This document shows positions 1 to 64,000 of a DNA stretch of 64,000 bases, one piece after another. Position 1 is the stretch's first letter. Every line of letters starts with the position of its first letter. The notes below the pieces were generated by a model. That model saw only the letters and a list, made by a program, of their open reading frames with translations, made no database searches and was not told the origin of the DNA. This DNA comes from a virus. The stretch is from positions 1-64,000 of IMG/VR virus record IMGVR_UViG_3300036790_000408; one strand, given 5' to 3'. Both the position numbers and the translations under genes were made by a program.

Positions 1-74
1 TGGCGCACATAGTTGTCGATCCGACGCTGCCAGGTCCACGCATGGACCTGGCATGCTCCGGTTTCATCGTCCAT
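1..74 (-). CDS. partial CDS, cut by left window edge
   Basis: An ATG at 74 opens a leftward frame that runs off the window (24 codons visible, starting MDDETGACQVHAW). It overlaps the stop of the preceding gene by 11 nt. A second ATG at 67, in another frame, makes the ATGA stop/start overlap that is common in this operon, and that frame is also open (MKPEHARSM), so the reading frame is undecided. No function can be assigned. Confidence 0.45.
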   Translation of the reverse strand, partial: MDDETGACQVHAWTWQRRIDNYVR

Positions 75-261
75 TTATTTTCGCCTCATCTTTGGCCAGT
101 ATGGCCTCTCGCTCATCGGCTAACTGGCGAAGATACTGCGCGGCGCCACGCGCCCATCCAAGCTCCTTGGTGCCGGTCGTCATCCTGTCGCCGGCGTCGT
201 CTATCCAGGCCGCGGCATCACGCAGTCCATCGATGTGGCCTTTGCGCCGCTCAACGTCCAT
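64..261 (-). CDS. small phage protein, 65 aa
   Basis: Short, charged, mostly helical protein (MDVERRKGHIDGLRDAAAWI at the N-terminus) of unknown role. It overlaps the end of the upstream 142-aa gene by 11 nt and the start of the gene leaving the window by 11 nt. Such overlaps run through the whole 0-5.8 kb operon and imply translational coupling. No recognisable domain, signal peptide or membrane segment. Confidence 0.6.
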   Translation of the reverse strand: MDVERRKGHIDGLRDAAAWIDDAGDRMTTGTKELGWARGAAQYLRQLADEREAILAKDEAKINGR

Positions 262-679
262 CAGGAACCTCTCTCAGGTTCTCCTGCGCCCACCATCGCA
301 TCCGTCGCCACCGACCTTCCGGCGTCTCCGTCACCCAGTACGCCGGACCTTCATCGTTCTCGTATTCGATCTCGGCGATCATGCACCGAGCGACGCCGAA
401 CACGTCGCTTAGGGTCTTATGGTCGTCGGGATCGAGGCCGTCCGTAGCTACTCCACGCTTCAACGCTACGGCGCCCAGGGCGCACGCGTAGCCATCCGAA
501 CTCATAAGCTGCCCATCGCCCAGCACCTTCTCTGGCAAGGCGTCCAGCGCCTCGACCAGTTCACGCAGGAAGGCTTGGCCGCGCTTGCCGCTTAGAGCGT
601 TCCCCACCCTGGTGCGGTAGAATTCCAAGGCGTTGGGGAACGACTCATCGTCATCCTCAGTATAGCCTGATCGGCTCAT
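251..679 (-). CDS. conserved phage protein, 142 aa
   Basis: Soluble protein whose central part (RGQAFLRELVEALDALPEK, then CALGAVALKRG) and C-terminal part (IAEIEYENDEG, then RWRRMRWW) match a small conserved protein I recall from many proteobacterial phages and prophages. To my knowledge that family has no assigned biochemical role. It starts at an ATG in the context ACGATGAGC, shared in part with the MSDKP start boxes of neighbouring genes. Part of the leftward early operon; probably a host-modulating accessory protein, which is inference. Confidence 0.7.
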   Translation of the reverse strand: MSRSGYTEDDDESFPNALEFYRTRVGNALSGKRGQAFLRELVEALDALPEKVLGDGQLMSSDGYACALGAVALKRGVATDGLDPDDHKTLSDVFGVARCMIAEIEYENDEGPAYWVTETPEGRWRRMRWWAQENLREVPDGR

Positions 680-737
680 CGTTCATTCCTTCTCAATCGG
701 ACGCAATGGAGTTGTTCGGCACTCGGCAGATGTGGCG

Positions 738-1067
738 TTAGGAGAACACCACCAGGATGGCGCCGGCGACGAACAACGTGGTCGCGATGTACTGGACTGG
801 CCGCCAGTAGAGGGCGGCCAGAAAGCACTCGATGGCAATCCATGTTCCGACGATATAGCCGACGGTATGACCGGTTACCACCTCGTGCCACGACATCGCC
901 GGCAACGGGCCGTCATGTAGAACGATTAGAAACAGGCCACCGACCAACGCCAGAAAGTGGCAGAACAGGGTCGTCGCCAGCTTGGCGAACGATATCACGT
1001 ACCAAAGCACGTTCCAGACGCGCACCCACGTCGCACGGTCAACCGCCCCGATCGTTGTCAGTTTCAT
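738..1067 (-). CDS. small polytopic membrane protein
   Basis: 109-aa protein starting MKLTTIGAVD. The ATG at 1067 is chosen because it follows GAGGAAGAG; an in-frame start at 1115 would add 16 charged residues. Hydrophobic segments: WYVISFAKLATTLFCHFLAL merging into VGGLFLIVL, then VGYIVGTWIAIECFLAALYW and YIATTLFVAGAILVVF, giving three or four membrane passes. It sits inside the early operon, so a lysis role is unlikely by position; a role in superinfection exclusion or membrane remodelling is only a guess. Confidence 0.6.
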   Translation of the reverse strand: MKLTTIGAVDRATWVRVWNVLWYVISFAKLATTLFCHFLALVGGLFLIVLHDGPLPAMSWHEVVTGHTVGYIVGTWIAIECFLAALYWRPVQYIATTLFVAGAILVVFS

Positions 1068-1119
1068 CTCTTCCTCCCTATCTTGTGTTTCACGCAGTCC
1101 ATTAACTGTGGCCATCAGG

Positions 1120-1446
1120 TTATCCTCCGTTTATCGCTTTTATTTCGAGATCAGCGAGAATGTTTATGGATGACAGTAAGACGTTCAGATCAGGCTCCGA
1201 CATATCGACGTCACGGATGATCTTCGCCAACCATCGCCGCGCGGAGGCTGTATTCTGCGCCGCAACGGGACGTCCACGAAGCATTAGCGGCTTGTCGCTC
1301 ATCGTTGGTGCCCCACACACAGTCATTGTGCTCGTATCCATGCTCAAGGAGCGCGTCTGATAGCATCTCTTGCACAAGCATTCGCCGGGACTGAGTTCGA
1401 TCTCGTCGTCTTCGACGCTGCCACACCATCGACACGTGAGGTTCAT
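1120..1446 (-). CDS. zinc-knuckle small protein (possibly two in-frame starts)
   Basis: 108-aa frame. The N-terminal part has paired cysteines (CRWCG, then CLCKRC), a likely zinc knuckle. About residue 49 (position 1302) a second start lies in frame, inside GGGGCACCAACGATGAGCGA, nearly the same ribosome-binding/start box that precedes four neighbouring genes, and it begins MSDKPLMLRG. Either the 60-aa MSDKP protein is an internal-start product or two genes have become fused in frame. The C-terminal part (WLAKIIRDVDMSEPDLNVLL) is helical. Function unknown. Confidence 0.55.
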   Translation of the reverse strand: MNLTCRWCGSVEDDEIELSPGECLCKRCYQTRSLSMDTSTMTVCGAPTMSDKPLMLRGRPVAAQNTASARRWLAKIIRDVDMSEPDLNVLLSSINILADLEIKAINGG

Positions 1447-1464
1447 CGTTGGTGCTCCTCCTCT

Positions 1465-1836
1465 CTACCAGCCAGCACGGACACGCTTGATCACCTCTCC
1501 CATCTTGCGGCGCTGCTCCGTGATAGCCGCTTCTGGCCATTGATGCTTCAAAACGCGCCAACCGTGATCGCCGTCGCCATGCCAGATAAGGAGACACTCC
1601 TCAGTTTGGTCGTAGGCTGTTGTGCGCTCCAGCGCATCGAACCTGCACCATGTATCAAGCATCTGCTTGGCCTCGACCCACCTGCCGGATAGTAGCTTGC
1701 CTATGATGTAGGCAATGGACTTGTCCAGTTTGGGCACCCGCATTTCGAAATCGTTCGGCCCGCGCACGCACCAAGCGCCGGGACCGCTGTCATGGTGACG
1801 AGCATAGAAATATGGATCATCCGGCTTATCGCTCAT
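1465..1836 (-). CDS. hypothetical protein with MSDKP N-terminus, 123 aa
   Basis: Start taken at the ATG at 1836 (MSDKPDDPYF) because it overlaps the stop of the upstream gene in an ATGA junction and follows GGAGAGG; an ORF start at 1860 would add eight residues that are read from the upstream gene's tail. Soluble, tryptophan-rich C-terminal half (CLLIWHGDGDHGWRVLKHQW). No recognised family. Its first five residues are identical to those of two neighbours, reflecting a duplicated translation-initiation box. Confidence 0.55.
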   Translation of the reverse strand: MSDKPDDPYFYARHHDSGPGAWCVRGPNDFEMRVPKLDKSIAYIIGKLLSGRWVEAKQMLDTWCRFDALERTTAYDQTEECLLIWHGDGDHGWRVLKHQWPEAAITEQRRKMGEVIKRVRAGW

Positions 1837-2105
1837 TGTTGAACCTCTCCAATTTGGCACTTGTCAGCCCGCTTGCGGAACTCGTAGATGGCGCTCTCTA
1901 ACGCTGACCAGTATTCCGAGTCAGGCGTCTCGCCAGCCTCCCATGCGCGATTTTGCTCGGCCATGAACTGCTCCGCCGCAGTCGCGAGATACCGTCCGAA
2001 CTCTATGGCTCGATCTTTAGTGTCGCGCTCTCCCTTGAGCTTTGCGGTCTGAATAGTGTTAAGGCGGCGAAGCAACATCGTTCCAATAGGAGGTTTATCA
2101 CTCAT
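1833..2105 (-). CDS. hypothetical protein with MSDKP N-terminus, 90 aa
   Basis: 90-aa helical, charged protein starting MSDKPPIGTM inside the conserved box GGGAGCACCAACGATGAG. Both ends overlap their neighbours by 4 nt (ATGA), so it is translationally coupled to the dCMP deaminase upstream and the 123-aa gene downstream. No domain recognised; the sequence ends in KRADKCQIGEVQQ. Confidence 0.55.
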   Translation of the reverse strand: MSDKPPIGTMLLRRLNTIQTAKLKGERDTKDRAIEFGRYLATAAEQFMAEQNRAWEAGETPDSEYWSALESAIYEFRKRADKCQIGEVQQ

Positions 2106-2575
2106 CGTTGGTGCTCCCGATAGACAACGCCGGCTTCAATCAGTAGTCCTCCGGCATAAGCCAAGTCCTCAGCCCACGTCGAGAAACCGGACTTGAGTGG
2201 AAGCGACACAACCTCAACAATACCAACTTGGATCACGTCCAGGCTACACCGAGTGCACGGCGCGCCACCCCATACGTCGCCGCTATCATCTGTGGCCGCG
2301 AGGTAAAGAGTGCACCCCTTCATGGGCACACCGATGCGCGCTGCGTTCAGGATGGCGTTGACTTCCGCATGCACGACAAGGCGCAGTTTTTCCGGCTTAG
2401 TATGCAGCCTGATGTGCGTATCGGCTATGCCGCGCGGGAAGCCATTGAAGCCCGTCGACCTAACCTCACGATCTGGTCCAACGATCACCGAACCGACGCG
2501 AGTGCGCGGATCTTTAGACATGCCCGCGCACAGCAGCGCCATCTCGATAAAGTGGCTGTCCCACCTATCGCTCAT
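2102..2575 (-). CDS. deoxycytidylate (dCMP) deaminase
   Basis: Zinc-dependent deaminase converting dCMP to dUMP, feeding thymidylate synthesis during phage replication. The zinc and catalytic motif HAE is at residues 69-71 (VVHAEVNAIL) and the second zinc motif PCxxC at 106-110 (GAPCTRCSLD), in the order and spacing of the cytidine/dCMP deaminase family. The 157-aa length is normal. The start at 2575 (MSDRWDSHF) is set by the conserved GGGAGCACCAACG leader and by alignment to the family; an upstream start would add 25 residues read from the neighbour. Operon member, overlapping genes on both sides. Confidence 0.92.
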   Translation of the reverse strand: MSDRWDSHFIEMALLCAGMSKDPRTRVGSVIVGPDREVRSTGFNGFPRGIADTHIRLHTKPEKLRLVVHAEVNAILNAARIGVPMKGCTLYLAATDDSGDVWGGAPCTRCSLDVIQVGIVEVVSLPLKSGFSTWAEDLAYAGGLLIEAGVVYREHQR

Positions 2576-2807
2576 CGTTGGTGCTCCCTCGCCAATCCGC
2601 GCAGTTGTGTTCTTCCAGGCGCCGAACTTCCGCCATATCCTCTTCGACACCTCTGGCGTAACTCTCAGCGACGTTAAAGTGAATGCGAGCCTGCTGAGAG
2701 CCGGTCACAATCCGCCTCTTGAGCGCCCGAATTCGGAAGCTCGGTGACTTGCCTGCGGCGAGAGGCGGTTCGGCGGTTTCGTTATCACGTTCCTTTGGTG
2801 ACATCAT
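2565..2807 (-). CDS. hypothetical protein, 80 aa
   Basis: Starts at ATG 2807, whose ATGA overlaps the stop of the upstream gene. Basic middle section (RIRALKRRIVTGSQQARIHF) and acidic end. Its last residues, GSTNDER, are encoded by the same box GGGAGCACCAACGATGAGCGA that serves as the start signal of the deaminase, so the box does double duty. No family recognised. Confidence 0.5.
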   Translation of the reverse strand: MMSPKERDNETAEPPLAAGKSPSFRIRALKRRIVTGSQQARIHFNVAESYARGVEEDMAEVRRLEEHNCADWRGSTNDER

Positions 2808-3280
2808 GGTCTCCACACAAAGTCACCTTTGTCCTCGACGATAGCCGGCTCTTCTGCCTTGCACTCGCATTCCAACCCGACAAACCTGTCAGCGACAGGA
2901 CGCCAGAAATTCCTCACGACCCCATAGGGGACGTGGTTGTCCTCTTCCGCCCCATCCAATCCGAATTGCTTCAGCACGAACCGTGCTGCGTCCGAGGTGC
3001 AACGCTGTGGCCCCGCCGGCGTCTGGCGGCTCACCGAGATATGGTATTCTGGTCCTTTATCAATTTCACCGTCATCGACCACCTCGACCGCGCTGATTAC
3101 GGAGAGACTGCGCTCTGCATGAAAGTAGCCGCGCCCCACCCCTCCCATTGATAACACGGGTCTTGGAACCCGGAATTCGCGCCACCCACCAAAGCGTGGC
3201 CGAAGAGCTGCGATAATACTTCTGTGGCCATCTGCGAAGAAGTCTGTGGCCTCGGCGGTCTCTGGACGCTCGGTGCTCAT
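2804..3280 (-). CDS. conserved phage protein, 158 aa
   Basis: Soluble protein with a tail-end pair CECKAEEP and the block FGLDGAEEDNHVPYG followed by RNFWRPVADRFVG. I recall this block from uncharacterised proteins of proteobacterial phages. No catalytic motif is apparent. It overlaps the start of the downstream gene and the end of the upstream zinc protein by 4 nt each. Confidence 0.6.
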   Translation of the reverse strand: MSTERPETAEATDFFADGHRSIIAALRPRFGGWREFRVPRPVLSMGGVGRGYFHAERSLSVISAVEVVDDGEIDKGPEYHISVSRQTPAGPQRCTSDAARFVLKQFGLDGAEEDNHVPYGVVRNFWRPVADRFVGLECECKAEEPAIVEDKGDFVWRP

Positions 3281-3621
3281 GACATTGGCTCCGTTTCAAC
3301 CGTGATGAAGCATGTCCCGTCACACTCAGGACACGGACCATAATCGACTTCCTCATATGGATTGATCGCGCTGGCCCGAAGGATACGACCCTCACGCTGG
3401 CACGCTTCGCACGGGACGCGGATAGTTCGTCCGACAGGGCAGTCGCACTCACGGCCGGCCATGCCAAAGCCGTTGTGGCTGAGTTCGCAATCGCAGTAGT
3501 TGGCCGTTTGTGTTCCGCTACGGTCAGCCTGCGTGGTCTCAGGGACTTCGCTCTCTCGTGGGGATAAGTGTGCACAGGCCGCCGTAGCGGGTCCGGCGGT
3601 TTCGGTGGTGTCTTTGTTCAT
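3277..3621 (-). CDS. cysteine-rich zinc-binding protein
   Basis: 114-aa protein from ATG 3621 (MNKDTTETAG), whose ATGA overlaps the upstream stop. Four cysteine clusters follow: CDCELSHNG, CDCPVG, CEACQREG and CPECDGTC. The last two resemble half of a DnaJ-type zinc finger, but no J domain is present. Likely a structural zinc-binding protein of the early operon; target unknown. Confidence 0.6.
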   Translation of the reverse strand: MNKDTTETAGPATAACAHLSPRESEVPETTQADRSGTQTANYCDCELSHNGFGMAGRECDCPVGRTIRVPCEACQREGRILRASAINPYEEVDYGPCPECDGTCFITVETEPMS

Positions 3622-3824
3622 GACATTACCACAATCGCGCAATCCGGTTTCTCGGAGAGAGTTAGGGTTGTGCCATGTGGCACGATTACGATCTGGTCCG
3701 ACTGATGACTGCTCGCCGGCCACACGATGGCATACCGATCACCGTTCGGATGCGAAGATAACTGGACCAAGTGCGCCATGGCGACGGTCCTTTGGATCAG
3801 GTTCGTCGGCAGTTTCGGATTCAC
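3618..3824 (-). CDS. hypothetical small protein, 53-68 aa
   Basis: Two starts are plausible. GTG at 3824 overlaps the upstream stop as GTGA. ATG at 3779 (MAHLVQLSSH) follows AAGGA at good spacing. The predicted protein is beta-rich (DQIVIVPHGTTLTL) and ends VVMS, its stop overlapping the next start. No family recognised. Confidence 0.5.
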   Translation of the reverse strand: MNPKLPTNLIQRTVAMAHLVQLSSHPNGDRYAIVWPASSHQSDQIVIVPHGTTLTLSEKPDCAIVVMS

Positions 3825-4297
3825 TCGGCATACGTTTCACTCCACCCGAGATTTGCTAGAGCGCTCCAGGTCCATTGATCCAATGGTCCGTCACTCGGGC
3901 GACGCTGCTTCTCTTTCCAAATCGCGCTTGCCTTCCAGACCCGGTGAGCTTCAGGGCAACCGCTCGACCCGTATGGCGCTAGATTGGACAGGCAAATTGC
4001 TGCGCATTGACCCGCCCCCATAGACTGACATGCTGCTTTCTGTAGTGCGGTAGCCTCGGGATGCGGGAGCCACTCGTCGGCGATTTCTGGATTGCTACTC
4101 ATTGGTGACACCCTTCGGTTCCAGCCAGTGATAGCAGCCTCGCGCCCTTCTTCACTATACTCGCCGCGGCAAGCGGAGCACTCCACAACCCAATGATCAT
4201 TGGGTCCACCATGCTCAAACACGCCGCCGGCCACCTCCCCACAAAACGGACAAGGCTTGAGATCGGCGGTCTTTGATTCATCCGGCATCGATGACAT
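3821..4297 (-). CDS. Lar-like zinc-ribbon protein
   Basis: The N-terminal 60 residues have the Lar restriction-alleviation pattern: LKPCPFCGE, a spacer, WVVECSACR and finally AAITGWNRR. Lar proteins of lambdoid phages lessen type I restriction, and many phages carry Lar-type zinc ribbons of unproven function. A C-terminal extension of about 90 residues (MSSNPEIADEWLPHPEATAL onward, with several cysteines) is not typical, so the 158-aa protein is a Lar-like domain with an added domain. It overlaps the preceding gene by 20 nt. Confidence 0.7.
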   Translation of the reverse strand: MSSMPDESKTADLKPCPFCGEVAGGVFEHGGPNDHWVVECSACRGEYSEEGREAAITGWNRRVSPMSSNPEIADEWLPHPEATALQKAACQSMGAGQCAAICLSNLAPYGSSGCPEAHRVWKASAIWKEKQRRPSDGPLDQWTWSALANLGWSETYAE

Positions 4298-4463
4298 CCT
4301 TGATCGAGCGCCGCAGCAATTCCAGTTCGGAGATTGCGCTCATCTGAAAATAGCAACCGGGGTGGCAGGGGTTCGGGCTGCGCGGTATGCCACGGCATGT
4401 GCCATAGACGCAGTGAAGCCCGTCCTTGGTTGCGGCGGTTTGTGTTTGGCGTTCGTTCACCAT
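4278..4463 (-). CDS. small Cys-rich protein, 61 aa
   Basis: From ATG 4463 (MVNERQTQT), which overlaps the upstream stop by 7 nt and follows GGGAGGGA. Contains CVYGTCRGIPRSPNPC and HPGC, suggesting metal binding, then a helix (LELLRRSIKDVIDAG). Unknown function. Confidence 0.5.
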   Translation of the reverse strand: MVNERQTQTAATKDGLHCVYGTCRGIPRSPNPCHPGCYFQMSAISELELLRRSIKDVIDAG

Positions 4464-4681
4464 TCCCTCCCTTCCAGCACGGCCTCTAGCTGGTCGTATT
4501 CGGCTATGTGCTGTCTCGGAGAACCTGAGAACTCGCAAGTGTATCCATGGTAGCCGTCAACGGCTTGAACTGCCGCCCACCTTGCATCGTCACCTTCCGC
4601 CATTCTTTTGCGAGCATATAGGATCAAGCCGATGGCATCCTTCTCGGGGATTGTCCCGATGGCCTCGGCGGTTTCAGTCAT
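4457..4681 (-). CDS. hypothetical protein, 74 aa
   Basis: Starts MTETAEAIGT; helical, with LILYARKRMAEGDDARWAAV. It overlaps the methylase-like gene upstream by 8 nt and the Cys-rich gene downstream by 7 nt. No recognised domain. Confidence 0.5.
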   Translation of the reverse strand: MTETAEAIGTIPEKDAIGLILYARKRMAEGDDARWAAVQAVDGYHGYTCEFSGSPRQHIAEYDQLEAVLEGREW

Positions 4682-5414
4682 GGCGTTGCTCCTGACAAGC
4701 GGTGCGAGCGATTGCGATCAGAACGTCTCTGAACCCAGGCGGCGTTGCGTTCCGTATTTCGGTTTTTCGTTTTCCGCCAACCATCGCCATCATTCCGATG
4801 CGTCGCGCTTTCTCGTAACCGTAGCGTTCCAGCGCGATAGGATGCAGCCGCTGTTCGCACGGCCCCCAGATCAAATCCGGCAAGGTTACATGACAAGCGT
4901 AGAGCCAGGTCCGCTTGCCGGCCATATGGCCGTAGTGCCCTTGAGACACGCAACATGACCAGCCGAAAACCCCTGACGGCACCCAGCCCCCTGAGCGCGG
5001 CGGTGCGCCAAGCCTGAACACTTCCCAGGCATGGCTATCTGCCGGATGCTCCAAAACGCCGCCGAAACATTGAACTGCACCAAGGGCAGCAGCAAAGCAG
5101 CCGGCATCATCGCCAAGCTTGAACTGATGCGGTTTGCGCGTGCTGCCATGCCAGAAGCGCCCCCAGCGTTGGCAGGGAGGATGCGCTACGACAGGGTGCG
5201 GACCTGCGTAGGATCGCGCGTCGCGACTGAGAGGCCACGGATCAACGCCAGACAAACCCGAGTAGCATCCACCATCTTCGACGCACATGCCTCGATCCGG
5301 ACATCCGCCAGTGGCATCACATGGGCGCATCCATCGGACTGAACACTGTAGTGCAGTGGCCTCAGGAGGCTTGGGCTTAGGATCTGGCAATTGCGAACTC
5401 CATCGCGAACCCAT
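4674..5414 (-). CDS. DNA cytosine methylase-like protein
   Basis: Up to 246 aa. Contains VVAHPPCQRWGRF, where PPC is the catalytic loop signature of C5-cytosine methylases, followed by GGVLEHPADS, a block common in phage proteins annotated as DNA methylase-like. The N-terminal SAM motif is not obvious and the usual target-recognition region is short, so activity is uncertain. The N-terminus carries a cysteine cluster (GGCPDRGMCVEDGGC). The start is unsettled: ATG 5414 overlaps the previous gene by 38 nt, while ATG 5330 (MRPCDATGG) gives a shorter protein. Confidence 0.5.
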   Translation of the reverse strand: MGSRWSSQLPDPKPKPPEATALQCSVRWMRPCDATGGCPDRGMCVEDGGCYSGLSGVDPWPLSRDARSYAGPHPVVAHPPCQRWGRFWHGSTRKPHQFKLGDDAGCFAAALGAVQCFGGVLEHPADSHAWEVFRLGAPPRSGGWVPSGVFGWSCCVSQGHYGHMAGKRTWLYACHVTLPDLIWGPCEQRLHPIALERYGYEKARRIGMMAMVGGKRKTEIRNATPPGFRDVLIAIARTACQEQRHD

Positions 5415-5637
5415 CGATCATCGCCATAATGCCTCGACGCATCTCCGCGGCAATATCCGGACCGTCGATGGATTGCCCAAGGATCATAGCGCAGGCCACG
5501 ATAACGTCTGCCTGATTGGCTGTCCGTGCGTGTGTCGTGAGGTTAATTGACGAGACGACGCTCTTCACGCCATCGGCGGTGGAACTACGACGAATAACCT
5601 CTGCCCACATCTGGTCGTCGGTCGATTGGTCAGTCAT
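5377..5637 (-). CDS. hypothetical protein, 86 aa
   Basis: From ATG 5637 (MTDQSTDDQM) after AGGAGAAGCGGG. Helical, with DVIVACAMILGQSIDG and GIMAMIDGFAMEFAIA. It overlaps the small ribbon-helix-helix gene upstream by 8 nt. Probably the second gene of the early leftward operon. No family recognised. Confidence 0.55.
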   Translation of the reverse strand: MTDQSTDDQMWAEVIRRSSTADGVKSVVSSINLTTHARTANQADVIVACAMILGQSIDGPDIAAEMRRGIMAMIDGFAMEFAIARS

Positions 5638-5806
5638 CCCGCTTCTCCTGCGCTTTAAGCCATCCGTTTGCCACCAGCCAATCAGCCACGATCCTGCGCA
5701 CAAGAGAACTCACCGACCTATCGTCGGCGGCGGCTGCGGCTCGCAATCCGTTGAGCATCGGTGGATTGGCGCGAATGCCAAGGTGGCTTGTTTTATCATC
5801 TTCCAT
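5630..5806 (-). CDS. ribbon-helix-helix-like small protein (first gene of early operon)
   Basis: 58-aa protein beginning MEDDKTSHLGIRANPPML and continuing with AAAADDRSVSSLVRRIVADW, the strand-helix-helix pattern of Arc/MetJ-type DNA-binding proteins. It is the promoter-proximal gene. A sigma-70-type promoter ends about 9 nt before its ATG, and no Shine-Dalgarno lies at a usable distance, so translation may be leaderless. As first gene next to a promoter whose spacer holds an inverted repeat, it is a good candidate autoregulator (inference). Confidence 0.6.
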   Translation of the reverse strand: MEDDKTSHLGIRANPPMLNGLRAAAAADDRSVSSLVRRIVADWLVANGWLKAQEKRDD

Positions 5807-5815
5807 AAAGGCGAC

Positions 5816-5843
5816 ATTATCCTGAAGCGTTTCACGCTGTCAA
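5816..5843 (-). promoter_or_regulatory. sigma-70-type promoter of the leftward early operon
   Basis: On the minus strand, TTGACA (-35, at 5843-5838), a 16-nt spacer and GATAAT (-10, at 5821-5816) lie directly upstream of the ribbon-helix-helix gene at 5806. The spacer contains the inverted repeat GCGT-GAA-ACGC, a possible operator. Only 9 nt separate the -10 box from the ATG, so the transcript should be leaderless or nearly so. Confidence 0.65.
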
Positions 5844-5934
5844 ATTTTTATTGACCGTCCCACGTCAATTGCCATACGGTGCTCGACCACACCAAAGGGG
5901 TGACGATATGCTCTGGCAGACGCAAGGAGGCGGG

Positions 5935-6183
5935 ATGATCGACGTAGTCGACATGTCTGACGTGCATCTCGCAAACTCAATTGCCTACATGAGGCGCCGC
6001 ATTGCCACCATGCATAAAGATGAAAACAGCATGTGGGGCGGCTACAGCTTTCTCCAGGGAGAGCAGGCACAGTATGCCGCGGAGCAATACTTGGATCAAG
6101 TAGCGGAAGACATCAGCGATGCTGAATACTGCCTGCGCGGCTTGGAGGCCGAGAAAAACAGACGGTCGAGAGGTCAAGTATGA
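5935..6183 (+). CDS. hypothetical protein, 82 aa
   Basis: Start set at ATG 5935 because AAGGAGG lies 4 nt upstream; an in-frame ATG at 5908 after GGGGTG is an alternative. Begins MIDVVDMSDV; helical, probably coiled (YAAEQYLDQVAEDISDAEY). First of four rightward small genes chained by 4-nt overlaps. Function unknown. Confidence 0.6.
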   Translation: MIDVVDMSDVHLANSIAYMRRRIATMHKDENSMWGGYSFLQGEQAQYAAEQYLDQVAEDISDAEYCLRGLEAEKNRRSRGQV

Positions 6184-6383
6184 TGATAGTCGCAAAACGC
6201 CACGACTCAGATTGCTTCAGGCTATTGGAGGATGGGGTAATCGTGGGGTTTGCGCTCAGACTTACCAACGGTAAGTGGGTGATGACTGATACCAAAGATC
6301 GCCACATGGACTCTATCCACTATGAAAGTCCGAATGAGGTGGCGAAATGCTTCTCAACCGTTCGGCTGTTGGTGACAAAATGA
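6180..6383 (+). CDS. hypothetical protein, 67 aa
   Basis: Starts in an ATGA overlap with the previous gene. Mixed beta sequence (GVIVGFALRLTNGKWVMTD). No family recognised. Confidence 0.5.
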   Translation: MMIVAKRHDSDCFRLLEDGVIVGFALRLTNGKWVMTDTKDRHMDSIHYESPNEVAKCFSTVRLLVTK

Positions 6384-6426
6384 TCCGCAAACAGTCGGTC
6401 CTGTCATCCTGATGAAGGGAAGTGAA

Positions 6427-6609
6427 ATGTCACGCAATACCGAACCAGTCGAGATCGCCGGCGAAATCCGCCACGAGACGGATGCCGCCTATCTCTTCTT
6501 CGATGGCGACAAGGAGGTGTGGCTGCCGAAGGCCCATTGCGAATGGGATCCAGACGCCAGGACGATGGCCGTGGAAGAGTGGCTTGCTATGGATAGGGGC
6601 TTGATATGA
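6427..6609 (+). CDS. small conserved-type phage protein, 60 aa
   Basis: Start at ATG 6427 (MSRNTEPVEI), preceded by AGGGAAG; an upstream ATG at 6412 overlaps this ribosome-binding site and is less likely. The pattern of strands followed by VWLPKAHCEW and EEWLAMDRGLI resembles short phage proteins of unknown function that I recall from proteobacterial phages. Overlaps the next gene by 4 nt. Confidence 0.5.
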   Translation: MSRNTEPVEIAGEIRHETDAAYLFFDGDKEVWLPKAHCEWDPDARTMAVEEWLAMDRGLI

Positions 6610-6830
6610 CGGAGTTTGCCGGTTGGGGCATCCCCAGGGACCATGAGGCCATCAGATGCCCAAAGTGTCGAGTCGGTTACGCGGAGCGCGTTTCTTCGAA
6701 TATGGAGGAACGCAAACTCTACACTTGCGGCAGAGAAAGCGAAATCCTCGAATGCTGCGCTAGAGCCTTTGTCTGCGCGGCGTGCGGCACGCGGAGCGCC
6801 GGTAAGGCCGCGGCACCGGAAATGGACTAG
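6606..6830 (+). CDS. small zinc-ribbon protein, 74 aa
   Basis: Two cysteine pairs, IRCPKCRVG and VCAACGTR, about 45 residues apart suggest a zinc ribbon. Starts in an ATGA overlap. Its stop converges with that of the leftward HTH gene (4-nt overlap). Unknown function. Confidence 0.55.
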   Translation: MTEFAGWGIPRDHEAIRCPKCRVGYAERVSSNMEERKLYTCGRESEILECCARAFVCAACGTRSAGKAAAPEMD

Positions 6831-7381
6831 CTCCGCCTCGATGCTGGGGTTTTTCGGCCGGCTATGGTGTCGACCTGGAAATTGAAGAGGGTGATTAAGT
6901 CGTCGCGGAGCGGGCGCGAGCCTGGTGGGCGACGATCCCGATCCAGCGCCAGAGCGATGGCGGCAAGCATTTCCTCGAACTCAAGCAGACGCATGATCCA
7001 CAGCGGGAAATGCCCTGCCGGCTTTCTGGTATGATACATGACGGTGGAGCGAGCCAGGCCAGTCCGATTGGCAAACTCGGAGAGAGTGCAACCCAATTTC
7101 TGGACCCGTTCGGCGAACTCCTGACCACTGGCGTCGCAGGTTTGTCGGTTAACGTAAACAATCGTTCCAGCAGAAGATGGCACCACCCTCTGACCGCCAT
7201 CTACGCGAAGCTTCTTCGGCGCGGGAACCGCTGGCGGTGGCAATTCCCACACCTCGATCGGCTTCACATTTACCGGCTTGAGCGTCCGCTTGCGCGTGCT
7301 GTGCCCTTGTGGCTGGAGCCTGAACGTGGACGGCCCCACCCCCGAGTTCTGAGGCTTATCTGTCACTATCTCGCACTCCAT
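6827..7381 (-). CDS. HTH transcriptional regulator
   Basis: 184-aa protein. The first 90 residues are basic and proline-rich (LPPPAVPAPKKLRVD). The C-terminal half has a Cro/CI-like helix-turn-helix: EFAERVQKLGCTLSEFANRT then GLARSTVMYHTRK. It stands alone between the rightward small genes and the repeat protein, like a lysogeny or early/late switch regulator, but no cognate integrase is visible. Its promoter has a perfect TATAAT. Confidence 0.65.
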   Translation of the reverse strand: MECEIVTDKPQNSGVGPSTFRLQPQGHSTRKRTLKPVNVKPIEVWELPPPAVPAPKKLRVDGGQRVVPSSAGTIVYVNRQTCDASGQEFAERVQKLGCTLSEFANRTGLARSTVMYHTRKPAGHFPLWIMRLLEFEEMLAAIALALDRDRRPPGSRPLRDDLITLFNFQVDTIAGRKTPASRRS

Positions 7382-7396
7382 ATCGCCTGCAACACA

Positions 7397-7402
7397 ATTA
7401 TA
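7397..7402 (-). promoter_or_regulatory. -10 box of the HTH regulator promoter
   Basis: A perfect TATAAT on the minus strand lies 15 nt before the HTH gene's ATG. The -35 position is weak (TGTTCT with a 16-nt spacer), as in promoters that need an activator. Confidence 0.4.
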
Positions 7403-7482
7403 CTTGTGCCAGAGTCATAGAACATGCAACGGTCCTTGCTTGTCCGTCGGGCTACAAAGACTTAATCCAAGGAGTTCATAAA

Positions 7483-9111
7483 ATGCCTGAGATATCATCA
7501 CTAAACCTAGGGGAAGTCATCCCATATACTACGAACAATTTACCCTTGTTCTCACCCATGAGCGCGATCCAGATCACCGGCAGCGGCGATCCACTGGTCG
7601 CCACCTTCACCATGGATGGCAACGCCAACGTCGCTAATGGGCCTGGACTAAGCATCATCACAACCCCAGTCCCACCGCTAACTCTCACCAAAGCCGAATA
7701 CACGACGCCTGCCGAGTCCGCAACGGCAGTGCAGGCAGCCCTGCGGCAGATCGAAATCGCGCCACTCCAGCCGGGCGGAGGAACTGATCTCAAGTACGGC
7801 TACCAGGGCGATATCACGATGTACATCACAGTGACCGACGTCGTCACCAACCAAGCGGTCACCGTCGCCATTAACGACATGGAGGATCCGCCACCCTCAG
7901 ATCCCCATACCACGGTCGCGGCCGGACAGAGCTACATCGTACCGCTCGGCATCGATACGGCGGGTGTACAGGTCACTGGCTACGTGACCAATAATGGCAC
8001 GCTGAACAGCGCAACGATCAACTCCGGTGGCGTGCTGAGTAATGCCGGCACCCTGATCGGCACCGTAGTCGGTTCCGGCGGCCTGCTGACCGAGCAATGG
8101 GCATCACTCGATTACGGCACGATCATCGAAGCCGGAGGTCAGGAGCAAATCTATAACGGCGGCGCGGGAGGCGGATCGCATAACGCAGTTATCCATGGCA
8201 CCCAGTCGATCAATGGCGCGTATACCTATAATCCGGAGGTGTACTCCGGCGGTCAATTGCTGGTAAGTGGCGGCAACATCATCGAAACTTACTATAATGC
8301 AGGCCAAAGTTACAGCGCGGTAATCAACAATGGGGGTTTGGAAGTCGTCTCCGGACAGGTCGGCGGCGATGCCGGATACTGGGGCATCGCCAATGGCACC
8401 ATCGTCATGAGTGGCGGCACGCTGCAAGTACACGCCGGAGGCGAGGCGATCAATGCCGCGGTCTACTCGGGCGGCACCATGGACAACGACTCGTTCTCGA
8501 TCGGCGCGTCACTCAATGGCACGATGAACGATAATGCCGGCGGCACGGCGACCGGGACCGCGATTGGTGGTGGCGGCGTCATGGACGTGTGGGGTGGCAG
8601 CGTGGCGCAGGCAACGGCCATCTCTTCGGCTGGCACAGAGGCGGTAGAGGGCGGCGGGAGCTCGACCGGCACCACGATCGGATCCGGAGGCTTCGAAGGC
8701 GTCTGGGGCGACAGCGCGGGCAACATCATCTACGCCGGCGGCAAGGAGGCAGTTTACAACGGCGGCGTCGATAGCGGCACCTGGATCGGCTCGGGAGGGA
8801 TGGAGTTCATCCGCGCCGGAGGTATCGAGAATGGCACCGTGACCTTTGGTGGCGGCAACGGAGCGTTGACCCTGCAAACCGCCGCCAGCGGCTATTGGAG
8901 CGCCGACATCGCCGGCTTTGCCAAAGGCAACTCGATCGATTTCTCGGATATAGGCTTCTCCAAAGGAGAGCAGGACATGTTCTCCGGCGGAGTGCTGTAT
9001 CTGGCGAGCGGCAGCGAGCATGCCGCTCTGCAATTTGCCGGCGGTTACACGACAGCCAGTTTCAAGCTTTCAAGCGATGGTGCTGGCGGGACGCTTGTAA
9101 CCCACACCTGA
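7483..9111 (+). CDS. AIDA/autotransporter-type strand-loop-strand repeat protein
   Basis: 542-aa protein after AAGGAG. Residues 1-145 form a beta domain (ALRQIEIAPLQPGGGTDLKY) like those at the N-termini of large secreted bacterial repeat proteins. Residues 150-470 are degenerate GG-containing repeats of about 20 residues (such as INSGGVLSNAG, AGGKEAVYNGG, SGGMEFIRAGG) of the autotransporter passenger type, which fold as a beta-solenoid. The end, GFAKGNSIDF and SDGAGGTLVT, is the usual cap of such proteins. There is no signal peptide or membrane barrel. It has its own terminator, so it may be a moron gene coding for a surface or virion adhesin; this is inference. Confidence 0.7.
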   Translation: MPEISSLNLGEVIPYTTNNLPLFSPMSAIQITGSGDPLVATFTMDGNANVANGPGLSIITTPVPPLTLTKAEYTTPAESATAVQAALRQIEIAPLQPGGGTDLKYGYQGDITMYITVTDVVTNQAVTVAINDMEDPPPSDPHTTVAAGQSYIVPLGIDTAGVQVTGYVTNNGTLNSATINSGGVLSNAGTLIGTVVGSGGLLTEQWASLDYGTIIEAGGQEQIYNGGAGGGSHNAVIHGTQSINGAYTYNPEVYSGGQLLVSGGNIIETYYNAGQSYSAVINNGGLEVVSGQVGGDAGYWGIANGTIVMSGGTLQVHAGGEAINAAVYSGGTMDNDSFSIGASLNGTMNDNAGGTATGTAIGGGGVMDVWGGSVAQATAISSAGTEAVEGGGSSTGTTIGSGGFEGVWGDSAGNIIYAGGKEAVYNGGVDSGTWIGSGGMEFIRAGGIENGTVTFGGGNGALTLQTAASGYWSADIAGFAKGNSIDFSDIGFSKGEQDMFSGGVLYLASGSEHAALQFAGGYTTASFKLSSDGAGGTLVTHT

Positions 9112-9170
9112 ACCTGATACGCATCATCTCGGGCAGGACGCTAATCCTTTCTTCCGTGTGTGAGGGGCTA

Positions 9171-9203
9171 AGGCCTCCGAGGTGTGAACTCGGGGGCCTT
9201 TTC
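9171..9203 (+). terminator. rho-independent terminator after the repeat protein
   Basis: GGCCTCCGA pairs with TCGGGGGCC across a short loop and is followed by TTTTCT on the plus strand. It sits 60 nt after the repeat-protein stop and just before the end of the convergent leftward gene. Confidence 0.7.
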
Positions 9204-9204
9204 T

Positions 9205-9462
9205 CTATCCGGCGGCCTGATCTTTGATCTTGTCGAGCCCCTCGATGATAAACTGCTCGATCGCAGCGCTCCTAGACAACTTGCCGTACTGCACGCGGTC
9301 GATCTCTAGCTCAAGGCGCGTGATCAGCTCAGCCGGCAGACTGACGGCTATGGAGCGCATGACGCCCCGCGTTGTCGTCTGCCTCATTCCGCCCGGCAGG
9401 TATCGAAACCTCTCTTTCTTCGGCTTCTCTTCGCCTTCTGGCTGCTTCCTCGATAGCCTCAT
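9205..9462 (-). CDS. ribbon-helix-helix DNA-binding protein
   Basis: 85 aa. A basic N-terminal tail precedes the CopG/Arc-type core: strand RSIAVSLPAELI, helix RLELEIDRVQYG, then LSRSAAIEQFIIEGL. Start at ATG 9462 is supported by AGGAG 6-7 nt upstream, although this makes a 134-nt out-of-phase overlap with the end of the upstream gene; ATG 9387 would shorten the overlap but has a weaker ribosome-binding site. Probably a small repressor co-expressed with the gene it overlaps. Confidence 0.7.
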   Translation of the reverse strand: MRLSRKQPEGEEKPKKERFRYLPGGMRQTTTRGVMRSIAVSLPAELITRLELEIDRVQYGKLSRSAAIEQFIIEGLDKIKDQAAG

Positions 9463-10282
9463 AGTGTTCTCCTAATCGATCTAGTGTCGCGATCAGCACA
9501 CCTGCCGCGGTGTATATCAGCCGGGTGAGCGACCGCTGTTTGTTCGACGCCCTGGCAATCTGACTGAATGACTTGCCCGAGATAATAACGTCAATCAGCA
9601 ATGGCAACGCATCCTTGCCCACGACAGCCGCCGTGGCCTGCCAGGCGATCAGGTAGCGCACTCGGGTGGGTGTGGGTCCATCGGACGGCCCGAAGCCGCC
9701 AGGGGGCATCCCAAGCTGCTTGGCAGCCTGCATGCCGATCTCGCCGCGCTCGTAGTCGGCACGAAACTTGCGCGCGGCCACGCCCTGAGATTTACCGATG
9801 ATGCCGTTGTCGACCAGGTACTCGACCTGATCGCGAGCCTTGATGTTGTGTACCTGCTTGGCCTCGCGGCGCCGCGGATTGGTGTCGTCGGGATCGCGCC
9901 ACGTCGCGGTGACCGCGGTGCCGGTCTTCAGCCGGTGCTCCGTCTCGTCGTGCTTGAGGGCGATGATGCGCTTACGCGTCGCGGCCTGCGTCTCCTTGGC
10001 GGAGGCAATCGGATACGGCTTACGCTTGATCTCGATTTGTGCGCGCAGCATCGGCCGCGTTTTGCGCGGCCATGGCTTCGGTTCGACATCGACCGGAATA
10101 TTTTTGATGTTGACGCGCACGCCGACCAATCGAAAGCCAATCGGCCGCACCGGCACCACTTTTGACACCTGGAAGGCGCTTTTCCGACTTTTCGACCAGA
10201 ATAGGTCTCCCACCACAGGCTCTCGCTTGAGCACTTCGTGCGAAAAGATGTGCTCGAAGACCCCCACCTTTGTCGTCCTCAT
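9329..10282 (-). CDS. DUF6456-like regulatory protein
   Basis: 317 aa from ATG 10282 (MRTTKVGVFEH) after GAGGAACGGA. Basic throughout. The centre carries AARKFRADYERGEIG and the C-terminal third RYLIAWQATAAVVG ... TLDRLGEHY, resembling the C-terminal domain of DUF6456 proteins, alphaproteobacterial and phage DNA-binding-type proteins without a defined role. It diverges from the rightward replication block, with TTGACA at 10339-10344 in the intergenic gap as a possible -35 for the rightward side. Its last 44 codons overlap the ribbon-helix-helix gene in another frame. Confidence 0.5.
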   Translation of the reverse strand: MRTTKVGVFEHIFSHEVLKREPVVGDLFWSKSRKSAFQVSKVVPVRPIGFRLVGVRVNIKNIPVDVEPKPWPRKTRPMLRAQIEIKRKPYPIASAKETQAATRKRIIALKHDETEHRLKTGTAVTATWRDPDDTNPRRREAKQVHNIKARDQVEYLVDNGIIGKSQGVAARKFRADYERGEIGMQAAKQLGMPPGGFGPSDGPTPTRVRYLIAWQATAAVVGKDALPLLIDVIISGKSFSQIARASNKQRSLTRLIYTAAGVLIATLDRLGEHYEAIEEAARRRREAEEREVSIPAGRNEADDNAGRHALHSRQSAG

Positions 10283-10378
10283 TCCGTTCCTCTGGCGCCG
10301 ACTCGATCGAACCATCTAGCACAGATGCCCGATCAATGTTGACAGGTGAGTAGGATATGTGGAAATTTACTACCCATC

Positions 10379-10570
10379 ATGGCAAAAATCAAACGCCCCA
10401 TCACGGAGCAGAAAATCCGCAGCTACACGTTCTGGACGCCGCACCAGGTCGCGTACCTCCAGGCCCTCAAGGATCGTGACCTCATAAGCGAGGCCGAGGC
10501 GATGAGGAGGATTTTGGACAAGGAGATCAACAGCGATTCGGACTGGTGGAAAAAGGAACCTACCAATTAG
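10379..10570 (+). CDS. small protein upstream of helicase, 63 aa
   Basis: From ATG 10379 (MAKIKRPITEQ). A strand-like start (IRSYTFWTPHQVAYL) is followed by two helices (DLISEAEAMRRILDKEI), compatible with a ribbon-helix-helix fold. Lies 21 nt before the DnaB gene and may regulate it. Family not certain. Confidence 0.5.
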   Translation: MAKIKRPITEQKIRSYTFWTPHQVAYLQALKDRDLISEAEAMRRILDKEINSDSDWWKKEPTN

Positions 10571-10591
10571 CCACGACGGGAGGTAATATTT

Positions 10592-13048
10592 TTGGACGCT
10601 ATGCCATGGGGTGGCATTGGGACTGACCGATTACCACCGTCGAGCACGCAAGCCGAGCAAGCCCTCCTGGGAGCGCTCTTACGCAACAATAAAGTCGCTG
10701 AAAAGGTAGCGTTTCTACGCCCACATCACTTCGTTGATCCAATCAATGGAAAGACGTTCGAAGAGGCTATGAAGCTGATCGGCCAGCAACGCGTGGTCGA
10801 TACAGTAATCATGTCAACAATCCTGGAGCCAAGCCCAGCCTACGATCCGTTCGGCGGCGTGGTGCCGTACCTGAACGGCCTGACCGTGGCCATGATCGGC
10901 ATCATCAACGCCAACGATTACGCCAAAGTCGTGCGCGACATGTGGCTGCGCCGGCAGTTGATCGACATCGGCACCGATCTGGTCAACAGCTCATTCGGCA
11001 CCGAGAGCGCTAGCGATCCACTGGCGCACGCCCGGCGCATCATCAATGAGATCGAGGAGATATCCGCCGGCGCCGAGTCACTGACCGGCAACATGGTCAG
11101 CCTGGAAGTCGCGGTCGATGCGGCACTCCAGGCGATGGAGGATGCCAAGAAGTTCGGCGCGTCAGGGATCTCGACCGGCTTTCGCTGCATCGACGCGCGG
11201 CTGGGCGGTCTCGAGGACGGATTGGTGTACGCGATCGGAGGCCGACCAGGTTCGGGCAAAGAGCAGCCAATCGATACACCCACACTAACCCCGACCGGGT
11301 GGGTTCCGCTTGGCACCTTGGCGCCAGGAGATATGGTCATCGGTCAAAATGGTAAACCAACACGAGTCGTGGCGGTCCATCCGCAGGGGATAAAGCAGGC
11401 TTATCGAGTGATATTCCGCGACCTCACTTCCACAGAATGTGGCGCAAATCACCTGTGGCATGTCGCCTCGGCCGGTGGGCGCTCGCGCCTGAAGTTCAAA
11501 ACACGAACCACGCTGGAAATGCTGGATGGAGGGATGTGCTGGGCAAAGAAGGATGGACGTAAGGGCGCGAAGTGGCGAATACCACTCGTTGAGCCGATAG
11601 CCTTTCGCGAGGTCACATTGCCCATCGATCCCTACATCCTGGGTGTCTTGATCGGCGATGGAACTACGGGCGGGCGTGATCTGCGGTTTTCTAACCCAGA
11701 TATAGATTGGGATATACGCGAACGCGTAAGGCACCGGCTCCCTGTCGGCATTACAATGCGGGAGAACCGCTCGAATTCATGTCCATATTACAGCCTAAGA
11801 GGGCCAGGAAGACGAACCTATAGGGCGCTTATTGCGGCGATGGGCCTCAATGTAAAAAGCGGCAAAAAATTCATCCCCAACGAATATAAGTTCGGGTCCA
11901 TCTCGCAGCGAACCGACCTGTTGCATGGACTAATGGATACGGATGGATCGTGCGGCGATCGAAACCGAGTGAGCTTTTCCACAACATCTCAAATGCTAGC
12001 CGTGGATATCTGCGATCTCGTGCGTTCATTGGGAGGAGTTGCAATCATCCGCCAATCCGACCGATCAGCCGACGATAAAGGAATTGAATACAGCGTAAAT
12101 GTGAAGATGGCGACATGTCCGTTTTCCAACATCAGAAAATCCTCTAGGTGGCGGAACCCACCCCCTCCATCCAAGTATATCCACGACATTGTACCTTCCA
12201 GACTGGTCGAGCAGCGGTGCATCACCGTCGCAGCCGAGGACGGCCTGTACGTGACGAACGACTACATCATCACGCACAATAGCTCGCTCGGCCACCAGAT
12301 AGCGCTGCATGCGGCTGGGAACGGTGTGGGCGTCCTGGAGCTCTCCCTGGAGATGTCTCGCACCCAGTTAGGCCGTAGGGCGCTCTCCATCGCCTCTGGG
12401 GTGCCCCTAAAGCGCATGAAGGAGGGCACCGCAACCATCGAGGATGGTGTGGCTCTGCATCACGCGCGGGGGAAGCTCGCGAAGCTGCCACTGACCATCG
12501 ATGACGCCATGGGCCAAACGCGCTTGCAGATCGCCGCCAAGATCCGCGCGGCGGCCCGCAAGAAAGGGCGCGTGGGGCTGGTGCTGGTGGATCATATCAA
12601 CCTGATCAAGGCTGAGGACGGCGACCACGGACCCACCCATTCGACCGGCGAGAACAGCCACATGATGCTGCAGATCGCCAAGGACAACAACGTCGTGGTG
12701 ATCGAGCTGGTGCAGCTCAACCGCGGTCCGGAGAGCCGGGAGGACAAGCGTCCCAATCTCGGCGACCTGAGGCAGAGCGGCGACATCGAGCAAGACGCCT
12801 ATGCGGTCGGATTTGCCTACCGGGATGAACTCTACATCGGCGGCGACCCAATCCAGCAAGAGGGCGAGAACTTCGACAAATTTCAGGCCCGCCAAGAGTC
12901 GCGCGGCCAACGAAAGCTAAAAAGCGCAGGGAAAGCTGAGCTGATCTGGGGAAAGGTTCGAGATGGGGAAACCGGCACCGACCATTTGTTTTTCGATGGA
13001 AAAACAACATCGTTCAGCGAACCAGTGGCCGACGATGCGCCGCTGTAG
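10592..13048 (+). CDS. dnaB: DnaB-type replicative helicase interrupted by an intein
   Basis: 818-aa precursor, about 478 aa after splicing. Residues 1-170 are the N-terminal DnaB domain (PPSSTQAEQALLGALL). The RecA-like domain has its Walker A split: GGRPGSGK ends at residue 223, the intein fills 224-563, and SSLGHQIALH resumes at 564. Walker B is GLVLVDHINLI, and a late motif QLNRGPESREDKR followed by DLRQSGDIEQDA is typical of DnaB. The start is a TTG at 10592, with GGGAGG 8 nt upstream; the ATG at 10601 is too far away (17 nt). DnaB unwinds the fork as a hexamer; the DUF1376 gene follows 12 nt later. Splicing is required to restore ATP binding. Confidence 0.95.
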   Translation: MDAMPWGGIGTDRLPPSSTQAEQALLGALLRNNKVAEKVAFLRPHHFVDPINGKTFEEAMKLIGQQRVVDTVIMSTILEPSPAYDPFGGVVPYLNGLTVAMIGIINANDYAKVVRDMWLRRQLIDIGTDLVNSSFGTESASDPLAHARRIINEIEEISAGAESLTGNMVSLEVAVDAALQAMEDAKKFGASGISTGFRCIDARLGGLEDGLVYAIGGRPGSGKEQPIDTPTLTPTGWVPLGTLAPGDMVIGQNGKPTRVVAVHPQGIKQAYRVIFRDLTSTECGANHLWHVASAGGRSRLKFKTRTTLEMLDGGMCWAKKDGRKGAKWRIPLVEPIAFREVTLPIDPYILGVLIGDGTTGGRDLRFSNPDIDWDIRERVRHRLPVGITMRENRSNSCPYYSLRGPGRRTYRALIAAMGLNVKSGKKFIPNEYKFGSISQRTDLLHGLMDTDGSCGDRNRVSFSTTSQMLAVDICDLVRSLGGVAIIRQSDRSADDKGIEYSVNVKMATCPFSNIRKSSRWRNPPPPSKYIHDIVPSRLVEQRCITVAAEDGLYVTNDYIITHNSSLGHQIALHAAGNGVGVLELSLEMSRTQLGRRALSIASGVPLKRMKEGTATIEDGVALHHARGKLAKLPLTIDDAMGQTRLQIAAKIRAAARKKGRVGLVLVDHINLIKAEDGDHGPTHSTGENSHMMLQIAKDNNVVVIELVQLNRGPESREDKRPNLGDLRQSGDIEQDAYAVGFAYRDELYIGGDPIQQEGENFDKFQARQESRGQRKLKSAGKAELIWGKVRDGETGTDHLFFDGKTTSFSEPVADDAPL
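11261..12280 (+). mobile_element. class 3-type intein with LAGLIDADG homing endonuclease, in DnaB Walker A
   Basis: Encodes residues 224-563 (340 aa) of the DnaB precursor. The first residue is Glu (EQPIDTPTLTPTGW), not the Cys, Ser or Ala nucleophile of class 1/2 inteins. The Trp-Cys-Thr set that marks class 3 inteins is present: Trp in block B (ANHLWHV), Cys in block F (RCITV) and Thr in block G (IITHN). It ends in HN followed by Ser as +1 residue. Two dodecapeptide endonuclease motifs, ILGVLIGDG (about residue 348) and LLHGLMDTDG (about 443), each keep an acidic residue, so homing activity is plausible. The insertion point between GSGK and S is a known DnaB intein site. Confidence 0.92.
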
Positions 13049-13060
13049 CGGTGCGACACC

Positions 13061-13894
13061 ATGACCAAGGCTTGGTACAAGCGCTATCCGTCGGACTTTC
13101 TCCACGGCACGGCAATGCTCTCCTGCGAGGAGAAAGGAGCCTATACTGTTGCGCTCGACCTAATGTACGAGCGCGGCGGACCAATACCAAATGACGGCGT
13201 GTGGATCGCAAGAATGTGCGGCTGTTCAGTTCGTAAATGGACCCAAACATTACTTCCAGCACTTATCGCCGCAGGAAAACTATGGATTAACGATGGAAAG
13301 GTCAGCAACGGAAGGATGGAATTCGAGACCCAGATCAGTGACGAGCGGAGCGAAACCGCACGCGAGTCGGGTCGGAAAGGGGGGCTCGGGAAGGCCGAAA
13401 GGGCAGCCTCCAAAAAAATTATCTCGGATTTATCTCCGATTTATCCCCCCGATAAATCCGAGATAATCGAGACAGAGTTGAATGAAAACAATGACATGGC
13501 TCTAGCTGACTCAGAGACTCAGAAAGAAAGAAAGAAAGACAGACAGACGGCGCGGGCGCGAGAGGACGCTTGCAGGACGCCGGAGGAATATGCCAAAGCT
13601 GCCCTGGGCTACGCCCCCAGCGACGTGACGGTAAATTCGATCGGTCACATCGTCTGCGGCGACTGGGATTTGGATTATGTCGCCGACAAGGTCTTCGAAG
13701 CAGCGCGAATTGATCCGGCGGCGTGGCAAGGCGATCTGAAACCCGTCATCCGATGGCTGCTTGCTGGCACCACCCCGAAGGACATCGTGCGCGGGATCGA
13801 GCGGCACTACGCCCTCGGGCGTGACCCCCCAAGGTTCTCCTTCGCCCTCTTCGATGCTTTCATCATCCGATCGCTGGCGCCGGCGGCGGACTGA
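13061..13894 (+). CDS. DUF1376 (YdaU-type) replication-associated protein
   Basis: 277 aa. The N-terminal 90 residues match DUF1376 (WYKRYPSDFLHGTAMLSCEE, then GAYTVALDLMYERGGPIPND), a winged-helix-like domain found in phage replication-initiation proteins. A low-complexity charged linker (ETQKERKKDRQTARAR) separates a C-terminal domain (WDLDYVADKVFEAARI). Placed 12 nt after dnaB, it is the likely helicase loader or origin-binding partner, by position rather than proof. Confidence 0.8.
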   Translation: MTKAWYKRYPSDFLHGTAMLSCEEKGAYTVALDLMYERGGPIPNDGVWIARMCGCSVRKWTQTLLPALIAAGKLWINDGKVSNGRMEFETQISDERSETARESGRKGGLGKAERAASKKIISDLSPIYPPDKSEIIETELNENNDMALADSETQKERKKDRQTARAREDACRTPEEYAKAALGYAPSDVTVNSIGHIVCGDWDLDYVADKVFEAARIDPAAWQGDLKPVIRWLLAGTTPKDIVRGIERHYALGRDPPRFSFALFDAFIIRSLAPAAD

Positions 13895-13942
13895 GAAATA
13901 AAAGCATTGCGGCAAGGGTCCATGATGGTATTAATCGGCCGC

Positions 13943-14154
13943 GACGGACCAAACACGGATCCTCCCCCAACAGACCATCGTCCGTCATGGACTACCCCAA
14001 TGAGGCCGGGCCTCTCTCTGACCGAGATCCACCCTCGCGCCGCCCGGCCTCATATATTTCTTGACACCGCTACCGACCATGAGCATCATCCCAAACGACA
14101 AGCAGTTTCCTCTTTATAAAACGAGTCCCATGCTGATATCGGTTTCTGCTTGTC
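13943..14154 (+). ncRNA. structured noncoding element, small relative of the 16.5-kb hairpin chain
   Basis: This 288-nt gap between genes has no convincing reading frame but holds stacked hairpins. GACGGAC (13943-13949) pairs with GTCCGTC (13980-13986) around exactly 30 nt. A 12-bp stem (14000-14011 with 14042-14053, core TGAGGCCGGGC) also encloses exactly 30 nt. GACAAGCAG (14097-14105) pairs with CTGCTTGTC (14146-14154). GTCC-GTCAT-GGAC (13980-13992) is an alternative small hairpin with the same GTCAT loop as at 16533-16549. The 14000 hairpin matches the one at 17130 in stem (C-G replacing U-A) and in the loop bases GACC.A.ATCC. Strand assumed from flanking genes. Confidence 0.55.
14061..14089 (+). 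promoter_or_regulatory. possible sigma-70-type promoter
   Basis: TTGACA at 14061-14066, a 17-nt spacer and CATCAT (four of six consensus bases) at 14084-14089, about 95 nt before the zinc-finger gene. It would transcribe the last hairpin of the structured element and the two following genes. Confidence 0.35.
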
Positions 14155-14182
14155 ACAGATCGGAACCGACCAGGGAGTTACC

Positions 14183-15118
14183 ATGATTTGTCCACACTGC
14201 GGCCAAACGCAAGCTGAGACGGCTATGGGGAAGGCGCTCAACAGCGCTGGCTTCCACACCCCTGCGCAGCGTCTTGAAATATTGATGACCGAGGTGTTCG
14301 GCAAGTACCCTGGACTTGATGGACCTGACCACGAGAAACGTTACAAATACATAATGGAAGGTCAGGTCGAGGCTGAGTGGTTCACCAACCTCCTGATGAA
14401 AAATCACCAACCTGGTGTCATGTCGGGATGGGTTAGCGCATTGCTCCGCGCACAGGGGGAGAAGCGGGCGCAGGCAGCGAAAGCTGCTTCCCAAGAGCGG
14501 CCTTCTGTCGCAGCGACCAAGCCAATACCCCGCCCAGTCGTGGCGGGTGTCACCAATCAGGATCGGCGGGCCACATCACTCTCGAAACCCATCACTCTTA
14601 CGCCCGTCGGTCCTGATCCCAAAGCGAAGATCCAGGCGGCTAAGCCCGTTACCCCACCCGTGAAGCAATCTCCGAAGATGACGATGACATTCGCGCAATC
14701 TCATCGTCGGTACAAAGAGATCAATGACAAGCACAAGGCGGCAGAGGATGCTCGATTGAGCGCCGAGATCGATCGGAAGAACAAGATCGAAATCAACAAG
14801 AGAGAGCAGCGCGAAGCTGCTATGTTCAGACATCGTCTTGGCCTTCGCAGGACAGACGATGGTAAGCTCATTCTCAATTCGAGTATGTCTGTGTGCTTCT
14901 CGTTCAGTTCCAATTTAAAACAGAGATCACAAACCGATTGGGAAGACGGCGAGGCGATAAAATTGCTACTGGATGCCGCGCATGGATGGAATGATCAAGA
15001 TGGCAACCTGCTCAAGGATGTCATTGATGGTACGGAACAAATGGATGCGGCTGTAAAAGAGGCCCGGGAACACTACAAAAGCCGCAACATCTATCGTGAG
15101 ATTATGGAAGATGCGTAG
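14183..15118 (+). CDS. zinc-binding protein with coiled-coil tail, 311 aa
   Basis: Start at ATG 14183 (MICPHCGQTQAETAMGKAL), with GGGAG 5 nt upstream; the frame is open earlier but without a better start. A CxxC pair at the N-terminus suggests a zinc knuckle. The middle is a basic, proline-rich linker, followed by a charged helix (EINKREQREAAMFRHRL). No catalytic motif. It lies between two structured noncoding elements, so an RNA- or DNA-binding role is possible but unproven. Confidence 0.6.
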   Translation: MICPHCGQTQAETAMGKALNSAGFHTPAQRLEILMTEVFGKYPGLDGPDHEKRYKYIMEGQVEAEWFTNLLMKNHQPGVMSGWVSALLRAQGEKRAQAAKAASQERPSVAATKPIPRPVVAGVTNQDRRATSLSKPITLTPVGPDPKAKIQAAKPVTPPVKQSPKMTMTFAQSHRRYKEINDKHKAAEDARLSAEIDRKNKIEINKREQREAAMFRHRLGLRRTDDGKLILNSSMSVCFSFSSNLKQRSQTDWEDGEAIKLLLDAAHGWNDQDGNLLKDVIDGTEQMDAAVKEAREHYKSRNIYREIMEDA

Positions 15119-16469
15119 GGCGAAACAGATCGGTTTGGTGGAAACGCCAGACCGGCAGCAGGATGCCAGCGGCACCGCGAGCACCATTTTCCTCTCGCAA
15201 CCTGCTGCAAATAATAACGATACCCGCACAATCAAAGCGATCCTGGATGATTTGGTTGAGTTGCAGAAGTACCGCAAGTTCTCGATCAAGGGTCAGCAGA
15301 TGTGCGACCGACGCACGGAGGCGCTGATTGCCAGTAGCCTTGGTTATGACCTTCAGCAGAAGGATCAGGACCAAAAGGCCAGGAAGGCCATATTCCTCCG
15401 CGCCGCGGAAATACGGGAGTCGATCGAGGGCGCGGATAGAGCCGTTATCAAGGCTAATGACAAGTGGCGCAAATTGGTTTTGAAAATCAAGGAGATTACC
15501 GAAATAAAGCACCACAAGGCGCTGCTCAAATGGGACGCGGCCATGGAGAAGCGGCGTCCCGGCGATAATAAGCCGACACCTCCAGAGCCAGTTCTCGCCT
15601 ACCCAGACCCTCCTGTCCGTGAGGTTGTAGCGCCACCGACGCTACCGGATGACGTCGTGACATCAAGACCCGAAAAAATGATCAGGTCGATACTGGCCAG
15701 CGCCACCGCTCGATCTGTCTACGACAATGACAGAAGCGATACCGAAACGGCAATGATTAAGTTGGCCGGCTCTCTGCCGATCTACCCGTGGGCAAGTGAG
15801 ATTAGCGGCTTGGGAGAATTGGGTCTTTCGATCCTTGTAGCAGAAGCGGCTGGTTTCGACCTCGATGAAGAGGGAGTCCCACACCGTAGGGCCATCTCAG
15901 ACTACAGAACAGTCTCGGGGCTATGGAAGCGGATGTGCGTCGCGGTCATGCCGGATGGCACCAGACAGCGCAAGAGCCGGAATGCGGCGGACGCCCTGGA
16001 GCAGAAATACAAGCCGGCCAGGAGGTCTGAGGGCTGGGTGGTGACCGAGTCACTGCTCAAGAAGCAGGTATGCGGTGAGGCGAGGGCCTGTCGCGAGGCC
16101 CTGTTGGCGGACCCGAAAGCGTCGACGGCCCTCGCGAAGCGAGGGATCGATGTGGCAGAGATCAAGACCGCCAAGGCGCTGCATGATCTGACGGCAGAGT
16201 TCGGCATCGAGGCTCGATCCTATGCCCTTGGCCACTACGGCGATGTTTACCTGCGGCGCAAGGCACACACCGCGATCCGGGTCGAACTCACGAGAGAGTT
16301 CCCCGACGTAGTTAATGGGCACTTCAACCCGGAGAAATGGACGCCATCGCGGTGTGACCGGGATGCGAAGCGTGTTATGTTCAAGGATCTTTTGAAGGAC
16401 ATGTGGGTCGAATGGCGCCGGGTAGATCGAGAGGCGACCACCACCCCACTTCAGGATGCCGCAGATTGA
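15111..16469 (+). CDS. hypothetical protein with IS110-like HhH region, about 452 aa
   Basis: Starts at ATG 15111 (MRRAKQIGLV) or GTG 15096, overlapping the upstream gene by 8 or 23 nt. The N-terminal half is helical and charged. The region SGLGELGLSILVAEAAGFDL followed by YRTVSGLWKRMCVAVM resembles the helix-hairpin-helix segment at the C-terminus of IS110-type transposases. No DEDD nuclease domain is seen, so it is not a transposase. Homologues I recall occur in alphaproteobacterial prophages as hypothetical proteins. The gene directly precedes the large hairpin-chain element; a nucleic-acid-binding function is inference. Confidence 0.6.
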   Translation: MRRAKQIGLVETPDRQQDASGTASTIFLSQPAANNNDTRTIKAILDDLVELQKYRKFSIKGQQMCDRRTEALIASSLGYDLQQKDQDQKARKAIFLRAAEIRESIEGADRAVIKANDKWRKLVLKIKEITEIKHHKALLKWDAAMEKRRPGDNKPTPPEPVLAYPDPPVREVVAPPTLPDDVVTSRPEKMIRSILASATARSVYDNDRSDTETAMIKLAGSLPIYPWASEISGLGELGLSILVAEAAGFDLDEEGVPHRRAISDYRTVSGLWKRMCVAVMPDGTRQRKSRNAADALEQKYKPARRSEGWVVTESLLKKQVCGEARACREALLADPKASTALAKRGIDVAEIKTAKALHDLTAEFGIEARSYALGHYGDVYLRRKAHTAIRVELTREFPDVVNGHFNPEKWTPSRCDRDAKRVMFKDLLKDMWVEWRRVDREATTTPLQDAAD

Positions 16470-16532
16470 TGCGGCGCAGCGATGGCCCTGAACCCCACGA
16501 TACCCGTGCGTCGCTCGCCATCGCTGCAATAT

Positions 16533-16642
16533 TCCGACGTCATGTCGGACGAGGCTGGGTCAGATTGGGGTCGAACTCCAGGTGTCCCGCGCCCAGCCTC
16601 ACTCATTCAGTTCGGGTCCAGAGATGGGTCCGGCGACGGAGG
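16533..16642 (+). repeat. structural module copy 1 within the hairpin chain
   Basis: Order: short hairpin TCCGAC-GTCAT-GTCGGA (16533-16549); long hairpin with GAGGCTGGG/CCCAGCCTC (16551-16600); linker ending ATTCAG; hairpin CGGGTCC-AGAGAT-GGGTCCG (16613-16632); then the 5' arm of another long hairpin. The same order and similar sequence recur at 17116-17219. Confidence 0.6.
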
Positions 16643-16812
16643 AACATACACGAGTCGATACCCCAGCAAGACACCTCCTTTCCGTCGCAAACATTCGAAC
16701 GTGTCCGGGACCAGGGGCGTTGCGATATCCTTTCGAGCGGCCGTCTTGGACGCTATGCGGTGGGACTTTTCGTATCTCGTGAACCATACCTGGAGCGTCC
16801 CACCGCAACCTA

Positions 16813-16926
16813 TCCGGCTATGCCGGAGCGCGAGGCTTGCCAGAGAGAGAGCGACAACCAGTGTCATTCAAGCGAGCCTCGCGCACAAAGATCGGACCGG
16901 CCGCAAGGTCTGTCCGTGGGGAGGCA
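16813..16926 (+). repeat. diverged structural module copy 2 within the hairpin chain
   Basis: Same order as the other copies but less sequence identity: TCCGGC-TAT-GCCGGA (16813-16827), directly followed by the long GCGCGAGGCT/AGCCTCGCGC hairpin (16828-16884), then a small hairpin with CGGACC pairing GGTCTG across GGCCGCAA, then the GTGGGGAG stem at 16916. Confidence 0.45.
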
Positions 16927-17115
16927 GAAGTCGATCGAAATCCGAAGACATGCCGTCTCCCCACCCAATCGGAGTTGGAGCCACCGCTCAATCGATACCC
17001 ACTGCAACTGCGCTTCAGTCTCCGACCTTATCACGAGACGCCGCTGGGCAACTGGCGGCTGCGGCGGTGCCACGGAGTCGGCGACACCCAGGACGCCAGC
17101 GCCCGCCGCAAACCA

Positions 17116-17219
17116 TCCGGGAAGCCGGAGAGGCTGGGCCATGGAGGGACCAATATCCCCGGTAATAGCGCCCAGCCTCATTTATTCAGATCGGGCGCAG
17201 AGATGCGTCCGGCAGCGAG
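17116..17219 (+). repeat. structural module copy 3 within the hairpin chain
   Basis: TCCGG-GAAG-CCGGA (17116-17129), long hairpin GAGGCTGGGC/GCCCAGCCTC (17130-17179), linker ATTTATTCAG, then CGGGCGC-AGAGAT-GCGTCCG (17192-17211). Against copy 1, the AGAGAT loop is unchanged while two stem positions change on both sides (U-G to C-G and C-G to G-C), keeping the pairing. Confidence 0.6.
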
Positions 17220-17356
17220 AGATCCAAAAGATGCACGAGACCCCATGCAATTTCGGTTTTCCTCGCTGCGAACATCCGGTGGAGACATCGGAGCGATGAT
17301 TGGAGCAGTTAGCCTGCGAAACCCACATTCATCCCTATCCAATCATCGCAAAACTT

Positions 17357-17422
17357 GCGCGGCCTGCCGGGCGCACCTAGCATTTTAAAGCAGGGGTGGC
17401 CGGTTCGACTCCGGCGCCGCGC
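17357..17422 (+). tRNA. tRNA-like fold, degenerate or remnant
   Basis: GCGCGGC (17357-17363) pairs perfectly with GCCGCGC (17416-17422) as a 7-bp acceptor-like stem. Just inside it, GCCGG-TTCGACT-CCGGC (17399-17415) is a textbook T arm with a 7-nt loop, and the sequence continues GAACCA. The 35 nt between are too short for normal D and anticodon arms and give no clean anticodon stem, so this is either a broken tRNA, a tRNA-like end of the adjoining structured RNA, or a copy of a host tRNA 3' end. Confidence 0.4.
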
Positions 17423-17535
17423 GAACCATGGAGGGTGACATGCCTCACGAGTTCTGAATTACCTCGGGTCCGCGGACCTCCGCAGTGAACTGGGCTTACT
17501 GGATCCAACTTCACATTGATGCGGAGAATGCAAGA

Positions 17536-17799
17536 ATGTCTAAAACATACTTAAAAATCAAACTGATGAGCTTGGCGGCTGAGGCAAAGATCATCCGACG
17601 CCAGGAGCAAAAACTGGTCAAGCGTCGGCGGCAGTTGCGCGCGGCCGGCAAGGAAGTGTCTGAGACATCGGACGTCCTGGTCGGCCTCCACACCCATCGT
17701 ACTCTGGACGTTCGCCGGGAGGCCCGCGCCGCCCATTTGGCCTACGGCTACCTCCGCGGCACTCACGCGGGGGACATAGCTTTATTTTGCAGACTATAA
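17536..17799 (+). CDS. small conserved-type phage protein, 87 aa
   Basis: From ATG 17536 (MSKTYLKIKLMSLAAEAKII) with GGAG 9 nt upstream; a GTG at 17485 would add 17 residues. The ending, with LHTHRTLDVRREARAAHLAY then GYLRG, matches a family of short proteins I recall from phages and plasmids, of unknown function. The stop TAA overlaps the next start (TAATG). Confidence 0.65.
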   Translation: MSKTYLKIKLMSLAAEAKIIRRQEQKLVKRRRQLRAAGKEVSETSDVLVGLHTHRTLDVRREARAAHLAYGYLRGTHAGDIALFCRL

Positions 17800-18137
17800 T
17801 GGAACTTCAAAAGTCTCAAGGCGCATTGACTCAGCATATTTTGGATTTAGGCAAATCGATTGATCAGAGAATGCAGAAATTAGATAAATTAGACGATCTC
17901 CGAATTGAAATAAAGGGTCTCTCAACAATACTTGATGCTACATGTAAGCAACTAGTCGAGGTGAAGGAGAAGGCCGACAGGGTGCACACTTGGGTGGTCG
18001 GTGCCGCTGCGGTGGTTTCCGCAATTGTGATTGTTGCAACAATTGCTTCACGTTTTATACCAGTAGGCATAACGACCTCTGTCGTTAACTATCCAGGACC
18101 GGTCCCCAGCGAACACGTTCCAGCGAATAATAGATGA
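17799..18137 (+). CDS. coiled-coil protein with one membrane segment, 112 aa
   Basis: ATG 17799 overlaps the upstream stop. Residues 1-55 form an amphipathic coiled coil (LGKSIDQRMQKLDKLDDLRI), followed by a single hydrophobic span (VVGAAAVVSAIVIVATIA) and a short proline-rich tail. The sequence is less GC-rich than its neighbours. The topology suits a membrane-tethered accessory or lysis-associated protein, but it lies with replication genes. No family assigned. Confidence 0.55.
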   Translation: MELQKSQGALTQHILDLGKSIDQRMQKLDKLDDLRIEIKGLSTILDATCKQLVEVKEKADRVHTWVVGAAAVVSAIVIVATIASRFIPVGITTSVVNYPGPVPSEHVPANNR

Positions 18138-18141
18138 GGTA

Positions 18142-18333
18142 TTATCTCTGCCAATACCCAGCCCAATTCCGACTAACGGGATGCCTCAACGCGGCGCTGG
18201 TTACCGCCTCATGCAACACCCCGTTCGCATCCCGCCGAGTATCCTCCTTCCAAGCCATCTCGTCGGCGTAGGCGCCCAGGTATTTGCCGCTGATGTGGTG
18301 AGCGATTTCTCCAGCCGTTGCCGAGTTGCCGTT
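18142..18333 (-). pseudogene. C-terminal fragment resembling an ISXO2/IS1595-type transposase
   Basis: A leftward frame without a start encodes about 62 residues including AHHISGKYLGAYADEMAWKE and ending RHPVSRNWAGYWQR, a C-terminus I associate with IS1595/ISXO2-like transposases. Upstream in the same frame are stop codons. It lies partly under the end of the 103-aa gene in another frame, so it is best read as a transposase remnant or an eroded gene. Recognition is from memory and moderate. Confidence 0.35.
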
Positions 18334-18520
18334 CTTTTAGCGAACCTAGGAAGGCCAAAAGATCTTCATGGGCAACGATCAACCGTTTATACATCGCCGT
18401 CTGATCCGGTCGATGCTTGGGGTGATCAGGAGGATAGCGGCCGATTTGGCCGCGAAGCCAGTCCAGTTGGGACTGCACCAAATCAAGATGCCGCTTGACA
18501 GAATCTGAGTCTTCTGGCAT
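18209..18520 (-). CDS. hypothetical protein with frame-shifted-looking tail, 103 aa
   Basis: From ATG 18520 (MPEDSDSVKRHLDLVQ) after AGGCGGA. Residues 1-70 look like a genuine small helical protein (LVQSQLDWLRGQIGRY and YKRLIVAHEDLLAFL). After about residue 70 the sequence becomes arginine-rich and disordered, and here the other frame encodes the transposase-like fragment. A frameshift or fusion junction near 18310-18335 is likely. Confidence 0.45.
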   Translation of the reverse strand: MPEDSDSVKRHLDLVQSQLDWLRGQIGRYPPDHPKHRPDQTAMYKRLIVAHEDLLAFLGSLKERQLGNGWRNRSPHQRQIPGRLRRRDGLEGGYSAGCERGVA

Positions 18521-18600
18521 AAAAAGTCCGCCTATCAAGGGGATGGGTCTGCGTCTCAGCAGTTAATATCCCACCCTGGGTTATGTCATATGCAATCCGT

Positions 18601-18644
18601 CAGCCGCAGTTACCTTTCCGGGGGCTGCGGCTGATTTGCATTTT
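18601..18644 (+). terminator. hairpin terminator, possibly rightward
   Basis: CAGCCGCAG (18601-18609) pairs with CTGCGGCTG (18625-18633) over a 15-nt loop and is followed by ATTTGCATTTT. The interrupted U-run makes it a moderate rho-independent terminator candidate for the rightward replication block. Confidence 0.5.
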
Positions 18645-18666
18645 GCGGCATGCCTTCCCGAGCCGC

Positions 18667-18911
18667 AACTGCCTTACCTAACGCCGCCAAGCCTCAACAA
18701 ACCCTCCGTATCTTAACTGCCGACCATCCGAAACGGAGCGTGCCGCACCTAACCAAATCCACAACTGCCATACCAATCAATCGTAACGAATCGTGCCAGA
18801 CCCTAACGCAACGATCCACGCCTCGACAGGCCTCATGTTGAACTGCCATGCCAGAACTCACCCGACCATTCCGGATGAAGCTGCGCCGAGCCCAAACTTT
18901 CCAGAACTGTC
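18667..18911 (-). repeat. left arm of an inverted GGCAGTT repeat array
   Basis: On the plus strand AACTGCC occurs at 18667, 18715, 18763 and 18841, with AACTGTC at 18905. The first three are spaced exactly 48 nt apart. The surrounding plus strand is C-rich and G-poor. Orientation is opposite to the right arm at 19110-19642. There is no convincing gene in 18540-18900. Confidence 0.6.
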
Positions 18912-18928
18912 TGATCTCATCATGATGT

Positions 18929-18965
18929 GACGGCGACAGATCGTTTGATTATTTGCGTCGCCGTC
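18929..18965. other. central hairpin between the inverted repeat arms (candidate origin element)
   Basis: GACGGCGAC (18929-18937) pairs with GTCGCCGTC (18957-18965) over a 19-nt loop that is AT-rich in its centre (GTTTGATTATTT). It stands between the left and right repeat arms, close to where the plus strand switches from C-rich to G-rich. Confidence 0.5.
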
Positions 18966-19062
18966 CCGGTGGGCGTTTGGTTTGTTGTGGCGGAGATGGA
19001 GCGATTTCACCGCTTTCCATCTGCCCTATTTCGATGTCGATTTCTTCAAGTTTCTCGGTCAA
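18949..19062 (-). CDS. possible very small ORF, 37 aa
   Basis: A TTG at 19062 with AGGA 6 nt upstream opens a frame that reads LTEKLEEIDIEIGQMESGEI and ends in PPGRRRK, with sensible composition. It is open further upstream without a better start. It may be the tail of an eroded gene, or chance. Confidence 0.25.
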   Translation of the reverse strand: MTEKLEEIDIEIGQMESGEIAPSPPQQTKRPPGRRRK

Positions 19063-19109
19063 CCATTGTCCTATGGACTGATCTGGTCCGTTTGGGCACG
19101 GCGTGACAT

Positions 19110-19642
19110 GGCAGTTGTGGCGAGGTGGGTTGATGGGTTGTTGTGGCCTGGTGAGGCAGTTGGGGCCTGGTTGGGTGCGGTGCTGCCTGGGCTGGTACGG
19201 CGCGGTATGGCAATTCAGATAGGACTTGGGACGACCTTGGGATAGGTGACGTCTGGGAGTTCAGATCGGGCCGTTGTGGTTCGTCCGGTTGGGCCGGGTG
19301 CGTTCCGGTGTTGAGGATAAGGCAGTGTAACGCCGGGCACGGCAGTTGAGGATAGAATGCCTTGGTTTCTCGGGCCAAGGTCAGGTCAGTCTGGGCAGTT
19401 GTGGAATGATGAGGCATCGTGAGTTACGGCCGGGTTCGGCGCCGCGTGAGAGGTCTGGCAAGATAAGGCAGTTATGGTGCGGCGCTAGCCAGGACGTATG
19501 GGGTATGGTTTGGCGCCATCTCGGCAGTTCAGGCGCGGCCCGCGAGGGCCAGGAGAGTCATGGCGAGGACGGGCATGGCAGTTCACATGGGGTGCGTTCA
19601 GGCATGAACAGGAAAGGCCTGGAGTGTTCGGGTCAGGCAGTT
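19110..19642 (+). repeat. right arm of an inverted GGCAGTT repeat array
   Basis: GGCAGTT occurs at 19110, 19155, 19341, 19394, 19467, 19523, 19577 and 19636, with variants GGCAATT (19209), GGCCGTT (19269) and GGCAGTG (19321). Spacing is mostly 45-73 nt. All face the same way, opposite to the left arm, and most are followed by NNGG. The plus strand here is strongly G-rich. Reading frames across it (19046-19417 and 19346-19696) have unnatural composition and are not genes. Confidence 0.65.
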
Positions 19643-19667
19643 GCGGTATGGACAGATGGAGTGTGGT

Positions 19668-20129
19668 TTAGCTTGGTGACGCATCTAAGGCCTTGATAGA
19701 AACCTCCGTTCGTTGCTCTTTGCGAGTTGGACATCGGACGGAGGACGCTTTCAATGTCAGGTGCTTTGGATCATCATTCACAATGATCCCCATCCGATGC
19801 AGGCAATCGATCAGCGGCTTCATTCCGCCAACCAATCCATCGTAGTCAGGCTCTCCGACAGAATAGCGTGCAATCGTAACAATCGCATGCTCGATCGGTG
19901 GCCGACCGATCGCATGCGGTATAAGCACCGCAATCTCATTGGCTATGGCCTGCTGGAGCTTCTTCCGCTTGGCCCAGTGGAGCCGCAGGTAAGGGTTCAG
20001 TCGTGGTGTCGGTTTACTCAGCGTGAAGCTGATGACGCCCTCGCCGCCGGCTACCGGGACCGGCGGGATACCCTTTAGCTTCTGCATGCGCTCTTGATGT
20101 ACGCGCAGCCATTGCTCGGTGAAACCCAC
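19668..20129 (-). CDS. rusA: RusA-type Holliday junction resolvase
   Basis: 153 aa. RusA endonucleases cut Holliday junctions during phage recombination. The metal-binding pattern is present: DYD at 95-97 (EPDYDGLVGG), K104, D108 and the DD pair at 119-120 (GIIVNDDPKHL), in family order. The N-terminal SFTLSKPTPRLNPYLR is also typical. It is immediately downstream of the GcrA-like gene, so co-transcribed, and lies near the candidate origin, with the ERF annealing gene in the same region. Confidence 0.9.
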   Translation of the reverse strand: MGFTEQWLRVHQERMQKLKGIPPVPVAGGEGVISFTLSKPTPRLNPYLRLHWAKRKKLQQAIANEIAVLIPHAIGRPPIEHAIVTIARYSVGEPDYDGLVGGMKPLIDCLHRMGIIVNDDPKHLTLKASSVRCPTRKEQRTEVSIKALDASPS

Positions 20130-20130
20130 C

Positions 20131-20775
20131 CTAGTTGCGCACCTCCTTACGAGGTAAATAAGCCAGTTTCTCGTGCGCGCCGCAGTAGCTCGCCAGCGTC
20201 AGGAATGTGGTGTGCGGTCGCTGGACGCGGCACAGGTCAGCGTCGCAATAGATCGACTTGCCGATAACCCACATACAGCCAGAGCCATCCGAGCGCCGCA
20301 CCGGCAGCGACTTGGCTACCCGGGGCGCGGGCGCCGTCTCCTGATGTTGCGGTGCAACAACCTCGCACACGACAACAGCGACAATCTTCTTTTTCGACGG
20401 CACTGGGGTGACCCAGGCAGGCGCCTCGATGATAGCGGTCGGACCGGAGGATTGGGTCGTCGCCAGGGCGCGGACGGGCTCAGGTGAAAGGGATGGTAAT
20501 GGCGGCAGCTTAAATACGGGAGGAGGTGGCGGAGCTATTGTTTTCGGCTGTGATATCGGACGCTCCAAGCCTGGCGGATAGCGCCTGATACAACTCGGCC
20601 TGGCAATCCACTTCATCCTGGTACGCAGCCCGACAATAGCATTCTTGCTGACAACGAGGCCGTATCTGTTGGATATGGTGGTCGCAATTGCTGACGTGGA
20701 AATTCCATCATACCACATTGTTTCAATGTGCTTCACGATATGCTTGCAGTTGTCATTAGTCCAGGTGACAGCCAT
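20131..20775 (-). CDS. GcrA-like cell-cycle regulator family protein
   Basis: 214 aa. The N-terminus (AVTWTNDNCKHIVKHIETMW, then YDGISTSAIATTI, NAIVGLRTRMKW) matches the GcrA DNA-binding domain, which begins with a TWT motif. The C-terminus has the GcrA-type signature GCMWVIG ... YCDADLC ... SYCGAHEKLAY. A long proline-rich linker joins them. GcrA is an alphaproteobacterial sigma-70 cofactor acting at GANTC-methylated promoters; a phage copy could redirect host transcription or time phage genes to the cell cycle (inference). It ends 1 nt before the RusA start. Confidence 0.8.
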   Translation of the reverse strand: MAVTWTNDNCKHIVKHIETMWYDGISTSAIATTISNRYGLVVSKNAIVGLRTRMKWIARPSCIRRYPPGLERPISQPKTIAPPPPPVFKLPPLPSLSPEPVRALATTQSSGPTAIIEAPAWVTPVPSKKKIVAVVVCEVVAPQHQETAPAPRVAKSLPVRRSDGSGCMWVIGKSIYCDADLCRVQRPHTTFLTLASYCGAHEKLAYLPRKEVRN

Positions 20776-20818
20776 CTCAGCGTAACCTCATAGGTCTGGT
20801 GGTTGGAAAAGTACCCCA

Positions 20819-21208
20819 TTATAGCTTTTTGCTGCTCCGTAACTCTCGACCGGCGACAGTAGTGGCCAGCAGCTTGTCGAGCGTGATCATGTTTTTTCCT
20901 AGGCCCTTCTCCTTTGCTATTCTGATGATGGACATGTGATACTTCAGAGGTATCCCCTGCGTTGCCCAATGCCGCACGGTGGGGATCGGTAAGCGGAGCG
21001 TCGCAGCAATCTCACCTGTCCCGCCGATTGCCTTCATGATGTTGCCGGCAAGCGTGCCCGACTCTCTGTTTTCGAAACATGTTCGGTTGCAATACAGCCT
21101 GCTTTCAGCTACGCTTGGGGCAAGCCACATGACATGCCCACACGTACCGCAGGCCACTCTGACCCGACGCGAGGCCTGCCCACTAACGCCATCAACCAAC
21201 TGGTTCAT
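20819..21208 (-). CDS. zinc-ribbon plus Cro/YdaS-like HTH protein
   Basis: 129 aa. N-terminal CGTCGHVM and LYCNRTCFENR suggest a zinc ribbon. The C-terminal half is a Cro/YdaS-type helix-turn-helix: IGGTGEIAATLRLPIPTVRHW then GIPLKYHMSIIRIAKEKGL. It diverges from the rightward 159-aa gene across 67 nt, so it probably controls that intergenic region. Confidence 0.65.
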   Translation of the reverse strand: MNQLVDGVSGQASRRVRVACGTCGHVMWLAPSVAESRLYCNRTCFENRESGTLAGNIMKAIGGTGEIAATLRLPIPTVRHWATQGIPLKYHMSIIRIAKEKGLGKNMITLDKLLATTVAGRELRSSKKL

Positions 21209-21275
21209 GAAATTTATGCCCCCACACGCAGGAGATCATACGCTCGTGATTTGGTCGAGACAAGGGAGACGGTGA

Positions 21276-21755
21276 TTGGAAGCCAAACGGGAATTAACCA
21301 AGCCACAGACTGGCACTTATGTTGTGCTGTTTGTCAAAAAAGGCCCAGACGTGCCGGTTAGGCTGCATAAAATTGACGGCAATTTTACCGCCGATGTGTT
21401 CGGCATGCCGCAGCCAAACTGGCTTGGATACTTCTATCCGGAAAGCAAAACAATATTGCCGCCGTCATATTCTCCGGATGAGGTAGGGGAACTTCTGCTT
21501 GACTGCATCATGAACGGAAGCCTGGATCGGCACCCGTTTGCCCGGATCCTGGCCTACGGAGACGAGTGCACCCAGGCACGGCACGATCAACTGGTGGCGC
21601 AGTGGCAGTGGGCGCAGGTTCATGCCAAATGGCACCCATGTCTTCGGCCGCGCGAGCCTATAAACCTCAGAAGCCTGCCCGCCATGGGCGATTACGTCGT
21701 AGGAGTGAAGAATGGACGTGGAAAGAGACGCCGCCCCGCCACCACCCTCGGGTGA
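21276..21755 (+). CDS. hypothetical protein, 159 aa
   Basis: Begins at TTG 21276 with AAGGGAG 7 nt upstream. Contains GTYVVLFVKKGPDVPVRLHK and a tryptophan-rich stretch (LVAQWQWAQVHAKWHP). Its last 44 nt overlap the next gene in another frame. First gene of the rightward recombination block. No family recognised. Confidence 0.55.
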   Translation: MEAKRELTKPQTGTYVVLFVKKGPDVPVRLHKIDGNFTADVFGMPQPNWLGYFYPESKTILPPSYSPDEVGELLLDCIMNGSLDRHPFARILAYGDECTQARHDQLVAQWQWAQVHAKWHPCLRPREPINLRSLPAMGDYVVGVKNGRGKRRRPATTLG

Positions 21756-22566
21756 CAACTATGAGGCCGTGTTCGGCAAGCTGGACATGCTCAATTTGGT
21801 CGACCTCGTTCGACTGAAGTCGGAGCTACCTGAATTTCTGCCGGGACTGACCGCCCGGCAGGAGGAGTTGCTAGCGTCGGCGGCAGCATGGATCGCCAAT
21901 CACACGCCGACCACGAAGGACAAGCGCCCGGTCATCGTGAACGATGAGGACCGTGACAGGACGGCGGACTTCGTGAAGCAGTTCAAGGAGTTCAACGACA
22001 GGGACGCCGAGCCGCAACGGAAGGCCATAAAGGACAACGTCCTCAAGGCCGGGACCACGATCGATGACCACTTCAAGGGACTGAAAAATCCCTTGGACAA
22101 GGCCGTCCAGCCATTGATCGACGCCCTGTCGGTCTACCTCAAAAAGCAGGTGGATGCCCGCGGAAAGGCCCTCCTGGCTGAGGCCAAGCGGCAGGCGGAC
22201 GAGGCCAACCGCGCGCGCGAGCGAGCGGAGTTGGCGGCCAGTGACGTGCAGGCGCGAGACTGGAATGACCTGGCCGATGCAGCGCAGAAGTCGGCCGACG
22301 CTGCGGTGCGCAAGGCCAACGCCGGCACATTGGAGATGTCTCGCGGCAGGACCGACAACAAAGTGCAGATCGGTCTGGTTACCGTCTACAAGTGGGAGGT
22401 GGCGCAGATCATGGACCTGATCATGGCTATCGCCGCCGGGCGAGCGTCGGTGGAAGCGCTGGTGGTCAACGAGTCCTGGATGAACCACCATTGCAGGACC
22501 AAAGACGGAGAGGTGCCGGCGCCGGTACCCGGCATCCATATCTACCCCACATACAAGCCGAAGTAA
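21712..22566 (+). CDS. phage protein of the ERF recombination cluster, 284 aa
   Basis: Start at ATG 21712 (MDVERDAAPPPPSGDN) after GGAG. Long, charged, helical protein with a probable coiled coil (LLAEAKRQADEANRARERAE). Genes of this type often precede ERF or RecT annealing genes in phages; the role is not known. It ends 11 nt before the ERF start. Confidence 0.6.
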   Translation: MDVERDAAPPPPSGDNYEAVFGKLDMLNLVDLVRLKSELPEFLPGLTARQEELLASAAAWIANHTPTTKDKRPVIVNDEDRDRTADFVKQFKEFNDRDAEPQRKAIKDNVLKAGTTIDDHFKGLKNPLDKAVQPLIDALSVYLKKQVDARGKALLAEAKRQADEANRARERAELAASDVQARDWNDLADAAQKSADAAVRKANAGTLEMSRGRTDNKVQIGLVTVYKWEVAQIMDLIMAIAAGRASVEALVVNESWMNHHCRTKDGEVPAPVPGIHIYPTYKPK

Positions 22567-22577
22567 GGAGGACCGAC

Positions 22578-24086
22578 ATGGATAACGAAGGAGCCATCGT
22601 AACCGTTGAGCATCCGACCGCCACCGATGTTGTCATCGCGGAACAGCGCGGCGGGTATCAGGTCGCCATGCTCCAGATGTTGGAGCGGCTGGCGCGCGAC
22701 CCGAGCGTGAACGTCGCCTCGCTCGTGGCGCTGAACGAGATCAGGAAGGAGGAGGTGGCCGACGCGCGGCGCCTCGAGTTCGAGGATGCCATGGCGCTGG
22801 CCATGAACGAGATGGAACCGATCCGCAAGGACATGGAGAACAAGGAGACACACAGCAAATACCCGTCGCCAGCAGCGATCGATAACGCCATCCGTCCGAT
22901 CTACACGAAGCATGGTTTCAGTCAATCGTTCAACTCGATCGAGCCACCGGAAGGCAAGGAACTATGCCTTGAATGCATCCTCTCGCATCGCGGCGGCCAC
23001 ACCAGACTCTATAGTCTGGCAACAGCTATTGATGACGTCGGCATCAGGGGAACCAAAAACAAAACACCGATCCACGCTCTGGCGTCTGCTGTCACTTTGG
23101 TGCGGCGCTACCTAACCGGGATGGTATGGAGCCTATCGTACTTCGGTGACGATGACGACGGCAATCGAGCCGGCAGATCCAGCTCCTACAAACCGACCTT
23201 GATGCAGGACAGCGCGCCGAATGATGATCGCCGACCGACCGATCGTCCGCCGAGCCGGGTTGAGGCGTGGGTTGCCGCGCTCAAGGCGGAGAAAGACGGC
23301 GATAAGTGGCTCCTGCTGCTGAACAAGCTGGCCGACGGATGTGAAAGCGTAACCCATATGCGCGAGCTCCAGACGCTCGACGCGGTGGTTCGGGTCTACG
23401 ACAGTGCACCGCCCGATATCCGGATGAAGTTCAACAACCTATGGGGCCGCACGGTCGCCCGCCTGTCGCCGAAGGCTGACGATCCTCCCGCGGAAACCGA
23501 GAAGCAGGAGCCGGCGCAGCAGACTGAGATGGACAAGGTGGCCGCCGAAGCCAAGTTCGATCCGGTAAACATCTATCCAGTCGATCAGCACGGCGAGGTA
23601 TTGGCTGCACTGATGTCGCCGATCCAATTCTGCAATTGGATGTGCACCCAACTCACGACGCCGGGGATGGATATTCCGGCTGTGGTCAATGCCAACCGAG
23701 AGAACGTCATCGCCGCCTCAGAGGCCAGCGAAGCGGCGCACAAAATCCTCGACGAAGCAATCCGCGCGGCGGTAGCGACTAAGGAGACCAAGGAGACCAA
23801 GGAGGATCCGGATACCGGCTCAGGTGCGGCTGCACTGGCTGAGACGCTCAACAAGCCGGCTGATCCAGCCGCGACCGCGCTCAAGGACAAGGCTTACGCC
23901 TGGACGATCAAGGATCAGATCGACGCCCTCACCCGCGAGTCCGACTACCACAAACTCTGGAAGGATGTCGAACTGCTGGACTGGGCGAAGCGCATGAAGG
24001 CGACCAATCCAGAGGTTGCGAAGTTGGTAGGCAATGCCAACGACAAGGCGCGCAAGCGGCTGGGGATCACGCGCAAGGCTGCCTGA
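22578..24086 (+). CDS. erf: ERF family single-strand annealing protein
   Basis: 502 aa from ATG 22578 (MDNEGAIVTVEH) with AAGGAGG 6 nt upstream; a longer frame from 22392 is spurious overlap. Residues 60-230 show the ERF core: FEDAMALAMNEMEPIRKDME, THSKYPSPAAIDNAIRPIYT, HGFSQSFNS, then ALASAVTLVRRYLTGMV. ERF proteins anneal complementary single strands for recombination and genome circularisation. A long helical C-terminal extension (KETKETKEDPDTGSG linker) may recruit partners. Its neighbours include RusA and a DnaQ-like protein. Confidence 0.88.
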   Translation: MDNEGAIVTVEHPTATDVVIAEQRGGYQVAMLQMLERLARDPSVNVASLVALNEIRKEEVADARRLEFEDAMALAMNEMEPIRKDMENKETHSKYPSPAAIDNAIRPIYTKHGFSQSFNSIEPPEGKELCLECILSHRGGHTRLYSLATAIDDVGIRGTKNKTPIHALASAVTLVRRYLTGMVWSLSYFGDDDDGNRAGRSSSYKPTLMQDSAPNDDRRPTDRPPSRVEAWVAALKAEKDGDKWLLLLNKLADGCESVTHMRELQTLDAVVRVYDSAPPDIRMKFNNLWGRTVARLSPKADDPPAETEKQEPAQQTEMDKVAAEAKFDPVNIYPVDQHGEVLAALMSPIQFCNWMCTQLTTPGMDIPAVVNANRENVIAASEASEAAHKILDEAIRAAVATKETKETKEDPDTGSGAAALAETLNKPADPAATALKDKAYAWTIKDQIDALTRESDYHKLWKDVELLDWAKRMKATNPEVAKLVGNANDKARKRLGITRKAA

Positions 24087-24098
24087 TTGGGGGATCGA

Positions 24099-24731
24099 AT
24101 GCGTCTTCTGACACCAAAGAACACCCTCTTCGTCGACACGGCCATGTCGGACAATCAGTGGCACTTCGACGAGCCGCACGAAGGGGGTTTCGCCGACGAC
24201 AACCAGCCGCACATGGTGCGGTTGGCGTGGGCTCTGGAGAGCGATGGAGAGGAGGGTGATGTTCTGCGCCATGCCTGCCACCTCGTGGGCTTGCCGGAGG
24301 GTGCGCGGATCACCGCGGAGCATGCCATCCGCACGTCAGTGTTCGAGCACCAGGTCAGCGCTCGTGGTCAGCCCATGATCGATGTGCTGGAAGAGTTTTT
24401 CGAGGCGCTGAACGAAGCCGGCACGATCGTCGCCTACAACTGGAGGCTCCAACGACTGGTGCTGGAGCGGTCCATGCGCTCGGTCGGGCTCAACCACGAG
24501 CGATGGAGCCACAAGACCCACTGCATGAAATCCGAGGGCGGTCCGCTGGTTGGCATCCAAGGGATCGGTGGACCTGGGACATTCAAGGAGCCAACGTTCT
24601 TCGAGATCACCGAGCTGGTAATGGGATCGGTATCGATGGTCTCGACCGACCCGATTGCCGAAGGGATGAGCCGGATCGATCGGCTGCGGGCGTTCTACCA
24701 CGAGCTACGGCGCAGAAAAAAAGCCGGGTAG
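24099..24731 (+). CDS. DnaQ-like exonuclease fold with degenerate active site
   Basis: 210 aa from ATG 24099 (MRLLTPKNTLFVDTAMSD) after GGGGGA. The first strand should read DTE in active 3'-5' exonucleases; here it is DTA. A second motif, IVAYNWRLQRLVLERSM, matches the Exo II region but lacks the usual Asp. The fold is likely RNase H/DnaQ, the activity doubtful. It may act as a structural partner in the ERF block. Its last codons are part of the terminator hairpin for the opposing late operon. Confidence 0.55.
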   Translation: MRLLTPKNTLFVDTAMSDNQWHFDEPHEGGFADDNQPHMVRLAWALESDGEEGDVLRHACHLVGLPEGARITAEHAIRTSVFEHQVSARGQPMIDVLEEFFEALNEAGTIVAYNWRLQRLVLERSMRSVGLNHERWSHKTHCMKSEGGPLVGIQGIGGPGTFKEPTFFEITELVMGSVSMVSTDPIAEGMSRIDRLRAFYHELRRRKKAG

Positions 24732-24747
24732 CCTTACGGCTCCCGGC
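24716..24747 (-). terminator. strong terminator of the leftward late operon
   Basis: GCCGGG-T-AGCC, loop TTAC, GGCT-CCCGGC (24723-24747) forms a 10-bp hairpin with one bulge; seven A on the plus strand (24716-24722) give a U-run on the minus transcript. It lies past the lipoprotein gene and overlaps the stop of the convergent DnaQ-like gene. Confidence 0.85.
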
Positions 24748-24807
24748 TGCAGCGAGTTGTCATTCAGCCAACCGACACATCGGCCGCATTGACCTATAAG
24801 TCAATGG

Positions 24808-25326
24808 TCAGCGGGTCGGATGACCTCCGTTGCTGATCACCGCCCGCGCGCTGTTCACCGCGGCAGTGGACGGCGGCGGGGCAGAGACGGGTGGCGGCGC
24901 CGGCATAGTGCTGTTCAGGTAGGCCTCGACGCCCTGCAGGACGACACCCGTGGCAACGACAATGGTCTTGTCCTGCGACGGCATGGGTACGGCTTCGATG
25001 ATCGTCACCGCCGTGTTCAGGCCGCCGAACACCCGCTGCATGATCGGCAGGCTGGTGGTGAGCGCGGTGCTGGCGGAAACGGTTGCCAGGGCCGCTTGAG
25101 CCTCCGCCACATCATCCTGGATCGTCGTCGCCTGCGCCTGGGTCAGGCCGCCGGGAAGCGCCACGAGCTGTGGCAGGATGCCCATGATGGTATTGCCGGC
25201 CTGATCGAGGTCGGTGATGACCTGCGCTGGGGTAACGGAGGAACCTGTCGTCGATGTCGTCGTCGAGCAGGCGGAGAGCAGGAGGGCGGCGCCGATACTC
25301 AGCGCCAAACTGATCTTTCTCATCAT
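24808..25326 (-). CDS. lipoprotein, possible outer-membrane lysis factor
   Basis: 172 aa. N-terminal MMRKISLALSIGAALLLSAC is a lipoprotein signal with the lipobox LSAC and Cys20. The mature part is Ala/Thr-rich with a proline-rich stretch near the end (PAPPPVSAPPPSTAA). Last gene of the late operon, after lysozyme and the membrane protein, so an o-spanin-like role is possible; it is longer than typical Rz1 proteins. Its start overlaps the upstream gene by 4 nt. Confidence 0.7.
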   Translation of the reverse strand: MMRKISLALSIGAALLLSACSTTTSTTGSSVTPAQVITDLDQAGNTIMGILPQLVALPGGLTQAQATTIQDDVAEAQAALATVSASTALTTSLPIMQRVFGGLNTAVTIIEAVPMPSQDKTIVVATGVVLQGVEAYLNSTMPAPPPVSAPPPSTAAVNSARAVISNGGHPTR

Positions 25327-25853
25327 GGTGGGGCACTGTTCCTTGTGCTTCGGGTGGGAGGGATATTGCTGGTGGGTGGATCGCCAACGGCTGTCACCGG
25401 CATGGATAGGATTGGCGCCGCGCCGCCGGGCGTCAGCGGCACCGCCGTAGGATTGACGGCGAGTTGCTCAAGGCCCTGCTGACGCACAACCTTCTGCGCC
25501 AGCAGCTTTTGGATCTCAGGATCGACCGTCGATTTGTAGAGGCGATCGATCTCGGGCCCGGCGTGATCGAGCACGTACTGCAGGCGGGTTTGCAGGTAGG
25601 GGCTGAGACCAAGCTCCACCGATGGGTGCACGGTGGTGATGGCTTGGCCGATCGTGGCCTCGGCATAGCCGGCCGAGTTTGTGATGGCCTTGTCGATGAT
25701 GGTGGCTGCGTCCTTGTTCTTGACGTACCTGCCGACCAGCGCCACGCAAACGGCCAGCACTGCCGGGAATACCAGGGTGTTGAGCAGCGATAGAGTGATA
25801 GTCGTGGCATCGATCGTGTTGCTGACCACGACTGGGTCCGCTGCGGCGCTCAT
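25323..25853 (-). CDS. membrane-anchored protein, holin or i-spanin candidate
   Basis: 176 aa with a single N-terminal hydrophobic segment (LVFPAVLAVCVALVGRYV), a helical middle (IIDKAITNSAGYAEATIG) and a proline-rich tail. The arrangement, one N-terminal membrane span followed by a long helix beside endolysin and lipoprotein genes, fits a holin of the one-span type or an inner-membrane spanin. Sequence alone does not decide. Overlaps both neighbours by 4 nt. Confidence 0.55.
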   Translation of the reverse strand: MSAAADPVVVSNTIDATTITLSLLNTLVFPAVLAVCVALVGRYVKNKDAATIIDKAITNSAGYAEATIGQAITTVHPSVELGLSPYLQTRLQYVLDHAGPEIDRLYKSTVDPEIQKLLAQKVVRQQGLEQLAVNPTAVPLTPGGAAPILSMPVTAVGDPPTSNIPPTRSTRNSAPP

Positions 25854-26311
25854 GCAATTCGTCCTTGGATAGCCGGCCAGGCGCCTGCAAGAAGGGCCTG
25901 GCTCATGCGGGTGTATCGTTCAGGGAGTTCGCGCGCCGCGTCGCTGTCCATCAGCTCGACCGCCATGGTCTTCATGTCCTTGGCCTGCACCGCGGCCAGC
26001 ATTTTGACAAACTGGTAGAGCTTGCCGGTATTGAACTCGACCATGGCCAGGACATCCCCCGGCACCGTGTTGATCACGCTCGAGTACCATGGATAGGCCT
26101 TGTTCAGCTCAGCCTCGACGCAACCGAGATCGTAGATGAAAATCATGTCCATCAGCGTTTGCGACATCGGCACAGCGAGATTGTGTCCGTAACCGACGGT
26201 CAAGTTGCCGCCGTTCGGCCCCTTCAGCACCACGACACCCGACGAGTCGTCGTAAGGGGATGACATACTCCCCTCATCAGACTGCAGGTGCGCGATGCCG
26301 GCGGGCGTCAC
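25850..26311 (-). CDS. GH24 (T4-type) lysozyme, endolysin
   Basis: 153 aa from GTG 26311; longer frames read into the protease gene. Catalytic residues in T4-lysozyme order: Glu13 (LQSDEGSM), Asp22 (PYDDSSG), Thr38 (GNLTVGYGHNL). The Asp-Thr spacing is about 10 residues longer than in T4. It cleaves the glycan backbone of peptidoglycan. No signal peptide, so it needs a holin; the membrane protein gene follows directly. Its start overlaps the TGATG end of the sedolisin gene. Confidence 0.85.
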   Translation of the reverse strand: MTPAGIAHLQSDEGSMSSPYDDSSGVVVLKGPNGGNLTVGYGHNLAVPMSQTLMDMIFIYDLGCVEAELNKAYPWYSSVINTVPGDVLAMVEFNTGKLYQFVKMLAAVQAKDMKTMAVELMDSDAARELPERYTRMSQALLAGAWPAIQGRIA

Positions 26312-26312
26312 A

Positions 26313-27494
26313 TCAGGCGACCGGTGCAGCCGATACGGGCGGCGCCTCGAACAGGGCTTCGAGCGCGATGCCGATCGGCGATCCGATCCCAGTGCAGGGA
26401 TCCGGCCCAATTTCGGAGTCGTAGGTGCCGTTGTTGCCGCTGGTGATGTCGCTGAAAGCCTTCTGGTTGGCCCAAAGCTTCGCTCCAATCCAACCCAGCT
26501 TGGTGCCGAACGACGCGAGCAGACCTGAGTAGAGCGGCGCGACCGCGCTAGTGCCACCGACCACCTGAACCGCACCATCAAGCACGATGTTGTAGCCGGT
26601 CATCGGATCAGCGTTGGCCGACACGTCCGGCACCATGCGCCCGAGACTGGATGGCGGGGTGGGTGCGCCGAGCATCCATTGCTCCGCCGGGAACAGGGTG
26701 CTGAAACCGCCGCCAGTGCCTTCGCCATCGCTGTTGCCTGGGTTGTTGTTCCAGACCACCTCGGGGCCGTTCGATGGCTTGGAGGTGCCACCGCAGCCGA
26801 TCACGTGCGGCGCGGAGGCCGGCATGTCCACGTTGGCGGGGGTGGATCCGCCGTCACTGGAGTCATTGTCGCCCGAGGCGGCGAAGATCACCATGCCGGC
26901 ACCGGTCGCCGCGATCGCCGCGGCTTCAAGTGCCGATGCATCCACCTTGCCCCAGTTCGCTTCGTCGGCGCCCCAGGATATCGAGCACACGTCACAGCCA
27001 TCGGCCGAGGCTTTCTCGATCGCCGTGGTAATGTCCTGCGACCAGTACATGCGAAGCGTTGCGGCCTCGCCGGTGGCCATGGTGTACGCCGCCGCCGCTA
27101 CCTGGATGTCGAGTGCGACCTCGCCGTCAGCATCGTTACCAGGGCTGTTCTTGGTGCCGTCCACCGACACGTCAGTGATGTTTGGCGGAGGGATGCCCAT
27201 GGTCGTGAAGGCTTGGTCCACGTCCGCTTGGTTCCAGCCGCCACCGAGCTCGATGATGGCGATAACACCCCCACCCGGAGCCTGGGTAGGCCAGCCGTAA
27301 GCGGCGCACAGAGCAGGCATATCCCACGCCTGGGGTGGTGGAGGGGGTGGCTGCGGGTTGTGCGTGGGGTGATGACCGCCACGATGCGCGACCGGCGGGG
27401 CGGCGCGCGTACCACCGCCATGGACGGCTCTCTGAAAGGCTCTGGTTGAATGGCGAAACTGAATGTACGGGTGGCATTTATGCACAAGCGTCAC
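26313..27494 (-). CDS. sedolisin-type (S53) serine-carboxyl peptidase
   Basis: 393 aa. Catalytic Glu125 and Asp129 (GEVALDIQVAA), Asp209 (FAASGDNDSSDGG) and Ser316 (VVGGTSAVAPLYSG) follow the Glu-Asp-Asp-Ser order of sedolisins. The mature domain begins near residue 57 (AWDMPALCAAYGW), so the roughly 190-residue propeptide normal for the family is missing; only a short His/Pro/Arg-rich leader is present, and no signal peptide. It sits directly before the lysozyme in the late operon, suggesting a lysis or virion-penetration protease. Sedolisins usually work in acid, matching an acidophilic or acetic-acid host (inference). Confidence 0.85.
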   Translation of the reverse strand: MTLVHKCHPYIQFRHSTRAFQRAVHGGGTRAAPPVAHRGGHHPTHNPQPPPPPPQAWDMPALCAAYGWPTQAPGGGVIAIIELGGGWNQADVDQAFTTMGIPPPNITDVSVDGTKNSPGNDADGEVALDIQVAAAAYTMATGEAATLRMYWSQDITTAIEKASADGCDVCSISWGADEANWGKVDASALEAAAIAATGAGMVIFAASGDNDSSDGGSTPANVDMPASAPHVIGCGGTSKPSNGPEVVWNNNPGNSDGEGTGGGFSTLFPAEQWMLGAPTPPSSLGRMVPDVSANADPMTGYNIVLDGAVQVVGGTSAVAPLYSGLLASFGTKLGWIGAKLWANQKAFSDITSGNNGTYDSEIGPDPCTGIGSPIGIALEALFEAPPVSAAPVA

Positions 27495-27512
27495 TCCCCA
27501 TTGGTGACAAAA

Positions 27513-27677
27513 TCAGTAGAGATACGGATGGCCGAAGATCGCCATGAGGATGAGGATCGCCACCAGCAGGCCAAGAATACCGCCAAAACCGCCACCGCCA
27601 TAGTATCCACTTCTGTGACCCCAGTAGCCGCCACCACCGAACAAGACGATGATAACAATCAGCAAAACGAGCAGCAT
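27513..27677 (-). CDS. small Gly-rich membrane protein, 54 aa
   Basis: From ATG 27677 with AAGGA 8 nt upstream; the longer frame to 27737 lacks a ribosome-binding site. Two hydrophobic segments (MLLVLLIVIIVLFGGGG and ILGLLVAILILMAIFG) flank a Gly/Tyr loop (HRSGYYGGGGFG). It resembles the short DUF3309-like membrane proteins of Proteobacteria. With two spans next to protease and lysozyme it is also a holin candidate. Confidence 0.65.
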   Translation of the reverse strand: MLLVLLIVIIVLFGGGGYWGHRSGYYGGGGFGGILGLLVAILILMAIFGHPYLY

Positions 27678-27739
27678 TTCTTTTGTCCTTTGTCGTGGAC
27701 GATACTCGCGCCTAGCACAACTCGCTGGAGTCGCCATAG

Positions 27740-27768
27740 AAAAAGGGCCGATCCCGTAGGACCGGCCC
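27740..27768 (-). terminator. rho-independent terminator
   Basis: On the minus strand, GGGCCG and CGGCCC with inner GGTCC/GGATC-type pairing form a hairpin at 27745-27768, followed by TTTTT (27744-27740). It lies between the coiled-coil virion gene and the small membrane protein gene, so lysis genes may depend on read-through or a separate promoter. Confidence 0.7.
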
Positions 27769-27798
27769 AGATTTCTATGAACGCTTGTGCGCTACAAG

Positions 27799-28284
27799 TT
27801 ACGGTTTGTGGGCAGCCGGATGAGCGGCACTCGGGGTGCCGGTGGCGGCCGGTGCGCCCGCGGCGTTGAGTTGCCCGGTCAGGGTGGCGATCTGCGCTTC
27901 GGCCGCATCAAAGGCGGCTGCCTGATCCGGCGTCAGGGTGCCCATCTCGGTCTGCAGGTCGGCTAGGACTGTGGCTACGGCCGTGCCAAGTGCGGTCACA
28001 TTGGCCTGCAGGGTAGTAAGTTCGGATGCTACTGTGTCGCTCATGGTTGTTAGCTCCTGAATTTCAGATTGGATTGTGCTCAAGGCTGCCTGTATCGCAG
28101 TCATCTGCGCCGCGAGGGCAGTCAGGGTGCTAGAGTTGACCTTGTCTGTTGCCTGCAACGCAGCCACGGCAGTCGCGTTCCGATTGGAAGCTGCCTCAAG
28201 CGTGGAGATACCGCTGAGTACCAGCGCTAACTCCTGAAGGATGGCCGTATTCGACGACTGCTGTAGCGGAGACGCTTCCGACAC
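27799..28284 (-). CDS. Ala/Thr-rich coiled-coil protein, 161 aa
   Basis: Long heptad-like helix (STLTALAAQMTAIQAALSTI, ELTTLQANVTALGTAVATV) with an Ala/Pro/His-rich tail. Probably a virion or fibre-associated trimeric coiled coil, given its place between fibre and lysis genes. No family recognised. Confidence 0.6.
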   Translation of the reverse strand: MSEASPLQQSSNTAILQELALVLSGISTLEAASNRNATAVAALQATDKVNSSTLTALAAQMTAIQAALSTIQSEIQELTTMSDTVASELTTLQANVTALGTAVATVLADLQTEMGTLTPDQAAAFDAAEAQIATLTGQLNAAGAPAATGTPSAAHPAAHKP

Positions 28285-28353
28285 CGACTTCCCTCCAGCT
28301 TTCGAGACGCCGGAGCCTTAACCAAAGACCCCGGAGTCTTGTCAAGTTGTGGT

Positions 28354-28746
28354 TTAGTGGCCGTCGTTGAGTTGCGGTGCCGGGAATGGGTTCGGAGGCG
28401 CGTCAGGAGCGCGTTCCGGGGCGGGCTTGGCCGCCGCCATGTTGACCCGCACCGCACCATGCGCCGGAGTTCCCAGGTTCATGTTCATGATGTGCTGGTG
28501 CTCGCCGTTCTTGACCACCACCGTAGCGCCCTGAGTGTCGGCCACGCCGGTGTTGGTCAGCTTGAGCACCTTGACGTCGCCGTCCTGCACGACTTGGGCG
28601 CGAGTAAGCTCTGGGTTCGACGCGACGACGGTGATATTGTCGGCCGCTGTCGCCGGCGCCCAATCGCCTTCCCCGTCATGCGCATGGCCATCCCAAACTT
28701 CGACCGGCGCGACAACGGACTGACCGCGATGCAGATGATGTGTCAT
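28354..28746 (-). CDS. hypothetical late protein, beta-rich, 130 aa
   Basis: Beta-strand-rich sequence (DVKVLKLTNTGVADTQGATV) with a C-terminal proline-rich tail. The stop/start gap to the glycine-rich fibre gene upstream is 11 nt. Likely a minor virion protein by position. Unknown family. Confidence 0.55.
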   Translation of the reverse strand: MTHHLHRGQSVVAPVEVWDGHAHDGEGDWAPATAADNITVVASNPELTRAQVVQDGDVKVLKLTNTGVADTQGATVVVKNGEHQHIMNMNLGTPAHGAVRVNMAAAKPAPERAPDAPPNPFPAPQLNDGH

Positions 28747-28757
28747 TTGATATCCTC

Positions 28758-31472
28758 CTACAGAGTCTTAACCTGGAACGGTATGCTCCAGTTTCCTACG
28801 CGGCCTGACGCAAATGTCACCGAGCATCGCAAGGTGTACATGACCGGGATATACAGCGGAGTGAACTCTCCGACGGTAATCGAAACGAGATAACCAAGAG
28901 TGGACGGCATCGATCCTGGAACGACAAAGCTGTCGATGAAGGTTGGACCTATGAAATTCAGGTCAGGTAACCCAGGTGTTTCGGCTATCCCGGTAATTTC
29001 AGCCCATACGATTGCGTCGTTGGCATAGCCACGAACTGACCAATCGAAGGTGAATGTCTGCTGATCGGACGGATCAAACGGAGAAAAGAATTCCGGTTCC
29101 GCCCGGTAAATCTGGTTATCGAACACCCCGTCCTCCTCACGCGGTAGCACAATGCGCCGGATCATCGGCGGCAGCGTCGATATATCACCTGGAGGGGGCA
29201 GGCGCACGACGCGAGTGCGTTGCGACAATGGGATGTAGGTGTGAAACCACGTGGTGATCCTCGTCACCGTCGATGACAACACAACGAACGGGGCCTTCTG
29301 CCGATTGCGGACGGCATTGATGACCTGCCCCTGCGCCCACCCGAGCACTACGCCGCCACTGGCGATGATGATCTGCGGGAAAGAGCCCTGGGCGTAGCCG
29401 GCAACGATCCCGACCGAGCGGGAGAAGCGTGTGGACTCTGGTGACGCGGCACCAAAGGACCGGGCTGACTGCCTGGCCAACCTTCCGGATTGAGATCCGG
29501 AAGCCCCAAAGGCACGAAACATATTCCGGATGACCTGCAAGGACTGCGTCGAGGCGGTGTGAACCTGATGTCCGATCGAGCGTTGCAGTCTTGGCGCTTG
29601 TGGGTCGGTGGCGCTGGCCGCGATGTTGCGCGACAGCATTTTGGCTATACCTGAGGCTTGCTGGGATCCTCGGCCGAGGGTTTTCGAGATGCCGCGCAAC
29701 ATCCCGGTCGATTGAATGTTGACCGCGGTCCGGACGGCCGTCATCGCACGCTTCACACCGAATGACTGCGCGTCGACAGCGTTCAGGCCCTTACTAGGCA
29801 CCTTGTGCAGACTAATGGTCTCTGGGCTAGAGGTTGATACGGTCTGGAGTTTGGCTCTCCGAGCGACGATACTGGCACTCTCAGCACTGGCCGCACTGTA
29901 AGACCTGACCAGCGATAGCAGCCGGGAATAGGATGCGGACTGTGCCGACGCCGCACCGTGAGTTCGGACCAGCAGCAAGTTCCTGGCAAACGATCCGACC
30001 TGGGAAGAAGCCACGGAGGCGGATTTGAAGATTGCCAGCACCCGAGCGGCCGACTGGGTTGACGCGGCTTGTGCTCGATAGGATGTGGCGAGCGTCCGGC
30101 TGATGGAGAAAGCTTCGGTACTGGTCGAGCCGATCGGGAACTCCACCTGCTTGATCAGACCAGATGATGCGGCATTTGATGCGGCCAGGGCTAGTTGGTT
30201 GACTACGCCGGACGAGTAGGTGATCCGGATCTGACCGATGGCGCCGGCGCCGCCCGTGCTCGGACCTAATCCAGAATAGAAGACCGCGCCACCACCGCCG
30301 CCACCAGGTGCGCCGCCCGCGCCCGCGACATCGCCTGGAGCACCCACTGTGATCAGCGATCCGCCACCGCCACCGCCTGATGTGGCCGAGGTGCCGGCAT
30401 TACCCGGGCTGGTAGCGCTAACAGAGCCGCCGGCGCCGCCCGTCGTGGCGTCACCCTGCCCACCCGCGCCCGTCGAGGATGCATTGCCGTTACCGTCGGG
30501 CCCAGCCGACCCACCCCCACCAGCACCCGTGGAAGCATAAGCCGCGCCCGCGCCGCCTGTGTTCTTAGTGCCGGTCCCAATACCCGCCACGCCACCCGCG
30601 CCACCCGACGCCCCATTCGACCGCGAGCCGGCCGGGGCTGACATATAGCCGGGGGTGGATTTCCAAGCCGATGCCGAGGTGCCAGCCTCGATCTGCGCGC
30701 CGGCCACCCGAATGGTCAGGTTGATGGCCTTGCCGGCGGTCCAGTTGAGCTGAAGGCCGGAAGATATCTTGAGCCCACTGCTGGCCGTCGTGGCGTGACC
30801 GCTGGTTTGCGCTAGCGTGCCGGTCAGCGTGACGGTGTCGGTGATGATCGCGGCCAGGAAGCCGCTGGCCGACGTCCAGTCATCGGTAATGACCTGAACG
30901 CTGGTGATATTGGTGGTCGAGCCACCGACTAGGGCAAGATAGACGCTGACATTGTACGCGGTGGACGCTGAGCAGACCAAGAGCCCATCGAAAGAGAAGT
31001 CGGCGTGCGTGCTGGACGTGGTGCCGGACCACTGCACATCGACAAACGGCAACCCCGTAGTGGCGTCGACCCCAACATTGACGATCGTGCCGGTCGGCGT
31101 GCCGGTCGAGGTCCAGTTGGTCGGCAACACACCGACTGACGCGCCCTGCTGCAGCGAGTTCGTGAGGATGTTGAGGTTGTTGTTCGACCAAGTCGAATTG
31201 CCACCGGAAACGCCATCACCGCCGGTGCCGCCAGCCCCTCCGGCCCCCACGACGTAAGGGACACCATTCGTAATGTCGTTGGTCGTGAGCGTGTACGTCG
31301 ACGAGGTGTACGCACCGCCGCCACCACCTGAACCGAATGCAGAGCCGGAACTGCGCGCGCCACCGCCGCCTGCAGCGCCCCACCCCTCAATGGTGACGGT
31401 GCTGTTGGCCGCCAAGCCACTCGGCACAGTCCAGGTGCCGGAACCGCTGGTGTTGAGCAGTACGGTGGTCAT
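28758..31472 (-). CDS. glycine-rich tail fibre protein with adaptor-type C-terminal domain
   Basis: 904 aa. Residues 1-60 are a beta domain (GTWTVPSGLAANSTVTIEGW) leading into glycine-rich loops (GGGGGAYTSS) like those of phage fibre tips. A carbohydrate-binding-like domain follows, then a second Gly-rich stretch (about 330-400), then Ser/Ala/Gln repeats of roughly 35 residues (SAQSASYSRLLSLVRSYSAA). The last 130 residues (FFSPFDPSDQQTFTFDW to GNWSIPFQV) match the phage fibre-tail adaptor pattern. That domain recurs at the end of the 32311-34335 protein. Confidence 0.75.
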   Translation of the reverse strand: MTTVLLNTSGSGTWTVPSGLAANSTVTIEGWGAAGGGGARSSGSAFGSGGGGGAYTSSTYTLTTNDITNGVPYVVGAGGAGGTGGDGVSGGNSTWSNNNLNILTNSLQQGASVGVLPTNWTSTGTPTGTIVNVGVDATTGLPFVDVQWSGTTSSTHADFSFDGLLVCSASTAYNVSVYLALVGGSTTNITSVQVITDDWTSASGFLAAIITDTVTLTGTLAQTSGHATTASSGLKISSGLQLNWTAGKAINLTIRVAGAQIEAGTSASAWKSTPGYMSAPAGSRSNGASGGAGGVAGIGTGTKNTGGAGAAYASTGAGGGGSAGPDGNGNASSTGAGGQGDATTGGAGGSVSATSPGNAGTSATSGGGGGGSLITVGAPGDVAGAGGAPGGGGGGAVFYSGLGPSTGGAGAIGQIRITYSSGVVNQLALAASNAASSGLIKQVEFPIGSTSTEAFSISRTLATSYRAQAASTQSAARVLAIFKSASVASSQVGSFARNLLLVRTHGAASAQSASYSRLLSLVRSYSAASAESASIVARRAKLQTVSTSSPETISLHKVPSKGLNAVDAQSFGVKRAMTAVRTAVNIQSTGMLRGISKTLGRGSQQASGIAKMLSRNIAASATDPQAPRLQRSIGHQVHTASTQSLQVIRNMFRAFGASGSQSGRLARQSARSFGAASPESTRFSRSVGIVAGYAQGSFPQIIIASGGVVLGWAQGQVINAVRNRQKAPFVVLSSTVTRITTWFHTYIPLSQRTRVVRLPPPGDISTLPPMIRRIVLPREEDGVFDNQIYRAEPEFFSPFDPSDQQTFTFDWSVRGYANDAIVWAEITGIAETPGLPDLNFIGPTFIDSFVVPGSMPSTLGYLVSITVGEFTPLYIPVMYTLRCSVTFASGRVGNWSIPFQVKTL

Positions 31473-31522
31473 GGATCAGCGGGCGGCTGGTTTAGAGTTG
31501 GCCGCCATCCACTCACCCCGCT

Positions 31523-32284
31523 CTAGTTTTTTGGTCCGATGACGACGCCACCCATCGACGCCGGGGTATCCCTGGGAACAATCGGCAAGGAACTTCCGAA
31601 TACTTTTTCCCATATGTAGTATATCTGCTGTTTTACGGTCGTGAATTGAGTTTCAATCTCAACATTGCCAGAAGCTATTCTAGCTATCTCTGCTTCTATT
31701 TTAGAATTTCTATCTTCTTCAATAGAAATTCTGCGATTGAGATCGATCCTATCGGTGTTGCTGCGCTGATCGGCCGCCGTGCTGTTGGATGAAGCGATTT
31801 CGATATTCTGCAATCTGGGTGCTATATTGGCTAGTTGAGCCACCATGGCCGACTGCGCATTGGTAAGTGGCGCAATTGCATTGCCGATCTCAGCGTTGAC
31901 AAAAAAGACAGCCAGGCCGGTGATCATGCCAAGAGCCAGGAGGCCGGCGGAAGCGAGACCTACGATGATGGATGAAGGAAACTTCTTGGCCTCAAGTTTG
32001 ACGCTGAAATTCTCCAGGGCGACATTGAAACGACTCATGTCATTACGAAAGCCAGTGGTAATGCTCTCGATATCAGACTTCCACTCGGCCGACATGTTGG
32101 TTTGCTGACGCTCAAGATGCTCAAGGTGAACCTTGAGGCTGGAGACGTTGTCGCGTTGGGTAGCGAAGCCATCGACAACGTTGGACAGACTATCTTCAAG
32201 CCGCCTCAGCGTATCATTCTGCTCGTTTCCGCTAGGACGTAAGGGCGTTGTCCTCCTTCGACGACGTGAAGGTTCGGTAGCCAT
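31523..32284 (-). CDS. coiled-coil protein with membrane segment, 253 aa
   Basis: Arg-rich N-terminus (MATEPSRRRRRTTPL), coiled coil (LKVHLEHLERQQTNMSAEW), a hydrophobic span (IIVGLASAGLLALGMITGLA), then a second coiled coil (NRRISIEEDRNSKIEAEIA). Lies between the two adaptor-type fibre genes. Its AT-richer codons in the second half differ from the neighbours. Function unknown. Confidence 0.6.
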   Translation of the reverse strand: MATEPSRRRRRTTPLRPSGNEQNDTLRRLEDSLSNVVDGFATQRDNVSSLKVHLEHLERQQTNMSAEWKSDIESITTGFRNDMSRFNVALENFSVKLEAKKFPSSIIVGLASAGLLALGMITGLAVFFVNAEIGNAIAPLTNAQSAMVAQLANIAPRLQNIEIASSNSTAADQRSNTDRIDLNRRISIEEDRNSKIEAEIARIASGNVEIETQFTTVKQQIYYIWEKVFGSSLPIVPRDTPASMGGVVIGPKN

Positions 32285-32310
32285 ATCCCCATCTCCGGCG
32301 CGCCGTCAGA

Positions 32311-34335
32311 TCAAAGTGACTGGACCCGCACTGGGATCGAAAAACTGCTCCTCGAGCCGGACGCAAAAGTCGCGGTGCAGCGCAAACTGTAGGTGGTGGG
32401 CAATGATAGTGGCGTAAATGGTAGGGCGGTCACCTCCACAAGATAGCCGTTGATGAACACCGGCCCGAAGAAGGTAAAGCCGGCCGGAACGGAGGTCACG
32501 GTGGCCGAGACAATCGCGTCTCCGGGAGCGGCCCTGGCCGCCCAATTGAAAGCAAATGTGGTCTGATCGCTCGGATCAATCGGCGCGAAATAGGGTGGCT
32601 CAGCCAAACCCCCAGCGGGTGGCAGCAATACCGTTTGCTGATAGGCCCATGGTGCTACGAAGAGATGATACCACGGCGTCGTGGAGCTCGACTGGCCCTG
32701 CGCGGCGCCGAGGATGCGGCCGTGTGGCGTGGAGGTGGTGAAGGCTTGGGCGTTGCTCGTAGTGAATTCGCGCGCGGTGCCCTTGCCGATACTGACGGAT
32801 TGCGGGCTGTAGATGCTGATGATCTTGGCGATGAGCCGCGCCAGGATGGAAGCGTTGCCCTGCGCGACGGAGGCTGAGTGGCCACGCGAGCGCTGCACGA
32901 AGGCAGTATTCCCGTCGGCGGCGATCAGGATCTTCACCCGGCTACGGATGAGTTCCGTCGATTGTGGCGAGTTGCTGTTGAGCGGTCGCGGCCGCACCGC
33001 TGAGACGAATAAACCCAGGACTTCCGCGCTAAAGATCGATCGTACCAAGCCGATCGACTTGATCGCCGCGGCCGCGTTGGCGGAGGCCAGCGATCGGATG
33101 GTAGACATCTGTCTGGCGAGTGCGGCGACCTGCCCCTGTGCCAGCGCGATAACCTCGGGAAGGATCTTGGTCACGTGGGTGGACAGATGCCCGGCGTTGG
33201 CATCGCTGGTCGGCAAAGATTTGGCGCGGATGATCGGCGTCAGCAGGCTGGCGGACTGGGCATCGACCGCACTGCGCGACGACAGGATACGGAGCGTGCC
33301 GGATATCATGGCGGCAATGGAGGTGGCCGCGACGGACCTTGGCAGCCCGGCTGAGCGCCGGGTCGATGCGGCGTTTGCATCGCTGGCCGAGAGCACCTTG
33401 CCGTCGGTGCGCTGTAGCGCGGCGCTCTCGGCGGAGGTGGCGTGGAATAGCTTGCCACTCCCACGCAGCAAGGACGGACCGGGAGCCTGACTAGCGTGGA
33501 AGTGGCTGCTTATGGCGCGCAGGACAGCCAGCGTGCCTGTCGTTGCGACGCCATAAACCTGATGGAGGGTGCGGGCGCCGAGTGGCGAACCGAGCGCCTC
33601 CGCGGAGCCGATGGAGAATGCCTTGCCGGTTTGACGGGAGAGTTTGGAGCTTTCGCCGTCGGTAGTCTGAACAACCTTCCCACGATTACGTATGGCCGAT
33701 GTGGCTTGGCTTGAGGCGGCACTAAAGTGGCGCACGAGCGAGCGTAGGATCGCTATGGTCTGCGAGCTGATGATGCCGCGCAGCACGCCGACCGTACGCA
33801 CCAAGACGATGGACTGCGTGCCGGCGACGCTGGGGATGGCCTGGCTTAGGCCGCGGCCAAAACCAATCACCTCGGCGGAAGCCACATTGTAGCCGGCCGG
33901 TGCGACCAGTTTAAGCAGACTGGCAAAGCGAGCGCTGTGACTGGCTGCTACCACGGCGTGATACGGCACGCTGTTGAATTGCGCGGCGAAGGATGGCGCA
34001 GCCACGCTGAGATTGGGTGGCGTCGTGGCGCGCAGGATGCGTTGGCTTGAACTAGAGGACTCGGCCGATCCCGTGGACCCGGACTGGTGGTAGATGTGCG
34101 CGCTAGCGCTCTTGACCATGCTGTAGGCAGCAGCGCTGGCGGCAGAGATCACTCGACCGCGATTGTTGTGCGTGTTGTGCGCCGACTGCGGGCTGACGGC
34201 ACCGGTGAGAGTGATGAGTTGCGGCCCCTTGCGGGTGCTGGTGGCAGCCGTATCGCCGTGGGTAGCGGAGACGCTGAGCTGATGAGTGACCGCGGAGGTC
34301 GGGAATTCCTCGGTTAGTTGGTAGCCGTACAGCAT
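32311..34335 (-). CDS. Ser/Ala-rich repeat virion protein with adaptor-type C-terminal domain
   Basis: 674 aa after GGGAGCC. A short beta N-terminus is followed by about fifteen degenerate repeats of 30-36 residues with the core SxQSxxxLRxxG (for instance VAGTQSIVLVRTVGVLRGII). The C-terminal domain (PIDPSDQTTFAFNWAARAA to FSIPVRVQSL) is clearly paralogous to the end of the 28758-31472 protein and matches the fibre-tail adaptor pattern. Probably attaches fibres to the baseplate or forms a fibre shaft. Confidence 0.7.
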   Translation of the reverse strand: MLYGYQLTEEFPTSAVTHQLSVSATHGDTAATSTRKGPQLITLTGAVSPQSAHNTHNNRGRVISAASAAAYSMVKSASAHIYHQSGSTGSAESSSSSQRILRATTPPNLSVAAPSFAAQFNSVPYHAVVAASHSARFASLLKLVAPAGYNVASAEVIGFGRGLSQAIPSVAGTQSIVLVRTVGVLRGIISSQTIAILRSLVRHFSAASSQATSAIRNRGKVVQTTDGESSKLSRQTGKAFSIGSAEALGSPLGARTLHQVYGVATTGTLAVLRAISSHFHASQAPGPSLLRGSGKLFHATSAESAALQRTDGKVLSASDANAASTRRSAGLPRSVAATSIAAMISGTLRILSSRSAVDAQSASLLTPIIRAKSLPTSDANAGHLSTHVTKILPEVIALAQGQVAALARQMSTIRSLASANAAAAIKSIGLVRSIFSAEVLGLFVSAVRPRPLNSNSPQSTELIRSRVKILIAADGNTAFVQRSRGHSASVAQGNASILARLIAKIISIYSPQSVSIGKGTAREFTTSNAQAFTTSTPHGRILGAAQGQSSSTTPWYHLFVAPWAYQQTVLLPPAGGLAEPPYFAPIDPSDQTTFAFNWAARAAPGDAIVSATVTSVPAGFTFFGPVFINGYLVEVTALPFTPLSLPTTYSLRCTATFASGSRSSFSIPVRVQSL

Positions 34336-34354
34336 CCACGGCTCCCGTCAGAGA

Positions 34355-34909
34355 CTACCAATTTACCACGTTCGGCTTCACTCCCGCCGCCAGAGCCGCG
34401 CGCGGTGGACATAGCTTGTTCTGTTTGGTCGCCTGCTTCTGCCAGGAACAGACGTCGGCGAACCGACAGTCATAGGTCCGCGGTGGGTCCGGCTTGCGGC
34501 GGTTGGCCACGGCACGCTCCACCAATCTGTGCTGGAACCCAGTCGAGCACCCCACGAGCCACCAGGGACAGCCACCGTGGTCGATATCGTCCTGCTCGGG
34601 GCATGTGCCGGCATAGATCCCGGCGTTCGGCGAACCGTCATTGGCGATCAGCGGGCACATGGAGGCCGGGCAGATCACCTCCGGACCGCCTGGATCGAGC
34701 GGCTTGGAACGCTGCGGCTCGGTGGGCCCATTCGGCGGCGGTTGGCCTGGCCGCAGGTCGATCATGCCGTTGACCATCGGCGTCGGCAGGCAGGCCTGGC
34801 AGTACCATTTCCCACCGAAGGATCGGAATACCCTGGCTTCGAGCGGGGTATTGCCGCACTTGGAGCAGTTGAACTTCTTGGTGCCTGGATAGGCATCGCG
34901 CTCAACCAT
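34355..34909 (-). CDS. multi-Cys zinc-binding late protein, 184 aa
   Basis: N-terminal zinc ribbon (FNCSKCGN then WYCQACLP). The second half has many more Cys (VICPASMCPL, GGCPWWLVGC, YDCRFADVCSW). Starts in direct contact with the upstream stop (TGAATG). Function unknown; it may bind metal in a virion assembly factor. Confidence 0.55.
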   Translation of the reverse strand: MVERDAYPGTKKFNCSKCGNTPLEARVFRSFGGKWYCQACLPTPMVNGMIDLRPGQPPPNGPTEPQRSKPLDPGGPEVICPASMCPLIANDGSPNAGIYAGTCPEQDDIDHGGCPWWLVGCSTGFQHRLVERAVANRRKPDPPRTYDCRFADVCSWQKQATKQNKLCPPRAALAAGVKPNVVNW

Positions 34910-35131
34910 TCAGAAGTCCAGATAGCCCGTATCTTTGGGCTTGGCTGCCTCTTTCATGCATTCCTTGCACGGTGGATTGTGCGGGAACTGAAAGCGACAG
35001 TTCAGATACTTCAGCTTTGATACCGGCATTCCGGCCTCTACCCACGCTTGATACCCAGCGGAGCACAGATCGAACGCGTTCGCCTCCTCCGGTGTCTCCT
35101 GCCGGACCTGGTAGTTCGAGAACTCGCTCAC
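34910..35131 (-). CDS. small Cys-containing protein, 73 aa
   Basis: GTG 35131 (starting VSEFSNYQVRQET) is favoured because GAGG sits 5 nt upstream; the longer frame begins at 35179. Contains CRFQFPHNPPCKECMKE, a possible zinc site. Adjacent to the Cys-rich gene. Unknown. Confidence 0.5.
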   Translation of the reverse strand: MSEFSNYQVRQETPEEANAFDLCSAGYQAWVEAGMPVSKLKYLNCRFQFPHNPPCKECMKEAAKPKDTGYLDF

Positions 35132-35142
35132 AGGAACCTCTT

Positions 35143-35355
35143 TTAGGTGGTCAGGCCTCGGTACGTTGACGGTATGCATGACACATCGTCCAACAGGCTT
35201 GGCGAGCCATGGTGGTGTACCGCCGGCTCCTTCCGGTCCTTGTCAGCTTCGATGAAAATTCTGTGGCTATCGACGTCCACCCACACTCCGATAGGATAGT
35301 TGGAGGCACCGGCGCTGATTTTATGGCCACGAATTTCTGCCGAAAAACTGTTCAT
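35143..35355 (-). CDS. hypothetical protein, 70 aa
   Basis: ATG 35355 (MNSFSAEIRGHKISAG) overlaps the methyltransferase stop as ATGA. Beta-rich (YPIGVWVDVDSHRIFIEAD). No family recognised. Confidence 0.5.
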   Translation of the reverse strand: MNSFSAEIRGHKISAGASNYPIGVWVDVDSHRIFIEADKDRKEPAVHHHGSPSLLDDVSCIPSTYRGLTT

Positions 35356-36011
35356 TGCTTCTTGTACTCCGCCCAAAAGGTGCGCGCGGCAAACTTAGGG
35401 TGCACGCGCTGGGCGTCGAGCTTACCACCATCCACCGGACAACCGAAGTGGTCCTCCAGCGGTTTACAGATATCAATCCCATCATTGACAAAGCCCATCT
35501 CGATGGTCGGCACGAAGCGGATCAGCTCGTTCATAACCAACAGACGTCCGCCGGGCTTCAAGGCTGTATGTAAAAGGAGCGCGTCGTCGGTCGGCTGGCC
35601 GGAGTGCTGCAACACCCACAGGCAGATGGCGTAATCGAATTGGTTCTCAAGCGACAGCAGGGATTGCGGCTCACAGGTGCGGAACTCCCGCCGCCGGACA
35701 TGCCGGGAGGCGATGGTTCGCATCGACACGCTGGCGTCCACCCCGAGCACGCCACAACCACGAGCCTCGATGAGCGCCTTGGACATCCGCCCGGTGCCGC
35801 AACCATAGTCCAGCACCGCTGTGGTGTGGCGGGTGTTGGGGAAGCGATCGAGGATGAAGTCCAGGGTGTACTCGGTCTCCTCCACCCAGCGCTTCTCGCT
35901 TCGAGTGTGAGTTTCTCCATCCGTGGTGCCAACCTCCCCAAGCGTCATGTGCTTGGCCTGGTTCAGGTTGGCAACGCGGTAGGCATCGGGGTTGAAGGTG
36001 GCTTGTCTCAT
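35352..36011 (-). CDS. class I SAM-dependent methyltransferase (copy 1)
   Basis: 219 aa from ATG 36011 (MRQATFNPDAYRVAN), whose ATGA overlaps the stop of the upstream paralogue. The SAM motif I is AVLDYGCGTGRMSKAL; motif II region is VLGVDASVSM, and LLLHTALKPGGRLLVMNE is the typical post-motif. The substrate is not evident; it might modify a sugar, a nucleotide or a virion component. Position among fibre and glycosyltransferase genes makes glycan or protein modification possible. Confidence 0.85.
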   Translation of the reverse strand: MRQATFNPDAYRVANLNQAKHMTLGEVGTTDGETHTRSEKRWVEETEYTLDFILDRFPNTRHTTAVLDYGCGTGRMSKALIEARGCGVLGVDASVSMRTIASRHVRRREFRTCEPQSLLSLENQFDYAICLWVLQHSGQPTDDALLLHTALKPGGRLLVMNELIRFVPTIEMGFVNDGIDICKPLEDHFGCPVDGGKLDAQRVHPKFAARTFWAEYKKQ

Positions 36012-36679
36012 GACATCCTGTAATGCGCCCACCAAGAGCGCGCCGCTATGTCTGGGAGAACTCTTTGGGGATCGATCCTGCCACAGGCAATCGGGGCGTC
36101 GAACCGCTGATCTAGGATGGCCCTCACATCCTGACCGTCGTCGATGAATTTCTCCCCGACAACCGGTACGAACCGAGCGGTCTCATTCCAAACTATCAAA
36201 CTACCGCCAGATTTTAGCGTGCGATGCATAAGCTGGACATCATTGCGCGGATCGGCTGAGTGCTGGAGTACCCAGAAGCAGACCGCAACATCAAACACGC
36301 CCGTCATCAGTGGCGATTGAAGGCTGACGTTGTCGCATGTTCTGAACTGCTCGCTGCGAACGACTTGTGCCCCAGCTATCATCCTCATTGAGGGGCTGGC
36401 GTCCACTCCAATCACCCGACAGCCAGCGTGATCGATGAGCGCCTTAGCTACGCGCCCCGTACCGCAACCATAATCCAGAACGATTGTAGATCGATCGATG
36501 TCGAGTCGATCGGTCAGAAACTCCAGAGCGTATTGTGTCTCAGCTACCCACCGAGCGTGGGTCTCGATGCGCGTCTGCTCGTCGTTTAGGCCGCGCACCC
36601 CGACCGTGACCAGCTTTGCCTGATCAAGGTCGGATACGTCGTAAGCATCACGGCAGAACTCAACCCTCACCAGCGACAC
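36008..36679 (-). CDS. class I SAM-dependent methyltransferase (copy 2)
   Basis: 223 aa, paralogous to the downstream gene along its whole length: IVLDYGCGTGRVAKALIDH, CRVIGVDASPSMRMIAG, CFWVLQHSADP and a shared C-terminal IACGRIDPQRVLPDIAARSW. The two genes overlap by 4 nt, so this is a tandem duplication that has diverged to roughly half identity by eye. Same unknown substrate class as copy 1. Confidence 0.85.
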   Translation of the reverse strand: MSLVRVEFCRDAYDVSDLDQAKLVTVGVRGLNDEQTRIETHARWVAETQYALEFLTDRLDIDRSTIVLDYGCGTGRVAKALIDHAGCRVIGVDASPSMRMIAGAQVVRSEQFRTCDNVSLQSPLMTGVFDVAVCFWVLQHSADPRNDVQLMHRTLKSGGSLIVWNETARFVPVVGEKFIDDGQDVRAILDQRFDAPIACGRIDPQRVLPDIAARSWWAHYRMS

Positions 36680-36706
36680 ACCTTGTGATGGCGAGTAGGA
36701 TGGGTT

Positions 36707-37795
36707 TCATGACATGATCTCTTTTTCCCGTGCGGCTTTGGCTGCGGCCCGACCATAAAGCCCAATTCGTCCACGCCGCCAGCCTTCCGGAATGGGATCG
36801 GTGTCGCTTTGACGAATATTGTTCTGACCATCAGTAATCCAGCACTTCCCCTGCCGCGAGGCTATAAGGGCTGCCCGAGATGCTTCGTTACTCCAGGCTG
36901 CACTACCTCGCCGAGATAACTCCTCTGTCGTTAAGACCGGCCGTCCCTTCTTCACATACCGAGGCGCCTTCACGGTCACGATCCGTGGTTTTCGCGCCTT
37001 CTTTTCTCTTGGCTCTCTGGCGTCGATCAGCTTTTGCACATCGAACGTGCGCCCAGGGTTCCAACCCAACGGAGGATTTTCGCCGATTGGGACGCGCTTA
37101 TTCGTGACCCCGTCGGTATACCAAGAGAACGGACGCCGGTTCTCCATCATCCGCGCTCGCTTCTCTGGGTCGTTCCAGATGTCAGCGTGACCAGCTTTGA
37201 TGTTGGCTTTTGCCTGGTCGCTGCGTGGACCTACCGCTAGTGCGCGTAGCGTTGTGGCGTGAGCGTCGGCCAGATAACGGCCAGCGTGCCACCCAATAGG
37301 AACCGGCTCTGCGGATGGATGCAGCTTGCTGGAAATCCCATCGTTAATCCATACGTGCGGATTGGCTGCCATACCCGCTCGAACGAGCGCCAACCTTGCA
37401 GCGGACTGCTCTGGGGTTTCCTTAAAACCGAGACGGTGCTGTCCTGCCTTGGGATTATTCTGCTGCGCGATGGACATTCTCGCTCTAGCCTCATCGGAAT
37501 ATTTGAGGCCGAGATTGCTATCCGCTGCGGGTCGCCCATTGTAGCATGAGTTTAAGGTATCGATGTAGTATTGCTCACGAAGCACCTTGTCCTCATCAAG
37601 GCACTCTTCGATGATCTCAAAGAGAAATGCCGCCTTCCCGTGCTTGGTCCACGATCTTTGTAAATAAGACGCGTGGTGATCCCCAAGGTTGAGGTGGTAA
37701 CGATGCGCTCTCCATCGGGCGGTAGCCACCATACTCGTGTGTCCGACATAGCATTTATCGGTTCCGACCCGAGTGATCCTGTAGATGAATGCCAT
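36707..37795 (-). CDS. GIY-YIG homing endonuclease
   Basis: 362 aa. N-terminal GIY-YIG nuclease domain: FIYRITRVGTDKCYVGHTS, Arg in RWRAHRYH, and Glu in LREQYYIDTLNS. The C-terminal DNA-binding part has three copies of a repeat WxxDG...P.GWxxGR (VWINDGISS, SWYTDGVTN, CWITDGQNN) and a NUMOD3-like stretch (KYSDEARARMSIAQ). It is a free-standing homing gene between the tail gene at 37923 and the methyltransferases. It has its own AT-rich leader, with a hairpin against its ribosome-binding site. Confidence 0.88.
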   Translation of the reverse strand: MAFIYRITRVGTDKCYVGHTSMVATARWRAHRYHLNLGDHHASYLQRSWTKHGKAAFLFEIIEECLDEDKVLREQYYIDTLNSCYNGRPAADSNLGLKYSDEARARMSIAQQNNPKAGQHRLGFKETPEQSAARLALVRAGMAANPHVWINDGISSKLHPSAEPVPIGWHAGRYLADAHATTLRALAVGPRSDQAKANIKAGHADIWNDPEKRARMMENRRPFSWYTDGVTNKRVPIGENPPLGWNPGRTFDVQKLIDAREPREKKARKPRIVTVKAPRYVKKGRPVLTTEELSRRGSAAWSNEASRAALIASRQGKCWITDGQNNIRQSDTDPIPEGWRRGRIGLYGRAAAKAAREKEIMS

Positions 37796-37800
37796 ACATT

Positions 37801-37837
37801 TCCTCCGTTCATTCAGGCAGAAAATTCCTGATGAACG
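37801..37837 (-). promoter_or_regulatory. leader hairpin next to the GIY-YIG ribosome-binding site
   Basis: On the minus transcript, CGTTCAT-CAGG pairs with CCTG-ATGAACG (37837-37806, one bulge) around a 9-nt loop. The last stem base touches GGAGG, the Shine-Dalgarno 6 nt before the ATG. A TTGACT...TACATA promoter-like pair lies just upstream. The T4 endonuclease I-TevI is held back by a comparable leader hairpin in early transcripts; the same logic is possible here. Confidence 0.45.
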
Positions 37838-37908
37838 TTATGTATGGCATTTTATTCATGCAGTCAATCGGAAAAAGTTTATACAAAACTCTTGCCAAAC
37901 CTAGAGAA

Positions 37909-37930
37909 ACCTAGTATAAATGCTAGGTTA
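37909..37930 (-). terminator. AT-rich hairpin at the end of the structural gene
   Basis: AACCTAG and CTAGGTT form a perfect 7-bp inverted repeat around an 8-nt loop, overlapping the stop of the 37923-38582 gene. It is followed by TCTCTAGGTTT on the minus strand. A weak terminator or insertion boundary of the homing gene. Confidence 0.35.
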
Positions 37931-38582
37931 AGGTGTCCGAGAACGTGAACGAAATCGAATCATTCGTGTTAAGTCCAATCCCCGCGAAATCCGCATGGAT
38001 GAACATGTTCCCGCCCTGCGACGCGCCGTACGTTGCCGTCTGCCCGGTGGTCCAGCCACCCGCACCGCCGTCACCACCCGAGGTCACGACGCTGGATGCG
38101 GCCTGAATTGCGGCGGTTGATCCCAGCGCGCCACGAGAGATCGACAGCGTGGTCGAGTTCGCACCGGTGACCAGGATCGTCTCGTTGGCAACCTGCGCGT
38201 AGAAGTTACCCGTGGTCGGGCCGATGTTCGCGGCCAGCGTCATCGACGTGGCAGATGCCGTGATCGATGCTGACAGGGTCGATGTACCGCTCAGCGTCGT
38301 GGTGTCGAACAGCCCGGCCTCGGCGATGGTCTTGCCGGCGGTGGCGCAGACGATCGTGCCGGTCACCTGATACGTGTCGCCCAACTGCGTCGTGGTCAGG
38401 ATCGAGCTGGTGCCAGCCGTGCGCGCCTCGGTCTGCGGCCCGAAGAGATTGACGTTGGCATTCGCGGAACCGGTGACGGCGGTCGTGCCCCAGCCAATGT
38501 TCTTGGCCTCGGTGCCATTGCCCTTCATCCTCTGCCAGAGGATGCCGCGGCCGGAAAACGTGGCTACAGTGTTGTTCGACAC
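37923..38582 (-). CDS. beta-rich structural (tail/fibre) protein, 219 aa
   Basis: Thr/Ser/Gly-rich beta protein (ATFSGRGILWQRMKGNGTEA at the start, STTLSISRGALGSTAA in the middle, ending GIGLNTNDSISFTFSDTLT). The composition and start resemble phage virion proteins that decorate tail or head. No precise family. Confidence 0.55.
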   Translation of the reverse strand: MSNNTVATFSGRGILWQRMKGNGTEAKNIGWGTTAVTGSANANVNLFGPQTEARTAGTSSILTTTQLGDTYQVTGTIVCATAGKTIAEAGLFDTTTLSGTSTLSASITASATSMTLAANIGPTTGNFYAQVANETILVTGANSTTLSISRGALGSTAAIQAASSVVTSGGDGGAGGWTTGQTATYGASQGGNMFIHADFAGIGLNTNDSISFTFSDTLT

Positions 38583-38657
38583 GATGGTATCTCCTGCGTA
38601 ACAATTGGGGGAAAGTTCAGGCGCACTTAGTCAGTGGGCTGCGAACTAGCCCCTGGG

Positions 38658-39989
38658 CTAAAGCTTCTCGTCCGCCAGTTTATTGAGGGCTGTGCGGAGG
38701 TTGTTGATGACGTGGCGCCAGTCGCCGATGGTGACCTGGCGGAACAGTCTGGCGCTCGGATACCAGGGCGTGGTCTGGCCATCCTGGCCCCAGATCCAGT
38801 AGGGATCGGCGCAAAGCATGACCCAGGTCGGCACGCCGATCGCCGCGGCGAAATGTGCGACGCTCGTGCATACGGTGATGACGACGTCCATTTCCATCAG
38901 AGCGACGCCAGTGCCGACCCAGCCCTCTTTCTCGATCTCACCACCCAGATCGCAGATCAGGTTCTCGGCGCGCAGGCGGGCGATGTCGGCTCGGCCGGGC
39001 CCGCACTGGAAGCCATAGAAGACGATCCTCGGATCCTCGGCGAGCGGTAGCAGTTCTTCGAGCGGAATGGATCTGTCGTGGTTGCGGCGCTGCTCTGGGT
39101 TGCCGGTCCAGACAATCCCCACTTTGAGTGATGGCAGGTTTGGTGACGGCAGGTTGATCGTGGTGCCCTTGCGCGCCTCCAGAATGCGCTCGCGCAAGTA
39201 CCCGGGGTCCGCCGGGATATTGTCCGGCCGCGTGCCGTGTATCTCTGGCAAGGTGCAGATGTACGTAGCGTAGTCGATGTCCTTCGGCCAGGGCAGGCCG
39301 ACGTTCATCAGTTTGACGATCTCGCTGTAGCACCAAAACACATTGATCAGCGTGTCGTATGGACAGAACAGGATACGGCAGGTGGGCCACATCTGTTTCA
39401 TCCAGGCGAAGTACCGCGCGAACAGGTAGCGATCACCAACTCCCTGCTCGGCCTGGATGTAGATCGTTTTGTCGGCCAGATCCTCACCGTGCCACAGCGG
39501 TGCTGGGAGGTCTGGGTAGAGTGATGTGCCGCGGTGCTCGCGGCGCACGTCGTAAAGGGCCAGGCCCCGCTCCCAGTTGCCCTCACGCAGGTATAGGAGG
39601 GACAGATCCCAGAGCGGTCCCTTGCTCTTGGGGTCGAGGTCAGAAGCCCGCTGGAGATGGGTCTCAGCCTTGCCGTAGTGGCTCACAGCCGAAAGAAACA
39701 CCCCATAGTTGCCATGGAATGCCGCCCGCTCCGGGTCCATGCTGATAGCCAGGCGGAACGCGCTCATGGCCTCGGCATGCTGGCCGTTCTGCCATAGGGC
39801 AATGCCGAGGTTGCTGATGATATCCGGACTCGATGGGAGGAGGGCGGTCGCTCGCCGCAGCATGGCGATGACGGTGGGGATGGCCGCGCGGTGCTCAAGG
39901 ACGGCCATGGCAGCGTCGTTGAGCAACTCCGCCTGGACGTGCTCCTCGCTCTTGTCGAAGAGTTCAGGATGCTCCGCGATCATATCCAT
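38658..39989 (-). CDS. TPR-domain glycosyltransferase (GT9/GT41-like)
   Basis: 443 aa. Residues 30-160 contain TPR repeats (NLGIALWQNGQHAEAMSAFR, NYGVFLSAVSHYGKAETHL). The C-terminal half is a GT-B-like transferase domain: KVGIVWTGNPEQRRNHDRSI, then ITVCTSVAHFAAAIGVPTWV, the nucleotide-sugar-binding region in TPR-O-GlcNAc-transferase-like proteins. Phage enzymes of this type glycosylate virion proteins or DNA bases; the late, virion-gene setting favours a protein or fibre target. Start at 39989, or at 39983. Confidence 0.85.
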   Translation of the reverse strand: MDMIAEHPELFDKSEEHVQAELLNDAAMAVLEHRAAIPTVIAMLRRATALLPSSPDIISNLGIALWQNGQHAEAMSAFRLAISMDPERAAFHGNYGVFLSAVSHYGKAETHLQRASDLDPKSKGPLWDLSLLYLREGNWERGLALYDVRREHRGTSLYPDLPAPLWHGEDLADKTIYIQAEQGVGDRYLFARYFAWMKQMWPTCRILFCPYDTLINVFWCYSEIVKLMNVGLPWPKDIDYATYICTLPEIHGTRPDNIPADPGYLRERILEARKGTTINLPSPNLPSLKVGIVWTGNPEQRRNHDRSIPLEELLPLAEDPRIVFYGFQCGPGRADIARLRAENLICDLGGEIEKEGWVGTGVALMEMDVVITVCTSVAHFAAAIGVPTWVMLCADPYWIWGQDGQTTPWYPSARLFRQVTIGDWRHVINNLRTALNKLADEKL

Positions 39990-39995
39990 GCGGGG

Positions 39996-40310
39996 TTAAG
40001 CCGATGGGGCTGCCGGCGCCTCGGTCGTCTGACTTAAGTCGGTGCTTACGGCCACGGGGGCGGGATCATCAGCCTTGCTGAAGCTCATCTTGACTGTGCC
40101 GCCGGCAGTGAAGACGGACTTGGCCTCAGCAACTTCACCTGCTTTGCGGAAGCGCAATACCATGGATCCATGCTGGCCATCTTCGTGGTGAAGCTCGACC
40201 TCGAACTCCTGGATGTGACCAATGATGGTCTCATCCTGATAGGCCACCGGCACCTGCACGGGGTGCGACGAGGCCCGGTTCACACGCAAAATCACGTCGG
40301 TCATGTTCAT
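39996..40310 (-). CDS. small virion-associated protein, 104 aa
   Basis: Beta-rich first 75 residues (EFEVELHHEDGQHGSMVLRF) and a disordered Ala/Thr/Pro tail. It abuts the upstream Zn protein stop. Function unknown; late-operon position. Confidence 0.5.
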   Translation of the reverse strand: MNMTDVILRVNRASSHPVQVPVAYQDETIIGHIQEFEVELHHEDGQHGSMVLRFRKAGEVAEAKSVFTAGGTVKMSFSKADDPAPVAVSTDLSQTTEAPAAPSA

Positions 40311-40586
40311 TCACCCTCTGGAGAAAATTCTACGCCAAACCCTACCGAGACTTACCCGTTGCTGCGGCGTGCGATCGGCGCCGCAGTGCGGACACATCGG
40401 GCCTACCGGCTGACCCTCCCGCGGATCACCTTCAGGCACCCAGCAACCGATCCAGTCTTTTTTGATGCGCTCCTCGGAACACCAAGTGCCAGGAGCACCG
40501 CATTTGGGGTTGCGGCACGCTCGGTTGACCGTAACAAACAGAGCTTGCTCTCGGTAAACCTCTCCGTGCGAAGCGTGGCCGGTCAT
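40311..40586 (-). CDS. zinc-binding small protein, 91 aa
   Basis: ATG 40586 (MTGHASHGEVYREQ) overlaps the preceding stop as ATGA. Cysteine pairs in CRNPKCGAPG and MCPHCGAD suggest zinc. Unknown function. Confidence 0.5.
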   Translation of the reverse strand: MTGHASHGEVYREQALFVTVNRACRNPKCGAPGTWCSEERIKKDWIGCWVPEGDPREGQPVGPMCPHCGADRTPQQRVSLGRVWRRIFSRG

Positions 40587-40912
40587 ACTCTGATTAGTTT
40601 CCAAGGAAAGCTCCTGGCTGTCCCCGCTACCTGGAGCAGGGTGACTCTGATGCTTTGGTCTGACGGCTGCGGTGGCGAAGCCGAAATCTGATTGACCGGC
40701 GGCACCGGGCCGTAGCTCTCTTTCCAGGTTAATCGGAGGGTTCCTCCACTTAGCGTCATCACGTACATCCGCAGCTCAAGCACGTCGCCGATCTGCATCG
40801 CCGAGATGTCCACCTCAAAATAGTACGTGGCATTGGTGGTATCGGTCGTGAGTGTCTGCTCGGTGCCGACGACAGCGGTTTGGGTGCCATTGGAGCTGGA
40901 AGTCCACGCCAC
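40583..40912 (-). CDS. hypothetical virion protein, 109 aa
   Basis: Beta-sandwich-like sequence (TYYFEVDISAMQIGDVLELR). Coupled by ATGA to the Zn gene downstream. Position and composition suggest a structural role. Confidence 0.55.
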   Translation of the reverse strand: MAWTSSSNGTQTAVVGTEQTLTTDTTNATYYFEVDISAMQIGDVLELRMYVMTLSGGTLRLTWKESYGPVPPVNQISASPPQPSDQSIRVTLLQVAGTARSFPWKLIRV

Positions 40913-40917
40913 CGGTC

Positions 40918-41100
40918 TTACCCCTCGGCCACGGCGAACAGATAAACGCCACGATCTTGCCCATTAGTGCGTCCGATGTCAGCATGCGGTGGCGTATGCC
41001 ACGGTTCAATGCCGGGGCCATTCACGAAGACCAGACCAAGCATCGCTGCCTGTTGGCTGATGGTCTCGTTCAACAGGTCGAGTTTACTCGCTAGAGTCAT
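40918..41100 (-). CDS. hypothetical protein, 60 aa
   Basis: From ATG 41100 (MTLASKLDLLNETI) after GGAGG; a longer frame from 41238 reads an overlapping gene and is not used. No family. Confidence 0.55.
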   Translation of the reverse strand: MTLASKLDLLNETISQQAAMLGLVFVNGPGIEPWHTPPHADIGRTNGQDRGVYLFAVAEG

Positions 41101-41110
41101 AATAGCCTCC

Positions 41111-41965
41111 TCAAAGCCGAACCCCGTAGAGTGTAAGGCCGAACACGCGCTCCGGGCTGGCGTTGGTGTTGCACTGGGCGCGGGCGGCGATGCGGGTTCC
41201 GGCTGGGATTTGCATCGGGATGTAAGGCGTGACGCCATTGGCGAAATAGTTCTTGGCCGACCAGCAATACGCGATCTGGAGCCAGTTCGGCAGGAAGATC
41301 ACCTCCGAACCGGAGCCGCCGATAGCCAGATCCACCAGCCAATCGACCACATGGTTCGTCGATGGAGTGCTTTGCCCCTGGGTGTCGAACATCAGCATGA
41401 AACCGGCGATGTCATTGCTCGTCCCTGCGGTGATCTGCGCGTACGAACCCTTCGTATTCGCCGTACCACCAGGGTCGACCGCTTGCCCAAGGTTGGTCGT
41501 GTTGTTGAACCCATAGGTATCGATGGCGCTCACCACACCGGGCGACATGTACCGGTCAGCGAACAGAGTGCATTGCACAACCTGCGCGTTATCGGTAAGC
41601 AGGCTACTCGATAGTCGGGCGGATATGCGCGTGCCAAGCGGCACTGAGAACGGGAACATGTAGGAGACCTGCTGCGTCCCGTACGATCCCATCCCAAGAT
41701 TGCTAATGATCACCACTTCGTTGCCAGAGGAGCCGATACCGATATCCACAGCAATTTGGCGCCCGGACTGACCCTCACCGGCGATCGTGATCCTGATCCA
41801 CGACGAGTCATAAACCGTGGATGCTATGATCTGTGTCCACAGGGCCTTGGCGTACGTCGTGGTCGTGCTGCCGATGACGACTGTGCCATTCGATGCACTG
41901 GACGTGACCGAGCCAGCATCAGCCGCTTCACTGAATGCGAAGGCCCCACCCCATGCGCCGGCCAT
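41111..41965 (-). CDS. structural protein, beta-rich, 284 aa
   Basis: Contains repeated sandwich-like blocks (SSWIRITIAGEGQSGRQIAV and a later NHVVDWLVDLAIGGSGSEVI with the same pattern), suggesting two related beta domains. Likely a fibre or receptor-contact protein in the late region. No named family. Confidence 0.6.
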   Translation of the reverse strand: MAGAWGGAFAFSEAADAGSVTSSASNGTVVIGSTTTTYAKALWTQIIASTVYDSSWIRITIAGEGQSGRQIAVDIGIGSSGNEVVIISNLGMGSYGTQQVSYMFPFSVPLGTRISARLSSSLLTDNAQVVQCTLFADRYMSPGVVSAIDTYGFNNTTNLGQAVDPGGTANTKGSYAQITAGTSNDIAGFMLMFDTQGQSTPSTNHVVDWLVDLAIGGSGSEVIFLPNWLQIAYCWSAKNYFANGVTPYIPMQIPAGTRIAARAQCNTNASPERVFGLTLYGVRL

Positions 41966-42252
41966 CAGGCGTCCTTTTTAGCCAGCCGGAAAGGCACCCC
42001 AGCCTTCTGCAGCACGTCACCAAGATTGGCTTCGGTGTCGATCCTGGTGGTCAGGTCAAAGCCATAGCGCTGACGGTTGGCCTCGCGCCACTTCACGTAC
42101 TCCGCGTCATCCGCGCGCACATAGGTGTCCCGCCTGCTTGACCAGACCTGCGAGGCGTCGCCGGTAAGGTCTGACTTTGCGTCCACCTTGTGCGGACCGT
42201 TGCCGCCGACGATCCAATAGTGATCCTCGGGTTTGAACTGTATTCTGATCAT
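41965..42252 (-). CDS. hypothetical late protein, 95 aa
   Basis: ATG 42252 (MIRIQFKPEDHYWIVGG) overlaps the fibre gene stop as ATGA. Charged, with DVLQKAGVPFRLAKKDA at the end. Its stop touches the next start. Unknown function. Confidence 0.6.
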   Translation of the reverse strand: MIRIQFKPEDHYWIVGGNGPHKVDAKSDLTGDASQVWSSRRDTYVRADDAEYVKWREANRQRYGFDLTTRIDTEANLGDVLQKAGVPFRLAKKDA

Positions 42253-43844
42253 AGATAAATACCACCCGTCGAGCCGATCGAGAGAGGTGTTGGTGAGCCA
42301 GCGGAACTCCCTGGGAAATAATTCGCTCCGCCCCCAGAGGTCTGTATGGTAGCGCCCGTGCCCACGAAATACCGAGGGCCGGTTGCTGACCCAACGAATG
42401 TCGAACCGGATGCCTGGATGGTCGCGCAATCAACGGCGGTTATGAAAGCGCCGCTGAAGGACAGGCCGGAGACGTTGAAGCTTTGACCGGGCATCCAGAC
42501 ATAGCCGGTGTCGGCAATAATGGATGTCTGGACACTTCCTGTAAGTGTGATCCCAGATCCTAGGATGATGGTTGAGGCTATGCCGGCGTGAACATGGGAG
42601 TTTCCACAGCTTCCAAAAACGCAATTGGATATTGTGATAATTCCGCCATTACCCTGAACGGCATAACCTGAGTCTGCGGTGAAAGCATTCAGCGTGCCAG
42701 TGGCAGTTAGGGTAAAGCCACTTACTGTAACAGTCGATCCCTGCCCGGAGCTGACGCAATTCGCATTGGAGGCGGAAAGAATAACGCTTGACGGAGACGC
42801 GGAATTCCCCACGAGATTGATGGGCCCAGTCAACCCCAATGGGATACCGGGAAATGTCGCGATGTATCCGTTGGTAGGAATTCCACCGCCATATGAACCG
42901 TTGGCGACGTTTATAGTGCAGCCGAAATTGTTGAAGTCATATCGACTGTAGAGCGCGTTGATCGCCGCCTGGATCGTCAGGAACGGAGCGCCGGCCGTCG
43001 TACCGAGGTTGTTGTCATTCCCAGTCGAGGCGTTGACGTACAAGGTGAGCGGAGCGCTGAGTAGGGTCCGGACCGGCGACATATTCACGTACGGCAGAAC
43101 GCCCTGCACCTCGCTTGCGAGGTTCACCTTGGGTGCTTGACCGGCAATACCGCCATGGTGCGACGCCATCAGACCGCCAAGGAATGGCGCGTATGGATAG
43201 CTGCCGGAGACATTGGTGCCGACGCCGGGGCCGGCCTTGAGGATCTGCGATGTCGTGATCTGCGTCTGACCGCCAGCGATGTCCACCAGATAGAGCGGCA
43301 CCCAGCCGGCAGTTGGTGTCGGAGGCACCTCGGAACCAGTGGTTGCGGCGGAGCCTGAGATCACCTGCAGAACACAAAGGCCCTGACGGACGGTGTTGAT
43401 GGACTGTGTCGTGGGCTGCGTGGGGTTGGCGACATTGTAGAACGGGGCGATGCCGCCATTTGGATCGTTTGCCCTGACCGCATCGAGCTGACTGAACTGC
43501 GCCTGGATCAGGTTCCACTGCGACTGGCCAGACGATGGCGCCGTGAAGGTGATCGTCTGCGCTATCGTCGAGCCCTGCTGACATATGATCGTGCTGTCGG
43601 CGGGGATGCTACCAACTCCGAGAGGATCGGATGCAGCGAGCTGATAGATGCGGCCGGCGGTAAGTTGCACGCTAAGCGACGCGGCGGGCGTCTGACCGGC
43701 CACCAGGCCAGCGACGACGGTGGTGCCGAGTCCACTCATTACGTCCTGCGCGAGCGCCCCGAGACCCGTCAGGACGTCATGGAAACCCTCTACGAAATCG
43801 AAATCCCGCATCTGTTCCATGGGATCGATGATTGGACGATCCAT
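42249..43844 (-). CDS. tail fibre protein with beta-helix region
   Basis: 531 aa. Residues 1-230 resemble phage fibre attachment and shaft parts (RIYQLAASDPLGVGSIPADS). From about 275 on, the block LYVNASTGNDNNLGTTAGAP then FLTIQAAINALYS is the typical entrance to a pectin-lyase-like right-handed beta-helix of phage spikes, followed by short strand repeats. The helix may bind or cut host polysaccharide; no catalytic residues can be picked out by eye. Confidence 0.7.
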   Translation of the reverse strand: MDRPIIDPMEQMRDFDFVEGFHDVLTGLGALAQDVMSGLGTTVVAGLVAGQTPAASLSVQLTAGRIYQLAASDPLGVGSIPADSTIICQQGSTIAQTITFTAPSSGQSQWNLIQAQFSQLDAVRANDPNGGIAPFYNVANPTQPTTQSINTVRQGLCVLQVISGSAATTGSEVPPTPTAGWVPLYLVDIAGGQTQITTSQILKAGPGVGTNVSGSYPYAPFLGGLMASHHGGIAGQAPKVNLASEVQGVLPYVNMSPVRTLLSAPLTLYVNASTGNDNNLGTTAGAPFLTIQAAINALYSRYDFNNFGCTINVANGSYGGGIPTNGYIATFPGIPLGLTGPINLVGNSASPSSVILSASNANCVSSGQGSTVTVSGFTLTATGTLNAFTADSGYAVQGNGGIITISNCVFGSCGNSHVHAGIASTIILGSGITLTGSVQTSIIADTGYVWMPGQSFNVSGLSFSGAFITAVDCATIQASGSTFVGSATGPRYFVGTGATIQTSGGGANYFPGSSAGSPTPLSIGSTGGIYL

Positions 43845-43855
43845 AAGATGCGATC

Positions 43856-45826
43856 CTACTGGTAAGTCTGGTTGGTGATCGTGATGCCAGCGGCTTTGGT
43901 CACGATGAATTTAGAGCTATCCGAGAAGTAGACGGTAAGCTGTTCGGTCTGCACCCCGGCGGTCGGCGGCACTGAATGCAGGTTCAATTCATTGCGGTTG
44001 ATCACCCACGGCAGGCTCAAGGCGGTAGCCGCGTTCTGCACGCTGGCCAGACCCCACCCGGCGCCGGCTGGATTAGTGTCCCAGTACTGCTGGAAAAACA
44101 CCGCGTCAGGCATCTGCGTCTGCAAGGTGGAGATCAGTGTCGGCTCGGAGAACGTGGTATCTCCCGCAGTTACCGAGCCGGGTCTGAACTCACTGATGCA
44201 AACCGTCTTGCCGAGAGCCGCGAGGGTATTGTAGTCGGCCTGCGCGGTGGTCGGCGTCGGCGGCGGTGGTGGCGGCGTCGTGCCACCGGCGCTGCCGGTC
44301 ACGATGTAATCCGTGGGTGGGGATTTATAGCCAAGAGTCGTATCCTCAATGACCATGTCGAACGTGCCCGACGAGGCCGGGGCGAACGTGAACTGAAAGG
44401 AATTAGTCCCCACCAAGGAGGGGCTTCCAGGAAGAGCCGCTTGCCCCGATCCGGCGCCGAGATCGGCCGTGAAGTGCGCCAAGGTGACCGGGTAATTGGT
44501 ATCCACCTGGACGGTATAGGTCTGGCTCGGTGGGATGCCGCCGCTTGGAAACTCGGTGATGACGATGATCGGATCAGTCGCACCATAAGCCCCGATCGGA
44601 TAACCGTAGACCTGCGCTCCCGAGCGCATGCCAGGATGGACCGGGCCTGAATTCAGATCAGGCCCAGAGAGTATGTTGCCACCGCCCTTGTCCCAGACCA
44701 CGGCGCCAATGACCGGCACGCCGATGCCAGTGTCGATCTGGTTCCACACCCGCTTCATGCGCGGAAAATAAAGCAGGTCGTTGCACGCTGCCTCATTGCC
44801 GGTATGCGCGGCTATTGGCAGGGTGCAAAGATTGGTGCCGGAGTTGCCGCCACCACTTACCTTGCCGTTCGTATAGAGCAGACCGACACCACCGAACTCG
44901 CTGTGCATCATCGGCTTCTGGTCGGCAAGCGCTGCTTGCACCAGGCTGTACAAGCTCTGTCCCTGTCCACCGTTGGGCTGGGCGGCCTTACCATCCATGA
45001 AATCGAGATAATGACTGGCGTTGTTGTAGGTGTAGCCCTGGCCGCCCTGGGTCGCCGCGACATTGTAATCGGTTGCCCAGAGATCATCCGTCGCGCCGGC
45101 GGGCAGCGTGCCAGCCGTGGCATTCAAGGTGAGCGGCGTCCCAGCAGCGTACCCGGGCCAGTTGGAGAGGTCCACCGGATACCAGTTGCACGAATAGAAA
45201 TCGACGCTGAGAATATCGTAATAGGCAGCTCCAGGCTTGTAGTTTGCAAGCTGGTTATTCGCGTCGAGATAGTTCAACGCACAGGTATCGAAGGCGATCA
45301 ACAGCGTCTTGCCGGTGAAGGTGGCGACCTTGGCGTAGAGCACCGTGGCCACATGCTGGAACGCGGCCTTGAACTGCGCCGCCCATGCAGTGTTGCCGCT
45401 GTTATAACCTCCAGGTGTGGTCTGGATATTCGACTCGTAGTTGAGACGCAAGATGATCGTGTTGTAAGCATAGAACATGTTGGTCATCATCTGCTGCCAC
45501 GTACTGTCGTACGTGCCAGCGGCATTGCCGGCGAGCGTCATGCTACCGTCAGCAGTGGCCAATGATGTTCCAATGACCGGAATGATCCCGGTGGCTGGAG
45601 CGAAATACCCCCCGTAGCCAACGGCTGTGCTTACCGAGTAGTACGCATTGGCCGGCATATTGGCCAGCGTGTCGAAGCCAGTATAGCCACCGAAGAATTT
45701 GACCGGCAAGCCTATCTGGCGTTGCCACTGTGGGTAGGATCCGCCTGGGGCGCTGGTGAACAGTCCCATCCCGATGCGAGGCATCCCGGCCCCTGGCGAG
45801 GCTGGGATCCAGGAGGCAAATGCCAT
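43856..45826 (-). CDS. fibre with glycoside-hydrolase-like barrel, 656 aa
   Basis: Residues 1-390 form a barrel-like domain with the acidic positions of clan-A glycosidases: IILRLNYESNIQTT (Glu after the fourth strand) and KPMMHSEFGGVG (Glu near the seventh strand). The same barrel type occurs twice in the giant neighbour (WED and EFGG/PEGYA forms). A proline linker (PPPPPPTPTTA) leads to Ig-like and end domains. Likely a virion depolymerase or receptor-binding enzyme. Confidence 0.65.
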   Translation of the reverse strand: MAFASWIPASPGAGMPRIGMGLFTSAPGGSYPQWQRQIGLPVKFFGGYTGFDTLANMPANAYYSVSTAVGYGGYFAPATGIIPVIGTSLATADGSMTLAGNAAGTYDSTWQQMMTNMFYAYNTIILRLNYESNIQTTPGGYNSGNTAWAAQFKAAFQHVATVLYAKVATFTGKTLLIAFDTCALNYLDANNQLANYKPGAAYYDILSVDFYSCNWYPVDLSNWPGYAAGTPLTLNATAGTLPAGATDDLWATDYNVAATQGGQGYTYNNASHYLDFMDGKAAQPNGGQGQSLYSLVQAALADQKPMMHSEFGGVGLLYTNGKVSGGGNSGTNLCTLPIAAHTGNEAACNDLLYFPRMKRVWNQIDTGIGVPVIGAVVWDKGGGNILSGPDLNSGPVHPGMRSGAQVYGYPIGAYGATDPIIVITEFPSGGIPPSQTYTVQVDTNYPVTLAHFTADLGAGSGQAALPGSPSLVGTNSFQFTFAPASSGTFDMVIEDTTLGYKSPPTDYIVTGSAGGTTPPPPPPTPTTAQADYNTLAALGKTVCISEFRPGSVTAGDTTFSEPTLISTLQTQMPDAVFFQQYWDTNPAGAGWGLASVQNAATALSLPWVINRNELNLHSVPPTAGVQTEQLTVYFSDSSKFIVTKAAGITITNQTYQ

Positions 45827-45835
45827 CGATCGTGC

Positions 45836-48800
45836 CTAATTCGGAGTCGGGAAGGCTACGCCGGCTTGCCCGGCAAGTGGATTGTTGCCGCTATTCGACG
45901 CAAACTCGGGCCACTCGGTAGCAAACGCCTTCAGCATCTCAATCCCCGCACTCGAGCCCCAGAACGACATCCACAAGCACTGACCGTTGGCAATGCCATT
46001 GTAGGCCTCGCTTTGAAACCAAGTGATGCGCTTGCGCAGATAAGCTGCCGCTTCTGGGATATTGGGGAAATCCGTGGCGGCAGGATATCCTGGAGCACCG
46101 TAGATATTAGTGCCTGTGTTCTTGCCGGCGCCATTGACACTGAGGTCATCACCCTCTGTCGCGTATCCCTCCGGAACGCCCCACATGCAACCATTCTGCA
46201 GCGCCCAGACCATACTCTCGAATGTGCCCCAGCCGCCCGACCAAGGTAGTCTGGTGGTTGGACTGGAGTTGTAAGAGGTCTGCTGAGACGAGCCGCCGCC
46301 ACCCCTGAAATCAGCCGCGTAGTACTCCGAACCGATATCGGCGAAGAAGGCCTGCACGCTCGCTGCGGTGCCGGTGGTGGAGAAACTCCCATTGAATGGA
46401 GCGGATGCAGCAAGAGCATCGTATCCATGCTTCAGATTGGTGGTGTTCGCGGCATATTTGTTGCCGAAATACAAATCCGGTCCATGCACATCGACCAGTT
46501 TTCCCCAGCCGTCAGCCGATTGGTATGAGGCTGTGTCAGGATAGAGTAGGCGCGGGTCGAACCATCCGCTCTGCAGGAGGCACGGCCCCCAGCATTTCCA
46601 TATGGTCATGCCGTTGGCTAGAGCGAACTGTTGCACGACATGAGCAAATCGACGCCATGCCTTAATGTACGCATCAGCAAACGCAGCTTGTCCGGTCGGG
46701 AGGCCGGAGATCGTTGTGGCAAAGCTTTGTTCTGACTCGCCTCCGTAATAGCCCCAGGCCGCACCGCCATTGGATACAGCCGCCGCTCCGTACTGCGATG
46801 ATCCAGCGCTTTGCCCACCCGGAGTGGTGGGGAGATTGTCCTCCCAACTGATACGAAGAACGATCGTCTTGTAACCGGCCGTCAAAAACGTCTGCATGTA
46901 ACTCTGGATCACAGAGTCAACGGAACCGGACGCGATCGAGGCGAAAGTCATCACGCCATCGGTGGTAGTCAGCGGAAGTCCGGCGATGGGGATGAGGTTG
47001 AACCCCAGCCCCGTCTTGTTGAAGGCCGGATAATTGTTCCAAGTCTGCAAATATCCGTTTATGCCGTAATTATATGCCCCTGAACTAGCAAAAGATCCAG
47101 TATACAGAAGCATATTTGTCGGCTTACAAAATGCCGACGTAAAGTTGCCAATGGCAACCGTGGCTAAATCCTGAGTGCCTTGGGTCTCGTCCCCTGGATA
47201 GGTCAACTCCATCCCCCAGCCGAGATAAGGCAGGCCGGCTACCGAGGTGGCGCCGCCAGTCGCGGGCGCGGCATTGACGGTGTACGCGACACCGAGCGAA
47301 GCGATGCCCGTGCCGCTATCCTGCATGTACGCGGTGTAACTGCCGGCGGCGGGGGTTGGAATGCCGGTGACCACCGCAATAAGATTGCTGCCGGACAGCG
47401 TCACATTGTAGCCGGCCGATTGAGCCGAGACAAAAGCCTTTGTGGCACCGACAGAAATCTGCACATCGGCCGCGCTAGTCCAAGGTAGCGTTCCCGTGCC
47501 TGTGAGGCTGAACGTCTGGCCATTCGTAGGATCTGGAATAGCGCTCACCGTGATCACGTCGGTCGGTGTGACCGTCGTCGTGGTCGAGGTGAACAAATCC
47601 AATCCAGTCATATCGACGTAGCTGTTGCCGGGATAGCGCGCGGCGGTCTGGGTGGATATCGAGAACGGCGACTGCGCCGTCCAGAGCCAGAGGATGTTCT
47701 GCAGGCCCTTTGATGTGGTCAGATAGTTCCAGGCATACTGCCACAGCGCGACGTACTGCGCGGCAGTCAAAAACTGGGTGCCCCACCAGAAGTCGCCGGC
47801 GTTCGATCGATAGAACGGTCGCAGGATGACCACGACGCCGGCCGTCTGGAGCGCCTGCAGGCCGGTGGCCACTTGGCTGAGCATGTTGACCAGGGCGGTG
47901 TTTGTCGCCGTCCCTGAAGTCAGCAGGTCGGCCACGGTAAGGGCCGAGAGATCAGTGCACACTCCCCCGGTCGTGGGGTTCGGCATCGACAGGCTTAAGG
48001 TGCAGATCCCACCCGCGTCCCAGTAGGTAATCGCGTTGGCATTGAACGTCGTCACCGCGGCGCCGGTGCCGGTCGGCGCCCAGTAATCGCCACCAATCAG
48101 CCCAAGCCATTGCCCATCGGCCGATTGGATCGCGCTGATAGGCGTCAACGGCCCAGTGCCGATGTACTCACCGGAGATCGAGCCGATGCCCTGCACCGAG
48201 CTTTGGATCTTGGCGAGCATGGTCTGGGCCGGCGTGTTGCTCGGCGGCGGCGTGATGGTTGACTGGGTCGTGGCCGTAACCGCCGGGGCGGACGGCGCCG
48301 AGTCGCCGACGCTATTGAACGCGAGCACCTGGAAATTGTACGCGGTACCCTGCGTCAGGCCGGTAATGACCTGGCTCGTACCCGGCGTCGTCGAGCCGTA
48401 GTTTGTATAGGCCGAGCTGGCTGCCGTCTTAAATTGAACCTGATAGCCAGTGACGGTGGGACCGCTGCTCGGCGGCTGCCAGGAGAGAGCGATCGAGTTG
48501 GTCGTGATCGCACCGACGCTCAGGCCAGTGGGTACTCCAGGCGACTGCGGCGTGCCTGGGACAGTGTACGTGACCAGAGCAGAGTCCGCTCCGTCTCCGG
48601 CTCCATTGGCGGCATAGACGACGTAGTCGTACGTGATCCCCTGATTGATCCCGGTCAGGGATATCGAGGTGCTCGTGGTGGTGCCGACGACAGAGTACTC
48701 CGCCGCGCCGGTCGGCGACTGCATGACGACGTAGGTGTACGGGCCGGAACCAGTGGCAGGTGGGGTCCAGCTCAGCCCGACGGCGGTGCTCGGAGCGGTC

Positions 48801-51800
48801 GCGGCTGCCGTATACGTACCGCCGCCATTACCCGCCGCGGCAACCACCAGCACAGGCACTTGCTGCGAAGCAATAGTGACAGTGGAAGACTGGACGTCGA
48901 TGACCTGCACCGGATGCGAGATCGCCGCACCAAGGATCCAACCGATTGTCGCGATCGTGCCGGTGCTGTCCCACGTGATACTGCCGCCGGTCGGTGGCGT
49001 GTCGGTGAACGGTGAGAATGTGATGCCGTTATAAGTAATGTTGCCGGTGGTATCGTACGGCGTGAAGTAGAGCGTGCTGATATTCGGCTTATAGTTGAAG
49101 GCGAACTCAACAAAGAACTCCTGCCCAGCCGTTTGATTGGGCAGCGACGACGGCATGGTGATGGACTGCGCGCCGGTGGCGACTGTCAGGCCAGTGACCT
49201 GACCCGGCGCCGTGACCGTTGGCGTCGAACCATGCCACGGCGGGAAAGTGCTCGGCACACCAGAAAATGAGAATGCTCCAGAGCCGGCGTTCAGCACCGC
49301 GACACCACCAGACTCACCGGTCGAGAAGCAGATCGAGAGCGGTCCGGAGACGGTGATCGGAATACCGCCGGTGCCAGTCGCCGGATTGGCTGTGGCGCTG
49401 TCGTTCCACGCATTCGACCCATAGGCCGCGCGCATCGTCGGGCTGGTGAACCATACCAGCTTGGCATCATCGTCCACGCAACATGTCACCACGGCGCCAG
49501 CCGCGTCGGCTGCCGGGGCGTTGCCGGATGGCGTCAGGACCGCGGCGTTGTTCTGCCGGATCGTGGTCGGCACAATCGCCGCCTGGGTGACGATGGTGCC
49601 GCCACCGGTTCCCGCGCCGGCGTCTGGGTTGGCTACGAGCTCCGGAAAGGCTGTGGCGAATGTGTTGAGCATCGCCTGCCCTTGACCCTCCCAGAAGGAG
49701 AACTGCAGGAAGACACCGTTGGCAATACCGTTCTTGGTCTTGTCCTGGAACCAATCGATCCGCGAGCGTGTGTAGGCGGCCAGGGTAAGTTCGTTGGCCC
49801 AGTTCGCCGCGCCACTAAACGACAGGCCGTTGTTGAGATTGCCTTTCGGATTAGTGCCGCCATCGTACTGGTCAAGACCACCGAACTCACAGAACATCAC
49901 GGCGAGTCCGTTCTGGAGGGCGAATATGAACGTTTCGTACATCGACATGCCACCCTGATATCCGATCGGGGTGGTCAGTGGATTGAGTGGAGCCTTGTAG
50001 CCGTCCGTCCAGTCAGCCCAGTACCATTTGGAACCTTCATCGGCGCCGAATTGCGCCTGCGTTGCTCCGGTCGAGGTGACCGTGCCGGCGGTGAATGGCT
50101 GCTGGTTGATGTACCCAGAACGAAGATTGGTGGTGTCGCCCCAGAAATTTCCGAAATAGAAATCCGGCCCAAGACAATCGACCAGTTTGCCATGCCCATC
50201 GGTCTGCACGCTATCGGGGTACGAGTCCCGCCAGTCGATGCTGTCGCTGGAGATGATGGTCGGGCCCCAGACCATGGTCAAATCCATGCCGAGGGACGCC
50301 GCATGCTGCTTCAGGTCATAGGCGACCGCTCTCCATGCGGCAATAAAAGCGTTGGCATAAGCAGTCCCGCCGCCGTAGAATGTCCACGGACAATAAGAAC
50401 CAGCCGGGTAATTACTTCCAGGAGAAGCGTCTTGACCAGCAGGAGTTGTGGGATAATTGTCCTCCCAACAAAGTCTTACTGCTATCTTCTTGAAACCTGC
50501 ATTATACCATAGAGTAAGTATGTTATTAAAGTAGGCGGTATTCTGATGAGCCGCTGCACTGGCAAAGGTGACCGTGCCATCAGTCGTGGTCAGTGGTAGG
50601 CCATAGATCGGGATGCATGGCTTGGTCAGGGTGCCGGGAATGGCGGCAGTCGTGCCATTCCAATACGGGTCAGCCTTCCAGCCATTGATATATGACTGGG
50701 TGTAATAGGTGATGTTGCCCTGGGTATCGAAGGCACCCGGATAAACGAGGCAGGTGCGCGGCGTGCAGAACTGCTGGCAGAACCAGATCCAGGTCGGATC
50801 CGGGGCAGTTCCATTACCCGGATAGCAGAGATCGACGCCGACACCCCAGAGCGGCAGACCCAGGACGGATGCGGTCGCAACCGAGGCCGGGACGTTCGCT
50901 GGATAGTAGCCGAGTCCATTGGCGTCGTTGCCGAGCTCGGTAGTGTTGAGCGAGAAGCTGCTGTTGACCAAGCCGATCGCGACGCTGTCCGACACCCCGC
51001 TGAGGGTGACTTCGAACGCAGCCTTGCCGCCACTGATCTGCTGCGCGCTCAGCACGCCCTGGCGGCTCGCGCCAACTGTCGATGAGCCGCCGGCGGTGGC
51101 TGTCAGGTTGCTGTTGGTGATGGCAATGGTCGAACTTGCGCCGGTCGGCTGCCATCCCGTTACCGTTGGAGCGGTCGCTGCGGTGGCCGTGGTTAGGATG
51201 GTCGAGAACGCACCGTCGCCAGAAGCATTGAATGCTTGCACCTGGAAGTCGTAGGTGGTGCCGCTCGACAGCCCGGTGATCTGAGCGTTGCTCACGGTCA
51301 CGCTCGGCCCGGCCGTAAAGGTATTCATCCCGGTCGGCGAGTACTGGGTGTTGTATCCTGTAGGCGCGGCTCCGCCACTGGGTGGCAGCCAGACCAGATT
51401 GACCGCGGTGGTGGTGGCGCCCGCCGACACTACGCCGGTCGGCACACCCACGGCGGTGACGATCGTTTGCGTCGTGCTAACGGTCAGGATCGCCGAGTCG
51501 GGGCCCTGGCCAACCGAATTGATGGCATAGACCTCGATATCGTACGAGGTGCCAGGCAAGAGCCCAGAGATCGTGGCTTCGAGGCCTGACTGTGCCGGCA
51601 GACTGGTCCAACTGGAGGCCGCAATACTGAACGAGATAGTCGCTTTGGCCACCCCATCCGTCACCAGCAGAGTATAGTTTCCGGCCGCGAGTCCAGAATG
51701 GATAAAGCTGAACGAGGTCAGTGTGACTTGCGCGCCAGAGGGCATGCTCTGGGCTGGGCCGCCGTTGTCCTCGTAGACCAGCGTTGGGATCGCGGTGTAA

Positions 51801-54145
51801 TTCGTCAGCGTTCCGGTGACGGTGAAGGCGGTGTTCGCCTGCGTCGTGCCGATGCCATTCAGACTGATGGCTGGGGCCGACGCGAGTGGACTTACCAGCG
51901 TGCCGCCGACCGGCAGCCAAGGACCGTTCGGACCGGTCTCGTAGTACCACAGGTTGGATGTGTTTTCGTACCACATCTGGCCGCCGACCCAGGCGATCTC
52001 AACGACGCCGGATGTCACCGGGGCGAGGGTCTGCGGCTGATTGTTCGATGAGACGACAAGGGCTGTGGCCGCCGTCGTGCTGGCCGCCGTTGCGGTGTAC
52101 GTTCCGCCGCCACCCGAAGTGCCAACCTGATAAGTTAGCTCAGCGCTGAGCGTGGTCGGGGTGGTGTTGGTATCCTCGACCTGGAAATAGTGAACCGCCT
52201 GCGTGCCGCTGCTGATCGGGATGGTGGCAATGGTCCCGGTGCTGTCCCAAGTGATCCCCGTGTTGGCGCTGAATGGGCCGAACACCACGCCAGCGGAGTT
52301 GGCCGAGTACTGGAGATTGGCACCCTTCACCGGCACGTAATCAAAGGCGGCTTGGACATAGAACGTCTGGCCAGCGGTTTGCTGCGGCAGGCTGGCGGGC
52401 ACAGTGATCGAGTTGCCGGAAGACGCGGCGACGCCGAAGATCGTCCCGGTCGAGACGTTCGTGCTGGGATAAGATGCCGCGGCACCGAATACCGTCGCCG
52501 GCGCGTCGGCCGAGGTGAAGGAGAACGCGACCGATTGGCCGGGCTGCAGCGGCGTCGTTGCCGTCCACTCGATCCCATAGCCGCCGGCCGCCCCGGTGAC
52601 CGTCGCGGTCCAGCCGGACGGCGTGCTGGGCGTGGGCAAGCTGGGTAGGTAGTTTTGGCCCGGTTGCCATGCGTACCAATAGGTCGCAATCGGCACCGAG
52701 CCATTGTTCAGAAGCGTATCGACGTAGGTGTACGTCGATCCCGACAGGCTGTTCGTGATGTTCGAAATGGCACTCAGGCCAGAGACACTCGTCGCCGTGC
52801 CGACCAAGCCATTGATCGCGACCTGCGCGCCAGCCGTGATGGTGTAGCGATTGCCCCCATTGTCCGTCAGGGAGCCCGTGGTGCCGGTAAGCGTCGATTT
52901 GTCTGGCGATGGACCGCCGGCAACCGCAGCAACCGTATAGGCGCCGGATGATCTTTGGTTGGTGCCGTCCGAAATGACGGTCGTATGGCTGCCCGAGGCC
53001 AGGCCGGGATGGGAGAAGCTGAACGATGTCGTGGTGACGACGGCGCCGGCCGGGAAAGCTGTCGGCACGCCCGCGCCATCGTCGGCATAGGTCAGCGTTG
53101 GCGGCGAGTTGTACCCCGAAAGGACACCGCTCATGGTGAATGGTGTCGAAGCGGCCGGCTGCGATGGTGTCGCGACAATTATGGTGGGCGTGGCCGGCGT
53201 AGTGATCGTGAAATTGCCGGTGGTGACCGAGATCGCAGTGTTATTGGCGTCGCGCACCGAGATCGTGTGCGCACCCGCCGCAAGCCCAGAGGGATGCGTG
53301 AAATTGAACGACGAGGTTGTGACGGTGGCGCCGGTGGGCAGCGCAACATAGGTGCCGCTGTCATCCCGGTACTGCAGCGTCGGTGCCGTGGCGTAGCCTG
53401 AGATCGTGCCGGCGACCGCAAAGCTGACATTCGAGGCCTGATTGGTCGGCGTCGTGATGCCGAGCGCAGCCCCACTGGTGGGCGTCGCGGTCCACTGCGG
53501 GATCCACGTCGTGCCGTCTGTGCTAGTAAACAGCGTCGCCGAACTGCCAGGATCGTCGATGGTAACCTGGCCGGTGACAACGAGATTGGTCGTGTCGACC
53601 GTGCAAGCGACAACGTCAGGGTCAGTCGTGTGGATCGGATTGGAGTTGCCGCGCCAGCACATCCAGGCCTGGGTCGGCAGTGTCGGCCGCACCAAGGCAA
53701 CCGACGTACCCACCGCGCCAGAGGCTAGGACCGGATACGATACCTGTGCCGACTGCAGCGCTTGACCAGACTGCAGACCAGGAGCAGCGGTATCGTTGAT
53801 CTGAAACAGCTTGGCCGACGACGCGTCGTAATTATACAGACCGATGGTCAGCAGGGCGCGCGGCGGACTCGCGCTGGTGGTGGCGAGGGTAGCGCTGCCA
53901 TGTGCCGTGGTGGCAGCAACAAAGACCGGCGGCGGACCGGCGTTGTTAAATTGCAACGATGCGATTGAGGAGGGAATGTAGGAGAGGTATCCGAGTCCGC
54001 TATAAGCGGTATTGATATTCTCCGGACCTGGATTACCAATCGTAATAATGTTGATGTTCGCCGTGATGGTCTGAGCGCCCGCCACGAGCGTGGCTGGCTT
54101 TGGCACCGACAAGGTGAACGGAACGTATGTTATAGTCCCAGACAT
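45836..54145 (-). CDS. giant tail fibre/spike, 2769 aa, with FN3, Ig-like and glycosidase-like modules
   Basis: N-terminal virion-attachment domain (about 1-230), Ig-like repeats (FNFTHPSGLAAGAHTISVRD, FSFSHPGLASGSHTTVISDG), a CBM2-like domain, FN3 repeats (LVWLPPSGGAAPTGYNTQY and others), barrel 1 (about 1060-1450: AVRLCWEDNYPTT, VMFCEFGGLD), more FN3, a truncated GH26-like segment (about 1920-2110: ILRPFYRSNAGDFWWG, then ARYPGNSYVDMTGLDLF), an Ig-like domain, and barrel 2 (about 2300-2769: VLRISWEDNLPTT, WGVPEGYATEG). A modular host-glycan-binding and probably degrading virion appendage. Confidence 0.75.
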   Translation of the reverse strand: MSGTITYVPFTLSVPKPATLVAGAQTITANINIITIGNPGPENINTAYSGLGYLSYIPSSIASLQFNNAGPPPVFVAATTAHGSATLATTSASPPRALLTIGLYNYDASSAKLFQINDTAAPGLQSGQALQSAQVSYPVLASGAVGTSVALVRPTLPTQAWMCWRGNSNPIHTTDPDVVACTVDTTNLVVTGQVTIDDPGSSATLFTSTDGTTWIPQWTATPTSGAALGITTPTNQASNVSFAVAGTISGYATAPTLQYRDDSGTYVALPTGATVTTSSFNFTHPSGLAAGAHTISVRDANNTAISVTTGNFTITTPATPTIIVATPSQPAASTPFTMSGVLSGYNSPPTLTYADDGAGVPTAFPAGAVVTTTSFSFSHPGLASGSHTTVISDGTNQRSSGAYTVAAVAGGPSPDKSTLTGTTGSLTDNGGNRYTITAGAQVAINGLVGTATSVSGLSAISNITNSLSGSTYTYVDTLLNNGSVPIATYWYAWQPGQNYLPSLPTPSTPSGWTATVTGAAGGYGIEWTATTPLQPGQSVAFSFTSADAPATVFGAAASYPSTNVSTGTIFGVAASSGNSITVPASLPQQTAGQTFYVQAAFDYVPVKGANLQYSANSAGVVFGPFSANTGITWDSTGTIATIPISSGTQAVHYFQVEDTNTTPTTLSAELTYQVGTSGGGGTYTATAASTTAATALVVSSNNQPQTLAPVTSGVVEIAWVGGQMWYENTSNLWYYETGPNGPWLPVGGTLVSPLASAPAISLNGIGTTQANTAFTVTGTLTNYTAIPTLVYEDNGGPAQSMPSGAQVTLTSFSFIHSGLAAGNYTLLVTDGVAKATISFSIAASSWTSLPAQSGLEATISGLLPGTSYDIEVYAINSVGQGPDSAILTVSTTQTIVTAVGVPTGVVSAGATTTAVNLVWLPPSGGAAPTGYNTQYSPTGMNTFTAGPSVTVSNAQITGLSSGTTYDFQVQAFNASGDGAFSTILTTATAATAPTVTGWQPTGASSTIAITNSNLTATAGGSSTVGASRQGVLSAQQISGGKAAFEVTLSGVSDSVAIGLVNSSFSLNTTELGNDANGLGYYPANVPASVATASVLGLPLWGVGVDLCYPGNGTAPDPTWIWFCQQFCTPRTCLVYPGAFDTQGNITYYTQSYINGWKADPYWNGTTAAIPGTLTKPCIPIYGLPLTTTDGTVTFASAAAHQNTAYFNNILTLWYNAGFKKIAVRLCWEDNYPTTPAGQDASPGSNYPAGSYCPWTFYGGGTAYANAFIAAWRAVAYDLKQHAASLGMDLTMVWGPTIISSDSIDWRDSYPDSVQTDGHGKLVDCLGPDFYFGNFWGDTTNLRSGYINQQPFTAGTVTSTGATQAQFGADEGSKWYWADWTDGYKAPLNPLTTPIGYQGGMSMYETFIFALQNGLAVMFCEFGGLDQYDGGTNPKGNLNNGLSFSGAANWANELTLAAYTRSRIDWFQDKTKNGIANGVFLQFSFWEGQGQAMLNTFATAFPELVANPDAGAGTGGGTIVTQAAIVPTTIRQNNAAVLTPSGNAPAADAAGAVVTCCVDDDAKLVWFTSPTMRAAYGSNAWNDSATANPATGTGGIPITVSGPLSICFSTGESGGVAVLNAGSGAFSFSGVPSTFPPWHGSTPTVTAPGQVTGLTVATGAQSITMPSSLPNQTAGQEFFVEFAFNYKPNISTLYFTPYDTTGNITYNGITFSPFTDTPPTGGSITWDSTGTIATIGWILGAAISHPVQVIDVQSSTVTIASQQVPVLVVAAAGNGGGTYTAAATAPSTAVGLSWTPPATGSGPYTYVVMQSPTGAAEYSVVGTTTSTSISLTGINQGITYDYVVYAANGAGDGADSALVTYTVPGTPQSPGVPTGLSVGAITTNSIALSWQPPSSGPTVTGYQVQFKTAASSAYTNYGSTTPGTSQVITGLTQGTAYNFQVLAFNSVGDSAPSAPAVTATTQSTITPPPSNTPAQTMLAKIQSSVQGIGSISGEYIGTGPLTPISAIQSADGQWLGLIGGDYWAPTGTGAAVTTFNANAITYWDAGGICTLSLSMPNPTTGGVCTDLSALTVADLLTSGTATNTALVNMLSQVATGLQALQTAGVVVILRPFYRSNAGDFWWGTQFLTAAQYVALWQYAWNYLTTSKGLQNILWLWTAQSPFSISTQTAARYPGNSYVDMTGLDLFTSTTTTVTPTDVITVSAIPDPTNGQTFSLTGTGTLPWTSAADVQISVGATKAFVSAQSAGYNVTLSGSNLIAVVTGIPTPAAGSYTAYMQDSGTGIASLGVAYTVNAAPATGGATSVAGLPYLGWGMELTYPGDETQGTQDLATVAIGNFTSAFCKPTNMLLYTGSFASSGAYNYGINGYLQTWNNYPAFNKTGLGFNLIPIAGLPLTTTDGVMTFASIASGSVDSVIQSYMQTFLTAGYKTIVLRISWEDNLPTTPGGQSAGSSQYGAAAVSNGGAAWGYYGGESEQSFATTISGLPTGQAAFADAYIKAWRRFAHVVQQFALANGMTIWKCWGPCLLQSGWFDPRLLYPDTASYQSADGWGKLVDVHGPDLYFGNKYAANTTNLKHGYDALAASAPFNGSFSTTGTAASVQAFFADIGSEYYAADFRGGGGSSQQTSYNSSPTTRLPWSGGWGTFESMVWALQNGCMWGVPEGYATEGDDLSVNGAGKNTGTNIYGAPGYPAATDFPNIPEAAAYLRKRITWFQSEAYNGIANGQCLWMSFWGSSAGIEMLKAFATEWPEFASNSGNNPLAGQAGVAFPTPN

Positions 54146-54160
54146 GCAGTTTCCTTCGTC

Positions 54161-54922
54161 CTACGGCGTTGGACGATACTGAACGACGTACGTAAATGGA
54201 GGAGTTCCCGACGCCGGCGGGCTCCAGTCCACGGTGAGGTCATTGTTGTCGGCTGAGACCAGGGCGAGGTTCAGCGGCGCGCTTGGGGCGATGGCTCCTG
54301 AGGCTGTCGCCACATTGGATAATGTGGATGACGCCGAGCCTGAGCCTGCGGTATTCGATGCAACGACGTAAAAATCATAGGCATCGCCCTGCGTCAGGCC
54401 GGTGATCTGCTCGGTTGTGGCTGAAACCGCCGAACCCATCGGCGAGAAGCTGTTCGCTCCATGCAGCGAGCCATAGACCTGATAGGTGAATGGCGTAGTG
54501 CCTGTGGTTGGTGCCGTCCATTGTAGAGTGACCGAATTCGGTCCTGGATTGCCGACAACGGCCACTGCGGTCGGCGCACTCGGCGCGAGTCCGGATGTCG
54601 TTGCCGACACGCTGGTGGATGCCGTGGTGCCGCTGGCATTCAGCGAGAGCACCTGGAAATTGTAACTGGTGTTCGACGCTAGCCCGAAAATTTGCAACGA
54701 AGCGACCGTGATCAGGCTGCCGATATTGTTCCACGTCGACGATCCGGAAACCTGCTGCTGCACCTGGTATTCGAATGGTCCACTGCCGGTGACAGGAGGG
54801 GTCCATGACAGTGTCAAACCGGTTGGGGTGACACTCGATATGGTCAGATTGGTGGCTGATCCAGGCACGACACCAAGGTCAGGCGTCGTCACCTGCAAGA
54901 TGGGTGACGTACTGGTTCCCAT
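54161..54922 (-). CDS. fibronectin type III repeat protein, 253 aa
   Basis: From ATG 54922 (MGTSTSPILQVTTP) after AGGA; a longer frame reaches 54988 without a ribosome-binding site. Three FN3 domains (GLTLSWTPPVTGSGPFEYQV, SVTLQWTAPTTGTTPFTYQV, DLTVDWSPPASGTPPFTYVV). Same FN3 type as the neighbouring giant fibre and the DUF2313-like protein, so these modules shuffle within the late region. Likely a fibre linker. Confidence 0.8.
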   Translation of the reverse strand: MGTSTSPILQVTTPDLGVVPGSATNLTISSVTPTGLTLSWTPPVTGSGPFEYQVQQQVSGSSTWNNIGSLITVASLQIFGLASNTSYNFQVLSLNASGTTASTSVSATTSGLAPSAPTAVAVVGNPGPNSVTLQWTAPTTGTTPFTYQVYGSLHGANSFSPMGSAVSATTEQITGLTQGDAYDFYVVASNTAGSGSASSTLSNVATASGAIAPSAPLNLALVSADNNDLTVDWSPPASGTPPFTYVVQYRPTP

Positions 54923-54943
54923 AGAGGATTTCCTATATAAAAC

Positions 54944-54978
54944 GAGGCGCCGAGACCTGCCAGGGTCTCGGGCGCCTC
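54944..54978 (-). terminator. strong hairpin in the late-gene leader, terminator-like on the minus strand
   Basis: GAGGCGCC-GAGACC (54944-54957) pairs with GGTCTC-G-GGCGCCTC (54964-54978), 14 bp with one bulge and a 6-nt loop, and is followed on the minus transcript by GTTTTATATA. It lies 22 nt upstream of the FN3 gene start. Either an internal terminator read through late, or an mRNA-stabilising hairpin. Confidence 0.5.
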
Positions 54979-55006
54979 TAACCACCAATCCTTGACGGAG
55001 GACTGA

Positions 55007-55561
55007 ATGGCTGTGTCGATATTACCATCCGCAGAATACCTGCGCGAATGCTTCCTGTATGATGCCGAAACCGGCAATCTGATTTGGCTAGAGCGCCCAA
55101 TGTCTCACTTTAGTTTGGCGCGCATGGCTAAACGAGCCAATACGATGTGGGCTGGTAAGGTGGCTGGATACAAACGGATCCAGGACGGAAGGACCGTCAT
55201 AGCCGTGAGTCTCAACACGGATTTATTTTTGGCACACCGCATCATCTGGAAAATGATCATAGGAGAAGAGCCGCCCCTGGAACTTGATCATGAGGATCGA
55301 GATCCAACCAATAACAAGTGGTACAACCTTCGAGTAGCAAATAGATCACAGCAATCCTGGAACAGGAAGCGCCACTTCGATAACAAGAGTGGAGCAAAGG
55401 GTGTTCACTGGTATCCAAAAACCAAGAAATGGGTAGCCCAAATTCAAGTTCACGGGAAGAAGATATTCCTCGGCTATCATCCCTCTATTGAGGGGGCTCA
55501 TAAAGCCTACGTGGATGCCGCAAAAAAGTATTTCGGCGACTATTGGTCAGACGGATCCTAG
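55007..55561 (+). CDS. HNH homing endonuclease with AP2-like domain
   Basis: 184 aa, on the plus strand inside the leftward late region, with GGAGG before the ATG. The nuclease part LAHRIIWKMIIGEEPPLELD, DHEDRDPTNNKWYNLRVAN is an HNH pattern. The C-terminal SGAKGVHWYPKTKKWVAQI, then GKKIFLGYHPSIEGAHKAY, is an AP2-like DNA-binding domain, as in many phage homing enzymes. Its stop TAG and that of the opposing tail gene share the palindrome CTAG at 55558-55561. Confidence 0.9.
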   Translation: MAVSILPSAEYLRECFLYDAETGNLIWLERPMSHFSLARMAKRANTMWAGKVAGYKRIQDGRTVIAVSLNTDLFLAHRIIWKMIIGEEPPLELDHEDRDPTNNKWYNLRVANRSQQSWNRKRHFDNKSGAKGVHWYPKTKKWVAQIQVHGKKIFLGYHPSIEGAHKAYVDAAKKYFGDYWSDGS

Positions 55562-56790
55562 AGGTTCGTTGTTACGACTTCAAAATCGTATTCCTGATCC
55601 GGAAGAAGATTTATTACGGTCACCGTAAGGGCGCTCATTCCGACGAACAAATTCTGCCAAACCGTTGTGCCAGTCTGACGATAGTTCACCGAGTACGTGA
55701 ACGGGAGAGTCCCGACGGTAGGTGGCTCCCACTCCAGCGTGACAGCGGTCGCCTGTACCAAGAGAGCGGAGAGGTCTTGCGCTGGCCCTGGCGGGATGAG
55801 CGCCGTTTGCACGGTGATTGGAGCCGACGTGCTGGCACCGGCCGAATTTCTGACGACGATCTCGAAATCATAGACCGCGCCAGGTGTCAGGCCGGTGATC
55901 GTCGCATTGGCCGAAGTGATGGTCGGGCCCGAATAAAATTGCGTGGTGCCATCGACCCGATAGAGCACGACAAAGGTGTACGGCGGCGTGCCGATCGTAG
56001 GGACGTCCCAGGTCAACGCAACGCTGGTGGTGCCAAGGATCTGCCCAGACAGGTTCAGCGCGGGGCCAGGAGGCGTCAGGCCAGTGACGGATTGCAGAGC
56101 GGCCTGGGATAGCAGCTTGACCCAGATCGTTGTGCCATAGGCCCTTAGGCGATTGAGCGTGTTGTTGAGGGCGTCCACGTCAGCCGCCTGGATAATGCCA
56201 AAGAAGTACCCCGGCACGTTCCAGTAGGCGGTTCCCCAGGTCAGAATGGGGTTGTTGGCACCGATCGCCGAAATCGATGGGGGGGTGGTCTCGATGTATC
56301 CTTGGTAGCGCGTGCTGCCGGCCCAGCGTGCCGGATTAGCAACCGTATCCACGCCCCAATAGCTGTTGGCTCCCCACCCGCCGGTATCGGTGGGGTTCCA
56401 GGGCTCCATCATGCGGGGCAGTTGCCCGGTCAGATCGATTAGAGCGTTTTGCAGGGCTTGTCTGGTTGCCGCGGGCTGGAAAAGCTGGGCAATGATCTCG
56501 GAAGCGAACGTGGCATCCGAGGCGCCGGCCGGTCGAGGAAGTGTGCCGCCGAGAAAATCGATTGAGGCCAGGTCAAGCTCGGGGGATGTCGCTGTGCCGA
56601 TCCGCTCAGCGCCTAGAGCGTACTGGATCTCCGATTGCACGAACTGAATTTGCTGCGCGACGGAAAGCAAGAGAGCAAAGACGTTGCCGGATTGCTTGGC
56701 ATCGTCGCCTGCCCATCCTCGGGGGAATAGATCAGCCAGGCGGTTGACGAATTGCTGCGGGCTGATGGTCGGTATCAGGGTGCCGGACAT
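55558..56790 (-). CDS. tail protein I/DUF2313-type baseplate protein with two FN3 domains
   Basis: 410 aa. Residues 1-215 resemble DUF2313/tail protein I of Mu- and P2-like phages (QQFVNRLADLFPRGWAGDDA, LDLASIDFLGGTLPRPAG). C-terminal FN3 domains (SVALTWDVPTIGTPPYTFVV, AVTLEWEPPTVGTLPFTYSV) are an added feature not found in standard tail protein I. Follows baseplate J as in P2 and Mu gene order. It would connect baseplate and fibres. Confidence 0.75.
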   Translation of the reverse strand: MSGTLIPTISPQQFVNRLADLFPRGWAGDDAKQSGNVFALLLSVAQQIQFVQSEIQYALGAERIGTATSPELDLASIDFLGGTLPRPAGASDATFASEIIAQLFQPAATRQALQNALIDLTGQLPRMMEPWNPTDTGGWGANSYWGVDTVANPARWAGSTRYQGYIETTPPSISAIGANNPILTWGTAYWNVPGYFFGIIQAADVDALNNTLNRLRAYGTTIWVKLLSQAALQSVTGLTPPGPALNLSGQILGTTSVALTWDVPTIGTPPYTFVVLYRVDGTTQFYSGPTITSANATITGLTPGAVYDFEIVVRNSAGASTSAPITVQTALIPPGPAQDLSALLVQATAVTLEWEPPTVGTLPFTYSVNYRQTGTTVWQNLFVGMSALTVTVINLLPDQEYDFEVVTTNL

Positions 56791-57932
56791 CAGTAATTGG
56801 TCACGCTGATCGACGCCAATGAGGTGCGAATTTCCTGTCCGGTGGCGGCTGCCAGGTCGGCGGACAGGCCGTTGATCGCCACGCTGGCGGGGTTGACGGA
56901 TGCCACGCCAGCCACGCCGGCGGCGGCGATGATTATCGAAGAGGCGTAGAGCGTATCGCCGGGCGAAAGAGAATTGACCGCAGTCGCCACGGCGTTCTGT
57001 ACCGCGACATTGACGAGCACCGCAACCGCGGTGCTGTCGAGATGGATCGACAGAACGATGACGGCCTGCACGGCGCTTGGAGCAGTGACGAATGGTTGAA
57101 CCGAGAACGCGCGCACCGCATCGACGGCGCTGAAAATGGAAGACAGCAGAGAGGCTGGGGGGTCGCCGGATCCATCGTCGGCGACCACGGTAAAGCTGCC
57201 CGGCTGCGTTGTGCCGGCTGGCGTGGTGTTTTCCAGGAGCGAGATCGAGAGGCCTTGCTGCACCCCCGTCGCGGCAGCGCGGATGGCGGCCTCGGTCGCC
57301 TTGGCTAGGGTGGCCAGATAGAGCACGAAGCGGCTGCGGAAAGCGGCGTCACTCTCACCGTCCACGCCGTCAGATATCGGCGCCGGGTTGGTGACCTGAT
57401 CGATCCCCGGCAGGCTGGAGCCGAACTGTACCAGGGTGTTTGTCAGCACATTCGACGCCGATCCACCGACGACAGCCTGGATCGTCGCGGTGACAACTGT
57501 CTGTCCGGCCGCCAGAACGTACCCGCCGGCGGTCGAGCTGTAGGCTGACTGCGTAGCGTCGGCGACCACTTGATACGTGATGCCACCGCCAACCGTCTGC
57601 ACGACAGTCTCGATCGGCACCACAACCTGCGTGCTGGACGGCTGCAGTTTGATGAATTGCTCCTGGCCGGCAGCAAAGGTCGATCCGAGCCGGACGAAAT
57701 TGAATTGCGCCATCCAGCTATCGAGGTCGGCGCCGGTCGCAGTTTGTGCGCGCGACATGAACACGACGGCTTGGATCTGCGCTTGTAGGAAATCCAATTG
57801 CGAGGCGACCGATTGCCAAAAGGCCAGGAGCACATCGCCATCGGAAAAGGTCGGTGCGGTATCCGTCTGCGCCGCCCAAACCGCGACCATGTCAGAAGTC
57901 AGGCCGCTGATCGTTTTGAGCGGAAGCGTCAT
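56790..57932 (-). CDS. baseplate J/gp47-like protein
   Basis: 380 aa. N-terminus SGLTSDMVAVWAAQ then TGADLDSWMAQFNF fits the baseplate J/gp47 family, as do the central QVTNPAPISDGVDGESDAAF and RSRFVLYLATLAKATEAAIR. It forms the wedge of contractile-tail baseplates. Order W, J, I in the transcript follows P2/Mu-like phages. Its start lies 9 nt after the stop of the gp25-like gene; its stop touches the start of tail protein I. Confidence 0.85.
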   Translation of the reverse strand: MTLPLKTISGLTSDMVAVWAAQTDTAPTFSDGDVLLAFWQSVASQLDFLQAQIQAVVFMSRAQTATGADLDSWMAQFNFVRLGSTFAAGQEQFIKLQPSSTQVVVPIETVVQTVGGGITYQVVADATQSAYSSTAGGYVLAAGQTVVTATIQAVVGGSASNVLTNTLVQFGSSLPGIDQVTNPAPISDGVDGESDAAFRSRFVLYLATLAKATEAAIRAAATGVQQGLSISLLENTTPAGTTQPGSFTVVADDGSGDPPASLLSSIFSAVDAVRAFSVQPFVTAPSAVQAVIVLSIHLDSTAVAVLVNVAVQNAVATAVNSLSPGDTLYASSIIIAAAGVAGVASVNPASVAINGLSADLAAATGQEIRTSLASISVTNY

Positions 57933-57941
57933 AGCAAGCCC

Positions 57942-58349
57942 CTAACCCGTCATAGCAATGGAAAGGGAGCCTTGCTGGCCGGTGATCAGTGTGACCGAGA
58001 CGTAGACCTGGATCGTGTCGAGAGCCGGCCGCGCCACCGTCACGTTTGGCACCGAACCGGGATCCACCGCGGCATCGGAGAGGCAGGCGTGCCGGATGCG
58101 GCGCGTAAGATCGGCGATATAGGCCTGGGTCGGGTTCTGGTCGATCAGTGCGCCGGCAGACAGGCCGTAAAACGGTGAGAAAACGTAATCAGGTGGTGTG
58201 GTCGAGCCGTCTGGTAATTGCACCGCGCTGTTGGTCAGGAAGTTCCTGATGATGCGCTCGCGCACCTGATCCCAGCCAATGGCGAGGGCCACTGATCCAC
58301 TGGGCGTCAGCACCAAATCTTGGTTGTACTCGAGGTAAAAGTCAGTCAT
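57942..58349 (-). CDS. gp25/W-like baseplate wedge protein
   Basis: 135 aa. Start YLEYNQDLVLTPSGSVALAI and the sequence VRERIIRNFLTNSAVQL with a C-terminal IQVYVSVTLITGQQGSLSI fit the gp25/gpW wedge family of contractile tails. It lies between gpV-type spike and baseplate J genes, as expected. Confidence 0.8.
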   Translation of the reverse strand: MTDFYLEYNQDLVLTPSGSVALAIGWDQVRERIIRNFLTNSAVQLPDGSTTPPDYVFSPFYGLSAGALIDQNPTQAYIADLTRRIRHACLSDAAVDPGSVPNVTVARPALDTIQVYVSVTLITGQQGSLSIAMTG

Positions 58350-58352
58350 CGC

Positions 58353-59141
58353 TCACTCCGCGGTGACGACGCTAGTCATCGTGTTTGGGCCAGCCTGCTG
58401 ATCGGGTGGCGGCCCCTCACCATGCGTGTGACTGTTGAACAAGGCCTGGAAAGCGCTGGTGCACAACGTCAGCAGAGTATCGCCGGCGGCCTTCCCGAGC
58501 ATGATCGCTGTCGCAAAGACACTCACTGTGCCCGACGCAGCCATGATCGTGGCGTTGCCTTGATTGACCGTCAGATTGACGTTGCCAGTGTTCACTGTGG
58601 CTGAGAGCCCACCCTGGATGTCGGCGCTAACCTGTCCGGCCGCCCAGATTTGGATCGTGCCATCCTGTCGCAGCCTGATGAACGAGTTTGCTCCGCCCGC
58701 CTGCGCCGGAGGAGCGGAGATGATAACATCGCCCGGGGCGCCCGCCGTCGCCGAGGTGGAGAAGCCGTCCGACTGCTTTGGGAGGTCGGCATTCGGCGGT
58801 GTGATCCCGCCACCGTAGAACATGCACGGGACCGCGCTGACACCACGCTGTCGGTCGAACGTTGCGATCAAGACCTGCTCGCCCGCCGTCGGATTATCTA
58901 CCGTGGCGCCACCCTGATAGATGACCTGCACCCCGTAGCCGTTGCCGGCTGAGAGGGTGCCCATCGGCATCCATGGACTAAGCGTCGGTACTCCATCCTC
59001 ATTGGTCAACGACGGAATGATACAGCGCACCCTATGGGTCGCCGCATCATATGAGGCGATGTGGCCGTACCTGAATGGCGTTGCCTCCGGCTGCGATACC
59101 GCTTGGCGCATCATGTGGACGAGCTGATCGGCTGACATCAA
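58353..59141 (-). CDS. baseplate spike protein, gpV-like
   Basis: 262 aa. N-terminal OB-like region (RYGHIASYDAATHRVRCIIP, GEQVLIATFDRQRG), then a beta-helix-like stretch (IQGGLSATVNTGNVNLTVNQ) and the HTHGEG apex motif near the C-terminus, which in gpV-type spikes coordinates a metal at the tip. It pierces the outer membrane upon contraction. Next to gp25-like and hub genes in the expected order. Confidence 0.85.
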   Translation of the reverse strand: MMSADQLVHMMRQAVSQPEATPFRYGHIASYDAATHRVRCIIPSLTNEDGVPTLSPWMPMGTLSAGNGYGVQVIYQGGATVDNPTAGEQVLIATFDRQRGVSAVPCMFYGGGITPPNADLPKQSDGFSTSATAGAPGDVIISAPPAQAGGANSFIRLRQDGTIQIWAAGQVSADIQGGLSATVNTGNVNLTVNQGNATIMAASGTVSVFATAIMLGKAAGDTLLTLCTSAFQALFNSHTHGEGPPPDQQAGPNTMTSVVTAE

Positions 59142-59210
59142 TAACCCTTGCGGACGAAGAGGCCGTCTCCTACCTTCATCACCCTTAGCTTTTTAGATCG
59201 GTGGTATATT

Positions 59211-59867
59211 ATGGGAAGGACTCCAGACTTATCCGACCAAGAGTTCGGTCGGTTGAGGGTTCTATCGTTCGCTGGTCGGGATAGGGCCGGTAGAGCGCGT
59301 TGGCTTTGCCAATGTGAGTGCGCCAAAGAAGTTGAGATTAACGCATATCGTCTTCAAACTGGACACACGAGATCATGTGGGTGTTTGAGGATTGAGGCCT
59401 CAGTCGAAAAATTACATGGAGTACACACCAGACAAACGGCGCATGGATTATCAAAAACAAAAGAATACAAAAGCTGGAGTAGTATGATGCATAGATGCAG
59501 CAACGCACTAGCGCACAATTACTCTAACTATGGCGGTCGCGGCATAGTTGTATGCGAGCGGTGGTTTCAGTTTGAAAACTTTCTTGCTGATATGGGAGAA
59601 CGTCCCATTAGAACTTCGTTGGATAGGATCGACAATGACGGAGCCTATGAACCGGGTAATTGTCAGTGGTCTACCCCAGTCACACAAAGCGGCAATCGCC
59701 GGAACAGCCGATATATTATTGTCGAGGATAAGCGCATGACAGTTGCCGAAGCCGCTCGACAATATGGAATTGATAGAGGTGTTGTTCGTGTACGATTAGG
59801 TATGGGATGGTCGGTAAAAAAAGCGCTATCTACGCCAGTTCGAGCTTGCATCAGACGCGCGAATTAA
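59211..59867 (+). CDS. HNH-like homing endonuclease of phages
   Basis: 218 aa, plus strand, from ATG 59211 (MGRTPDLSDQEFGRLRV) after GGTGG; a TTG at 59148 is unlikely. It has a zinc-like part (WLCQCECAKE, TRSCGCLR) and the signature SNYGGRGIVVCERWFQFENF then LDRIDNDGAYEPGNCQW, common in phage HNH-type enzymes, plus a C-terminal helix-turn-helix (MTVAEAARQYGIDRGVVRVR). It lies opposite to the late genes; its stop shares TTAA (59864-59867) with the opposing hub gene stop. Confidence 0.85.
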   Translation: MGRTPDLSDQEFGRLRVLSFAGRDRAGRARWLCQCECAKEVEINAYRLQTGHTRSCGCLRIEASVEKLHGVHTRQTAHGLSKTKEYKSWSSMMHRCSNALAHNYSNYGGRGIVVCERWFQFENFLADMGERPIRTSLDRIDNDGAYEPGNCQWSTPVTQSGNRRNSRYIIVEDKRMTVAEAARQYGIDRGVVRVRLGMGWSVKKALSTPVRACIRRAN

Positions 59868-61189
59868 CCCTCATCTCCTTTGCTTAAACCTTCAGAAGGG
59901 ATGTTCAAGGCCGTGACCTTGGTGATCCACCCATCATGAGATCCACCTCTACCTCCGGACGGAAGGGTAAAAGTGTGATCATAATTCGACACATAAAAGG
60001 TCGATCCAGTGAAATCCGTTTTGAGGTTCTTGCCAGTGAGTGTGATCTTCTGGGTCGGCAGTAAACTTGGAAGCCCCTCGATCTGTGCCGACAGAATGAG
60101 TTCTCGCTTGGCAATATCGGTAGCGATGGACTGCGCCTTGATGTTTGCCTGGTCAGCGCTAAGCCCATCCAGATTGAAAGAATAGAGCGGGATCTGCGTC
60201 GTGCCCAACTTCGCTCCAGCTTGCTGCAAAGCGAGGATGTTATTGTCCGCGGTGACCGCTGCCTGCCCCGTGCTCAAACCACCAGAGAGACCGTGTTGGC
60301 CGGCGAAATTGTTGCCAATATAGGTCGCTCTGCCGAGCGTGGTCTGCGCCTTAGATGGATCGTAGGACATGACCAACACACGGAACGTCGAATTGCGCCT
60401 GGGGTGGTGGGTGATCTTCAGGTTCTTGCAGGGGATCTGACCATCACCTGGAGCTTGGTTCCAGGATAGCTGGATGGTATCCAGCCCGGCTCCCGGCTCA
60501 CCGAACACCAGGTCTTTTTTTGGCGTGACGTAGACGTCGTACCCGGTGTCACGCGCAAGCTGATTGAGGATCGTCCACATACTCTGGGGCACGGTGATGA
60601 AGGATTGATCAGCGGAACCATAGAGCGTGCCGACCGTTGGATTGAGGCCTCCGGAGGACAGATTGAGGATAGGATTGAAGCCAAATTCGTTGGCGATCGA
60701 CGCGACGATGTTGCCGACCTTTTGGTTTTCGTTGCTAATCCCGGCAGCAGACACCCGACCGGGAGCCAGAGGCCTCTGGGCAGCTTGGATGGCGTTCGCG
60801 ATCTTTGTCAGCACCCGCTTCTGATCAACCAGGACACCGGCCCAGTCGCGGGCATGGACCACCACTTCGTCGGTGTCCATGTCATATTCGGTCGTTATGT
60901 ATTCACCACCAAATATCCGTGTCTCCGTCGTGTTGGGCTGCTGCTGGGTGCTGTAGCCCCCAGCCGGAGTTGATGGTTGGGTAGCCTGAGTGACCGTCAG
61001 GTCGACCTCGGTAAAGCCAGGAGAGCCGGACGTCAGGGTAAATAGATCGATCTTCGCTGCGTCGAGCGCCGCCTGGGTACAGTGTAGCGTGAGGTGTCCA
61101 ACCGAACCATATGACCCACCGGTTATGTTGAAGCGATAAACCGGCACATTCATGCCGCCGATCGTGGCAGCGAAGGTGATATCGGTCAT
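59864..61189 (-). CDS. phage late control/gpD-like baseplate hub protein
   Basis: 441 aa. Contains NEFGFNPILNLSSGG, LARDTGYDVYVTPKKDLVFG and a late TKITLTGKNLKTD-like end typical of gpD/gp27-type hub proteins. It forms the ring on which the spike sits. It is between the LysM-type tail protein and the spike gene. Its first codons overlap the upstream stop by 4 nt. Confidence 0.75.
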   Translation of the reverse strand: MTDITFAATIGGMNVPVYRFNITGGSYGSVGHLTLHCTQAALDAAKIDLFTLTSGSPGFTEVDLTVTQATQPSTPAGGYSTQQQPNTTETRIFGGEYITTEYDMDTDEVVVHARDWAGVLVDQKRVLTKIANAIQAAQRPLAPGRVSAAGISNENQKVGNIVASIANEFGFNPILNLSSGGLNPTVGTLYGSADQSFITVPQSMWTILNQLARDTGYDVYVTPKKDLVFGEPGAGLDTIQLSWNQAPGDGQIPCKNLKITHHPRRNSTFRVLVMSYDPSKAQTTLGRATYIGNNFAGQHGLSGGLSTGQAAVTADNNILALQQAGAKLGTTQIPLYSFNLDGLSADQANIKAQSIATDIAKRELILSAQIEGLPSLLPTQKITLTGKNLKTDFTGSTFYVSNYDHTFTLPSGGRGGSHDGWITKVTALNIPSEGLSKGDEG

Positions 61190-62082
61190 GAACTCGGGCT
61201 GGGCGGAATATTCAGCGTGTAGGAGCCGATCGGCTGCGGGTCGGTGAGACCGTTGGCGGTCGCTATGGTGCGCCAGTCGGAAGCGTCGCCATAGTACATC
61301 GCCGAGAGGACGTAGAGGTTCGGATTGATGGTCTGGATCGTGGTCTGTGGCGCTGCGGCGGCCTGGAAAACGTTCTGGATACCAGACACACGGGCCGCCA
61401 CGTCAGTCGCCGGCGAACTCACGGCGGGGTTTGCGCTGGCCTGGTAAGGCTGCAGGGTGGCCAACCCCTGTTGGGTGGACGCAAACACCGCCGCCTGCCC
61501 AAGCGGCGCCGTCTGGCTCGAGAAGCCACCTGATGCCGCGATTGTCTCTTGGACTTGGAGTAACACCGCGCCCGCGACGCCGCCGATGGCGATGGCCGCG
61601 GCTTGACCGACAAAGCTTGGATCTAGGCCGTACTGGATGAGCGACTGCAAAGCGAGGATGTGCAGCGCTAGCACCGTCCCGAGGTTCCCTGTGGTCGGCA
61701 GGGATGGGGCGCCAGAGCTGATGTCGAGCCGAGGCTTAAATTCCAGTTCGTACTCGAACAGCCATTGGCTGCGTGCGGTCGGAGTGAACTTGACCACCCG
61801 TCCGAGCCACGCGTTCGGACCGAAGGAGAGTTGGACCTCGTTGCCGGTGTAGAGGATGCGCTTGACCGCATTCATCCGGTCGGAAGCATCGGCGCCATGG
61901 AACTTGCCCGACCACTTCTGCTCACCAGGAAAGTATCCGTATGACTTCTGCTCAATGATCCCGCCCGGGTACTCGTGACACGAGATCAGTTGCATGCCAG
62001 CGAGGTCTGACAGCCGCTCCGGAACTTCGAGGTTCGCCTCGTCGAAGATGAAGCTGTCGAGAACCAGAGGGGTCCACGCCAT
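61186..62082 (-). CDS. tail protein with LysM-like C-terminal domain, 298 aa
   Basis: N-terminal domain (TPLVLDSFIFDEANLEVPER) seen in contractile-tail genes between tape measure and hub. The end (LYVLSAMYYGDASDWRTIAT, then GLTDPQPIGSYTLNIP) is LysM-like, as in tail assembly or baseplate hub-associated proteins of myoviruses. Role: joins tube and hub (family-based inference). Confidence 0.65.
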   Translation of the reverse strand: MAWTPLVLDSFIFDEANLEVPERLSDLAGMQLISCHEYPGGIIEQKSYGYFPGEQKWSGKFHGADASDRMNAVKRILYTGNEVQLSFGPNAWLGRVVKFTPTARSQWLFEYELEFKPRLDISSGAPSLPTTGNLGTVLALHILALQSLIQYGLDPSFVGQAAAIAIGGVAGAVLLQVQETIAASGGFSSQTAPLGQAAVFASTQQGLATLQPYQASANPAVSSPATDVAARVSGIQNVFQAAAAPQTTIQTINPNLYVLSAMYYGDASDWRTIATANGLTDPQPIGSYTLNIPPSPSS

Positions 62083-64000
62083 CAGAAGCCAATCGCTCCA
62101 GGGGTAGTATAGGGCGACGCCAGAGTGCCTTGCCCTTCAGATGAGGCATTTGCCACATGAGTCGCCAGGTTGCTTGTAATCCAACTCACAATGCTGGACT
62201 TCATCATTTCGTCGAACACGCCACTAAGGTTTAGCGTGAAGTTGTTGGTGACGTTGGGCGTCGTTACAACCGGGACCGCATCGGCTCTAGGTCCGGCGCG
62301 GCGATTGAAAACCATGCTCTCGATCTTAGCGGAGCCGGTTTCTGTCCCGGCGTACGACAGGACTTGATCAACCAAAGCGGCGACTGGAAGAAAGCGAGCG
62401 AGCCCCATCAGACTCGCTCCCCATGCGCCACCAGCAGATCCAGTAACTCCTGTCGCCGCACCAGTCGCGGCAGCGGCGCCCTCTCCAGGAATTAACCAAT
62501 TCCAAGCAGCGCGCGGCCCAGCAAGGATCTTATTGGCCCCCCACATACCAGCGCCCAATGCAGCGGAGGCTGCGACCGTAAGACCACCCCAGCCGCCCGC
62601 CGCCGCTATAGTCGGATGCTCCTTTAGAAAAGTATTGAAGCCAATGAGGTAATAATTCAACGTCTTCATAGCATCATTCAAGCCAGGGAGCGTCCTGTCG
62701 GCCAGTGTCGTGCCAATATTGCTAAAATTAGCGAGCATCTGTTCGAACTGCTGCATCGGTGTGGCGGCGATAGCTGCCTGCATAGAGACCGCAGACGGCG
62801 GATTTTTCATGTTCTCCAAGAAGGTAAGTAGCTTTGGGACAAGGGTTGGATCGGTGAATAGGGCCGCCTCACGCGAACCGCGAACCGTGAAAGCATCCCG
62901 CAGGATTTTCAGGTCTTCGATGTTCGTGTGCTGACGAAGCGCCAAAGCAATCCGGCGCATCATCTCGTCACTATCTACCTTACCTCCTGGGGCGACCCTG
63001 TCTTCCACTTGCCCAGCCTCATTATAGAGGCCGAGTTCTTTCATCGCCCTGACGTGAGCGGTGCCACCCTTCTCCCTGACCTCGTGAAGCCTGCTTGGTT
63101 CCAGACTAAAGGTCTTCTCGAAGGTGCGCTCAAGATCGCGGGTCCGACTCGCGGCGAGGTTGGCTGAAATTGGGCCGCCGGTTTGTGATAGGCCGGTGAG
63201 CATTTGACCGACACCGGTGCCGGCCGTCGTGCCCGTAAAGCCCATAACCTGGAAGAAGCCAGTCAGCGCGGCGATCTTGTCGGCGTCGATGCCAGCGGCT
63301 TCGCCAAGTGGAACGGAGTACCTCAACACCCCCAACTCGCCAGCCACGGTGTCTCCAGTGGCAAGAGATAAAGCGAGGAGGTGGTTTAGGCCCTCCTCCA
63401 GCGGCTTGCCGCCGTAGCGATGCGTCATGTGGGCATATCCGACACCAGCCGCCAAGCTGCTTTGCAGACTACCGCGGTGGTATTGCTCCGCAACCTCAGC
63501 GAACCGCAGGCCGGTCGGCAGCATGGTCTCGAATTTCTCTCGTCTCTCTTCCGGTGTGGCGAACACGGCGCTGAATTGGCCCGTGATCCCAGGGAGAGCA
63601 TTTGCTCCCTTGGTTTCAGAGTAAATCGTTCCTCTTGTACCTTCAGAAACCTTGCCTTTGAGCTGCTCCTTGAGGGCCTCAAAGTTGGGATCGTTTGGAT
63701 CATAGCCCATTTCGACAAGGGATTGCTGCAAGGCGAGATCCTTCGTGAAGGATCCCTTCTCAGCCATAAAACCAAGACCGCCACCGATGATGGGCATCAT
63801 GCCATGGAACACGCCACCGATAGCGCCACCCACCATCGCGCTGCGATTTGCGGCATTCCTTGCTTCGGCGTCGCGTTGAGCGTTGTCGTACTGTGCTTGG
63901 CGGCGTCGATTAGCCTCGACGACATCCATATCTCTATTTTCGGCGGTAGCATTGGCAAAATCATCACCCTCGCCCCAGTATGGTCGGGGAGCAGGGCCAT
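62082..64000 (-). CDS. tail tape measure protein, C-terminal part, cut by right edge
   Basis: The frame is open to the window edge: before the ATG at 63929 it continues as PYWGEGDDFANATAENRD, so the gene extends beyond. At least 639 codons are visible. The protein is helical, with Gly/Ala-rich hydrophobic stretches (MVGGAIGGVFHGMMPIIGGG; TVAASAALGAGMWG) and long charged helices, typical of tape measures. The gene order (tape measure, LysM-like protein, hub, spike) agrees. It sets tail length and is ejected during infection. Confidence 0.75.
   Translation of the reverse strand, partial: GPAPRPYWGEGDDFANATAENRDMDVVEANRRRQAQYDNAQRDAEARNAANRSAMVGGAIGGVFHGMMPIIGGGLGFMAEKGSFTKDLALQQSLVEMGYDPNDPNFEALKEQLKGKVSEGTRGTIYSETKGANALPGITGQFSAVFATPEERREKFETMLPTGLRFAEVAEQYHRGSLQSSLAAGVGYAHMTHRYGGKPLEEGLNHLLALSLATGDTVAGELGVLRYSVPLGEAAGIDADKIAALTGFFQVMGFTGTTAGTGVGQMLTGLSQTGGPISANLAASRTRDLERTFEKTFSLEPSRLHEVREKGGTAHVRAMKELGLYNEAGQVEDRVAPGGKVDSDEMMRRIALALRQHTNIEDLKILRDAFTVRGSREAALFTDPTLVPKLLTFLENMKNPPSAVSMQAAIAATPMQQFEQMLANFSNIGTTLADRTLPGLNDAMKTLNYYLIGFNTFLKEHPTIAAAGGWGGLTVAASAALGAGMWGANKILAGPRAAWNWLIPGEGAAAATGAATGVTGSAGGAWGASLMGLARFLPVAALVDQVLSYAGTETGSAKIESMVFNRRAGPRADAVPVVTTPNVTNNFTLNLSGVFDEMMKSSIVSWITSNLATHVANASSEGQGTLASPYTTPGAIGF

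What the first reader, a model, noticed from the sequence alone, without database searches (positions are those of the whole stretch)
16476..17422. A 950-nt chain of regular stem-loops: candidate giant structured phage RNA
Seen: at least ten long stem-loops follow one another, mostly with 8-13 bp stems. Loop size is exactly 30 nt in four of them (16487-16516, 16561-16590, 16767-16796, 17140-17169) and 31 nt in two more, with short hairpins between. Several stems use G-U pairs, as in RNA. Known: GOLLD and ROOL RNAs are several hundred nt long, highly structured, phage-borne and often near tRNA genes. Inference: this may be a new family or a distant relative of those, ending in a tRNA-like fold.
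Basis: partly seen in the sequence, partly recalled or inferred. Interest (0 to 1): 0.95.

Follow-up and report, generated by a model that had tools for sequence, protein, structure and literature searches.

The report
Phage guide-RNA hairpin array (TIGR-Tas)
The chain of stem-loops is not one giant RNA but a phage-borne array of short two-part guide RNAs lying beside the gene of the protein that should use them (a TIGR-Tas system, first described in 2025), and comparing relatives shows the guides being swapped while the hairpins that frame them stay the same.

Summary
In detail: about twelve hairpins, mostly with 30-31 nt loops, folding 10 SD better than shuffled sequence. The GOLLD/ROOL reading is not supported. 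The hairpins are units of a TIGR stem-loop array: each loop reads CCA-N9-CG-NNNN-CC(A)-N9-CG, i.e. two 9-nt spacers between box C/D motifs. The array starts a few nt after a tas gene (15096-16469) whose product belongs to the TIGR-Tas/Nop family (HMM; AlphaFold model whose only credible PDB matches are TasH-tigRNA complexes). Four further units lie upstream, one inside a neighbouring gene. A covariance model built without the window places 11 of its 12 hits in the 64-kb window in this locus, all on one strand. About 75 distinct relatives, mostly viral contigs, show strong stem covariation. No nuclease domain: a TasA. TIGR stem-loop arrays were described by Faure et al. 2025 (PMC12045711), so the kind is known. 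Three points I did not find in that paper's main text: (1) a companion gene just upstream of tas in 60 of 65 testable loci; (2) guide units nested in reading frames; (3) orthologous units that keep stems and boxes while their spacers are at chance identity, once with only spacer A replaced. Targets remain unknown.

The parts
16476..17349 (+). TIGR stem-loop array: 12 guide-RNA hairpins starting at 16476, 16551, 16634, 16701, 16756, 16828, 16916, 16968, 17057, 17130, 17213, 17293; loop plan CCA-N9-CG-NNNN-CC(A)-N9-CG; some units have degenerate boxes
   Evidence: Hairpins, loops and motif. Independent CM from relatives scores 10 of the 12 above background; 16634 and 17213 rest on hairpin and motif only.
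15096..16469 (+). tasA-type gene: coiled coil + Nop domain, no nuclease domain; residues 1-42 predicted disordered, so the true start may be downstream
   Evidence: NCBIfam TIGR_Tas_endo 59.4 bits, E 4.7e-16; AlphaFold pLDDT 86; Foldseek top hits TasH 9w02/9w03; hmmsearch 9mty_A E 2e-26
14150..15118 (+). companion gene directly upstream of tas (ORF; start codon uncertain), family of unknown function conserved at this position
   Evidence: Single-sequence phmmer to L019 upstream ORF E 5.5e-5; family in 60 of 65 non-redundant loci with >=1.2 kb upstream
14556..14617 (+). guide unit with 16-bp stem and 30-nt loop, nested in the linker-coding part of the companion ORF
   Evidence: Best CM hit of the window, 37.6 bits, E 2.2e-5
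15158..15205 (+). guide unit inside the 5' end of the tas ORF (disordered N-terminus)
   Evidence: CM 25.5 bits, E 0.0065 in 64 kb
14000..14053 (+). guide unit upstream of the companion gene
   Evidence: 12-bp stem, 30-nt loop; CM 23.2 bits
13941..13988 (+). guide unit upstream of the companion gene
   Evidence: CM 17.9 bits, E 0.24 in 64 kb, 0.015 in the 3.9-kb locus
16607..16634 (+). linker hairpin with GAGA (GNRA) loop after unit 2; duplicated at 17186-17213 with compensatory changes
   Evidence: 46-nt direct repeat 87% identical, spacing 579
17130..17213 (+). unit 10 plus linker hairpin, a duplicate of unit 2 (16551-16634): nearly identical stem arms, different spacers
17355..17428 (+). 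tRNA-like 3' element (7-bp acceptor-like stem, T-arm GCCGG-UUCGACU-CCGGC, then ..ACCA); role unknown
   Evidence: weak tRNA-Sec covariance match, 18.9 bits; sequence

Best explanation
The region is the guide array of a phage TIGR-TasA system of the stem-loop type. The locus is probably read as one + strand transcript (two upstream units, companion gene with a nested unit, tasA with a nested unit, then twelve units). The RNA folds into a chain of hairpins. A TasA dimer grips the two box C/box D sets of each loop (stem-side CCA/CG and the central CG-NNNN-CC(A) turn), protecting one hairpin while host RNases cut the linkers, which gives one dual-spacer guide RNA per unit. The RNP then binds about 18 bp of DNA, spacer A pairing with one strand and spacer B with the other. 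As this Tas lacks a nuclease domain it should act by binding, bending or blocking (of transcription, replication or a rival element) rather than cutting. Shown here: the array, its boxes, strand specificity, stem covariation, the Tas homology and fold, the companion gene, and spacer replacement between relatives. Inferred from Faure et al. 2025: processing, RNP formation and the targeting mode. Unknown: the targets and the companion's role.
For: Hairpin/loop geometry and motif. CM trained without the window: 11 of 12 hits at E <= 1 in 64 kb (both strands) fall at 13941-17178 on +, best E 2e-5; in the whole 134-kb genome all 8 hits lie at 14563-17108 or 14003-14050. Relatives: motif-only search gives 280 hits on the tas strand against 6 on the other, flanks pairing 76-91% per position over 8 bp against 46% with shuffled partners; 52-unit alignment 89.3% paired, 143 double changes against 48 shuffled, covariation score 0.74 against 0.18 shuffled and 0.14-0.20 slid. 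Tas: NCBIfam TIGR_Tas_endo, confident model, only credible PDB fold matches are TasH-tigRNA complexes, 9mty_A E 2e-26. A relative (L003) carries a classical dual-repeat TIGR array and a Tas above the NCBIfam cut-off. Faure et al. 2025 describe the same stem-loop plan (PMC12045711).
Against: P0001 scores below the curated NCBIfam cut-off (59.4 against 100), and Foldseek E-values are weak (0.12-0.14) although probability is 0.99-1.00. Some units have degenerate boxes (units 3, 5, 6, 12). No expression data. No target found in the phage's own genome. A transcription terminator after the array was not found, although TIGR arrays usually end with one.
Confidence: 0.95

Rival explanations
1. A single giant structured RNA (GOLLD/ROOL-like) that folds and assembles as a whole.
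For: Length ~950 nt, strong folding energy, phage origin, tRNA-like 3' end.
Against: No GOLLD/ROOL match at any threshold tried. The same unit recurs singly, in different numbers, upstream, downstream and inside genes of relatives. Each unit has two hypervariable 9-nt stretches at fixed places, which a scaffold RNA would not have.
Confidence: 0.02
2. Bridge RNA of an IS110-type recombinase: the hairpin loops are target/donor binding loops.
For: Tas proteins share the C-terminal RNA-binding domain with IS110 transposases; P0002 has a weak IS110 match (29 bits against cut-off 140); PHROGs calls the family 'transposase'.
Against: The window Tas gives no RuvC/DEDD Pfam match and the model shows only coiled coil + Nop. 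Many units rather than one two-loop RNA. No transposon ends seen.
Confidence: 0.02
3. Decayed array: the units with degenerate boxes and the nuclease-free Tas mean the system no longer functions.
For: Units 3, 5, 6 and 12 deviate in box C or D; two array units were not scored above background by the CM.
Against: Stems stay intact, including G-U pairs and 9-16 bp helices. The tas ORF is open and well predicted. Strand specificity is complete. TasA without nuclease is the commonest known form (Faure et al. 2025).
Confidence: 0.1
4. The 3' tRNA-like element marks an attP site in a tRNA gene and the array is a passenger cargo of a temperate phage.
For: T-arm and acceptor 3' half look like the end of a tRNA gene; related loci occur in bacterial contigs.
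Against: No tyrosine integrase in the 134-kb record; ARAGORN finds no tRNA-type gene in 21 related loci. Serine integrases were not searched.
Confidence: 0.12

Closest known systems
TIGR stem-loop arrays with TasA (Faure et al. 2025, PMC12045711, Fig. 7; Peromyscus gut contig)
   Same: Tandem hairpins with variable palindromic stems; [quoted passage not shown] next to a Tas/Nop protein; nuclease-free Tas; array in several sub-arrays.
   Different: Box D is CG rather than UG in most units; spacers are a fixed 9 nt with mostly 30-nt loops; some units nested in reading frames; a conserved companion gene; linker hairpins and a tRNA-like 3' end. Whether the paper's supplement already covers these could not be read.
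Dual-repeat TIGR arrays with TasR/TasH/TasA
   Same: 9-nt spacers A and B, CCA box C, short A-rich central turn; similar ~30-nt spacing between edges (L003).
   Different: Edge repeats replaced by long stems that differ from unit to unit.
IS110 bridge RNAs
   Same: Nop-like RNA-binding domain; guides in loops flanked by helices.
   Different: One two-loop RNA per element and an active DEDD recombinase; neither seen here.
Box C/D snoRNAs
   Same: Box C/box D bracketed dual guides bound by a Nop protein dimer.
   Different: No K-turn/L7Ae motif sought or seen; guides predicted for DNA.
GOLLD / ROOL
   Same: Long structured phage RNA.
   Different: No covariance-model match; modular guide array instead of a single fold.

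Membership tests
TIGR-Tas, stem-loop array type | Gene for a Nop-domain Tas protein next to the array | tested here: met
   NF052498 59.4 bits, E 4.7e-16, below curated cut-off 100; fold matches TasH 9w02/9w03; relative L003 Tas passes the cut-off at 160.7 bits
TIGR-Tas, stem-loop array type | Tandem hairpins whose stems vary but stay palindromic | tested here: met
TIGR-Tas, stem-loop array type | Two 8-12 nt spacers per loop bracketed by box C and box D | tested here: met
   CCA-N9-CG-N4-CCA-N9-CG; spacer positions near random, box positions near invariant in 36 relatives' units (the central CG and CC were part of the selection, the edge CA, central A and final C were not); window units
TIGR-Tas, stem-loop array type | RNA processed into single hairpin guides bound by Tas | not testable with these tools
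   needs RNA-seq or pull-down
TIGR-Tas, stem-loop array type | Tandem-spacer targeting of the two DNA strands | tested here: inconclusive
   No target with <=2 mismatches in own genome outside the array; exact IMG/VR hits for two units number 1 and 3, about chance
TasR / TasH (nuclease Tas) | N-terminal RuvC or HNH domain | tested here: not met
   no Pfam match; model is coiled coil + Nop only
GOLLD / ROOL | Match to the Rfam covariance model | tested here: not met
IS110 bridge RNA / recombinase | DEDD recombinase domain with a single two-loop bridge RNA | tested here: not met
   16 units instead of one RNA
tRNA / tmRNA (3' end element) | Canonical cloverleaf accepted by ARAGORN or Rfam | tested here: not met

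The most novel reading that the evidence does not exclude
Stem-loop TIGR arrays are diversified by in-place replacement of single 9-nt spacers inside fixed hairpin frames, and the companion gene upstream of tas is part of that machinery (or of guide maturation), i.e. a spacer-turnover system unlike CRISPR adaptation.
Probability: 0.2. Interest if true: 0.92.

Novelty: new variant of a known kind. Interest (0 to 1): 0.62.

Why it matters
TIGR-Tas was described in 2025. Its authors list the origin and turnover of spacers as an open enigma and say the systems generally have a single protein. Here a whole clade has a conserved second gene, and closely related loci show spacers swapped, in one case a single spacer, with stems and boxes kept. 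That gives a natural signature of spacer turnover and one isolated phage (Rhizobium phage RHph_X2_25 on Sinorhizobium americanum) in which guide expression, targets and the companion's role can be tested.

Tried and rejected
GOLLD/ROOL and every other Rfam family. DNA homologues in INPHARED by blastn: none. Conserved-hairpin pattern scan of IMG/VR: one hit in an RNA-phage-like contig, judged chance. Protein-coding reading of the array: long open frames without any family match. Self-targets in the 134-kb genome: best 3 mismatches apart from hits inside the array itself, chance level (three units were read one base out of register in that script). Targets among all related loci: no exact match for 336 units. 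IMG/VR target scans for two units: 1 and 3 hits, about chance. Reverse transcriptase (a DGR-like spacer diversifier): none in the record. Tyrosine integrase: none. Companion fold: AlphaFold pLDDT 85 (pTM 0.48), no PDB match. First companion comparison used a wrong reading frame for the window protein and was repeated correctly.

Full report
What was claimed and what is there. That is right: perfect stems of 8-13 bp close loops of 30 nt at 16476, 16551, 16756, 16974 and 17130, of 31 nt at 16701 and 16828, and of 29 and 33 nt at 16916 and 17293. The + strand folds 10 SD better than dinucleotide shuffles, the - strand 4.6 SD. Rfam has no family for it, even at E 10.

What the loops contain. Aligned on their middles, the loops share CG-NNNN-CC(A) in the centre, with about 9 variable bases on each side and CCA / CG at the edges. 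Nine exact CGANANCC motifs fall on the + strand within 830 nt. The plan is therefore CCA - spacer A (9 nt) - CG NNNN CC(A) - spacer B (9 nt) - CG, closed by a stem that differs from unit to unit.

The neighbour gene. The ORF that ends 6 nt before the array (15096-16469, 457 aa) has no Pfam match but matches NCBIfam TIGR_Tas_endo (59.4 bits, E 4.7e-16; below the curated cut-off of 100). Its AlphaFold model from a 52-sequence alignment is confident (pLDDT 86; residues 1-42 disordered). The only credible PDB fold matches are TasH-tigRNA complexes 9w02 and 9w03 (probability 0.99-1.00, TM-score on target 0.51-0.53, E 0.12-0.14), and the family profile finds 9mty_A at E 2e-26. No nuclease domain is present: it is a TasA.

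Comparison with the published system. Faure et al. 2025 (PMC12045711; [quoted passage not shown] TasA guides of that kind were shown to be processed into single hairpins. The window fits this description point by point. One relative (L003) has a classical dual-repeat array with UGAAGCCCA loop repeats and a Tas above the NCBIfam cut-off.

Independent test. From IMG/VR and GTDB I obtained loci with Tas relatives (92 sequences, 75 non-redundant). A search by boxes alone, without asking for a stem, gave 280 hits on the tas strand and 6 on the other; the bases flanking them pair at 76-91% per position over 8 bp, against 46% with shuffled partners. In a 52-unit alignment without the window, 89.3% of cells pair (57.5 shuffled), 143 cells are changed on both sides (48 shuffled) and the covariation score is 0.74 (0.18 shuffled, 0.14-0.20 slid). 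These units were chosen by motif, not by pairing, so the covariation is not a selection artefact. The covariance model built from them scored the window: 11 of 12 hits at E <= 1 in 64 kb on both strands lie at 13941-17178 on +, and all 8 hits in the whole 134-kb genome lie in this locus. It added units at 13941 and 15158 to those found by the hairpin scan at 14000 and 14556; 13 of the 16 units have E < 0.4 when the 3.9-kb locus is searched alone. Units 16634 and 17213 rest on hairpin and motif only.

Beyond the published picture: a companion gene. The ORF just upstream of tas (14150-15118) belongs to a protein family that recurs at this place. Single-sequence phmmer links it to the L019 upstream ORF (E 5.5e-5). 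Iterative profile search finds the family in 71 of 384 upstream ORFs and 2 of 3039 other ORFs; in 60 of 65 non-redundant loci with at least 1.2 kb upstream (counting two copies that lie downstream). It matches no Pfam or PHROGs family at a convincing level and its helical model resembles nothing in the PDB. It is not the ParB-like gene of Faure et al. (no ParB match; L009 has a ParB-like ORF as well, called from its sequence only). The main text of that paper says TIGR systems generally have one protein; the supplement could not be read.

Beyond the published picture: nested guides. The best-scoring unit of the window (14556-14617, 16-bp stem) lies inside the companion ORF, between its two halves, and another (15158-15205) in the 5' end of the tas ORF. 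In relatives 21 motif units fall in companion ORFs, many in one frame so that the ORF stays open, and 71 in the N-terminal region of tas ORFs, where the true start codon is uncertain.

Beyond the published picture: spacer replacement. Between syntenic loci, stems and boxes are kept and spacers are not. L011 (Shinella) against L049: sequence outside units 86% identical, stems 132/139, boxes 67/70, spacer A 20/63, spacer B 11/63 (chance 25%). Pairs L004-L006, L005-L006, L024-L031 and L047-L064 behave alike (stems 85-95%, spacers 11-44%), and L039-L047, L039-L064 and L053-L065 show the same trend with weaker stems, 65-75%. L023-L025 is mixed; in one of its units spacer A is 0/9 identical while spacer B is 9/9 and every other base of the unit matches. 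Two pairs of almost identical records have identical spacers (L031-L032, L072-L073), as expected for recent copies. Within the window, units 2 and 10 are a duplication with nearly identical stem arms and an 87% identical linker hairpin but different spacers. Gradual neutral drift would leave spacers about as similar as the linkers, so whole spacers appear to be replaced. Whether by a dedicated process or by recombination plus selection is open; no reverse transcriptase is in the record.

How it most likely works. The locus follows replication genes (a DnaB helicase and a DUF1376/primosomal protein) and precedes exonuclease and Erf genes. I infer one transcript, folding into hairpins, gripped by TasA dimers at the box C/D sets, trimmed in the linkers, and used to bind DNA of the form spacerA + revcomp(spacerB) with both strands read. 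Without a nuclease the effect should be binding, bending or blocking. Shown: array, protein family, covariation, companion, spacer replacement. Inferred from the paper: processing and targeting mode. Unknown: targets, the companion's role and that of the tRNA-like 3' end.

Verdict. The kind is known; the companion gene, nested units and spacer replacement make it a variant worth experimental work.

Noticed in passing
window 10592-13048: DnaB-like helicase ORF of 818 aa with an inserted LAGLIDADG homing-endonuclease stretch (intein-like) between its N- and C-terminal halves.
   Followed up: no
window 45836-54145 (-): 2769-aa ORF with at least four fn3 stretches and a glycosyl hydrolase 26 domain, probably a tail-associated host-binding or depolymerase protein.
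   Followed up: partly
window 31329-31427 (-): ARAGORN calls a tRNA-Ser (TGA) inside the 904-aa ORF 28758-31472; probably a false positive.
   Followed up: no
window 7483-9111: ORF with AIDA-type adhesin repeats.
   Followed up: no
window 17355-17428: tRNA-like 3' element with perfect T-arm and 7-bp acceptor-like stem; could be a processing signal or att remnant.
   Followed up: partly
L013 and L014 (Rhodoplanes elegans, two places on one contig): Two tas loci on one contig whose arrays use the classical UG box D, with units read through by the upstream ORF.
   Followed up: partly
L009 3538-5505: ParB-like ORF downstream of tas, as in the tasParB loci of Faure et al. 2025; called by eye from the sequence, not by a domain search.
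   Followed up: no
L002 104-124 (-): RNA-phage-like contig (replicase-like ORF by eye) with a 21-nt GAGA hairpin matching the window's linker-hairpin pattern; judged a chance match.
   Followed up: partly
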